Shown piece after piece: positions 1-28,931 of a DNA stretch of 28,931 nucleotides. The translations under genes and the position numbers were made by a program. The notes beneath the pieces are model-generated. The model was not told the DNA's origin, did not search any database, and saw only the letters and a list, made by a program, of their open reading frames with translations. Within the stretch, counting starts at the first letter, position 1. Every line of letters starts with the position of its first letter. The stretch is from IMG/VR virus record IMGVR_UViG_3300031223_000033, positions 1 to 28,931 of that record. One strand, 5' to 3'. Origin of the DNA: a virus.

Positions 1-1720
1 ATTCCCCATCTTCATAATTGAATATGATATTAGGATCATTAAGAATTTCTCCAGTTAAAACATTAGGCCCGTTAACATGAAATATTTTATTTTCTGAAAA
101 CCTAAGTCTATAAGCCATCACTGCAGCCTGTAATAAGACTATGGCATAAGTAATACCGTCTTTTACGGTGTAGTATTTTACAGGTAAGAAAAATCTATTC
201 GCTTCATTATTACCAACCAATTGCCTAGTCCTTTCAAGGTAAAACGCCTCTGTAAATAGGGTAGGATCATCACCAAACCTTAAATCTATTTCAGAAATAT
301 TAGATCCTACTTGACCATTTTCTATAATGTAGATTTCATCTTGTATTTCTGGCACCACTTCAATACTTAATTCCTTAAATCTACTGCCTGGATAGTATGA
401 ACCAGATGAAGAAGAATTAAAGACTGAAAAAGGCTTATAGAATTTAAGATCTAATAGACCATCTTCTTCAGGTTTTATAATAAGCTCTACAGAAGCTTCA
501 CCGTTTTCAAACTTTAGATAAGCCTGGTCGTTTCGACTTACATTAAGATTGGTAACAATCACTTCACCATTTAGCTTTACTTCGTAGACTTGACTTTTGG
601 ACCATAAGGTAAAATCGGCCCCTGCTAAATCTTCATCAGAAAGAAGATCATAAAATAATCTTTCTATTTTAAGTATAATTTTTAGTGTTGAATTCTTCTT
701 TACAAAAAGTTTTTCTCTAAGTGTTATAAATTTGCTAGTGTCTAATTCTGCATCAATCCGTCTGTACACTAAATAAAATTCAGGTGGTCTTATATTAATG
801 TCTTCACTATCAGCTGAAACAAATTTATAATTCCAATTTTTTGGGCGCCATAAAGCATCAACTTGACCTCTGTAAATTACCCAGGGTACTTCATTTTCTT
901 GTATAATATCTTTAGGAAACTGAAATTTATTCCGTTCGTATGTCACAACAGCTTCTCTTATAGAGGGTACCATTCTTACACTAGGATCTGCTAGTAATGT
1001 AATTTGCTTTACCGTTCTTTCGTAAGATTCATCACGTAAGAAGTTAGCTTCTAGATCGAACACCTGGTAGCTCACATTTATCAATTGTCTTTTGTTGAAA
1101 CCTTCAATAAACCATTTCCCCTGGCACTGGTAAACTTGGCAACGCATCGACTCCAGTAAATCTTTAAGGAGTTGGTAGGCATTATCTTTATTGAAATCCC
1201 AGAGCATTGTATCTACTAGAATCTTAGACCAGTTTGGCTCATTAATGTTGATGAGAGCAGGGGAGAAGTATAATTCTAAATCTACCTTAGTCAGTTTTAA
1301 GATAGCACAAAGCACTTCAATAACCGTTTTTTCTTCATTGTAAAAGTCAGGAGAAAGCTTAAGTCCTTTGAGCAATCCCAAACCATCAACTGCAGAAAAG
1401 TTGACGTAAAATATACCACGTCTATATGGTTCTTCGTAAGATTCTGGAAGCAAGTAGCCTTGCCAAACGATTTCTTGAGTAGTCGATATTCTTTTGGTTA
1501 CCAGCCATTTGTGTTCGTCTGCTGTAAACAGCTCAACATAGGCAGCATCTCTTGCATCTGTAGCTTCTAGGGTAAAATTAAGCTCACTACCTACAATAGG
1601 TTGAGTCTTGGAGTCACCACCTATCCAATTGAGTTGTACAGAATTACGCTCTGCATATTTCAGCAAGAGTTCATTCTCTAGATTCTCCACGTCTTGTATG
1701 TGTATCTCGTAGTTAGCCAC
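1..1720 (-). CDS. Tail protein downstream of the tape measure, partial at the window edge
   Basis: The frame is open from a GTG at 1720 to the window edge, 573 codons with no stop; the C-terminus lies outside. The GTG overlaps the tape measure stop by 8 nt (GTGGCTAA), which indicates translational coupling, and no in-frame ATG occurs near the start. The protein begins ANYEIHIQDVENLE, followed by a segment around residues 30-55 (WIGGDSK, PIVGSELNF) and a GLGLLKGLKL motif near residue 125. It has no signal peptide or membrane segment and looks rich in beta-strand. A large protein directly after the tape measure in siphoviruses is usually a distal-tail, tail-associated or baseplate component. 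The tail role is inferred from position; I cannot name the exact component. Confidence 0.8.
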   Translation of the reverse strand, partial: MANYEIHIQDVENLENELLLKYAERNSVQLNWIGGDSKTQPIVGSELNFTLEATDARDAAYVELFTADEHKWLVTKRISTTQEIVWQGYLLPESYEEPYRRGIFYVNFSAVDGLGLLKGLKLSPDFYNEEKTVIEVLCAILKLTKVDLELYFSPALININEPNWSKILVDTMLWDFNKDNAYQLLKDLLESMRCQVYQCQGKWFIEGFNKRQLINVSYQVFDLEANFLRDESYERTVKQITLLADPSVRMVPSIREAVVTYERNKFQFPKDIIQENEVPWVIYRGQVDALWRPKNWNYKFVSADSEDINIRPPEFYLVYRRIDAELDTSKFITLREKLFVKKNSTLKIILKIERLFYDLLSDEDLAGADFTLWSKSQVYEVKLNGEVIVTNLNVSRNDQAYLKFENGEASVELIIKPEEDGLLDLKFYKPFSVFNSSSSGSYYPGSRFKELSIEVVPEIQDEIYIIENGQVGSNISEIDLRFGDDPTLFTEAFYLERTRQLVGNNEANRFFLPVKYYTVKDGITYAIVLLQAAVMAYRLRFSENKIFHVNGPNVLTGEILNDPNIIFNYEDGE

Positions 1721-3956
1721 GTCGGTTTCTGTAATTTTGCGCTCGCGAAATAATTAAAATTAAGTCCTGACCGCTTATTTTATTAACTACTTCTAGTTGG
1801 CTCATGTCACCGCCCATGCTATCTCCAAGCATGGATTTAAGTTTATTAAGAGGTGTTATGACTTCCGGATTTCCACGGTTTGCACCAGCATATTCACCTA
1901 CCAAAGCATTTACAGGTCCGCTGACTATACCACCATCTGCAAAAGCTACTTGGCCACCACCACCACTTTCTGCAATGTTTGCAGCTGCAGATTTTGCTAT
2001 CGTTCCTAAAGCAATTAATGCAATACCGGCAACAATAGCACTAATACCTGATAGATCAATTAGTGATTTTTTAATCGCTTCAATTGTAGTACCAATACCA
2101 AGAGCAAGTTTTCCTAGCCTTATAGCTATGTTTCCAAAAGTATTTAGTACTAAGCCTAAAAGAGCTTCCATTCCTACATTACCAGTAGCAATGTTACCAA
2201 TAATTTTACCAAAGCCTTCAGCAAAACCTAGTGAAGCTTGTTCTAGTATTTCCCTAGATCGGTTTTTAAAAAAGGCTAAGTTTTCATTTATCTTAGTCGT
2301 TTCTTCATCTATTATATCACCATCTGCTCTAAGTTGATCGCCTATCCCAGTAGACATTAATCCACCAGACTGTAATGTGCCTACAGATTGTATTTGAGGT
2401 CGTCCACCTTGGCCTGTCGGAGTTGGGTTACTAATTAATGTATCGTTAAGATTAATTATTTTTAAAAGTTCCTCAGCTTGCGCCTCTAGTTCTTTAGTTC
2501 CGTTGGCAGTTTCTAGAGCTAGTAATTTTTCTGCCAGAGCGAGTTGTGCTTTTTGTGCTGCAGCTGCTTGTGCATTATCAGCTACACCATTAAAAGATGC
2601 TGCTTGTGCATCTGTCACTGCTTTTCTTCTTGCTGATAATTCCAGTTCCTTTTCTATAATTTTTGCCTGGATCTCCTGCAGCTTTTCTTGTGCTGCTTTT
2701 GCCTTTGCAGTTTTTAGTAAGGCTTCATTATATTTATTTACAGCAGTAGTCGCTTCATCTGTATTTATAGTCTCGAGCTTTAGATTCCCCAAATATTTTG
2801 GAGAGATTCTATTGAGCTCTTGTATAGCTTTTATCCTTTGTTGCTTACTTACATTTTCATCACGAGCTGTAAATAAAAGCTCTTCGACTTTTGCCTTTTC
2901 TTTAGCGATGGCATCTGTAGCTCTATTAGTAACCTCTGTAAGTTGATCTTGACTTTCAACTACTTTTTCAGTTTCTTTATTAAATAAATAAAATGCGGAT
3001 ACAGCAACGCCAATTCCTGCAGCAATTAGTCCAAAAGGTGTGGCCAACATTGCCACTTTTAAAATTCCAAAGGCAGTAATTAATCCGGGAATAACTGTAG
3101 TCATTAGGAATCCTAAGCCTGTAAGTAATGGTCCTAGTGCAGCAACTAGACCTATAACGACCAAGGCGTTGTTTTTTATAGTAGGATCTAGATCGTTAAA
3201 AGCTGTGACCAATCTAGATACAAATTCCATGATTCTAGTAACGATAGGTTGCAAAGTTTTAGCTAGATCTGCTATAGCTAACTGGAAGGCTAACTGCGAT
3301 TTTCTGGCTTCAGTTACATCTTTGTTATTTTCCCTGTATTTTTTATTAACTTCTTCTAAGCCAGTACTGGCTAATTTGTTTAAAATAAAGTTTTGTTCTT
3401 CACCTAGTTTGGTAGCCTCTGCTAGACCAGCATTAAAATCATCTAGGTTTATTCCAGACCTTTCTAAAAGTTCTGAAAATGGACCAATAGCTTTACCAGT
3501 GGCTAAAGTTTCTTGCAGTCCATCTGCAATACCTTCAAACTTTAAAGTATCAGAAAACTTAACGGCAGCACCAGAAATATTATCTAAAGCCCTGGTAAGA
3601 TTTTCGCCTTTAAATCCAGCAGCTAGTAAGTTGGATAAACCTTCAACAGAAGAATCTGTTTCACCAGTGATGGCTTGTACTTCTTTGAGCTGATCGCGAA
3701 TAAAATTAAGACCTTCGCCAGCCAATAAAGCGTTGGTTTCCAATCTACCAAGATCGGATCTTAGCTCTTCAGTACCTTTAGTCACTAATGCAAGTCCAGC
3801 AACTACAGGAGCAGTAAAATTCATGCTCATGCTACTGCCTATACTAGATAGGCGTTTGCCGACTTTCTTCATCCTTCTATCGACATTCTGCATCTGGGAA
3901 GAAAACTGCTTAAGGTCCGCTTTAAATCTTATCGATATGTTGGCTAAACTACTCAT
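1713..3956 (-). CDS. Tail tape measure protein
   Basis: This 747-residue protein sets tail length and sits inside the tail tube before DNA ejection. Residues 1-60 (ISIRFKADLKQFSSQMQNVDRRMKKVGKRLS) are the usual amphipathic tape-measure start. A long helical region follows, with hydrophobic stretches around residues 262-322 and 625-660. The C-terminus carries the common tape-measure ending ADGGIVSGPVNALVGE followed by EVITPL. Heptad-rich Ala/Glu/Lys segments lie around residues 330-500. It is placed after the tail chaperone and before a large tail protein, as expected. A late-type promoter ends about 20 nt upstream of the ATG, so its leader is very short. The length is moderate for the family and implies a fairly short tail. 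Confidence 0.95.
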   Translation of the reverse strand: MSSLANISIRFKADLKQFSSQMQNVDRRMKKVGKRLSSIGSSMSMNFTAPVVAGLALVTKGTEELRSDLGRLETNALLAGEGLNFIRDQLKEVQAITGETDSSVEGLSNLLAAGFKGENLTRALDNISGAAVKFSDTLKFEGIADGLQETLATGKAIGPFSELLERSGINLDDFNAGLAEATKLGEEQNFILNKLASTGLEEVNKKYRENNKDVTEARKSQLAFQLAIADLAKTLQPIVTRIMEFVSRLVTAFNDLDPTIKNNALVVIGLVAALGPLLTGLGFLMTTVIPGLITAFGILKVAMLATPFGLIAAGIGVAVSAFYLFNKETEKVVESQDQLTEVTNRATDAIAKEKAKVEELLFTARDENVSKQQRIKAIQELNRISPKYLGNLKLETINTDEATTAVNKYNEALLKTAKAKAAQEKLQEIQAKIIEKELELSARRKAVTDAQAASFNGVADNAQAAAAQKAQLALAEKLLALETANGTKELEAQAEELLKIINLNDTLISNPTPTGQGGRPQIQSVGTLQSGGLMSTGIGDQLRADGDIIDEETTKINENLAFFKNRSREILEQASLGFAEGFGKIIGNIATGNVGMEALLGLVLNTFGNIAIRLGKLALGIGTTIEAIKKSLIDLSGISAIVAGIALIALGTIAKSAAANIAESGGGGQVAFADGGIVSGPVNALVGEYAGANRGNPEVITPLNKLKSMLGDSMGGDMSQLEVVNKISGQDLILIISRAQNYRNRRG

Positions 3957-3978
3957 GAAGTGACTTTGTGAATAGCTT

Positions 3979-4026
3979 CAAAAATAGAAGTGAATTCGTC
4001 TGCTGGACTCCAACATTGTTTCCTTT
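3979..4026 (-). promoter_or_regulatory. Putative phage late promoter, copy 1 (tape measure gene)
   Basis: On the minus strand the 20-mer AAAGGAAACAATGTTGGAGT (4026-4007) is followed, 24 nt after its TTG, by the -7 box TATTTTTG (3986-3979). The same element-spacer-box arrangement occurs at 4596-4643 and 11020-11067. TAnnTTTG is the known Bacteroidetes -7 element. The usual -33 TTG at about 19-21 nt is missing and the conserved 20-mer lies just upstream of that place, which suggests activator-dependent transcription (inference). Confidence 0.7.
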
Positions 4027-4065
4027 ATCCCACAAAAAAACCTCTGAGCTATTCAGAGGTTTTTT
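4006..4065. repeat. Terminator-promoter direct repeat, copy A
   Basis: About 59 bp align without gaps to 4623-4681 with four mismatches by eye. The unit holds the late-promoter 20-mer plus the terminator hairpin. Differences fall in the linker and the hairpin loop, not in the stem or the 20-mer. The two copies flank the secreted-protein gene. Confidence 0.85.
4034..4065 (-). terminator. Rho-independent terminator after the secreted-protein gene
   Basis: A 7-bp stem CCTCTGA/TCAGAGG with a 5-nt loop is flanked by A7 and T6 runs, so it could act in both directions. It lies 19 nt after the stop of the gene at 4084-4563 and immediately before late promoter copy 1. It is nearly identical to the terminator at 4651-4681. 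Confidence 0.85.
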
Positions 4066-4083
4066 AATTTAAGTAGGAAAAAT

Positions 4084-4563
4084 TTAAGCTTGTTCTGCCC
4101 TGGACCTCAAGTCTTCGATTCTTTCTGCATCAGTTTCAAAATCATCTAGCAAATCTTTACAAAAAACATTGATGTCATTTTCTTGTTTAGAACTTATCAT
4201 TGTTTTAATAGATTCAATTGAGTAGTTTTTTTTGCTATAGTTTTCAGTGCATTCATGCATAAACAAATAAACCCTTTCTTGCATAAGGTTCAAGTCGAGA
4301 ACTTCGGCACATATTTGATCTAGCAATTGTTCCTTATCCATTTCGGAATATTCTTTTACCAATTCTGGATAGTTTTCTTTAAGCTTGTCGACGTTTTTCA
4401 TTTCAAATTTAGATTTTGCAAAATCAATTGTTGAATCACTTTCAATGGGTATTTCAGATACATTTTCAAAACTGAAACTATCAGTTTCTACAAATACACT
4501 TGCTGGCATTGATGCACTCAATAAAAGAGTAAGCATTGTTAACAATAAATAAATAGATTTCAT
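4084..4563 (-). CDS. Secreted protein of unknown function, moron-like cassette
   Basis: A 159-residue protein that I do not recognise. Residues 1-21 form a clear signal peptide: a Lys, a hydrophobic core (IYLLLTMLTLLLSA) and likely cleavage near SMPAS. The mature part is acidic and mostly helical, with three cysteines (ICAEV, HECTE, VFCKD) that could matter after export. It sits between the tail chaperone and the tape measure, where phages normally have no exported protein. It has its own late-type promoter (4596-4643) and its own terminator (4034-4065), the layout of a moron. Possible roles are host surface change or superinfection exclusion, but these are guesses from position and export only. 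Confidence 0.75.
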   Translation of the reverse strand: MKSIYLLLTMLTLLLSASMPASVFVETDSFSFENVSEIPIESDSTIDFAKSKFEMKNVDKLKENYPELVKEYSEMDKEQLLDQICAEVLDLNLMQERVYLFMHECTENYSKKNYSIESIKTMISSKQENDINVFCKDLLDDFETDAERIEDLRSRAEQA

Positions 4564-4595
4564 GACTTAATTTATTAAGGTTTATATTAAAACCA

Positions 4596-4643
4596 TAAAA
4601 CTATAGCTATACATTTATGATTGACTCCAACATTGTTTCCTTT
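4596..4643 (-). promoter_or_regulatory. Putative phage late promoter, copy 2 (secreted-protein gene)
   Basis: The minus-strand 20-mer AAAGGAAACAATGTTGGAGT (4643-4624) is identical to copy 1. Its TTG lies exactly 24 nt before TAGTTTTA (4603-4596), which keeps TAnnTTT but ends in A instead of G. The leader to the ATG at 4563 is about 25-30 nt. The weaker -7 box may mean a weaker promoter. Confidence 0.6.
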
Positions 4644-4681
4644 ATGCTACAAAAAAACCTCTGAACGATTCAGAGGTTTTT
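4623..4681. repeat. Terminator-promoter direct repeat, copy B
   Basis: Second copy of the unit at 4006-4065, offset by 617 bp. Together the copies bracket one gene, so recombination between them would gain or lose the 617-bp cassette cleanly. Confidence 0.85.
4651..4681 (-). terminator. Rho-independent terminator after the tail chaperone genes
   Basis: Stem CCTCTGA/TCAGAGG with a 5-nt loop ACGAT, flanked by A7 and T5. It lies 24 nt after the stop at 4706 of the frameshifted tail chaperone and just before late promoter copy 2. It probably ends the head/tail operon that starts at the portal. Confidence 0.85.
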
Positions 4682-4705
4682 CCGAACTATGAAAAAAACA
4701 ACAAA

Positions 4706-5089
4706 CTAGATTTTAGAATTCTTACTTTTCTTTGCCTCATCTATCTTAGACCACAATTCTTTAGGATCTATTTTTTTGAGACTTTTTAATTTTGAATTAT
4801 CCCAGGCTAAAGGATAGAGATCATGCATAGATTTCTTTTTATGCTTCTTATCTAAGTGTGGAGAAAGAACAGTGACTATAAGTTCCCGGTGCATTTCCCA
4901 TCGCTCCTTAAATAGATTTTCCTCATAACGTTCAAAGCCTTTTATTTTATTCTTAAAGGCTCTAGGAGTAGTCTGGTAGAAATCATCCTCACGCATTTGT
5001 AAGATACCAAAGGCAATTTCTTCCAGTTCATCCCATGTTATTTCTTTGCTTTCGGTTTCGGTTTTGGAGCTTTCTTCTGGCTCACCTTT
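4706..5089 (-). CDS. Tail assembly chaperone, -1 frameshift extension (G-T type fusion)
   Basis: This frame is entered by a -1 slip from the gene at 5038-5418, giving a fusion of about 237 residues (110 before the slip, 127 after). From the slip the frame is open through KGEPEESSKTETESKEITWD and ELEEIAFGILQ into MREDDFYQTTPRAFKNKIKGF, then to the stop at 4706. Only the part from the Met at 4996 would look like a separate 96-residue ORF. The conserved-looking block ITWDELEEIAFGILQ starts before that Met, so an independent start there would cut it off. Phages of the lambda type make a short chaperone and a longer frameshift product that guide tail tube assembly on the tape measure. Position just before the tape measure fits. 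Confidence 0.85.
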   Translation of the reverse strand, partial: KGEPEESSKTETESKEITWDELEEIAFGILQMREDDFYQTTPRAFKNKIKGFERYEENLFKERWEMHRELIVTVLSPHLDKKHKKKSMHDLYPLAWDNSKLKSLKKIDPKELWSKIDEAKKSKNSKI

Positions 5090-5418
5090 TTTTTTCCGTT
5101 TTCTGCGCCTGGAATGCTTTTCATGAAAGCATCGACCACCGTTTGCAATTTACCAGAATCCTGAAAGACTAAATCATTTAAGATGTCATCTGTATTCAAA
5201 GACTCGCCACCAGCATTTATAACTCCAGCATTTACAAGATCTCCTATTTTTTCCAAGGCATCAAATTTGGGATCTGCACTTATATTGCTAAAGGTTTTTT
5301 CAAATACTTTAATCACACCTTGGATTCCTTCTTGTTCCCAAAGCACACCAAGATGTCTAAAAGCCCCATAACCAAACTTTATAGGGTGAGATACACCCTC
5401 TATCGTGATTGATGTCAT
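5038..5418 (-). CDS. Tail assembly chaperone, short (zero-frame) form
   Basis: A 126-residue protein starting MTSITIEGVSHPIKFGYGAF, with a compact domain to about residue 105 and a Lys/Pro-rich tail (KKAPKPKPKAKK). Small proteins of this kind lie between the tail tube gene and the tape measure gene in siphoviruses and act as tail assembly chaperones, often with a frameshifted longer form. Here a run of nine A residues (minus strand, 5095-5087) holds the heptamer A AAA AAG in the correct phase at codons 110-111. A -1 slip joins it to the downstream frame. The gene ends 5 nt from the tail tube stop region on one side and overlaps the extension frame on the other. Confidence 0.85.
   Translation of the reverse strand: MTSITIEGVSHPIKFGYGAFRHLGVLWEQEGIQGVIKVFEKTFSNISADPKFDALEKIGDLVNAGVINAGGESLNTDDILNDLVFQDSGKLQTVVDAFMKSIPGAENGKKKVSQKKAPKPKPKAKK
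5086..5095 (-). promoter_or_regulatory. Programmed -1 ribosomal frameshift site (A AAA AAG)
   Basis: Nine A residues followed by GG on the minus strand. In the zero frame the codons read GGA AAA AAA AAG GTG, so the heptamer A AAA AAG is in canonical X XXY YYZ phase, the same heptamer known from E. coli dnaX. A -1 slip gives AAA GGT GAG and enters the 384-nt frame ending at 4706. I see only a weak downstream stem (GAGC/GCTC). Confidence 0.8.
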
Positions 5419-5422
5419 AAGC

Positions 5423-5851
5423 TTATAATGGGAGATCTACTTTCTCTAACTTTTTAGATCCAGAAAAAGATATAGAAGCTGTACCATCTTCTTCTACTGC
5501 TAGATTTAGCTCCAAACTTTCGATAATACATTCACCTTTAAACATAAAAGACGCATCACCTTCTGAGGGTACAAACTCAATAGGAATAGCAGTATCAGTA
5601 TCGTCATTATAAAGATCGAACAAGGCTCCAAAATCGTGGGTGCCTTCCCCATCTGAAGCGTAAACCGCCAAAGCAGATGCAGAGCCGCTAAAAGACTTCT
5701 GGCCTTTAGCTCGTTCTATTCCCTCTGTGTCTTTTGTAGATCGCTCTCTGATTTCTCTTGTAAGAGTTACGCTACATTCTGTAGAATGATATACTGTTTT
5801 CTCGTCTAAGGTCATCCTTAGATTACCGTTTATTACTTTTTCTCCAGCCAT
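5423..5851 (-). CDS. Major tail tube protein
   Basis: A 142-residue, beta-rich, acidic protein. It begins AGEKVINGNLRMTLDEKTVYHSTECSVT and has the usual tail-tube features: an N-terminal strand pair, a middle loop (RSTKDTEGIERAKGQKSFSGS, within residues 37-57) and a C-terminal strand series with GTASISFSGSKKLEKV. It resembles TP901-1-type major tail proteins in length and in its place between tail completion proteins and the tail chaperone. It should be one of the most abundant tail proteins. I see no extra Ig-like domain. Assignment rests on pattern and gene order. Confidence 0.8.
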   Translation of the reverse strand: MAGEKVINGNLRMTLDEKTVYHSTECSVTLTREIRERSTKDTEGIERAKGQKSFSGSASALAVYASDGEGTHDFGALFDLYNDDTDTAIPIEFVPSEGDASFMFKGECIIESLELNLAVEEDGTASISFSGSKKLEKVDLPL

Positions 5852-5863
5852 AATTTCTAAGAT

Positions 5864-6217
5864 TTAAAATTTAAATTCATAATTAATTGTGCAAAGACCT
5901 TCACGGCCATCGCTATAGTTGTAACCTGTTTCGTTCCCTTTGAACTTCCAGTTGTAACTTGATTCTTTTATAGCAGTTTCAATAGCATCTGCTATTGAAC
6001 CACCTTGGTTAAGAGAGTTGGCAAATACAAACATCTCTACTGCATACTGTGCAATTCCATCTTTTGTAAGAGTTCCAGTATTGCTGAGTTTAAAATTGAC
6101 AAATGGAAGTTCTTTTTCTTCTGTAGCTAGATCCCAGAATACATTGGTTTCTATCACATCCTTAATTGCTTGCAAACTCATCACTTCATTCACATGTTTT
6201 GCTGCTTCAATAATCAT
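5864..6217 (-). CDS. Tail completion / tail terminator-like protein
   Basis: A 117-residue protein with a helical start (EVMSLQAIKDVIETNVFWDLA) followed by strands (LPFVNFKLSNTG, QYAVEMFVFANS) and the ending GLCTINYEFKF. This helix-then-strand layout and its position between the gp10-like protein and the tail tube fit the tail terminator/completion family (DUF3168-like) that caps the tail tube at the head end. Its ATG overlaps the stop of the upstream gene (6214-6699) by 4 nt, so the two are translationally coupled. The call depends mainly on gene order. Confidence 0.65.
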   Translation of the reverse strand: MIIEAAKHVNEVMSLQAIKDVIETNVFWDLATEEKELPFVNFKLSNTGTLTKDGIAQYAVEMFVFANSLNQGGSIADAIETAIKESSYNWKFKGNETGYNYSDGREGLCTINYEFKF

Positions 6218-6699
6218 TTGCTTAGTTTATTAATTTGCCTTTGTACCAGTCTTTGCATTTCCTTTTTATACTTGGCAGTAACTATAGAACTTCTACTTGA
6301 CCAAACTTTGTCTTTAGCCTTATCGACTACAGTGTTTATTCCTACTCTAGATCCAAGCTTATTAGACCCTATCTTAGTTCCTTTGTCTACAACCATATGC
6401 CTGTACCAACCCTGTTTATTGCCTTTTATGGACGGACGAACCACTACTTGTGGATTACCACCTACTTTGCGAGCTGGTACTGTTTCAATTGCCACAGAAT
6501 CTCTCAAAGTACCAGCTGGGTAGATAGTTTCAAAGCGTTTTACATCCCTGCTACTTTTTGGCAACTCATTAGAATAAGCTGGTACAAAAGGTTTTGCTAG
6601 TTTCCTTTGTATCTTAAGCACTTCGCGCCTGGTCATTTTATCGTCTAGCTTTTTAAGCTTTTTTATAAGCTCTGCAAATCCTTCTACATCAATGTCCAC
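6214..6699 (-). CDS. HK97 gp10-like neck / head-tail protein
   Basis: A 161-residue basic protein. It starts MDIDVEGFAELIKKLKKLDDKMTRRE and continues with a long helix, matching the gp10-like family start (a strand, then an L-K-rich helix). The middle part carries TLRDSVAIETV and VVVRPSIKG, followed by WYRHMVVDKGT, close to the family pattern of a Y/H-x-x-E/D-x-G-T motif. It probably sits at the head-tail interface. It overlaps its neighbours by 11 nt upstream and 4 nt downstream, as expected for a tightly coupled structural operon. Confidence 0.75.
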   Translation of the reverse strand: MDIDVEGFAELIKKLKKLDDKMTRREVLKIQRKLAKPFVPAYSNELPKSSRDVKRFETIYPAGTLRDSVAIETVPARKVGGNPQVVVRPSIKGNKQGWYRHMVVDKGTKIGSNKLGSRVGINTVVDKAKDKVWSSRSSIVTAKYKKEMQRLVQRQINKLSK

Positions 6700-7042
6700 G
6701 TCTTGTGCATTTAAGTTTAAGAAATCTATTTTTTTGTTGGCCAGATAATTCTATGGAGTTGATCTGGTAGATCCCATCAAAGTCCTTAACGAAATACTTT
6801 TGTCCATTCACAAATAGATCTGAGCTAAATCTTACAATGAAAGCCACCACTCCAATTCCAATGACTCTACCATCGTCATCATCTTGATTTCCTGTAAAAT
6901 CTTCACGCTTTGCATACACCACCTCTTTCACCAACTCATCTTCTTGAGTGGATTCTCCGGTGTCCGTCTTGGTCGCTGTGTTTTTAAAAAGAGATACTTT
7001 TCTATTTAATTGTCCAGCGTGTATGTATGCAGATGAATTCAT
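6689..7042 (-). CDS. Head closure (head-tail joining) protein
   Basis: A 117-residue protein with the start typical of the SPP1 gp16-like head-tail adaptor family: HAGQLNRKVSLFKN, then a loop (TKTDTGESTQ), a strand VVYAKREDFTG and VAFIVRFSSDL, ending with YQINSIELSGQQKNRFLKLKC. Members close the portal-connector channel and join head and tail. Its ATG overlaps the stop of the upstream connector by one base. The DDDDG stretch at residues 54-58 is acidic and probably a loop. Confidence 0.8.
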   Translation of the reverse strand: MNSSAYIHAGQLNRKVSLFKNTATKTDTGESTQEDELVKEVVYAKREDFTGNQDDDDGRVIGIGVVAFIVRFSSDLFVNGQKYFVKDFDGIYQINSIELSGQQKNRFLKLKCTRRGH

Positions 7043-7584
7043 TAAAAGGTTTTTCTGTAAGGTCTTAGAACGTTGTGTGCTGCTTGGTTAAATTTAATTG
7101 GCATATTTTCCCTGTAGGTATCGTTGTGAGCGAATAGCAAAAGACAAGCTCTCTTTATGTCCGCAGGAATGTCCGCGAGACTGTAACCAAGATTTGCAGT
7201 GATAAAGATTCTATAACCAAAATCTGAAGGAATCTCCATGTCTAAGTAGAGGATCTTACTTTCGTAATTCCAATTCTCAGTCTGGATATCTTTTAGAGTG
7301 CCATTTTCATCTTCATACTTAAGAGCTGTGATGCCATCGCCTATGATAGGAAAGTTAATTTTGAATCTATTGAACCAGCCTTCAATTTCTACGGTAGATC
7401 CCATTCGTTTGAGCACAGGATATTCTACATAGTTTTCTATCTCGGTAGTGGCTGCATCTAGAAATAGTTGTAACAATGAATCTTCATCGTCAAAATCTAT
7501 TTTAGAATTCGCTTTTGCCTGGGCTAGAGTCACTATCTTTTCTGTTGCTTCTGCAGCACCGTATGTAAGGCTGAAAGTGTTCAT
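7042..7584 (-). CDS. Head-tail connector (gp6-like adaptor)
   Basis: A 180-residue protein. Residues 17-60 read TLAQAKANSKIDFDDEDSLL, followed by LFLDAATTEIENYVEYPVL, the standard start of gp6/gp15-type connectors (the LAEAKAHLRID-D-D-DLI-IAAA-IE pattern). The C-terminal part (NLGYSLADIPADIKRACLLL) fits the helix that packs in the connector ring. It binds below the portal in the neck. A stop 3 nt before the next gene and a 1-nt overlap with the head closure gene show operon coupling. Confidence 0.85.
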   Translation of the reverse strand: MNTFSLTYGAAEATEKIVTLAQAKANSKIDFDDEDSLLQLFLDAATTEIENYVEYPVLKRMGSTVEIEGWFNRFKINFPIIGDGITALKYEDENGTLKDIQTENWNYESKILYLDMEIPSDFGYRIFITANLGYSLADIPADIKRACLLLFAHNDTYRENMPIKFNQAAHNVLRPYRKTF

Positions 7585-7587
7585 AGA

Positions 7588-7860
7588 TTATTTAACTATT
7601 TCGCCATCTTTGTTTTTTACCAACTCATCTGCCTGTTTTTCTTTTAAGATCACAGTCATGCCTTTACTTTGAGGTAGGCCGTATTTTCCAGCTGCATTGT
7701 GACAAAGGATTTTTACTTTGACATCCTTTTGCTTTTCTGCCTTTTTAGCTTTTGCTTTCTTAGCTTTAGACTTTTCTTGATCTGCAGCTTTTTTAGCTTC
7801 ACCAGTAGATTGCTCGACTTTTACATCTTCATTTTCTTCATTTTTATTTTCTTCAGACAT
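7588..7860 (-). CDS. Small lysine-rich head-associated protein
   Basis: A 90-residue protein in two parts. Residues 1-46 are low complexity and highly charged (Glu/Asn-rich, then Ala/Lys-rich, AKKAKAKKAEKQK). Residues 47-90 form a small folded-looking domain (VKVKILCHNAAGKYGLPQSK then VTVILKEKQADELVK-like strands and a helix). It lies between the major capsid and the connector genes, where head decoration or assembly proteins are common. I do not recognise the family; the head link is positional. The Lys/Ala-rich stretch could bind DNA or be disordered. Confidence 0.65.
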   Translation of the reverse strand: MSEENKNEENEDVKVEQSTGEAKKAADQEKSKAKKAKAKKAEKQKDVKVKILCHNAAGKYGLPQSKGMTVILKEKQADELVKNKDGEIVK

Positions 7861-7883
7861 AACTTTTAAGGTTTTAATATCAT

Positions 7884-7914
7884 GTTACTCTGAGCCTATA
7901 AGACCCAGAGCAAC
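7884..7914 (-). other. Hairpin between the capsid gene and the small head gene
   Basis: GTTACTCTG pairs with CAGAGCAAC (9 bp, one G-T wobble in the minus-strand RNA) around a 13-nt loop. It starts 12 nt after the capsid stop. No T-run follows on the minus strand, so it is not a standard terminator; it could protect the 3' end of capsid mRNA or partly attenuate downstream genes. Confidence 0.4.
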
Positions 7915-7925
7915 ACAATAAATGA

Positions 7926-9206
7926 TTATATAGTGATAAATTTGTTTACTGCAAATGCAGTTGGTTGAGCAATCTCAATACCAGCAATTGCATTAACAAC
8001 TAGTCTAAGATTATCGTTCAAAGCTGCAGAAAAAGGATCTTCAAGTAAAGACACTGCGCCCCATTCACCTATAAACAACTTGCTAAAATCTCCATAGATT
8101 AAGACTTGGTTTCCAGAAAGAGCAGGAACAAGTGTAGTAGCTCCAACATTGCTACCGTTAAGATCGCTTCTGTTGTCCATAATAAATCTTCCAGAACCGG
8201 CATCCTTAGTTGTACTTAGGTAAGCTGATCTAAGCTGTGGAGACATTAGGTAAGCTCTAGCTACTTCTGTAGCATCTTCACCATCAATTAAACCCATAAG
8301 CTCTGTAACTTGACTCCAATCTGCATCTGTAGCTGTTGTTATTGCAGAGAGTTTAATGCCATCTTTATTCAAGATGCCTTCTGGCTCATTGTTGGTTCCG
8401 GCTCCGTTAATTGCTGCTCCATTAAGAGAGGTATCATAAGCCATTAATATAAGCTGTCTAATTATGTTTTCTGTATCTACAGAAGATTGAGCAATTAAAC
8501 GTCTAGAAATATCCACAGCACCACCCAATCGCTCTGGTTTTAGTTGTGGCCCTTTAAAGTCTTTGGCTTGTGGTGTTATTCCAGCATTCTCTGCTAACCA
8601 TGCCATAGTAAACTTTTGTCCAACAGGAAGGGGAATAGATCCTCCAGTTAAACCAGATAATCTTGTAGCCCCAAGAGACTCTAAGAATGTTGCTGGTTGA
8701 AAAGGCATTTGCACTCTTGGAGTTTGATCTACTACAAATTGTCCACCTTTATCTCCACTATCACCAGTTACAGATTGGTTCCTTAAAACTGACATTGGGA
8801 TAGTAAATCTTGATTCACTAGGAGTACTAACCCCAGCATCTCTATTTGCTTGGATTCCAATTTCGTTTAATTCCTTTTCAGCACCATCTAAAGCTTTTTT
8901 ACTTCTAAAAGCTTTGCTTATAGATGCGCGCTCAGTGATTTCACGCTTTTCAGCTTCTTCACCTTTTGGTTTAGCACCACCTTTGCGCTCACCTTTTTGG
9001 GCAGCAGCTCTTTTTTCGAAGTCCTCAATTTGTCTCTCTTCTGCAATGTCAGCATCTAGTGCCTCGATTTCAGTTTGGAGAGTTGCAAATTGTGTTCTTT
9101 GTTCGTCGGTGAATTTTCCATCACCTTCTTTTCTGGCCTTGACCAGATCTTCTTGAGCTTTAGTTTTTGAAGCTCTCTCTTGTTGTAACTGTGCAATTTT
9201 AAGCAT
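7926..9206 (-). CDS. Major capsid protein, HK97 fold
   Basis: A 426-residue protein. Residues 1-~110 are a charged coiled-coil delta domain (LQQERASKTKAQEDL, EIEALDADIAEERQI), which acts as an internal scaffold and is normally removed by the prohead protease encoded just upstream. From about residue 150 the HK97-fold body follows: an N-arm and strands (TFLESLGATRLSG, PVGQKFTMAWLAENAGITPQ), the spine helix region (DTENIIRQLILMAYDTSLNGAA), then AYLMSPQLRSAYL and a C-terminal strand region with LLEDPFSAALNDNLRLV. The start overlaps the protease stop by 8 nt. Confidence 0.95.
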   Translation of the reverse strand: MLKIAQLQQERASKTKAQEDLVKARKEGDGKFTDEQRTQFATLQTEIEALDADIAEERQIEDFEKRAAAQKGERKGGAKPKGEEAEKREITERASISKAFRSKKALDGAEKELNEIGIQANRDAGVSTPSESRFTIPMSVLRNQSVTGDSGDKGGQFVVDQTPRVQMPFQPATFLESLGATRLSGLTGGSIPLPVGQKFTMAWLAENAGITPQAKDFKGPQLKPERLGGAVDISRRLIAQSSVDTENIIRQLILMAYDTSLNGAAINGAGTNNEPEGILNKDGIKLSAITTATDADWSQVTELMGLIDGEDATEVARAYLMSPQLRSAYLSTTKDAGSGRFIMDNRSDLNGSNVGATTLVPALSGNQVLIYGDFSKLFIGEWGAVSLLEDPFSAALNDNLRLVVNAIAGIEIAQPTAFAVNKFITI

Positions 9207-9822
9207 GGGTATTATTTTTATTGATTAATAATTGAGCTTCAAAAACATCAAATCCTGAAGTTCTTTTTTGTTCATCTGCATTATCTTCTGCAGGTATAAT
9301 TGGTGTAAATTCTTTTATAATCTCATTGAGATCACTTGTATTTCTGGCCAGTGCATCTGGATTGGAGTTTAGAGAAACAATAGACCACTCGACTAGCCTC
9401 TGCTGTGTGAAATACAAAACATTGGGATCTTCATTAAGATCTTCTAGTCCATATCTACCGTCTAATATTTCGGCCCTTATAGAGGCTCCACGAATTATTC
9501 CATTCTTAACCTTGTTGAAGATCTTCTCTGCTAGAGGATTGTTTTCTGCAGCTTCAAATTTTGCGCGACCTATAACTAAACCATCTTCTATAAAAACTAC
9601 TGAAGTTCCAATTACACTATCAGCATCGGTGTGATTATGGTTAAAACATACAATAGGATTTGTTTCGTAGCGATCAAGCAGCCATCCATTACTTTTAAAA
9701 ACAGTATCATAAGTATCTACAGCTTCACTAGAAATTACAAAGTCAATAGTTCTTTCTGCTTCGTTTATACTGTCTGCACGCACTTGTGCATTTCTTACTT
9801 GTATTTTATCCTTTGCTTTCAT
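9199..9822 (-). CDS. Prohead protease, HK97 gp4-like (peptidase S78)
   Basis: A 207-residue serine protease that cleaves the capsid delta domain during head maturation. The family pattern is visible: EAERTIDFVISSEAVDTYDT, then FNHNH (His 62/64), RGASIRAEI (Ser 114) and RLVEWSIVSLNSNPDA (Glu 145). These give the H, S and E of the S78 catalytic triad at family-like spacing. It sits between portal and capsid as usual and overlaps both neighbours (17 nt with the portal, 8 nt with the capsid), showing tight coupling. The C-terminal 30 residues are polar and may be lost by self-cleavage. Confidence 0.93.
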   Translation of the reverse strand: MKAKDKIQVRNAQVRADSINEAERTIDFVISSEAVDTYDTVFKSNGWLLDRYETNPIVCFNHNHTDADSVIGTSVVFIEDGLVIGRAKFEAAENNPLAEKIFNKVKNGIIRGASIRAEILDGRYGLEDLNEDPNVLYFTQQRLVEWSIVSLNSNPDALARNTSDLNEIIKEFTPIIPAEDNADEQKRTSGFDVFEAQLLINKNNTHA

Positions 9823-11002
9823 CAGCTAATAGTTTTTTCATTTGTTCTTCGTTAAGAAGATTAGACATTTGTAAAAATTGATCACCATCTGGATATGGGT
9901 TTAGACTTTCTAAAACTCTAATTTCGTTGGGAGTCATAGCCTTAAGGAATACCATAGACTTGTAATATTCTGCTCTGGACTTAGGATCTACCTGTAGTAG
10001 TATTTTAAAGTTTTGATCTATCGCTATCGAATTAGCTTTTTCAGGATCTGTGAAAAGCTTAAATTCGATTTCTTCTTTTATCTTTTGGGCTAAAGGTTTT
10101 ACAGCAGACTGCAAATAATCCTGTTCCATTTGCACCATAGAGTTATAACCACCTTCACCCTTTATTCTTAATTTGTGATTCGGTATGTGTAACCACCTGG
10201 CGATATCTTCTGTACCACTGGCGTAGGTTTCAATAAATTTTGATTCTTCAGGATTAAGACCTATGCTTTTATATTTCATCCCTTCATCCAGTACGGCTGC
10301 TCTATGCTTATTCATAGATGTAAGCCTTTTTTCGAAGGCTGTACCTAAAGCGTCTTTTGCAGTACTGTCTATTTTTTTGTCAGATTCAATTACACCATAG
10401 CTTAGGCCTTGATCTTCTAGAGACATAGAGCCAAATTTTTGTGCATTTAATGTAACACCAAGGTTATCTGCTGCAAATTCTAAAACAGATTTTCCAAGCT
10501 TTCCATCAAATGAAAAACCCGAAACGTGAAAGACTTCGTAAGCACTGTACATCTCACTTTTGTATTGATAAAATAATTTACCTTCATGATCTATAACCGT
10601 GACTAGACTGGAATCCCAAAAGTCTAAGGATATTTTGTTTCCAGATTCATCGGTTACGATACCAGCAAAGTAATTACCCCTCAATAAAACAGTGAGAGCG
10701 ATTAAATGCTTAAAGCCAAAAGGCGACTGGTGATGATTGGGTCTATTGTTAATTAACTTATTGACCGGATGGTCCTTAAGATAAGTAATATTGTTATCTG
10801 TTTTTTGTACTACAGCATGTGGAAGTATTGCTATGGAATTTGCTATCATGTCTATTCCGCTATAAAAAGCGGAAAGCGTTAATGAGGTGCGGACGTTTAC
10901 CTTCTTTGAAGATTCGGTTAGGCCATAAGCAAAACCAGGAAAGCCTCCAACAAATGTTTGAGCACTTACAACTGATCTTAACGCATTTTGAAAAACAGAC
11001 AT
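9806..11002 (-). CDS. Portal protein, HK97 family
   Basis: A 398-residue portal, the dodecameric channel for DNA packaging and ejection. Family features are VRTSLTLSAFYSGIDMIANSIAILP near the start (first-helix A-V-W-A-C-V-I-A-S-L pattern), FKHLIALTVLLRGNYFAGIV, then IARWLHIPNHKLRIKGEGGY with NSMVQMEQDYLQSAVKPL, and the C-terminal helix ahead of DQFLQMSNLLNEEQMKK. It is the first gene of the late structural operon, behind late promoter copy 3. Unusually, it is not next to the large terminase, which lies 8.4 kb away on the same strand. Confidence 0.95.
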   Translation of the reverse strand: MSVFQNALRSVVSAQTFVGGFPGFAYGLTESSKKVNVRTSLTLSAFYSGIDMIANSIAILPHAVVQKTDNNITYLKDHPVNKLINNRPNHHQSPFGFKHLIALTVLLRGNYFAGIVTDESGNKISLDFWDSSLVTVIDHEGKLFYQYKSEMYSAYEVFHVSGFSFDGKLGKSVLEFAADNLGVTLNAQKFGSMSLEDQGLSYGVIESDKKIDSTAKDALGTAFEKRLTSMNKHRAAVLDEGMKYKSIGLNPEESKFIETYASGTEDIARWLHIPNHKLRIKGEGGYNSMVQMEQDYLQSAVKPLAQKIKEEIEFKLFTDPEKANSIAIDQNFKILLQVDPKSRAEYYKSMVFLKAMTPNEIRVLESLNPYPDGDQFLQMSNLLNEEQMKKLLADESKG

Positions 11003-11019
11003 ATTTCTTTTATCTGCTT

Positions 11020-11067
11020 CAAAAATATGGGAGCTATCTAATTAAAAACTCCAACAATGTTTCCTTT
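11020..11067 (-). promoter_or_regulatory. Putative phage late promoter, copy 3 (portal and head/tail operon)
   Basis: The minus-strand block AAAGGAAACATTGTTGGAGT (11067-11048) differs by one base from copies 1 and 2. Its TTG is exactly 24 nt before TATTTTTG (11027-11020), and the following GAAGC is also shared with copy 1. The leader to the portal ATG at 11002 is short. This is the likely main late promoter for about 6.3 kb of head and tail genes. Confidence 0.7.
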
Positions 11068-11079
11068 GTTGGAGTTTTT
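11044..11079 (-). terminator. Terminator hairpin that contains the late-promoter element
   Basis: ACTCCAACA pairs with TGTTGGAGT (9 bp, extended by flanking A and T runs) around the 10-nt loop ATGTTTCCTT, and a T-run follows on both strands. It can end transcripts from the gene at 11145-11492. The stem's promoter-side arm plus loop are the conserved late-promoter 20-mer, so one sequence seems to serve both jobs. Confidence 0.75.
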
Positions 11080-11096
11080 AAAATTTTGCTAACAGT

Positions 11097-11127
11097 GTAT
11101 AAAAAACATTAAAACGTTTTTTTATAC
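11097..11127. repeat. AT-rich inverted repeat between the accessory and late operons
   Basis: GTATAAAAAA (11097-11106) and TTTTTTATAC (11118-11127) form a perfect 10-bp inverted repeat with an 11-nt loop. It lies between the stop at 11145 and the terminator hairpin at 11044-11079. It may be a weak extra terminator. Confidence 0.4.
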
Positions 11128-11144
11128 GGGTGTTAGCACCAATA

Positions 11145-11492
11145 CTAACCAACTACCTTTTCAATAGTCTTATAGCATTCTTTAACTTCATCAATGTTAT
11201 TTTCAAGATATTCATCAAAAGAATCAACACCGCCAAAAACTTCGTCTAACCTTTCAGATATTTGTCCTGTAATATTAGTCCAACTATCTTCTTTGCATTC
11301 TTCTGGAGTATATATCACCATCATATGTGCATTACTTTGGTAGTGTAAAACCATTGTTGCATATGCTGTTAATTTATTTTTGGCTACTAACTTAAATTTA
11401 GTACTCATTGCACCATATTCATACACCGTACTGGTGCTAACACTTGGTATAGTGCATTGCTTGGTTTCTGTATTTTCACTATCTGTATTCAT
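11145..11492 (-). CDS. Hypothetical protein at the end of the accessory operon
   Basis: A 115-residue protein that I do not recognise. It starts MNTDSENTETKQCTIPS. The middle (FKLVAKNKLTAYATMVLHYQ and AHMMVIYTPEE) looks like strands and helices of a small globular fold. The acidic C-terminal helix reads ISERLDEVFGGVDSFDEYLE. No signal peptide or membrane segment is seen. It is 99 nt after the HTH gene and is the last gene before the terminator and late promoter copy 3, so it is probably read from the promoter at 15880 or from upstream. Confidence 0.6.
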   Translation of the reverse strand: MNTDSENTETKQCTIPSVSTSTVYEYGAMSTKFKLVAKNKLTAYATMVLHYQSNAHMMVIYTPEECKEDSWTNITGQISERLDEVFGGVDSFDEYLENNIDEVKECYKTIEKVVG

Positions 11493-11591
11493 AATTTAAA
11501 GTTTTAGTTTATTAATTAATTTTAGTGCTGTGAGGTCGCAACGACACCATACCATAAACGTTAACAACCCTATTTCTAAAAGCTTCAACCT

Positions 11592-11798
11592 CTAAACTTC
11601 CAAATGAAGCTTGAGGTCCAAAGCATTTGCCAATAGAATAGAATGGTGAAGAGAAAATAAACCTTTGCCGCTCATATTCCTATAAAAGGTAGATTGTTTC
11701 ATCCCTATTATCTTAGGAAGTTCTATAAGGGAAATCCTTTTTTTCGCAGCTGTGTTTTTGATCTCTTCCAGAAATTGATGGTTTGTTTTTAGTTGCAT
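11592..11798 (-). CDS. Small HTH protein
   Basis: A 68-residue single-domain protein. Helices and the pattern ISLIELPKIIGMKQSTFYRNMSGKG match a Cro/CI-type helix-turn-helix (helix 2 LIELPKIIG, recognition helix KQSTFYRNM). It starts only 2 nt after the ParB-like gene stop, so it belongs to that operon. It has no dimerisation or sensor domain beyond the HTH. It is a candidate regulator of the dyad promoter at 15880-15913 or of a late switch; both are inference. It differs in sequence from the HTH protein at 26832-27098. Confidence 0.7.
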   Translation of the reverse strand: MQLKTNHQFLEEIKNTAAKKRISLIELPKIIGMKQSTFYRNMSGKGLFSLHHSILLANALDLKLHLEV

Positions 11799-11800
11799 AA

Positions 11801-12310
11801 TTATTTTAATTTACTTTCAAATTCATTCCAACTTTTACTAAACTCATGATTGGCGAAAGCTTCTTTCAGCCCTGTTATTTGTTTAAGTCTTAAAACTTCT
11901 TCAGCATCCATGCCTAGATGTTTTGCAACTTCTAGATCTGCCCAGCCTGCTTTAGTAAGAGATAAAACAATATCACTCATTCCTTTAATAGCATGTGTTC
12001 CTCTAGCTCTGTTATGACGAATAGTTGAAGCCATTCGCTCATCTATGTTTTTATTTATAACCACTACTGGTACTTCCTTGATTTTGAAATATTCTTTAGC
12101 ACATCTATATCTATGAAATCCATCAACAATAACATATTTTGAGCCATCAAAATATGTAACTATTGGCTGAGTATAACCATCTTCTTCTATACTTAATCTT
12201 AAAAGCTTCATTTCTGGAGGAGCTACACTATTTGGATTATAATCGTTTGCTTGAAGTAAATTAATATCAACAAGCTTAACATCTAATACTGGGAATTTAA
12301 TTTTTTTCAT
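11801..12310 (-). CDS. ParB-like (IbrB-like) protein
   Basis: A 169-residue protein with a ParB/sulfiredoxin-fold N-terminal domain: VKLVDINLLQANDYNPNSV (residues 11-29), VDGFHRYRCA (62-71, the D-G-x-H-R signature) and IRHNRARGTH (97-106). A helical part with an HTH look follows (GWADLEVAKHLGMDAEEVLRL). It overlaps the PAPS-reductase-like gene by 14 nt. This pairing is that of IbrA/IbrB, known from an E. coli prophage as regulators of immunoglobulin-binding proteins and found in many mobile elements. Whether ParB here binds nucleotide or DNA, or modifies DNA, is not shown by the sequence. Confidence 0.82.
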   Translation of the reverse strand: MKKIKFPVLDVKLVDINLLQANDYNPNSVAPPEMKLLRLSIEEDGYTQPIVTYFDGSKYVIVDGFHRYRCAKEYFKIKEVPVVVINKNIDERMASTIRHNRARGTHAIKGMSDIVLSLTKAGWADLEVAKHLGMDAEEVLRLKQITGLKEAFANHEFSKSWNEFESKLK

Positions 12311-13592
12311 TTTCTAACTCTTTTTTAAGATTTCTCATTTCTTTGGTGCTTTCCTGTATGCCTAGTAATTTACCCCATTTTTCTTTTAGTAAAACCATAT
12401 CTTCTCTATCCGCTTTTGTAATTCCATAAGAAAGTGAACGACAAGCAAAATCATTTTTTTCTATTGCTTTAGCAATACGCTTCCAATGTATCCATTTGCC
12501 ACTTGTGTGATCACCAAATTTTTTAATGATTTCTTTTGGAGACATTTCATCCTTTATTTTAGAAATATTTACACCTTCTTCTTTTTCAAAAAAAGCAAAA
12601 AAAATTTTTATTTTTCTTACGTAATGATCTCGAAGCTCTGGAGAGTACATTCCTAAAGATTCCAGCAAAAAAACTGCATATTGTTCCCAATTCAAATGAT
12701 TTGGCTTTGAAGTGCCGTTATGGCCTAGTAAATCGGTCTTGCAATAAATATTTCCAAAATTTGCACCACTTACTCTATTCACCACCTTATGCCAAGTTTC
12801 AGGTTCTAGAGAAGCCCATTGATTAAGTGAAACCCTTTGATCTGCTCCATAGGGCTGGCAAATACGCTGTTCGTGTATTCCCATGCCGTTTTTATACATC
12901 ATTTCATAGGATTTATTAAATTTCAAATTAAATTTACTTACAGCATGCCATACATCTTCTGTCCTCCAATCGTAGATAGGATAAATGTTAAATACGTTTT
13001 CTTTTATTTTCGTAGTCCAGTTTAACCCTTTATACAAATTCTTTCCAAAAGCGATAGCCCTAAACCTATTCATAGACTCATCTGTTCTTATTCCTACAAA
13101 ACAACCTACCTTTTTGGAATTGTGCTTTTTCATTAACCAAAGAGGAAATTTATACATGAAATCTTCAACTTCTTCTCCAGGAACAAATAAGTTGCCAAAA
13201 GGATGATTAAATTCATTTATACAATCATTAGGCATTTCACGCACCCACTTATCTTTATCTTTTTGTAACCAAGGTTGCCAGTTGGGCTGGAATACACTAC
13301 TAGCGTTATGAGAATTGAAAGGCAAGCATAAATGATAAAAATCACGTATTTGTGAAAGCTCTTTAAGCTCATAAACATGATCTATCGTTGCTTTATACTG
13401 CGCTTCATAATCTACATAAAACACATCAAAAGTTCTTTTTCTTTTTTCAGCTTCACTATTAGCAAGCTGAAGCATTACAGAAGAATCTTTACCCCCAGAA
13501 AAAGAAAAATAAACCAATTCAAATTCATCAAAAATGAAATTTATTCTTTCCATGAAAGCTTCATAAACATTAGTGTCTAAATACTTTTTCAT
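12297..13592 (-). CDS. PAPS-reductase-like PP-loop protein (IbrA-like)
   Basis: A 431-residue protein. The PP-loop SFSGGKDSSVM (residues 30-40) is the ATP-pyrophosphatase site of the PAPS reductase/sulfurylase superfamily. Conserved-looking blocks follow: DVFYVDYEAQY, FVGIRTDESMNRF, NIYPIYDWRTEDVW and MGIHEQRICQPYG. The long C-terminal half resembles the DUF3440 extension of IbrA proteins. The catalytic Cys motif of true PAPS reductases (ECGIH) is not seen, so sulfate reduction is unlikely. Related PP-loop enzymes thiolate tRNA or DNA (DndC). It overlaps the helicase gene by 4 nt (ATGA) and the ParB-like gene by 14 nt, so all three are probably made together. Confidence 0.85.
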   Translation of the reverse strand: MKKYLDTNVYEAFMERINFIFDEFELVYFSFSGGKDSSVMLQLANSEAEKRKRTFDVFYVDYEAQYKATIDHVYELKELSQIRDFYHLCLPFNSHNASSVFQPNWQPWLQKDKDKWVREMPNDCINEFNHPFGNLFVPGEEVEDFMYKFPLWLMKKHNSKKVGCFVGIRTDESMNRFRAIAFGKNLYKGLNWTTKIKENVFNIYPIYDWRTEDVWHAVSKFNLKFNKSYEMMYKNGMGIHEQRICQPYGADQRVSLNQWASLEPETWHKVVNRVSGANFGNIYCKTDLLGHNGTSKPNHLNWEQYAVFLLESLGMYSPELRDHYVRKIKIFFAFFEKEEGVNISKIKDEMSPKEIIKKFGDHTSGKWIHWKRIAKAIEKNDFACRSLSYGITKADREDMVLLKEKWGKLLGIQESTKEMRNLKKELENEKN

Positions 13593-14803
13593 TCTGCTAT
13601 TTTTTTAAATTGCTCTAGAGTCAATTTTTTAAACTCGTTCAAGAAATTTGCCTTTTTATCTACATTTTTATACATCATATTTTCAAGACCTACATTGCCT
13701 ATCAATCTACGTATAGTACAACTTTTGGTTTGCCCGGTACGGTAAATTCTTTTTATGATCTGGTCGAACAAACCAAAATCCCAATGCTGATCAAACAAAA
13801 GCATTTCATTAAAATCGTACTGGAGATTTAACCCATGACCATGTTTTTGCCAACTTAATATTCTTGCTTTAGGAAACCTTCGTTTTAATTCTTGTTGTGT
13901 ATTCACAAACTTAGCGACAATTAAAGTTTGAGGATTATCTTTTAATACCTCAAAAACAACTTGAAGTTTCTCATCGCTTAAAGAATAATTATGTTGAAGC
14001 TTTTGAGTCAACATTAAAAAAAAGTTAGGTTTAGCCATAAGCCAATCTTCTGAAAGGACTTCCTCCATAATTCTTTTATGTTCTGTTTTTTCATCTTCCT
14101 GAAGCTCGTATTCAATATCTATAAAGTCTATCCCTACGTCTATTCTTAAATCAGCTCTAAAGATGTAAGGCTCAATTAATTTATGTAGATAATCCATATT
14201 ATGATAAGCAATAATCCATTCTTTTGTAATGCCTTTATAAGTGCCTGGCTTCTTAATAGTCATTTGCTTATACTCGCAAAAGTTATTTTTAAATTCTGGC
14301 AAACTCATGTTTAAAATAGTAGGAGAAAGGAAATCCATTTGAGCTTTAAGATCAAGTAAGTTTCTACTCAGCGGTGTTCCGTTCAAAATATATTTGTATT
14401 GCACCATTTTACCCAATGTATGTATGCGTTGGGTTCGTTTTGCATTTTCATTCTTAATCTTTAGGCTTTCATCTACAATAATAACAGGCTTCCAAGAAGT
14501 TGATATTTTTTTAAAAATCTGTAAATAAATCCTATCCGACATGGAAATACTTTCAATACCGATCAAATCGAAATCACAATTAAAACCACCCCACTTTTCA
14601 ATTTCGTGTTTTGTGCTTTCTTGGTAATTATCTGTGTTTATACATTGGTAAGGGGCTAGATACAAAACATAAGTAGGCTTTAATTCATTTACCAACTCAA
14701 TTACTGGTCTTGTCTTTCCAGTGCCGGCCTCCATAAAGAAAGCACCTACTTTTTTAGTAGAAAGCTTTTCTTTACTTTTTATTTGGTCTATTAAGGGTTT
14801 CAT
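13589..14803 (-). CDS. SNF2-like superfamily 2 helicase / translocase
   Basis: A 404-residue ATPase with the SF2 motifs in order: Walker A MEAGTGKT (residues 24-31), VLYLAPYQ (Ia), Walker B IIVDESLKIKN (108-118, DES in place of DEAH), LNGTPL (motif III, 140-145), LIVAKF in the second RecA domain, and QIIKRIYRTGQT (motif VI). The D-E-x-x-x-I-K-N and R-x-x-R-x-G-Q features are typical of SNF2 rather than replicative helicases. It is shorter than chromatin remodellers, as is usual in phages. It probably moves along double-stranded DNA. It is coupled to the PAPS-like gene and overlaps the upstream small gene by 32 nt, which suggests a joint function. Confidence 0.88.
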   Translation of the reverse strand: MKPLIDQIKSKEKLSTKKVGAFFMEAGTGKTRPVIELVNELKPTYVLYLAPYQCINTDNYQESTKHEIEKWGGFNCDFDLIGIESISMSDRIYLQIFKKISTSWKPVIIVDESLKIKNENAKRTQRIHTLGKMVQYKYILNGTPLSRNLLDLKAQMDFLSPTILNMSLPEFKNNFCEYKQMTIKKPGTYKGITKEWIIAYHNMDYLHKLIEPYIFRADLRIDVGIDFIDIEYELQEDEKTEHKRIMEEVLSEDWLMAKPNFFLMLTQKLQHNYSLSDEKLQVVFEVLKDNPQTLIVAKFVNTQQELKRRFPKARILSWQKHGHGLNLQYDFNEMLLFDQHWDFGLFDQIIKRIYRTGQTKSCTIRRLIGNVGLENMMYKNVDKKANFLNEFKKLTLEQFKKIAE

Positions 14804-15101
14804 CGTAAGTGATTTCTAAAGGATTTAGCTTTTTAGGCTTATGGTGTTTAAATTCTATTTGGCCAATATTTTTCCCATCTTTAGAAAAAATAGACCATTT
14901 CTTTGAGCTATGTTGAAGATCTACTTTGCTCAAAATCCATTCTGTTATCCAAAAAGCTCCACTTTTACTTACATCCATGTCTTGGCCGTAAAATTGACTA
15001 GCAGGTATTAAAGCTTCTGATCCATCGAAGGCTCTAGCTTTATAGCATTTACTAGAAATGCTATAAAAACTATCTAACCTTACAGATATGCACTTAGGCA
15101 T
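14772..15101 (-). CDS. Hypothetical protein coupled to the helicase
   Basis: A 109-residue basic protein that I do not recognise. It begins MPKCISVRLDSFYSISSKCY, contains AFDGSEALIPASQFYGQD (possibly a small beta-barrel) and WITEWILSKVDLQ, and ends with a Lys-rich tail. The layout (strands, then Lys-rich end) could suit nucleic-acid binding, but that is only an impression. It overlaps the upstream gene by 1 nt (TAATG-type) and the helicase by 32 nt, the strongest coupling in this operon. Confidence 0.6.
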   Translation of the reverse strand: MPKCISVRLDSFYSISSKCYKARAFDGSEALIPASQFYGQDMDVSKSGAFWITEWILSKVDLQHSSKKWSIFSKDGKNIGQIEFKHHKPKKLNPLEITYDETLNRPNKK

Positions 15102-15856
15102 TATCTTACTAGCTTACCTTTTGAAAAACGCATAGTATAAGTACCGTCTCCAAATCCATTTCCTAAATGCGCTACTTTTTTATCATTAACACATAACCAT
15201 TTACCACCAATATCTGTATAAGTTTTGTAATGACTTTCTACATCTATATCATCAAATAGCAACTTATAATCGTAAACGTTATGATAACCATCTGCATAAG
15301 CTTCATTAATTTTACCAATTAATACTAAATCTTGTTCCTTAGATGAAGTAAAGGTTTCTTGAATTGTATCGCATTCCATTAATGTAACTATATCTCCTTT
15401 TTTTAAATCAAATTTAAGTTTAGAAATAGGCTTATCATACTTTAATTTAGATGGTTTTTTAAAGAAATAAAGAGCTGGAAAACTTTTATAATTAACAGTA
15501 ATGTTTTTGTAATTTTTAGTTTCTACAGCATTAGTTTTTATAAACTCTTCTGGAACCTTTGTATTTAAAGAAAAAATAGTTCCCTTAGCGTTAATAAAAG
15601 AACCAGCATCTCCATATCCACCAGAGGCATAGCAAGTAATATGGGAGTCTATTGTTAAAGGCAATGTCCTGTTACTATTTAACAAAGAAAATAAAGCTTG
15701 TAAGTTTGCCTTTTCTGTTGTTAAATCTTGTAATGCTTTAAAGTTTGCATTTTCCCAAACATAATTTACATCATTAATATCACGATGTGAATTCGCTTCA
15801 AAAAATAAATCTTTATAAGATTTCTTGATTCTTGTAATTTTTTTAACAGTTTGCAT
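15101..15856 (-). CDS. Hypothetical protein, first gene of the helicase-PAPS-ParB operon
   Basis: A 251-residue protein of unknown family. The first 60 residues are helical and charged (RIKKSYKDLFFEANSHRD). The middle has ASGGYGDAGSFINAKGTIFSL, and the end reads GNGFGDGTYTMRFSKGKLVR. Two G-x-G-D-x-G/T-like blocks (GGYGDAGSF and GFGDGTYTM) give it an internal echo, and the C-terminal GDGTY block recalls DUF4241-like proteins; I give this little weight. It is led by the promoter-dyad region at 15880-15913, about 24 nt before the ATG, so it is the first cistron of the accessory operon. Confidence 0.6.
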   Translation of the reverse strand: MQTVKKITRIKKSYKDLFFEANSHRDINDVNYVWENANFKALQDLTTEKANLQALFSLLNSNRTLPLTIDSHITCYASGGYGDAGSFINAKGTIFSLNTKVPEEFIKTNAVETKNYKNITVNYKSFPALYFFKKPSKLKYDKPISKLKFDLKKGDIVTLMECDTIQETFTSSKEQDLVLIGKINEAYADGYHNVYDYKLLFDDIDVESHYKTYTDIGGKWLCVNDKKVAHLGNGFGDGTYTMRFSKGKLVR

Positions 15857-15879
15857 AAGTTCTTGTTTTTAAGGTTACT

Positions 15880-15887
15880 CAAATATA
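15880..15887 (-). promoter_or_regulatory. Promoter -7 box (TATATTTG) of the accessory operon
   Basis: TATATTTG on the minus strand is a perfect Bacteroidetes -7 element, 24 nt before the ATG at 15856. No TTG is present at the -33 position; a perfect inverted repeat occupies that stretch instead (15888-15913). Confidence 0.65.
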
Positions 15888-15913
15888 AGTCTAATATTCT
15901 AATATATTAGACT
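15888..15913. promoter_or_regulatory. Operator-like inverted repeat abutting the -7 box
   Basis: AGTCTAATAT and ATATTAGACT form perfect 10-bp arms around TCTAAT. The dyad touches the -7 box and covers the -33 region. This is the place for a repressor, or for an activator replacing the -33 contact. The small HTH protein at 11592-11798, in the same operon, is a natural candidate (inference). Confidence 0.6.
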
Positions 15914-15938
15914 ATTTAAGAATATTTAACATTAAAAA

Positions 15939-16160
15939 CTAATAAACCTCTGGATCACTGGTCTGGTAAATGCTCCGACCGTTGCTAATCTTCACCCAGT
16001 TTTTTCTGTAAAGCAAGTATTTAAACCCATCAGAATAGTTGGTGGAATACATAGGCAGCTGCTTAAGAGGTAGCTTTTCGCTAGACTTATCCTTCTTGAT
16101 CACCGTTTGCCCCTTGGCATTTTTGGTGACTTTTGTTTTTGGCTTGCTCCAAAGTTTCAA
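15939..16160 (-). CDS. Hypothetical basic protein with TTG start
   Basis: A frame of 73 codons beginning at TTG (16160); the same frame is open further up to about 16205 but holds no ATG. The product is basic at the start (KLWSKPKTKVTKNAKGQTV) and ends with the more protein-like FKYLLYRKNWVKISNGRSIY. The first 74 nt overlap another frame (16087-16197) that has a proper ATG. Either both are real overlapping genes, or a +1 indel has split one ancestral gene. Function unknown. Confidence 0.4.
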   Translation of the reverse strand: MKLWSKPKTKVTKNAKGQTVIKKDKSSEKLPLKQLPMYSTNYSDGFKYLLYRKNWVKISNGRSIYQTSDPEVY

Positions 16161-16197
16161 AAAGTACTTTGTTGAGTTGATCGATAGAATTTTCCAT
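16087..16197 (-). CDS. Small ORF, possibly a truncated phage protein
   Basis: A 36-residue frame starting with ATG at 16197, 9 nt after the HNH gene stop: MENSIDQLNKVLFETLEQAK followed by a short odd tail and TAA. The first 20 residues look like a genuine helical protein start, of a kind that in Bacteroidetes phages usually continues for 50 or more residues. The tail from residue 21 is Gln/Asn/Gly-rich and may be out-of-frame sequence. It overlaps the frame at 15939-16160. Confidence 0.4.
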   Translation of the reverse strand: MENSIDQLNKVLFETLEQAKNKSHQKCQGANGDQEG

Positions 16198-16205
16198 AGT
16201 CGTTT

Positions 16206-16826
16206 TTAGTTTTTGATTTGTTTTTCTAGTTTATTTTTTAGTTTAATGCCTCGTTTAATTTGATTTGGATATTGCAAATAATTTCTATCAAGATGTTCAC
16301 GCCTGGTAATGGCCATTAAATTCTCAATTCTGCAATCTAAACTATCCCTATTTATAAAAATGATAATCATCCCTTCAGGTATTTTGCCATGGTGTTCTTC
16401 CCAAAGTAAACGATGAGAAGCCTGCATATATCCATCTTTGTTTTTTTTGTACCTATAAGGAATTTTCTTTTCCCATCTTATAGATTCATAATCTGGCCCC
16501 TGTGTGTTATGTGCCTTTCTGCCTTTTTTGAATTGTGTTTTCTCTACCGCCGCCATCCCCTCTGGAGTCATAAACTCTTCTCGCTTTTTTCCTTTATTAA
16601 AAGCAATATTGCCTTTTTTAAATTGTGTATGCTTGCACTGAGCTGCATAAATACCACCAACTCTTTTCCAAAATGCTTTGCTTTTTCTAAGTCCTAAAGG
16701 CCCACTCTTTCCGGTTATGCTAGATTTAGTTCTGTTTAGTATTATAGCCAGATCCTCGTTTTCCTTATCTGGATAGTTCTCTATCAAGTAATCAATTTCT
16801 TCTTTGGTCCAAAATTTCTTTTTCAT
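16206..16826 (-). CDS. HNH endonuclease with NUMOD-like repeats
   Basis: A 206-residue nuclease. Residues 1-45 hold a SANT/HTH-like domain (FWTKEEIDYLIENYPDKENE, then IILNRTKSSITGK). Two NUMOD3-like motifs follow, TQFKKGNIAFNKGKK (67-81) and TQFKKGRKAHNTQG (97-110). The HNH domain spans about 117-185: ASHRLLWEEHHGKIPEG (His 138), NRDSLDCRIENL (Asn 169) and RREHLDRN (His 178). This is the form of free-standing phage homing nucleases. It overlaps the YopX-like gene by 4 nt. I see no disrupted neighbour that would mark it as recently inserted, apart from the odd overlapping frames just downstream. Confidence 0.85.
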   Translation of the reverse strand: MKKKFWTKEEIDYLIENYPDKENEDLAIILNRTKSSITGKSGPLGLRKSKAFWKRVGGIYAAQCKHTQFKKGNIAFNKGKKREEFMTPEGMAAVEKTQFKKGRKAHNTQGPDYESIRWEKKIPYRYKKNKDGYMQASHRLLWEEHHGKIPEGMIIIFINRDSLDCRIENLMAITRREHLDRNYLQYPNQIKRGIKLKNKLEKQIKN

Positions 16827-17200
16827 TTGAGAAGGGTTTTTTTATTTTCATTTTCATAAACATTGCCTTTGACCTCCAAATGCTCACCAAAATATTCAAC
16901 GAGTGATGTTAAAAAACTTCCATCTTTTTTAAATGAAACATCGATGCACCAGCTTAAAGTATCTTCGCACCAAACAACAGGCAAAAGACTTTCATTGTAT
17001 CCTAAACTTAAATCCTCTTCATCAATAGGATAGTAATCGACAAGGTAATCGGCTTCAAATATTTCAATTCCTTTTTTATCTTCACGTCCAATTGATTGCA
17101 ATGGGATGATATCTTTTACCGAAAAATCATTGGTTAGTGGTTTTCTATAACACATTTTTTTTAATGTTAAATCCCAGAATCTAAATTTTATTTTTCTCAT
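16823..17200 (-). CDS. YopX-family protein
   Basis: A 125-residue protein with the YopX hallmarks: the start MRKIKFRFWDLTLKKMCY, then LQSIGREDKKGIEIFEADYL (the L-Q-x-x-G-x-x-D-x-x-G-x-E-I-x-E-x-D motif), a strand VVWCEDTLSWCI and a C-terminal VKGNVYEN. YopX proteins are common in phages and have no firm function. It overlaps both neighbours by 4 nt (ATGA), so it is in a coupled run of accessory genes. Confidence 0.88.
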   Translation of the reverse strand: MRKIKFRFWDLTLKKMCYRKPLTNDFSVKDIIPLQSIGREDKKGIEIFEADYLVDYYPIDEEDLSLGYNESLLPVVWCEDTLSWCIDVSFKKDGSFLTSLVEYFGEHLEVKGNVYENENKKTLLK

Positions 17201-17409
17201 TTCTTTAGTTTTTTATTGAAGTATCGTCTAATTAAGTAGCCTCTTAAAATGCTTATCAATGTAAAGCATAGTGTTATTCCAAGGTTTTTTAAAGCTGTAC
17301 TATGTATTCCAAACAAAGGGAGCACTAAAAAAGTAGCTGCTAGTGATATTGTAAAACCTAAAAAAGTATTGATGAGACTTTCTTTAAATGATTCTTTTTT
17401 TGATTGCAT
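17197..17409 (-). CDS. Small two-helix membrane protein (DUF7220-like)
   Basis: A 70-residue protein with two predicted membrane segments, about residues 15-34 (TFLGFTISLAATFLVLPLFG) and 40-58 (NLGITLCFTLISILRGY), and positive ends (RRYFNKKLKK). The pattern ES-N-x-x-x-GF-IS and FT-IS-R-Y-RR-FN matches small phage proteins of the DUF7220 type. Holin activity cannot be excluded from size and topology, but it lies among DNA genes, far from the M15 lysin, so I do not call it a holin. Confidence 0.7.
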   Translation of the reverse strand: MQSKKESFKESLINTFLGFTISLAATFLVLPLFGIHSTALKNLGITLCFTLISILRGYLIRRYFNKKLKK

Positions 17410-17423
17410 AGTTTTTTTAAATT

Positions 17424-17732
17424 TTATTTTCTTTTTCTTTTTTTAAATTCATCTTGATAGCGTTCCTGATATTCTATTTTTCTACGCTCATACTTTTCTA
17501 AAGCTTTTAGATCACCACTTTTAGCTAAATCAAATAATTTACTGTCTATTAGTAAATCAGCTTTATCAAGTCCTTTATTGTAGTATAAATTAATTGTGTG
17601 ATTTTCATCATAAAAATCTTTTTTAAAAACTTCAAAATCATCAACTTCTAATACATTTACCACCTTAGATAAAGGATATCCAAGAGTTCCAACTTGTATC
17701 ATCTTTTTTAAAAATTCTTCTGTGTATTTCAT
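17424..17732 (-). CDS. Hypothetical helical protein
   Basis: A 102-residue, highly charged and helical protein. It begins MKYTEEFLKKMIQVGTLGYP with LSKVVNVLEVDDFEVFKKDF, contains a YYNKGLDKADLLIDSKLFDL stretch and an AKSGDLKALEKYERRK block, and ends with basic residues. The N-terminal part could be a small DNA-binding HTH. The A-x-x-G-x-x-x-A-L-x-x-Y-E motif recalls terminase small-subunit-like phage proteins, but a P27-like small terminase is already present at 21172-21606. It starts just after the methyltransferase stop. Confidence 0.6.
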   Translation of the reverse strand: MKYTEEFLKKMIQVGTLGYPLSKVVNVLEVDDFEVFKKDFYDENHTINLYYNKGLDKADLLIDSKLFDLAKSGDLKALEKYERRKIEYQERYQDEFKKRKRK

Positions 17733-17733
17733 T

Positions 17734-19008
17734 TTAGATTTTTTTAATATAATCTTTACCGTTTATCTTTACATTTAGTGTATTATCCAGCTTTAACATT
17801 CTGTCAATTGTTACTTGGCAGTACTTAGGGTCAAGTTCCATGGCGTAACATTTTCGGTCTAATTGGTGTGATGCTACCATTGTAGTTCCAGAACCAAGAA
17901 ACCCATCACTTACTATTTCACCAACTTTTGAACTGTTTCCTATCTGTAACCCAAATAGTAAAATTGGTTTCATTGTTGGGTGCTCTCCATTTCTATTTGG
18001 TTTATCAAATTCTAGAATTGTAGTTTGCTTACGTCCACCTTTCCAAAAATGGCTACCGCCTTCTCTCCATCCGTACAAACATGGCTCATGTTCTTTTATC
18101 CATTCCCAACTCTCTGCATTCACAGCTTCTAGGCATGGCTCATGTCTCCATTGGTAGTCTTGTCTGCCTAATACCATTGAACTTTTTAACCAGATTAAAC
18201 ATTGTTTTAAAAGAATTCCAGAATCCTTCATGGCTTGTCTAAAATTAGCACCCTCAGAATCGGCATGCCAAACATACCAAGCTCCGCCTTTTTTTGTAAA
18301 ACTTCCTAATGCAGTATAAAAATCATAAAGAAATTTGTATAAATCATCATTAGTAATTGAGTCGTTTTTAATAGTTAGAGCATCTTTAGTTGCTCCTGTA
18401 TAATTTACATTATATGGTGGGTCTGTTAAAACCATGTCCGCTAAACTTCCGTTCATTAATTTAGCGATATCATTAACATCGGTTGAACTGCCACACAATA
18501 AACGATGCTCTCCAATTTCAATTAAATCACCTAAAACAACATCAACATCTAATTCTTCAGGAATAATGTAATCATCCTCGTAAGCTTTATCAGCAAGCAA
18601 TTTATCTTTTTTAATAATCCATTCATCTAACCCTAAAATATCAAAGCCTAATTCTGGTAAGTCAATTTCTGAAAATTCTAAATCCAATACCTCAAAATCA
18701 AATTCACCTGCATGAGTATTACTGATAATAGAATATTCTTTAACTTCTATTTCCGTAAGTTTTCTGTTTGGAAATCTGACATCAATTTCTTCATCCCCTC
18801 GACCTGCCAGCAATAAAGCTGTGATTCTTTGATTTCCACCAATTATTTTATAGTCTGTATTTATTGCAGGTATTTCAACCAGATTAAATTTATTTAAGCT
18901 TTCTAGCAACTTTTTCTGTTTAACTGCAGTAATTTTTCTCGGATTAAAATCTTACTTAACTAAGTCTTTAACTTTTACTTTTTTAGTTACCCATTGTAAT
19001 TTTTCCAT
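17734..19008 (-). pseudogene. ParB-domain / beta-class DNA methyltransferase with in-frame stop near the N-terminus
   Basis: From the ATG at 19008 the frame reads MEKLQWVTKKVKVKDLVK, then TAA (18954-18952), then DFNPRKITAVKQKKLLESLN and a complete ParB-methyltransferase. The residues after the stop are the expected ParB start (D-F-N-P-R-K-I), so the stop cuts the domain. A TTG at 18909 could give a 391-residue product lacking the first ParB strand. Beyond it lie IIGGNQRITALL (ParB), LTDPPYNVNY (motif IV, residues 161-170 from the TTG) and, near the C-terminus, FLGSGTTMVAS (motif I). The IV-then-I order is beta class, an N6-adenine or N4-cytosine enzyme. The methyltransferase domain looks intact and may still be made. 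It could protect phage DNA from restriction. Confidence 0.75.
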
Positions 19009-19017
19009 GTTCTATAT

Positions 19018-19203
19018 TTAATTTTTGAGTTTTTCTTTTAAAATAAAAATGCACACTGCAATTTCAAAAGCCATCAGAATTATTATAAGTAAAATTCTTA
19101 TCCAGTGGTCGTTGATCCATTTCAAATCGAGTAGGGTAGAAGTCGCCAGTGGGAAAGCAAAAGTGAGCACTACTATAAATATAAATTTGAGGTCTTTTTT
19201 CAT
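19018..19203 (-). CDS. Small membrane protein
   Basis: A 61-residue protein with two hydrophobic segments (about residues 6-24, LKFIFIVVLTFAFPLATST, and 35-55, IRILLIIILMAFEIAVCIFI) and a Lys-rich end. Function unknown. It overlaps the gene upstream by 4 nt and ends 9 nt before the ATG of the methyltransferase frame. Holin-like size and topology are noted but not supported by context. Confidence 0.6.
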   Translation of the reverse strand: MKKDLKFIFIVVLTFAFPLATSTLLDLKWINDHWIRILLIIILMAFEIAVCIFILKEKLKN

Positions 19204-19424
19204 TTCTTGTTGTTTTTTCTATTATTCACATTGCTAAAACTTCTGTAACATGAGTATTTGTACTCCCCAAAAAATTCAAAGTATTGATCGTTTGCCCGGT
19301 TAAAGGCTTCAAGATTTGTTTTAGAGGTTTTTAGCATTTCAAAAAAGTAGTTGTAAAATCCTACGTTAGTGGCCAGCTTTTTAATTAATTGATTTTCAGT
19401 TTCTAATTCAGAATGTGATTTCAT
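19200..19424 (-). CDS. Hypothetical small protein after the large terminase
   Basis: A 74-residue charged protein that I do not recognise, starting MKSHSELETENQLIKKLATN with YNYFFEMLKTSKTNLEAFN and ending NNRKNNKK. It is probably helical. It overlaps the large terminase stop by 17 nt and the membrane protein gene by 4 nt, so it belongs to the same transcript. Confidence 0.6.
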   Translation of the reverse strand: MKSHSELETENQLIKKLATNVGFYNYFFEMLKTSKTNLEAFNRANDQYFEFFGEYKYSCYRSFSNVNNRKNNKK

Positions 19425-21171
19425 TTGGATCGGTGTTATTGTATTGAGATTCGTTATTATCCTCTGGTGTCATTGTTCCTGCTAAAGCCATTACAGATGC
19501 AATGATGCCATCTATTCTTTTGGTCGATTTGTTTTTTGCATAGCGTATATTCTCGTTTGGATCTTGATAAGCTACGCATCCAGAAATCATCCATTTTAAA
19601 ATTGGGTGACCGCCATGTCTTATTTTTTCAGAATAAATAAGCGTTTCAAATTCTTTAGTAGGAAATGAAAAGTGAGCTGTGGTTTGAGGAAATGGATGCA
19701 TCTCTATTTCTCTAGCTGTTAGATTCTGAACCAGTTGAGTAGCTTGCCACGAATCGTATTCATACCACTTTGGGTGAAGCACATCCCAACAAAATGCAAC
19801 AATGCTTTGTAAGTTTTCATAGTCAATTTGGTTACCTGGTGTCGCCTGAAGGATTGGCTGCTTTTCAAAAAAACTACTTACATCATTAAAACCTTTCAGA
19901 TCGATGTATTTTTTTAGGGTTTGATTTTTCCAAAATTTGTAGGGAACTCTATCTTCAGAAGATCTTTTTTCCACAGTATCCAATGGACAAAACAGCATAG
20001 GCAGTAAATCTCTTATCCCATCTTCGTCTGGATTACTTACAAAAACTATTGCAGATAAATCTATCGTTGAACTTAGGTCCAAGGCGCCGGCACATCCGTG
20101 TTCTAAAAAGTTTTTCATTCTTATTTTCCCTGAACATTTATCCCAGATATCTTCAGGAATTCTAACTTCAGCAGCATCTACCCACTTGTTAAGATGCTTT
20201 GTTTTAAAGTTTGGTATTTTACTAGATTGGTTAATTGCCTTTTTATACTCAGATTTTAGATGTGAAATAGATACAGATACATTTAAATTTGGATTTGCTT
20301 TTATCCAATTTGTTTCATCTTCCCAATCATCGTTATCATCTAGATCATGTATCATTATAAAAGTGTGATCGTCATCTTTTATCCCACTCAATATTTCTTT
20401 GTAAACATCTTCAGCTTCCTTGCAGGCAGATTGCATGTTGAATCCTGCAGTAGTAATTATATAAAGCAAAGGATTTTTTCTAGCACCCATTGCAGATTCC
20501 AAAACCTCTCTAATGCTGTCGTCCTTGTGAGCATGGTATTCATCTATAATGGCGAGTGAAGGGTTTAGTCCATCCTGTGATTTGGAGTCACCACCAAGAA
20601 ATTTAAATTTACCCATGGCAGATGGATATCTTATTTCACGCTGTGTATTTTGCACGCCTCCAGATCTAAGTGCTATCGATTTTTTGACAAAGTCGTAAGC
20701 TTGTTGCCAAACTATTTTAGCTTGGTCTTCTTTGGTTGCTCCAGCGTATATTTCTGGTGAAGCTTCATCATCGAAGCACAAAAAATAAAGACCAACTCCA
20801 GCCAAAGTTGCTGTCTTACCATTTTTTCTGGCCACTTTTTCATAGACTGTTTTTATTCTTCTGTTACCAGACTGGTCCTTCGATCCCAAAATATTATAAA
20901 GAGTAAACTGCTGCCAAGGTTCTAGAGTAAATGACTCTTTAAGTTTTCCTTTTTCACCCTTGGTATGGATTAGAAATTCTTCAAAGAATTTAATAATATG
21001 CATCCCTGCAGCATGATCTATGTAAAAACCAGACTGATCACTTTCATCAATCCATTTGTAGAATCTACTAACAGCTTGCTTTATAGTTTTACCTACAACC
21101 AATTTTCCATCACGCACATCTTGTGCATATTGAAATGGAATAGAATTCAACATGTCGTTAGTAATCTGCAT
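19408..21171 (-). CDS. terL: Terminase large subunit
   Basis: A 587-residue packaging motor. The N-terminal ATPase has the adenine-binding region LEPWQQFTLYNI (residues 83-94), a Walker A-like VARKNGKT (113-120), Walker B LAIIDEYHAH (206-215) and the coupling motif YIITTAG. The C-terminal nuclease starts around GALDLSSTIDLSAIVFV, whose first Asp would bind metal, with a further acidic site near the C-terminus (KRIDGIIASVMALAG). It belongs to the phage terminase group paired with HK97-type portals. It starts directly after the small terminase stop. The portal is 8.4 kb away with accessory genes in between, which is unusual. Confidence 0.95.
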   Translation of the reverse strand: MQITNDMLNSIPFQYAQDVRDGKLVVGKTIKQAVSRFYKWIDESDQSGFYIDHAAGMHIIKFFEEFLIHTKGEKGKLKESFTLEPWQQFTLYNILGSKDQSGNRRIKTVYEKVARKNGKTATLAGVGLYFLCFDDEASPEIYAGATKEDQAKIVWQQAYDFVKKSIALRSGGVQNTQREIRYPSAMGKFKFLGGDSKSQDGLNPSLAIIDEYHAHKDDSIREVLESAMGARKNPLLYIITTAGFNMQSACKEAEDVYKEILSGIKDDDHTFIMIHDLDDNDDWEDETNWIKANPNLNVSVSISHLKSEYKKAINQSSKIPNFKTKHLNKWVDAAEVRIPEDIWDKCSGKIRMKNFLEHGCAGALDLSSTIDLSAIVFVSNPDEDGIRDLLPMLFCPLDTVEKRSSEDRVPYKFWKNQTLKKYIDLKGFNDVSSFFEKQPILQATPGNQIDYENLQSIVAFCWDVLHPKWYEYDSWQATQLVQNLTAREIEMHPFPQTTAHFSFPTKEFETLIYSEKIRHGGHPILKWMISGCVAYQDPNENIRYAKNKSTKRIDGIIASVMALAGTMTPEDNNESQYNNTDPNEITF

Positions 21172-21606
21172 TTATGATTTTTTTAGTTTTCCAAATTCAG
21201 CAAATAAGTCTCCTTGGTTAGGATCTACAGAACTGTTTAGCTCCTTTTCCGATCTAGGATCTATTCCAAATTGTTTAAAGCATTGCATAATTGCTTTTTC
21301 AGCATCCCTTTTTATAGTCAATTCCACTGAAATATTTTCTGCTCCAGATATATATTTCTGTCTATAGCCAGATCCTTTCTTATATTTATTCTTAGATCTT
21401 ATCTCTCTAACCGCCCATTCCCATTGTGAAAAGTTTTCTGCCATAAGCTCTAAAGCCGGTAAATGAATTCTTTTCAAAGATTCTGAGGAGATTAAAATTC
21501 TAGCAAACTTTTTAAAATGTTGCTTTGCAGAAGTGTCCAAATAAGATGGTGACTTAGGAATCTCTTTTACTAGTTCTGAAGCTTCTCCTTTGTGTACTGT
21601 TTTCAT
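21172..21606 (-). CDS. Terminase small subunit, P27-like
   Basis: A protein of 144 residues from the ATG at 21606; a TTG at 21633 would add nine residues (RGGLKPLV with a poly-G tract), and I prefer the ATG. Features are SELVKEIPKSPSYLDTSAKQ HFKKFARILI in sequence, then LPALELMAENFSQWEWAVRE, SGYRQKYISGAE and a C-terminal helix with a short acidic tail. The order L-x-x-x-A-x-x-x-W/F followed by a helix with W is that of P27 small terminases, which bind the packaging site. Its stop touches the terL start (TAA then ATG), and HNH and terL flank it as in other phages of this type. Confidence 0.8.
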   Translation of the reverse strand: MKTVHKGEASELVKEIPKSPSYLDTSAKQHFKKFARILISSESLKRIHLPALELMAENFSQWEWAVREIRSKNKYKKGSGYRQKYISGAENISVELTIKRDAEKAIMQCFKQFGIDPRSEKELNSSVDPNQGDLFAEFGKLKKS

Positions 21607-21682
21607 AACTAAAGGTTTAAGCCCCCCCCTCAAATATTAACTATTAGTAAAATTCTCGGTAAGTGGCGATGTATATACAATT

Positions 21683-22045
21683 TTATGTTTTGGTGTTTTG
21701 ACCCCTATGCCCCTTGGTTTCTTTGTAACCATGAGCTTCTTTTCCAGACTTACTATCGTGGTGCCATTTGCACAATGTTTGTAAGTTATTTTCATCTAGT
21801 TTGGCTCCGCCATCTTCAATTCTTTGAATATGATCTACATATTTGCCCTCTGTTACAATCATTTCATCTTCACACTTCTTGCAGTTAGGATTTGTTTCAA
21901 TAAATCTCTTTCTTAACTTTCTCCATGGCCAAGAGTTGTAGAAACCATTGTCGATTGTATTTCTACGAGAGTAATGTACTCTCTCTGCTACCCATGGTCT
22001 TTTTATATTCTTTTGTTTGTTAGGCATCGTAGAAGTTTTCATCAT
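21683..22045 (-). CDS. HNH endonuclease next to the terminase
   Basis: A 120-residue HNH protein. CKKCED (Cys 55, Cys 58) and LCKWHHD (Cys 92, His 95) give a zinc site; VDHIQRIEDGG (His 72) and DENNLQTL (Asn 87) give the H-N-H core. HNH proteins encoded beside P27-type small terminases are known to aid packaging-specific DNA cutting in HK97-like phages. The first 26 nt overlap the end of dnaB; internal Met starts at residues 2 and 7 are also possible. The N-terminal region is Lys/Arg-rich and probably touches DNA. Confidence 0.9.
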   Translation of the reverse strand: MMKTSTMPNKQKNIKRPWVAERVHYSRRNTIDNGFYNSWPWRKLRKRFIETNPNCKKCEDEMIVTEGKYVDHIQRIEDGGAKLDENNLQTLCKWHHDSKSGKEAHGYKETKGHRGQNTKT

Positions 22046-23423
22046 CGTTTGGATTCATCTTAGGGATATCATTTGCATATTCATCATACTCCTGCGGGTC
22101 TGAGTACTTGACCTTGTTACCATCAAAGTGAATCCCAATTGTTTCTAGGGAACCCTCTCTGTATTTAGCAAAAGAGAATTCTGCATTAGCTCCCTTCTCA
22201 ACCAGCCAATCATCCAATGGTGAGTCTGGATAGTAGTATTCATGTCTATACAGAAATGTCACTATATCTGCATCCTGCTCAATAGCTCCAGACTCTCTAA
22301 GGTCTGATAACTTTGGATGCTTATCGGTTCTAGTCTCTACAGATCTATTGAGTTGGCTCAATGCTATCACAGGGATATTAAGCTCTTTTGCTATAAGCTT
22401 TAAGTTTCTAGTGATGGAAGATATCTCCTGTTCTCTTTGATTAACCTTAGTTTTGTCGACGACCAGCTGAATGTAGTCTACTATCAAAATCTTAATATCA
22501 TATTTTCTTTTTAATATTCGCGCCTTACTCACTATGTCTCTGATGTCCATCGAAGGGGTGTCTTCAATATATATTGGGAAATTCTGCATAGTATCAATTT
22601 TTTCTGATAGAGTAGTAAAATACTCAGGCTTCTCAAATCCTTTACGTATGATTTGAGATAAATGAAAGTTAGAATTTATTGATATGTGCCTAGCTGTTAA
22701 TTGATTGGTAGACATCTCCAATGAAAAGAATGCAGATGGGATGTTTTGTAAGCCACATTCCAGTAAAGTTTTCAATGCAAGAGAAGTTTTACCCATACCA
22801 GGACGTGCTGCAATAATAATAAGATCTGAAGGTTGCCATCCACCGGTAAAATCATCTAGAACTTTAAATCCTGTTGGTACACCTGTCAATTTCTTTTCAT
22901 CAGCATTACTAAGCATTTCAACACGTTTTAGATTGTCCTGAAGTGATTCACCATACGATTTAGTTTTGCGCCCACTAAAGACAATTTCATTTATATCATC
23001 ATTGCTTTTAGCATCTGAGTTTAACAGCTCTAAGGAGTCTGTAGAATCGTCCATTGCTAACTGGATGTTACGCTGTGACTTCTTTATAATTGATCGCTTA
23101 ATGTAATACTGAAGCAGCAGTCTGCAGTGATACTCAAGGTGAGTCGAAGATCCAGTCTTATTGCAAATTAAAACCAAATCGTAAGTAGGTACTTCTAGCT
23201 TTAAGTTCTTAAGCTTATCGTCCACAGTAAGCATATCTATTTTATCGTTGGCATTGTATATGGCTACGATAGCCTTAAATATCTTTTGCATCTTAGGATC
23301 AAAGAATATCTTAGCATCCTTTAGGATAGGCATAACTTCTACAGCTGCATCTGCGTTGGTTAACAAAGCACCTATCACAGTTTCTTCTAAATCTTTGTTA
23401 TATGGCATTTTCATTTCTCCCAT
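22020..23423 (-). CDS. dnaB: Replicative DNA helicase, DnaB family
   Basis: A 467-residue helicase. The N-terminal domain (about residues 8-110) starts NKDLEETVIGALLTNADAAV, as in DnaB. The C-terminal RecA-type domain has TGFKVLDDFTGGWQPSDLII, Walker A AARPGMGKTSLAL (205-217), SLEMSTNQLTARHIS, Walker B ILIVDYIQLV and VIALSQLNRSVETR, then LRESGAIEQDADIV and a final FAKYREGSLETI. All key motifs are present. It unwinds the fork and probably loads with the initiator encoded immediately upstream, whose stop overlaps its ATG (TAATG-type). A second Met at residues 4 or 6 could also serve. Confidence 0.96.
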   Translation of the reverse strand: MGEMKMPYNKDLEETVIGALLTNADAAVEVMPILKDAKIFFDPKMQKIFKAIVAIYNANDKIDMLTVDDKLKNLKLEVPTYDLVLICNKTGSSTHLEYHCRLLLQYYIKRSIIKKSQRNIQLAMDDSTDSLELLNSDAKSNDDINEIVFSGRKTKSYGESLQDNLKRVEMLSNADEKKLTGVPTGFKVLDDFTGGWQPSDLIIIAARPGMGKTSLALKTLLECGLQNIPSAFFSLEMSTNQLTARHISINSNFHLSQIIRKGFEKPEYFTTLSEKIDTMQNFPIYIEDTPSMDIRDIVSKARILKRKYDIKILIVDYIQLVVDKTKVNQREQEISSITRNLKLIAKELNIPVIALSQLNRSVETRTDKHPKLSDLRESGAIEQDADIVTFLYRHEYYYPDSPLDDWLVEKGANAEFSFAKYREGSLETIGIHFDGNKVKYSDPQEYDEYANDIPKMNPNDDENFYDA

Positions 23424-24085
23424 TATCTTACTTTTCTTAGGTAAACTGGTTTCTGTTCTTCTGGCTCGCTATACTTAGATTCATTCTTAGCATAATTTCT
23501 AGCGTATTTTGAAAGTCTGGAAAACAAACTATTTGCACTCCATTTAAGTTTGTTATTCTCAATTTCAATTTCTACAGTATCATTAAAATCTTGGACAAAC
23601 TTCTTTTTATCACTTATTGATTTATGATATCTCATTACAAATTCAGTTTCTAATCTTGAAGGATAATTTATTTTTAAGAAATCGAAAGCGACTATATCTC
23701 CCTTTGTATTATTAAGTAGTGTATTATTACCTTCATCATTTTCTAAATACCCCTGTTTAATATTCTCACTAGGGGTGTTTAATTTATTAACTAGGGTGTT
23801 TAATTTATTAACTACCCTTACGAGACGTTTAGAAACTACTTTTTGATCTCTAATTAATTGTATTTTAACAAAGCCTTTTGACTCTAATGATTTAATTATT
23901 TGAGTGCATCTACCTTTTGAAACACCAAACATTTCAGAAAAATGAGCATTACTGGCAAAACAGCCTTTTTCATTATCAAGTGAATCAATTTCAACTAAAA
24001 ATAGTTTCTCCATAATGCTCATATCTTTATTTAACCAAATCATTTTTGGTATCCATATCCCTTTAAAATCTCTGTGTATACTCAT
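23423..24085 (-). CDS. Replication initiator-like winged-helix protein
   Basis: A 220-residue protein starting MSIHRDFKGIWIPKMIWLNK, with SIMEKLFLVEIDSLDNEKGC, ASNAHFSEMFGVSKGRCTQI and IKSLESKGFVKIQ (residues about 22-77), the winged-helix form of phage initiators and lambda O-like proteins. A linker carries the tandem peptide VNKLNTL VNKLNT (about 91-104) encoded by a perfect DNA repeat. The C-terminal half (YPSRLETEFVMRYHKSISDK and WSANSLFSRLSKYARNYAKN) could bind the helicase. It is directly upstream of dnaB with overlapping stop and start. Its likely role is origin recognition and helicase loading; the repeat within the gene may be the origin. Confidence 0.78.
   Translation of the reverse strand: MSIHRDFKGIWIPKMIWLNKDMSIMEKLFLVEIDSLDNEKGCFASNAHFSEMFGVSKGRCTQIIKSLESKGFVKIQLIRDQKVVSKRLVRVVNKLNTLVNKLNTPSENIKQGYLENDEGNNTLLNNTKGDIVAFDFLKINYPSRLETEFVMRYHKSISDKKKFVQDFNDTVEIEIENNKLKWSANSLFSRLSKYARNYAKNESKYSEPEEQKPVYLRKVR
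23773..23814. repeat. Perfect 2 x 21 bp tandem repeat inside the initiator gene, candidate origin
   Basis: Copies at 23773-23793 and 23794-23814 are identical (GGGTGTTTAATTTATTAACT plus A). The unit is AT-rich and 21 bp is close to two helical turns and to known iteron lengths. Lambda and related phages carry their iteron origin inside the O gene, which makes this the best origin candidate in the window. Confidence 0.6.
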
Positions 24086-24104
24086 ACTTTAATATTTAAT
24101 AATT

Positions 24105-24131
24105 AAGCCCACAGAAGAAGCCTGTGGGCTT
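24105..24131 (-). other. Strong hairpin between the 236-residue gene and the initiator
   Basis: AAGCCCACAG pairs perfectly with CTGTGGGCTT around a 7-nt loop, GC-rich for this genome. It lies 5 nt after the stop at 24136 and 19 nt before the initiator ATG. The following bases are AT-rich but lack a T-run, so it may be a weak terminator, an attenuator or an mRNA end-stabiliser. Confidence 0.6.
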
Positions 24132-24135
24132 ATAA

Positions 24136-24846
24136 TTAATAAACTTCTATAACTCTTAGATCAGGGAATCTTTCCTTAATGACCGCTACTTCTGCATCAA
24201 TTAGATTATCAGAAACATCATTCACATAATCCCTAGCTTCAGGTGAAATCAACTGACAGCTTAAATCTGTGCTATCTATATAAATTTCAATTTCAATAAG
24301 TTCTTTGCCATGGTATTCAAAAACAGGAATATTAACCTTAAAAGCGTCTGGGATGTTGGAATCCACAGCCTGATCCATTAGGATCTTTTTGTTACCACGG
24401 TTATCATCATTGCTTTCAATCTCCTTATTAACTTTAGCCTTAAATGATTTTAGAACTTTTACAAGATGCATAGCCTTGTCTTTAGTTTCAAAATAACTTC
24501 GGTTCATTTTTATAAAGTCTGCAAGTTCATGGGTAGTTCTCGATTGACCAGTGTTAATATCAAACTCTTCGAAGATCTTAGAAAATCGTAATTGACCAGA
24601 GTAAATTTCAGAATTAGGCCAGCCTTCCCTCACAACTAAATCCAATTGTCTTTTTGGCTTATTTACTAATAAAATAGAATAGGAAATATGTTCATGTAAG
24701 CTTTTACTTAAAATTTCATTTGCCATTTTCAAGGTTCCTTCATACACAACAGCATTCCCGAATTCAGGATATTGCACTGGAGCATCACCTTTTAAAATGG
24801 TCAGTTTATCACCTTCGGTGAATATGTTTAATTTTTCGTTTTCCAT
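24136..24846 (-). CDS. Hypothetical early protein (DUF2303-like at low confidence)
   Basis: A 236-residue acidic protein. It begins MENEKLNIFTEGDKLTILKG and has AVVYEGTLKMANEIL, a central RTTHELADFIKMNRSYF block, a long helix (KVLKSFKAKVNKEI) and a strand-rich end (IEIEIYIDSTDLSCQLISPE) closing with VIEVY. The H-E-L-A-D-F-I segment recalls DUF2303 phage proteins, which often lie near recombination or replication genes. I have no motif for a catalytic role. It starts where the 139-residue gene stops (1-nt overlap) and is followed by a strong hairpin. Confidence 0.6.
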   Translation of the reverse strand: MENEKLNIFTEGDKLTILKGDAPVQYPEFGNAVVYEGTLKMANEILSKSLHEHISYSILLVNKPKRQLDLVVREGWPNSEIYSGQLRFSKIFEEFDINTGQSRTTHELADFIKMNRSYFETKDKAMHLVKVLKSFKAKVNKEIESNDDNRGNKKILMDQAVDSNIPDAFKVNIPVFEYHGKELIEIEIYIDSTDLSCQLISPEARDYVNDVSDNLIDAEVAVIKERFPDLRVIEVY

Positions 24847-25265
24847 TAGTTTGCTTTCTTAGAATCATTTATAATTCGAAATTGTCTTTCGTCCTGAGTC
24901 AATGGACGTTGTTTTATGAGCTTCCCATCTCCATTGTAAAAACCCATAAATCCTTCTTCCTGGTCAGCTATCAAGTAAACTTCTTCTTCAACTTCTTCTA
25001 TACCAGATCTTACTTGACCCATTAATAATGCTGTGAGTTGTTTTCTAGGTTTAACTTTAATTTTCCATTCATCCATAAATTCTTTCTTCTGTTCATCCAG
25101 TCTAGAGATCTCGATAAACTCAGTAGTTAATTCATCCTTAAGAGCATTAATCGTTTCTGGGTCTAGCTCTTTAGGGTAAATCATCTTTTCGGCTCGCTCA
25201 CAGTTATCTTTTAAGGCCTGTAAACGATCTTTCTTAGATTCGTTTTGTAAAAAGGTTTTTTCCAT
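24846..25265 (-). CDS. Hypothetical early protein
   Basis: A 139-residue charged protein: a helical first half (KKDRLQALKDNCERAEKMIY, ALKDELTTEFIEISRLDEQK) and a second half with strands (VEEEVYLIADQEEGFMGFYN) ending with RPLTQDERQFRIINDS. It overlaps the 236-residue gene by one base (TAATG-type), and the pair probably works together. The coiled-coil start is compatible with a subunit role. No known family recognised. Confidence 0.6.
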   Translation of the reverse strand: MEKTFLQNESKKDRLQALKDNCERAEKMIYPKELDPETINALKDELTTEFIEISRLDEQKKEFMDEWKIKVKPRKQLTALLMGQVRSGIEEVEEEVYLIADQEEGFMGFYNGDGKLIKQRPLTQDERQFRIINDSKKAN

Positions 25266-25283
25266 TTTGTTGTTTGTGTTTAA

Positions 25284-25595
25284 TTAATAATCGGGTTCAA
25301 TGATTTGTATAATTTCTCTAGCATGGTCAACCATGCTGTAGATAGATTTTTGCATGGCATTATCCATAAGTAATAATCTAATTTGAAGATCTTCAACACT
25401 CATATTCATGAAATGTTGATTAATCTGAAAGTGATTGGCAATCTCATAATCTTTGCAGTCAGAAGTATATTTAGCTATAAAACACGCCAATATCTTTTCT
25501 GTGGTGTCCTTTACACCAGTAACTTGATTCAGTTTTACTTCAAAATTATGCATCACAAGATTTGTTATAATCTTTAGGTTTTTGGTAGATTCCAT
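25284..25595 (-). CDS. Hypothetical helical protein, DnaA domain IV-like pattern
   Basis: A 103-residue, all-helical-looking protein. ILACFIAKYTSDCKDYEIAN HFQINQHFM (residues about 34-62) recalls the DnaA C-terminal helix-turn-helix (A-x-x-L-A-R-x-x-T-x-x-S-x-x-E-I-G-x-x-F), which small Bacteroidetes phage proteins sometimes carry, but the D-H-T-T-V signature is not clear. It could bind DNA near the replication genes. It is 18 nt upstream of the 139-residue gene. The function is a suggestion only. Confidence 0.55.
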   Translation of the reverse strand: MESTKNLKIITNLVMHNFEVKLNQVTGVKDTTEKILACFIAKYTSDCKDYEIANHFQINQHFMNMSVEDLQIRLLLMDNAMQKSIYSMVDHAREIIQIIEPDY

Positions 25596-25612
25596 ATTGC
25601 AATTATTTAGGT

Positions 25613-25759
25613 TTAACCCGTTTTTTTACAAATAGAACATCTGTCTAAAAAGCTTTCTGCTTCAGGATCACAAAGGCCATTAATTTTTGAGCAGTACTTT
25701 TTACCAACTCTACAGTTGAAGGTTGGTCTATTCTGAATTTTTTTTAAGTTAGTTTCCAT
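25613..25759 (-). CDS. Small cysteine-rich protein
   Basis: A 48-residue frame, ATG at 25759 to TAA at 25615. It carries five cysteines in the order FNCRVGKKYCSKINGLCDPE, then RCSICKKTG. A final C-x-x-C pair and spaced earlier cysteines suggest a small zinc-binding fold. It fits exactly between its neighbours in the same direction, which supports it as a gene despite its size. The role could be nucleic-acid or protein binding in early infection, but nothing shows which. Confidence 0.6.
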   Translation of the reverse strand: METNLKKIQNRPTFNCRVGKKYCSKINGLCDPEAESFLDRCSICKKTG

Positions 25760-25769
25760 AGTTTATAAA

Positions 25770-25856
25770 TTATTGCCTAATAGCCCATGCAGCAGCTGAA
25801 CCCCATTGCTGTAATTCCTTGTAAAATTGTTTTAGAAGTTTTTTAGCTTTTTCCAT
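25770..25856 (-). CDS. Micro-ORF, helical peptide
   Basis: A 28-residue frame, ATG at 25856 to TAA at 25772: MEKAKKLLKQFYKELQQWGS followed by AAAWAIRQ. It would form one amphipathic helix. It starts 5 nt after the stop of the upstream gene and ends 11 nt before the Cys-rich gene, so spacing favours a real gene. No family recognised. Confidence 0.45.
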   Translation of the reverse strand: MEKAKKLLKQFYKELQQWGSAAAWAIRQ

Positions 25857-25860
25857 AGTC

Positions 25861-26052
25861 TTATTTTTTTCGCTTCCTCTTTTTTCTTGCTTTCCTGTTT
25901 TTGGCAAAACTTTCAATTTGCTTTCTGTAATTCACAACAGGCTCATGAGGGTCAATCCAAGGTTCCTCAAAACGATGTCTTGCCTTGATTTCAAACCAAT
26001 CTACATCTGTGGAATTATCTTTTTCAAAAGGATTATTACTAGGGTTATACAT
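25861..26052 (-). CDS. Hypothetical small protein with strongly basic tail
   Basis: A 63-residue protein: a Pro/Asn-rich start (MYNPSNNPFEKDNSTDVDWF), a middle with EIKARHRFEEPWIDPHEP and an end that is nearly all Lys/Arg (KNRKARKKRKRKK). The basic tail suggests nucleic-acid binding. It lies 4 nt after the upstream gene in the early operon. Function unknown. Confidence 0.55.
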   Translation of the reverse strand: MYNPSNNPFEKDNSTDVDWFEIKARHRFEEPWIDPHEPVVNYRKQIESFAKNRKARKKRKRKK

Positions 26053-26056
26053 AGCT

Positions 26057-26362
26057 TTACTGTCTTAAGTTTTGAAGTTTTTGTATTGCTTTTGTTCTTA
26101 GTTTCCAAACAGATCTATTGCCTTTATTCAGCATTATGAGATCATCTTCTTTAGCGTATTTCTTAAGAAAGATCTTTACGGCCTGTCGTGATATTTTACC
26201 AAATACCTGTGCATCCGAGAGTTCCTTAAAACTGGCAAATACCTTTCTACTCACTAGCTCTTTTGCAGATTGTACCTTTAACCTTTCTTGCACAAGATCT
26301 CTAGGAGCAATCATAAGATCATTGCTTTTTAGATAGTCTACAAATTGATCTAGAGTGCTCAT
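26057..26362 (-). CDS. Hypothetical early protein, possible DNA-binding
   Basis: A 101-residue basic, helical protein: MSTLDQFVDYLKSNDLMIAP, then LVSRKVFASFKELSDAQVFG and KISRQAVKIFLKKYAKEDD. The segment ISRQAVKIFLKKYA could be a recognition helix, and RSVWKLRTKAIQKLQ a trailing basic helix. Its start overlaps the stop of the upstream gene by one base, so they are coupled. No family recognised. Confidence 0.6.
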   Translation of the reverse strand: MSTLDQFVDYLKSNDLMIAPRDLVQERLKVQSAKELVSRKVFASFKELSDAQVFGKISRQAVKIFLKKYAKEDDLIMLNKGNRSVWKLRTKAIQKLQNLRQ

Positions 26363-26637
26363 TATTCTTTTTTTAAAGTATCTACAATAGATTCCAATTC
26401 AAGTATCATCTCTACCTTATGGGCTCTCATATTCCAGAATTCGTGAAGCTTTTTTAGCTTATGATAATCTCTGTAACTTGGATCAAGTTCTTGAACAATC
26501 ACACAGAATGCAGATCGATTATCAAAGCCCATTTTCTGAAACTCATTAATAATATTTACACACCTTGCAAATAGTTGCATCCTCTCATTATGCGGTGTAA
26601 TTGATATTGCTTCCATATATTTGTTTTTAAATTGCAT
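26362..26637 (-). CDS. Hypothetical early protein, first gene behind the 26666 promoter
   Basis: From the ATG at 26637 the protein has 91 residues (MQFKNKYMEAISITPHNERM onward). An ATG at 26679 in the same frame would add 14 residues but lies upstream of the -7 box at 26666-26673, so I choose the inner start. The segment VQELDPSYRDYHKLKKLHEF then WNMRA has a form I associate with small Bacteroidetes phage proteins of unknown role. It is helical and has no signal peptide or enzyme motif. Confidence 0.6.
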   Translation of the reverse strand: MQFKNKYMEAISITPHNERMQLFARCVNIINEFQKMGFDNRSAFCVIVQELDPSYRDYHKLKKLHEFWNMRAHKVEMILELESIVDTLKKE

Positions 26638-26665
26638 AGATTTTGAATAAAAATCTTTGTCAAGA

Positions 26666-26673
26666 CAAATATA
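26666..26673 (-). promoter_or_regulatory. Early promoter -7 box (TATATTTG)
   Basis: A perfect Bacteroidetes -7 element on the minus strand, about 29 nt before the chosen ATG at 26637. The -33 position reads ATT rather than TTG, so it is weaker or needs help. It would drive the early and replication run towards 15.9 kb. Confidence 0.55.
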
Positions 26674-26679
26674 ATACAA

Positions 26680-26831
26680 ATTCTATACTTTTAATGTACT
26701 AATAAGGTATTTTGTTTAAATAATTTATAACTAACTAACTATGAAGGGTTTAACAATTAAAGAAACAATAGAAATTATTAAGGAAAAGCATTATTTTTCC
26801 AATCATAATTCGTAAACTATTCGTAAACATT
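26680..26831. promoter_or_regulatory. Intergenic control region between the HTH operon and the early operon
   Basis: About 150 bp, AT-rich. It holds an 11-bp-period tandem repeat ATTCGTAAAC (26808-26817 and 26819-26828) right after the HTH gene, then the sequences leading to the -7 box at 26666. A 24-codon frame on the plus strand (26741-26815) is present but not supported. The repeats are a candidate regulator binding site. Confidence 0.4.
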
Positions 26832-27098
26832 TTAATTAAAAAACAATCTCTTAAACTCATTTTCATCTATCTCTGAAGGAATAATATAGGGTGTGAGTTC
26901 TAAGGCTCCACAGATCTTAAGGTAAGTGGTCAATAACATTTCGGTTTCACCTTTTAAATTTCTAATCAAAGTAGACTCATTAATTTCAATTAATTCTGAA
27001 AGTTTCAATTGTGTAATCTTTTTTTCCTTCATTCGGTCTTTGATGAAGTCAAATATTAGTTGCTTACCTAATTTTGACGACATGTTATAGTTTGGCAT
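26832..27098 (-). CDS. Cro/CI-type HTH regulator
   Basis: An 88-residue protein with an HTH of the Xre type: IFDFIKDRMKEKKITQLKLS (helix 1-2), ELIEINESTLIRNLKGET (helix 2-turn-recognition helix) and TYLKICGALELTPYI. It has a short C-terminal tail and no separate peptidase or sensor domain, so it is not a full CI/LexA-like repressor. It starts 8 nt after the ART-like gene, so both come from the promoter at 27536-27565. It may repress that promoter through the dyad, or act as antitoxin to the upstream product (inference). Confidence 0.8.
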   Translation of the reverse strand: MPNYNMSSKLGKQLIFDFIKDRMKEKKITQLKLSELIEINESTLIRNLKGETEMLLTTYLKICGALELTPYIIPSEIDENEFKRLFFN

Positions 27099-27106
27099 AG
27101 CTCATT

Positions 27107-27505
27107 TTAGTTTTCTTGTCTTTTAAATTCCTTACTTTGCTTTAAAACATTTTCATAAGATAGTTTTTTGAAGCTTCCATCTATACAATTAACTTCCCCA
27201 AATAATATAAATTGTATTCCATCTATTGTCGCAGCACCATCATAATTTTCTATTTGTTCTTGAGTGAAATTTTTAACACCTTCATCAATATTACAATGGC
27301 TTTCTTTTAAAAATCTTAATGTATCATTTTTAAATCCAAAAGAATAAATACAAGGTGTTTCTTGTAATTCAGCATATTCAGAAGCAATTTCTATTTCACT
27401 AGAATAAAAAGAACCAGCATTCATTTTTTTTAATCCACTATTTGCCCCTCTATATAAATTTAAATATCTTCCTATGTTTCCTGTTGTGTCGATTGATAAT
27501 TCCAT
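27107..27505 (-). CDS. ADP-ribosyltransferase-like protein (putative)
   Basis: From the ATG at 27505 the product has 132 residues. An ATG at 27565 would lie upstream of the -7 box, and the Met at 27532 would be at the transcript start, so the inner start fits the promoter. Residues about 16-45 read NLYRGANSGLKKMNAGSFYS then SEIEIASEYAE. This is the layout of the ADP-ribosyltransferase fold: an Arg on strand 1 (YRG), an aromatic/S-x-S block (GSFYSS) and an A-x-x-Y-A helix. A late IQFILFGEVN could give the Glu. T4 and other phages inject or express such enzymes to modify host RNA polymerase or other targets. The call is from pattern only. Confidence 0.5.
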   Translation of the reverse strand: MELSIDTTGNIGRYLNLYRGANSGLKKMNAGSFYSSEIEIASEYAELQETPCIYSFGFKNDTLRFLKESHCNIDEGVKNFTQEQIENYDGAATIDGIQFILFGEVNCIDGSFKKLSYENVLKQSKEFKRQEN

Positions 27506-27535
27506 AGTTTCTAAGTGTTGAATTAATTGCATACA

Positions 27536-27565
27536 CAAATATAAAACAAACTTGCACATCTGCAA
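27536..27565 (-). promoter_or_regulatory. Promoter of the ART-like/HTH operon
   Basis: TTG (27565-27563), a 19-nt spacer and TATATTTG (27543-27536) form the best match in the window to the Bacteroidetes -33/-7 consensus. It lies between the stop at 27596 and the ATG at 27505, so transcription would start about 7 nt after the box and leave a leader of some 25 nt. Confidence 0.75.
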
Positions 27566-27567
27566 GT
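27550..27567. promoter_or_regulatory. Operator-like dyad over the -33 box
   Basis: ACTTGCA and TGCAAGT form perfect 7-bp arms with a CATC spacer. The left half covers the TTG of the promoter. An HTH dimer bound here would block RNA polymerase, and the HTH protein at 26832-27098 in the same operon is the natural candidate. Confidence 0.6.
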
Positions 27568-27595
27568 AATAAAAGAAACTTTAACATATTTATTT

Positions 27596-28138
27596 TTAGA
27601 ATCGAATCAATTTATAAGTAAGTCCTAAACCCAAATAAGGAGCAAATCCATTTTGACTATAAGTCATTCCAACAGATGGACCAATTACAAATTGATAGTT
27701 TTTCATCTTCATATCAGTTTGTGCTTTTCGAGCCTTAAGCCTGTAATTAAGAGCCATAGATTGTACTTCGCCCTGCACTCCTCCAGTTACGGTGGCGGTA
27801 AAATAACTATCCTCAAAGGTTTTAGAATAGTCTTGTATGCTAATAGCGTCTAAGAATAGCTTATAACGGTCAAATTCAGATTTTAGATCTTTATAATCTT
27901 CTGCAAGCTTAATATTAACTTTGTTTTTGATGTAGATAATAGAATCTTTGTAGACTATAGAATCTTTCCTTTTAATTGGAAATTGCAAAACGTTATAGTC
28001 TAGCTTAAAAACGCCTTCTTTCTCAGGCACTTCGACAGTTATAGTTTTTATCTTATTTGGCTCTGAGCATTGTTTTATATTGCACACAAGCAATATGACG
28101 ATAATGATACTAAGAATTATTGTTTTATCTATTTTCAT
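27596..28138 (-). CDS. Membrane-anchored envelope protein, possible spanin-like lysis partner
   Basis: A 180-residue protein. Residues 5-23 are strongly hydrophobic (KTIILSIIIVILLVCNIKQC), either a membrane anchor or a lipoprotein-type signal with a Cys. A charged helical, possibly coiled-coil region follows (KLAEDYKDLKSEFDRYKLFL). The end resembles outer-membrane strands: YQFVIGPSVGMTYSQNGF and APYLGLGLTYKLIRF. An inner-anchor-plus-rod-plus-outer-strands plan fits a protein that spans the periplasm. It starts 12 nt after the M15-like peptidase gene. A spanin or lysis-accessory role is inferred from position and topology. Confidence 0.6.
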   Translation of the reverse strand: MKIDKTIILSIIIVILLVCNIKQCSEPNKIKTITVEVPEKEGVFKLDYNVLQFPIKRKDSIVYKDSIIYIKNKVNIKLAEDYKDLKSEFDRYKLFLDAISIQDYSKTFEDSYFTATVTGGVQGEVQSMALNYRLKARKAQTDMKMKNYQFVIGPSVGMTYSQNGFAPYLGLGLTYKLIRF

Positions 28139-28150
28139 CTGTTTATTTTT

Positions 28151-28756
28151 TTACATGTCGAATTGAAAAACTTTTGGATTATAGGGCAGATCGCAAACAT
28201 CTAAGTGTACCCATGTGATTTGCCTATTGTTCACTTTTCTAATTAATCGGATAGGATAAGGAAGCATAGAAGATCTTTCTCTAAGCCATTCCCTATGCTC
28301 TTCTGCTGTTTGCCCGTTCACATCGTAATCTATACCCATAGCTAGAACATGTCCAGATAACCATGGATCATTTTCTCGAGCTCTTTTCTGTAGCATTGGC
28401 GTGGAAGTATCTCTAAGACCTCTTTCATCCAGATTTCCTCCATTCATCCAGTTGTTGATCGTAATACCTGAATTAACATTTTTTCTTATCCAGAGCAAGT
28501 TTTCAAGTAGACGAATATCGAATCTAGCCAGAAAAAAATAATCGCTTCTGTCCTTAAATTTCCTGTAAACCCCCGGACTTACTAGTTCTCTAATATCAAA
28601 ATAAACTAGTATCTGGTCGTATATTTCTTTTGTAGATAAAGAGTCTACTTGAACTGCTTCCACAGTTATTTTTTCAGCTTTTGAGGAGCATTGTATAATA
28701 TTGGGCAAAAGAAACATGCCAAGTACAATGGTAAGTATTACAGGTGTTTTTTTCAT
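28151..28756 (-). CDS. M15-like peptidase, probable endolysin, with lipoprotein-like signal
   Basis: A 201-residue protein. The start MKKTPVILTIVLGMFLLPNI then IQCSS is a signal sequence with a possible lipidated Cys 23 (the lipobox is imperfect). The catalytic domain has PWLSGHVLAMGIDYDV (His 136, Asp 143, the S-x-H-x6-D zinc motif) and a C-terminal VHLDV (His 184, Asp 186), the layout of D-Ala-D-Ala peptidases of family M15. The N-SG-I motif (VNSGITINNWMNGG) is also typical. It cuts peptidoglycan cross-links. A signal peptide or lipid anchor lets it act without a holin, or as a membrane-tethered lysin. No holin is visible beside it. Confidence 0.8.
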   Translation of the reverse strand: MKKTPVILTIVLGMFLLPNIIQCSSKAEKITVEAVQVDSLSTKEIYDQILVYFDIRELVSPGVYRKFKDRSDYFFLARFDIRLLENLLWIRKNVNSGITINNWMNGGNLDERGLRDTSTPMLQKRARENDPWLSGHVLAMGIDYDVNGQTAEEHREWLRERSSMLPYPIRLIRKVNNRQITWVHLDVCDLPYNPKVFQFDM

Positions 28757-28779
28757 AAGTGATTTAAAGTAATATTAAA

Positions 28780-28931
28780 CTAGTTAAAGACCCTAACATC
28801 CTCACCCTTTAATCCAAAATTAGACTGAGGATCTTTAGCGTATTCTTGGTCGAGAATGCTCGAGAAAAACTGTTGTATTCTCTTAGTAGCATAAGAATAT
28901 ATATTAGCCTCATTTATCCTACCAATCATAT
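28780..28931 (-). CDS. C-terminus of a gene cut by the window edge
   Basis: The last 49 codons before TAG (28782-28780) read IGRINEANIYSYATKRIQQF, then FSSILDQEYAKDPQSNFGLK and GEDVRVFN. An in-frame ATG sits at 28929, but the frame runs to the window edge, so whether the gene starts there or further on is open. It ends 24 nt before the M15-like gene. It may be the last structural (tail) gene or a small lysis gene; the sequence does not decide. Confidence 0.55.
   Translation of the reverse strand, partial: MIGRINEANIYSYATKRIQQFFSSILDQEYAKDPQSNFGLKGEDVRVFN

Follow-up and report, generated by a model that had tools for sequence, protein, structure and literature searches.

A fixed-register dyad at late operons and a candidate small activator protein in phages of Flavobacteriia-type hosts

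We propose, at a probability of roughly 0.8 and on comparative sequence evidence, that the late operons of the phage described here are served by activator-dependent promoters for the host RNA polymerase, at which a small phage protein, c9a, would bind a dyad centred at -42 and the sigma-A holoenzyme would be recruited or positioned. It is also quite likely that c9a stands for a hitherto undescribed family of phage activators, very small and unrecognised in fold, which would govern the head and tail operons of phages across Flavobacteriia-type hosts; every phage would have a dyad of its own, and the recognition code would be partly readable (residue 69 to half-site position -2 and residue 64 to position -7). 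We set out the promoter class, the candidate activator and the residue-to-base rule below.

Results

Promoter elements in the window

The window, by which we mean the whole stretch of 28,931 nt that was analysed (positions 1-28,931 of IMG/VR virus record IMGVR_UViG_3300031223_000033), contains three copies of the 20-mer AAAGGAAACAWTGTTGGAGT, all on the minus strand (Table 1), as a first-pass annotation of this DNA had reported; allowing up to 3 mismatches revealed no further copy in the window, and the chance expectation was 0.01. From the end of the 20-mer to a TAnnTTT-type box the distance is exactly 20 nt at each of the three copies. The TTG within the 20-mer lies exactly 24 nt from the box (TATTTTTG, TAGTTTTA and TATTTTTG, in the order tape measure, 159-aa gene and portal), and the spacers are not alike in sequence, both of which the annotation had also described correctly. 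Its placement of the copies before the genes for tape measure, a secreted protein and portal was borne out as well, the second being an ORF of 159 aa with a signal-peptide-like N-terminus. The 20-mer, in which it had seen a short palindrome, is an imperfect dyad with 3 of 7 positions paired. Scans for sigma-70 -35/-10 promoters returned fewer matches than in shuffled sequence.

Within the window, copies 1 and 2 do not count as independent, because each is the end of a repeat of about 55 bp (terminator plus 20-mer) flanking the 159-aa gene; independence is supplied by copy 3 and by the relatives. Since this duplicated terminator and activator box flanks it (window 4034-4682), the 159-aa gene seems to have been added together with a late promoter of its own. 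The activator box predicted for this gene is absent in most relatives, and the ORF had no family match above the cut-off. At the portal promoter, the right half of the dyad forms the 3' arm of the terminator-like hairpin, and T-rich sequence follows the hairpin.

Table 1. Coordinates of promoter elements and associated genes in the window
Feature	Position	Strand	Remarks
Tape-measure gene	1713..3956	minus	ATG at 3956; downstream of copy 1
-7 box TATTTTTG, tape-measure promoter	3979..3986	minus	predicted +1 near 3974
Activator box (predicted), tape-measure/tail operon	4007..4026	minus	dyad core GGAAACAATGTTGGA at 4009-4023
Intrinsic terminator directly upstream of tape-measure box	4034..4066	minus	-16 kcal/mol, z -3.75; in second half of the ~55-bp repeat
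159-aa extra gene, signal-peptide-like N-terminus	4084..4563	minus	ATG at 4563; flanked by duplicated terminator and activator box
-7-like box TAGTTTTA, 159-aa gene	4596..4603	minus
Activator box (predicted), 159-aa gene	4624..4643	minus	dyad core GGAAACAATGTTGGA at 4626-4640
Intrinsic terminator directly upstream of second box	4651..4682	minus	-21.6 kcal/mol, z -6.9; part of first half of the ~55-bp repeat
Portal gene, first gene of head operon	9806..11002	minus	ATG at 11002; phrog_12, E 1.3e-82
Predicted +1 of portal promoter	near 11015	minus	box-to-start distance taken from PMC6847099
-7 box TATTTTTG, portal promoter	11020..11027	minus	starts 30 nt past dyad centre
Strong terminator-like hairpin at portal box	11042..11081	minus	-20 kcal/mol, z -6.9
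Activator box (predicted), portal/head operon	11048..11067	minus	dyad core GGAAACATTGTTGGA at 11050-11064
c9a, 74 aa, proposed late activator	19200..19424	minus	directly after large terminase
c9a codons 57-74, putative recognition segment including helix 60-72	19203..19256	minus	covarying residues: 64 (with half-site position -7) and 69 (with -2)

Promoter geometry in related phages

The exact 20-mer was found in 29 further viral stretches, which together with the window hold 42 copies. All 42 are followed by a TAnnTTT box at an identical distance, although neither the spacers nor the terminator stems upstream are constant. Because every copy keeps both box and distance, the 20-mer is not scattered through relatives free of such a constraint, which was the pattern that the first-pass annotation had named as counting against its proposal.

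Portal relatives at about 30-76% identity were drawn from viral contigs and from named prophages (Mesonia aquimarina, Flavobacterium oncorhynchi, Myroides, Aquimarina and others). The 20-mer of the window is missing from their portal upstream regions, but these have the same geometry. In these relatives a 15-bp dyad, for example GTTAACAATGTTAAC, GGGAACAATGTTCCC, TCCAACAAAGTTGGA or TACACATGATGTGTA, has its centre exactly 30 nt ahead of the first T of a box of the form TAnTTTTAC, TAnTTTAGC or TAnnTTTG. The fixed 24-nt spacer claimed earlier is true of the window copies, whereas what the relatives conserve is the 30 nt from dyad centre to box and not the distance from TTG to box; similarly, the family of late promoters is supported by the comparative data, but it is a class spanning dozens of phages and not a family of three copies.

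The symmetry was quantified in 41 non-redundant portal upstream regions from Flavobacteriia-type phages and prophages, taking the box nearest the start, which left no choice of box. Mean pairing at offset -30 was 4.51 of 7 over the 41 loci, compared to 1.96 ± 0.18 for shuffled sequences at one offset, and the highest value reached at any offset in 2000 shuffles was 2.83. The best dyads with at least 5 of 7 pairs fell at -30 in 23 cases, and at no more than 3 for each of the other offsets. An A-rich pentamer precedes the dyad at positions -42 to -38 from the box, the commonest box form in the relatives is TAnTTTTA, and A is the usual final base of the box (TAnTTTTAC). A TTG at 17-23 nt upstream of the box was present in 0 of 41 promoters, with 3.1 expected, which is consistent with loss of the -33 element that the annotation had reported as absent; this is weak evidence, because the -33 element of Flavobacterium johnsoniae is poorly defined anyway, and weak even in host promoters (PMC6847099). 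Relatives collected by their tape measure from outside the near clade had no dyad directly before that gene.

Many of these phages have the site twice. In 16 loci, a second copy of the phage's own dyad lies 6.3-7.1 kb downstream of the portal dyad with identical box spacing, and copies with spacing shifted by ±1 to ±4 nt were found in 0 loci. Where genes have been called, this second copy is the tape-measure promoter. Identity between dyads is 97.5% within a phage and 44% between phages, and the corresponding values for the spacers are 48% and 31%. The portal site alone was seen in several phages (L118/G003, L135/G018 and phi39:1). Two genomes (G016, at 17421 on the minus strand in L207, and G015, at 21392 on the minus strand in L200) carry their own dyad once more, with no recognisable -7 box, roughly 128 nt before the portal dyad. 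In L150 (1808-2086), two tandem GTAACATTGTTAC dyads lie between a distant c9a homologue and portal, where the box spacing is unclear.

Ribosome and RNA profiling in F. johnsoniae placed the -7 box at -12 to -5, followed by 4-5 nt to the start of transcription (PMC6847099). Because the published box begins at -12 and the dyad lies at an offset of 30 nt from it, the dyad centre is predicted at -42, with a span of -49 to -35, which is the position of a class II activator site if the F. johnsoniae spacing holds. Three features of class II control were found: in the 41 loci, given the published spacing, the site has a constant place close to -41.5 from the predicted start, the same site recurs at the phage's other late operon in 16 loci, and residue 69 of a phage-encoded regulator candidate, c9a, tracks site specificity at half-site position -2.

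A candidate activator encoded beside the terminase

The annotation had suggested that a phage activator probably binds the 20-mer. Comparative data support an activator bound upstream of the -7 box, and c9a can now be named as the candidate. Among 18 larger phage and prophage genomes, c9a is the only universal small non-virion family, being present in 18 of 18 (17 by clustering, and the member in G002 by profile search, as L117), and its gene usually lies directly after that of the large terminase. The portal promoter is often no more than about 1 kb away from it; in the window the distance is about 8 kb. In Cellulophaga phage phi39:1 the homologue is the ORF at 3916-4146 of NC_021804.1. We regard c9a as phage-borne because it is rare in host genomes, where it was found in 7 of 399 from the family of Mesonia, two of these already being in our set. 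A scan of viral contigs with the c9a alignment was unsuccessful, as conservation of the protein is too low.

Library searches returned little for this family. None of 49 members matched PHROG at E<=1e-3; in Pfam, the first member had no match above the cut-off and 16 members gave weak, scattered matches only; and in NCBIfam there were only two marginal matches of single members, to unrelated families. An AlphaFold2 model (pLDDT 88) has four helices, the terminal one formed by residues 60-72, and the connection between helices 37-52 and 60-72 is 7 residues long, longer than a classic helix-turn-helix loop. Compared to solved structures, the modelled fold had no relative (best match E 5.3), and its significant viral matches are unnamed or uncharacterised phage proteins. 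Homologues near terminase also occur in phages that lack an evident dyad (L167, L170, L175 and L263, all distant and beside terminase or portal). These distant homologues may have a different role, and a role in packaging is possible there because they adjoin terminase.

Other small proteins were considered as activators and set aside: a 120-aa protein encoded before the small terminase, which was the first candidate and which Pfam classes as HNH; small-protein clusters 18, 21 and 23, which are missing from many genomes; and an 88-aa HTH_3/HTH_26 protein (26832-27098), which did not emerge as a universal family. A further family of small proteins, encoded early in the genome (window 26362-26679, minus strand), clusters with c9a by weak similarity, and a 157-aa protein of G014 (L197 3160-3633) is an apparent fusion of the c9a type and this second family. 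Between terminase and portal, the window also carries a phosphoadenosine phosphosulfate reductase-like gene (12297-13592, minus strand), and genes for a methyltransferase, an HNH protein, a helicase and a ParB-like protein likewise contribute to the roughly 8 kb that part c9a from its target.

Covariation of c9a with the dyad

Covariation between c9a and the dyad was quantified in 37 loci with portal relatedness removed. Similarity of c9a residues 57-74 correlated with dyad similarity (partial r 0.32, p 0.0003), whereas the rest of the protein, the N-terminal 56 residues, gave a correlation of about 0 over the same 37 loci. The Mantel region test is not decisive by itself, because one 18-residue portal window reaches a partial r of 0.34 and so equals the signal of the c9a C-terminus. 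At the level of single residues, z was 9.8 for residue 69 against half-site position -2 and 7.2 for residue 64 against position -7, whereas 2373 portal tests gave no value above 5.4. Arg or Lys at residue 69 pairs with C at half-site -2, and Tyr69 with A (22 of 22 half-sites); counted by locus, the Arg/Lys69 rule holds in 36 of 37.

Mapped on the portal tree, there were 9 residue changes and 10 dyad changes, 8 of which fell on the same branches and in the same direction (p about 5e-6). This result was obtained with Arg/Lys coding; parsimony coding of Tyr against the rest had given only 2 shared branches (p 0.25), because other residues than Arg or Lys also accompany bases other than C. In L125 and L061, with portal proteins 77% identical, residue and dyad traits differ jointly.

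Further loci were gathered after the rule had been formulated, through clade-specific portal alignments and a genome search, giving 32 unseen loci in which c9a is <85% identical to that of any other locus, the first set included. The rule is obeyed in 29 of the 32 (L283, L297 and L307 break it), with a Fisher p of 3.8e-6 that overstates independence, because some of the 32 loci share one clade. All 13 unseen loci with Tyr69 are without C at -2. Two loci from the search of Mesonia-family genomes, L261 and L262, served as unseen tests; the box of L262, TATTTTCG, does not fit the pattern, and this locus was therefore read by hand. It has Lys69 together with the predicted C at -2, and the related L081/L082 have Ile69 and A. 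On the tree of the combined set, 10 of the 16 and 17 changes are joint (p about 1e-5).

Discussion

The proposed mechanism is that c9a, encoded with the terminase genes, would bind the dyad at -42, presumably as a dimer and with its C-terminal helix in contact with the DNA, and that the bound protein would bring the host sigma-A holoenzyme to the -7 box or position it there. The portal/head and tape-measure/tail operons, and in the window phage also one extra gene, would thereby be turned on together, with each operon probably insulated by the terminator upstream. Binding of c9a to the dyad, as predicted from comparative data, is well supported. We infer activation and not repression from the targets and from the constant 30-nt register before a host -7 box, a register that a repressor would not need. 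Binding as a dimer, contacts with RNA polymerase and late timing would be further parts of this model, and the assignment of residue 64 to the outer and residue 69 to the inner half-site would suit a helix lying along the major groove.

Dyads near promoters are typical of repressor operators too, and some phages have the dyad at a single site, both in keeping with an operator at which a CI/Cro-like phage repressor, or c9a itself, holds the structural operons off. We consider such an operator improbable: a repressor would not need the register kept over dozens of divergent phages, no -33-like element remains to serve a constitutive promoter, and the best-supported binder adjoins terminase and its targets and is not in a lysogeny module. 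It is similarly doubtful that the dyad is a true activator site read by some protein other than c9a, with c9a covarying through linkage to the portal promoter, through co-transfer with it or as a packaging protein. The frequent closeness of c9a to the portal promoter, its homologues beside terminase in unrelated phages and the portal window that matches it in the region-level correlation all fit that explanation. Against it, the N-terminal 56 residues are equally linked and yet uncorrelated with the dyad, the residue-level rule was found first and later held in unseen loci, c9a and the portal promoter are well separated in the window, and the 18 genomes contain no second universal small non-virion family.

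A regulatory role for the 20-mer might be disputed altogether, on the ground that the copies are ordinary host-type promoters or terminator debris and share their sequence through recent duplication. Copies 1 and 2 do lie within a duplicated segment of about 55 bp containing terminator and box, and the portal box sits in a terminator hairpin. This account is very hard to sustain and already contradicted, as the spacing is exact in dozens of divergent loci while dyads and terminators change. Activator-dependent late promoters read by c9a remain our preferred interpretation.

Phage late promoters that need a phage activator together with a host sigma factor are known from Mu (Mor/C) and P2 (Ogr). 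The system proposed here resembles these in its small phage regulator, its dyad upstream of a host -10/-7 type box and its structural-gene targets, but differs in that c9a belongs to an unrelated family with no detectable relative in PHROG, Pfam or PDB, that the -7 box is of the Bacteroidota type, and that each phage has a different dyad sequence at one fixed spacing. In T4 middle promoters a MotA box replaces the -35 element, and MotA acts with AsiA on sigma-70 region 4. Those promoters likewise have an activator box in place of the upstream promoter element, but the MotA box, unlike the site found here, is not a dyad. The Bacteroidota sigma-ABfr promoter (TTTG / TAnnTTTG) has the same type of -7 box in the same place before the gene, and the TAnnTTTG form occurs twice in the window as TATTTTTG; the phage promoters differ from it in the dyad predicted at -42, in having no TTG at N17-23 and in the last box base, which is usually A. 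RinA, Ltr and ArpU are late regulators in phages of Firmicutes (for staphylococcal Ltr, PMC13123087). The proposed c9a activator is like this group in being a small regulator, associated with packaging genes, that would turn on late genes. It is unlike that group in that its gene lies downstream of the large terminase and its targets are portal and tape measure, and no homology to RinA, Ltr or ArpU was detectable in the libraries searched (PHROG, Pfam, NCBIfam and PDB fold).

Phage activators of late promoters are thus already known, but this promoter class and this protein family appear to be undescribed in the literature searched, which was mainly open-access and in which we found no description of late-gene control in Flavobacteriia phages; the annotation, too, knew of no described late-promoter class of this form. 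With the residue-to-base rule, late operons could be located in uncultured phages, and pairs of activator and cognate promoter that differ in specificity could be used as orthogonal expression switches in Flavobacterium.

Follow-up and report, generated by a model that had tools for sequence, protein, structure and literature searches.

In a 28,931-nt stretch of viral DNA (the window, to which all coordinates refer), a six-gene operon encodes the protein pair IbrA and IbrB together with an SNF2-family translocase and a small protein, unk2. Judged by sequence comparison, unk2, SNF2, IbrA and IbrB constitute a real cross-phylum cassette common to unrelated phages. IbrA-IbrB was found on different carriers, either SNF2 or a type IV-B csf operon, and we put at roughly one in two the probability that the pair modifies nucleic acid by non-sulfur chemistry (adenylation), as a portable effector for which carriers are interchangeable and which here rides on SNF2.

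The operon (11592-15856, minus strand) consists of six ORFs joined by overlaps of 1, 32, 4 and 14 nt and one 2-nt gap. This one-direction layout had been described in the original prediction and was reproduced exactly by the ORF coordinates. The gene identities given there (SNF2-like, IbrA-like, IbrB-like, HTH and two unknowns) were borne out by Pfam and PHROGs matches, with that of the HTH protein being weak. The dyad predicted ahead of the operon is a perfect 26-bp repeat inside the 82-nt gap preceding unk1, the first gene; it occurs once in the window, and at ≤3 mismatches the expectation from 100 shuffles is 0. Next after it, at 15880-15887, stands TATATTTG. Since the window shows no enrichment of the TANNTTTG motif (32 observed versus 42.9 expected), a promoter role for the dyad and TATATTTG is unproven.

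Table 1. Features of the operon and its upstream region in the window.
Feature	Position	Strand	Matches or remarks
HTH protein, 68 aa, last gene, candidate local regulator	11592..11798	-	weak phrog_8 (3e-4)/phrog_4583
IbrB, 169 aa, ParB/sulfiredoxin-type domain, VDGFHR motif	11801..12310	-	PF02195, phrog_2159
IbrA, 431 aa, PP-loop ATP-pyrophosphatase domain + DUF3440	12297..13592	-	PF11922, PF01507, phrog_2302
SNF2-family translocase, 404 aa	13589..14803	-	PF00176 (2.7e-12), phrog_62
unk2, 109 aa	14772..15101	-	phrog_5809 (2.5e-31)
unk1, 251 aa, first gene	15101..15856	-	no Pfam or PHROGs family
Candidate operator, perfect inverted repeat AGTCTAATAT-6-ATATTAGACT	15888..15913	none	26-bp dyad 5' of operon

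The translocase has the features of an SNF2 superfamily helicase, with both RecA domains, Walker A/B and motif VI. The motifs GTGKT, DES..IKN, NGTP and R..R.GQ are kept, and G27, G29, K30, D111, E112, R352 and R355 are invariant across 20 rows. The original prediction was staked on the helicase recurring with IbrA elsewhere, and it does: IbrA adjoins this SNF2 subfamily in 58 of 60 non-redundant virus clusters, and IbrA and IbrB are both present in 56, at loci that were chosen by SNF2 similarity alone, though the query alignment (A2) consisted of cassette SNF2s. Adjacency was counted on all six-frame ORFs; SNF2 ORFs are overlapped by a 5'-extended IbrA at four loci (L195, L234, L236 and L260). 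Among more distant SNF2s IbrA adjoins in 1/14 only, and the 350-bit class is partly self-defined, since the profile behind it was built from SNF2s of cassettes that had been located via IbrA. The proteins of 377-416 aa encoded 5' of Firmicutes SNF2s (L048, L104) were considered as carriers of HARP/SMARCAL1-type domains and gave no Pfam HARP match.

The association is looser in the converse direction. This SNF2 accompanies 15/77 genome and 17/76 viral IbrA-IbrB clusters, some of the others having too little upstream sequence for a decision, and these fractions cover close relatives only, the IbrA relatives sampled being the best 80 of 246 and the best 80 of 410. Chromosomal-type IbrA-IbrB pairs occur in ordinary contexts; E. 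coli K-12 YbdN/YbdM are chromosomal relatives of IbrA/IbrB. Distances of IbrA and IbrB correlate (r=0.68), indicating that the pair diverges together, and those of SNF2 and IbrA correlate weakly (r=0.175). By the latter value, inheritance of SNF2 together with IbrAB is not strict, which weakens co-inheritance of SNF2 with IbrA as a reading. On an IbrA tree built after removal of 7 duplicate loci and of rows ≥75% identical to a kept row, SNF2 linkage needed 16 changes, at least 12 of them forced. IbrA, SNF2 and unk2 each match 90 Flavobacterium records, the comparison being one of totals only.

Of the small proteins, unk2 had been proposed as a cassette member and recurs in 27 of the 60 SNF2-subfamily clusters. 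Its family has 30 members with a C-terminal tail HxPxK...LxR, and the AF2 model is all-beta (mean pLDDT 92), with nothing clear among PDB folds (best Foldseek E 0.32, best Z 4.0). We conclude that unk2 is a conserved small all-beta partner of SNF2. The same proposal does not hold for unk1, which has no phage relative: in IMG/VR its sole matches are 100% identical copies on two contigs, so that by sequence unk1 is virus-specific and outside the conserved core. HTH-like small ORFs occur in 27/77 cassette loci, anywhere in the available flanks and with adjacency not demanded; the terminal HTH gene evidently varies among relatives and is likewise not part of the conserved core.

IbrA matched PF11922 (DUF3440; 1.1e-26, 94.1 bits) and PF01507 (7.6e-13, 49.3 bits), both over the curated cut-off, and phrog_2302 (3.3e-85). 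IbrA-type matches were found in 215/50,697 phage records and 593/72,556 plasmid records; such genes are frequently labelled as sulfur-metabolism genes or go without a name. In 167 non-redundant IbrA rows the PP-loop residues S32, G34, K35, D36 and S37 are conserved at 1.00. Every column of these rows falls short of 90% Cys, and the best ones hold Ala or other residues in many of them, which confirms the predicted loss of the PAPS-reductase catalytic Cys and sets IbrA apart from PAPS/APS reductases (CysH). Cys is still frequent at several positions, e.g., C245 in 130/167, so some members may use Cys in their chemistry. In the PDB comparison the predicted AF2 fold is nearest to PAPS/APS reductases, FAD synthase and CysD (Z 14.6-12.5). 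FAD synthase and CysD are adenylating enzymes that act independently of cysteine. IbrB overlaps IbrA by 14 nt and matched PF02195 (6.4e-9, 36.2 bits, above cut-off), phrog_2159 (1.9e-65) and Noc/ParB models, and more weakly the ParB/Srx relatives SbnI and SerK, which act on small substrates.

Other genes recur beside IbrA. GNAT-like genes lie near it in 15/52 SNF2-linked, 1/7 csf-linked and 12/64 other rows; the window itself is without a GNAT. In one of the two SNF2 loci lacking an adjoining IbrA (L235), a DNA-methyltransferase-like gene stands in IbrA's place, and at L186 a methyltransferase-like gene lies between SNF2 and IbrA (PF01555, E=0.0019, under its cut-off). The proteins of 247-250 aa and 296 aa encoded between SNF2 and IbrA at L186, L205 and L238 had no match in PHROGs or PADLOC, and in Pfam none that passed the cut-off. 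In one Fusobacterium phage a pair of ParB and annotated queuine TGT genes adjoins the cassette.

IbrA-IbrB was also found inside type IV-B CRISPR (csf) operons. In one scan IbrA occurred in 8/72 virus csf2 loci, a set in which L343 is the same contig as L004; further csf operons with the pair lie on two haloarchaeal plasmids, one Methanophagales MAG and another virus contig. Among 392 genomes of one phylum, a csf2-type match was found in 6 and IbrA in 1/6 (the L054 genome), the loci being short. The nearest relative of the window IbrA in the tree is a csf-operon IbrA at 68% identity, and the csf label, carried by 7 rows, requires 6 changes, with starred branches demanding at least 5 (L306, with csf2 and IbrA but no IbrB seen, did not bear the csf label there). 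The window cassette is not itself a type IV-B CRISPR system: no csf2 or csf3 profile matched in the window, and the CasCysH profile matched IbrA alone. Type IV-B systems (Csf1-3, Cas11, CasCysH) resemble the cassette in that CasCysH, too, is a PP-loop protein; PMC8175902 describes it as lacking the catalytic Cys and proposes AMPylation for it. They differ in that the carrier in the window is SNF2 and unk2, IbrA is longer and has DUF3440, and a separate CasCysH is also kept in most IbrA-bearing csf operons. No paper linking IbrA or ParB to type IV-B was found in the literature searched; an earlier report is possible.

The original prediction that the cassette serves something other than sulfur metabolism is supported by the cysteine result, by the near-exclusive DNA-translocase partner and by the occasional DNA-methyltransferase-like partner. 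The idea of an auxiliary metabolic gene for sulfur assimilation (PAPS reductase) beside an unrelated helicase, as the domain name and many annotations imply, is hardly credible, being already contradicted by the nonconserved catalytic Cys and by the linkage of IbrA with SNF2 and IbrB. The predicted analogy with DndC is weakened by the same Cys columns, and sulfur insertion into DNA (phosphorothioate or thiobase) is very unlikely. Although IbrA has a predicted PAPS-reductase fold, as does an enzyme of Dnd/Ssp/BREX type 4 systems, from which ParB-type and SF2-type proteins are also known, the PADLOC matches of DndC and BrxP models are weak and partial (1.5e-8 and 1.2e-8), the likewise weak NCBIfam match, to TIGR03183, scored 2.1e-5 (23.6 bits versus a cut-off of 290.4), the DndC Cys dyad is not conserved, and no further Dnd or Ssp component was matched among the ten region genes scanned. 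The Dpd 7-deazaguanine system also places a helicase and a ParB-type protein around a base-modifying enzyme, and DpdE models match the window SNF2 (5.8e-13); unlike Dpd, the cassette has no DpdA/TGT, and no DpdB model matches IbrB at 0.1.

The remaining alternatives accept a function outside sulfur chemistry. IbrA-IbrB could be a transcriptional co-activator pair, with SNF2 and unk2 remodelling nucleoprotein to switch phage genes on and no covalent modification. The pair reportedly activates prophage eib genes, not necessarily by modification. The ParB_N domain of IbrB and the framing of the operon by dyad and HTH are consistent with this, as is the name "co-activators of prophage gene expression" in annotations and in PMC4490671. 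We consider it unlikely, however, as it gives no role to the invariant PP-loop or the csf association; an expression-changing modification would look identical. Quite improbable is a superinfection-exclusion or abortive system in which a soluble nucleotide is the product or the substrate of IbrA, serving as a signal or being depleted from its pool. The close fold matches of IbrA, FAD synthase and CysD, adenylate small molecules, and the weakly matching SbnI and SerK use small substrates, but the near-exclusive SNF2-IbrA tie and the insertion in a nucleic-acid-binding Csf operon both suggest nucleic acid.

Under the preferred reading of an adenylating effector, unk2 and the SNF2 translocase would bind and remodel or scan DNA, IbrB (ParB/Srx-type) would clamp or license a site, perhaps with NTP, and IbrA would consume ATP in adenylating some group of a nucleic acid or a nucleotide. 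The adenylated group might persist or be displaced by another nucleophile, and a GNAT or cupin encoded beside IbrA in other loci may sometimes help. In the window phage, the product would most likely mark phage (or host) DNA, giving protection from host nucleases or expression control. More tentatively, IbrA-IbrB may be the catalytic module of an unrecognised non-sulfur nucleic-acid modification, mounted on an SNF2 motor or a type IV-B Csf ribonucleoprotein, with chemistry that might be adenylation or ATP-driven acylation with the recurrent GNAT.

The same two families occur in prophage-island IbrA/IbrB and in Flavobacterium phages 6H and FCL-2, both of which also have SNF2 and unk2; the published FCL-2 passages available show just two unnamed ORFs upstream and neither the SNF2/unk2 nor the csf link. 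Food-grade phages with the cassette include Streptococcus thermophilus phage CHPC877 and Lactobacillus phage AQ113. With the link to a near-exclusive SNF2, GNATs and type IV-B operons, the vague IbrA label gives way to an enzyme system that can be tested. IbrA-IbrB also provides another approach to the CysH-like component of type IV-B CRISPR, which is unexplained. Because the same pair is found in phage cassettes and type IV-B, its action on nucleic acid would bear on two fields. If the catalytic-module reading is true, type IV-B CRISPR would gain a chemical output, and phages would carry a new DNA mark.

The SNF2-IbrA-IbrB cassette is a real and widespread gene unit. Searching IMG/VR by SNF2 alignment returned 80 loci, of which 65 reached 350 bits or more with the cassette SNF2 profile (hereafter cassette-type) and formed 60 clusters at 95% identity. 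IbrA lay within 2.5 kb in 58 of these 60 IMG/VR clusters, IbrA and IbrB were both present in 56, and a relative of unk2, the small all-beta protein of the window operon, was directly upstream of SNF2 in 27; SNF2 clusters below 350 bits had IbrA in 1/14. Cassette-type SNF2 was found without IbrA in L207, a contig that stops at SNF2, and in L235 (4962-7044), where a methyltransferase-like gene is next and IbrA-IbrB are absent from the available sequence. Counted from IbrA, IbrB was alongside in 73/77 genome clusters and 74/76 viral clusters, and cassette-type SNF2 in 15/77 and 17/76, respectively. Nearly all cassette-type SNF2 clusters have IbrA and few IbrA clusters have this SNF2, so the SNF2 subfamily depends on IbrAB and not the reverse. 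The partnership is well supported.

Gene order is largely fixed: of 77 non-redundant cassettes, 74 have SNF2 upstream of IbrA and 71 have IbrA ahead of IbrB; the IbrB-first cassettes (n = 6) include those of Flavobacterium phages FCL-2 and 6H. Carriers include phages of Lactobacillus, Streptococcus, Flavobacterium and Fusobacterium. In 12 hand-picked annotated phage records, SNF2 above 250 bits lay within 1.5 kb of IbrA in six and not in the other six. Some loci encode proteins between SNF2 and IbrA (about 250 aa in L186, L205 and L231; 290-296 aa in L222 and L238) that matched no family where scanned. Other phages (L048, L103 and L104) encode 377-416 aa proteins with a Cys-rich N-terminus at the position of unk2 upstream of SNF2, that of L048 matching phrog_16123. 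A Fusobacterium phage cassette (L018, 10745-12030, and L211) has SNF2 downstream and adjoins ParB, an annotated queuine TGT and a queuosine precursor transporter. In L263, a Klebsiella record classed as a plasmid, IbrA-IbrB sit beside ahpCF and dsbG in a stretch that looks chromosomal.

The window record, an uncultivated virus of 28,931 bases, shares 51.6% (terminase) and 47.3% (portal) identity with Cellulophaga phage phi39:1 (28,760 bp), and is therefore related to a Flavobacteriia phage. In phi39:1, four small genes separate the end of the terminase (3293) from the start of the portal (4407); the corresponding window interval (11003-19407) spans about 8.4 kb and contains the cassette, a ParB-domain DNA methyltransferase and an HNH gene. 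The cassette of FCL-2 is likewise placed between terminase and portal. On these grounds the cassette is cargo, not core. The methyltransferase is a second candidate modification gene of the window.

Additional genes in the terminase-portal interval of the window
Feature	Position	PHROG
ParB-domain DNA methyltransferase	17734-18909	phrog_498
HNH gene	16206-16826	

Re-derivation of the ORFs reproduced all gene coordinates and overlaps of the original prediction, and the dyad that it placed upstream of the operon (15888-15913) is real and unique in the window. Other perfect 10-bp inverted repeats gave 21 overlapping matches, compared with an average of 1.0 over 30 shuffles, and a scan of the window for sigma-70-like sites showed no excess (23 found, 29.0 by chance). 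Two near-identical perfect inverted repeats (AAAAACCTCTGA...), around 4035 and 4653, lie either side of gene 4084-4563 and are possibly duplicated terminators.

IbrA-IbrB also occur in csf (type IV-B CRISPR) loci. The IbrA of virus locus L004 is 68% identical to the window IbrA, and its gene row reads csf2, a csf1-like gene (no family match), a CysH-like gene, IbrA, IbrB, csf3, with csf2 (TIGR03115, 1.5e-5) and csf3 (TIGR03116, 2.7e-23) both under curated cut-offs. Haloarchaeal plasmids L261 and L265 have the order csf1, a 138-aa gene, csf2, csf3, IbrA, IbrB, CysH-like, interrupted by one to three additional small genes; their matches to TIGR03114 (6.1e-9/4.4e-8), TIGR03115 (4.7e-12/6.8e-11) and TIGR03116 (9e-19/1.2e-16) are all under cut-off. 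The genes csf2, csf3, CasCysH (the CysH-like protein), IbrA and IbrB are also together in a Methanophagales MAG (L054) and a virus contig (L127). Scanning by csf2 only returned 72 virus loci, one of them (L343) from the same contig as L004; csf3 was present in 66, CasCysH in 54, IbrA in 8 and IbrA with IbrB in 7, against a background of 215/50,697 phage records with any match to the window IbrA.

On a tree of 123 IbrA rows (FastTree only, one long-branch warning), L004 is the nearest row to the window. The csf label (7 rows) requires 6 changes (at least 5 by starred branches) and the SNF2 label (52 rows) 16 (at least 12). Distances among IbrA proteins track those among IbrB proteins (r = 0.68), and SNF2 distances correlate only weakly with either (0.175 and 0.19, respectively). 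Together with the csf and SNF2 loci, these results show IbrA-IbrB to be the constant pair, on carriers that change.

In a redundant set of 250 IbrA loci, a GNAT-like gene touches IbrA in 56 (51 immediately downstream) and a second small family in 36 (35 upstream), the latter looking, by eye, like the extra C-terminal part of long IbrB proteins (L121 and L116). The 56 GNAT-like proteins matched PF13508 in 18 cases and PF00583 in 15 (threshold 0.01), and their profile matches PDB acetyltransferases (best 2.6e-6). By non-redundant rows, GNAT lies within 1.2 kb in 15/52 SNF2-linked, 1/7 csf-linked and 12/64 other loci; the window lacks one. An ectoine-synthase-like cupin is beside IbrA in two loci (L014 and L184).

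Among 167 non-redundant IbrA proteins, S32, G34, K35, D36, S37, R169, E172, S173, R176, P205, D208, W215 and others are invariant (1.00). No Cys column reached 0.90 in this set; the best, C245, is Cys in 130/167 and Ala in 31/167. An AF2 model of IbrA (76-row alignment, mean pLDDT 87.1) matched PAPS reductase by Foldseek (8.9e-6). By VIA-align it matched human FAD synthase (Z 14.6, 3.6 A, 176 aligned), ATP sulfurylase CysD (Z 13.8, 3.4 A, 169 aligned) and APS/PAPS reductases (Z about 14-12.5), values that are close together; the structure matches span residues ~3-268 and scarcely cover the DUF3440 half. FAD synthase and CysD are known to transfer AMP without a catalytic Cys. These two fold matches and the lack of a conserved Cys favor adenylation over sulfur transfer, and ATP-dependent adenylation by IbrA would be the better fit. 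The original prediction, by analogy with DndC, was of a DNA-modifying, anti-restriction or exclusion system; a role in DNA modification or counter-restriction is possible, while its sulfur version is unlikely.

As far as literature searches show, the SNF2-IbrAB cassette is undescribed so far, and it is unnamed in the available portions of all sources cited in this paragraph. Within those portions, two ORFs upstream of IbrAB in FCL-2 are reported as common to phage and a host genome (PMC4541368), a table of glacial viruses lists both IbrA/B and a CRISPR/Cas system for a single phage-plasmid scaffold (PMC4490671), and ybdNM features in an E. coli LysR study (PMC9068703). Related work covers Asgard elements (PMC8813620), Bathyarchaeia viruses (PMC10848311), a phage network (PMC5874904), BREX (PMC12839542) and a Dnd reappraisal (PMC10853773). 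CasCysH is described in section 7 of PMC8175902 as being without the catalytic Cys, with AMPylation of nucleic acid suggested; the idea that a CysH-like protein carries out non-sulfur adenylation comes from that paper, and the present analysis extends it to IbrA and contributes the genomic link. A Psychrobacter phage gene with a PAPS-reductase domain, ORF4, is presented as an auxiliary sulfur-metabolism gene (PMC10434257); for labels of this kind, the catalytic Cys is worth checking.
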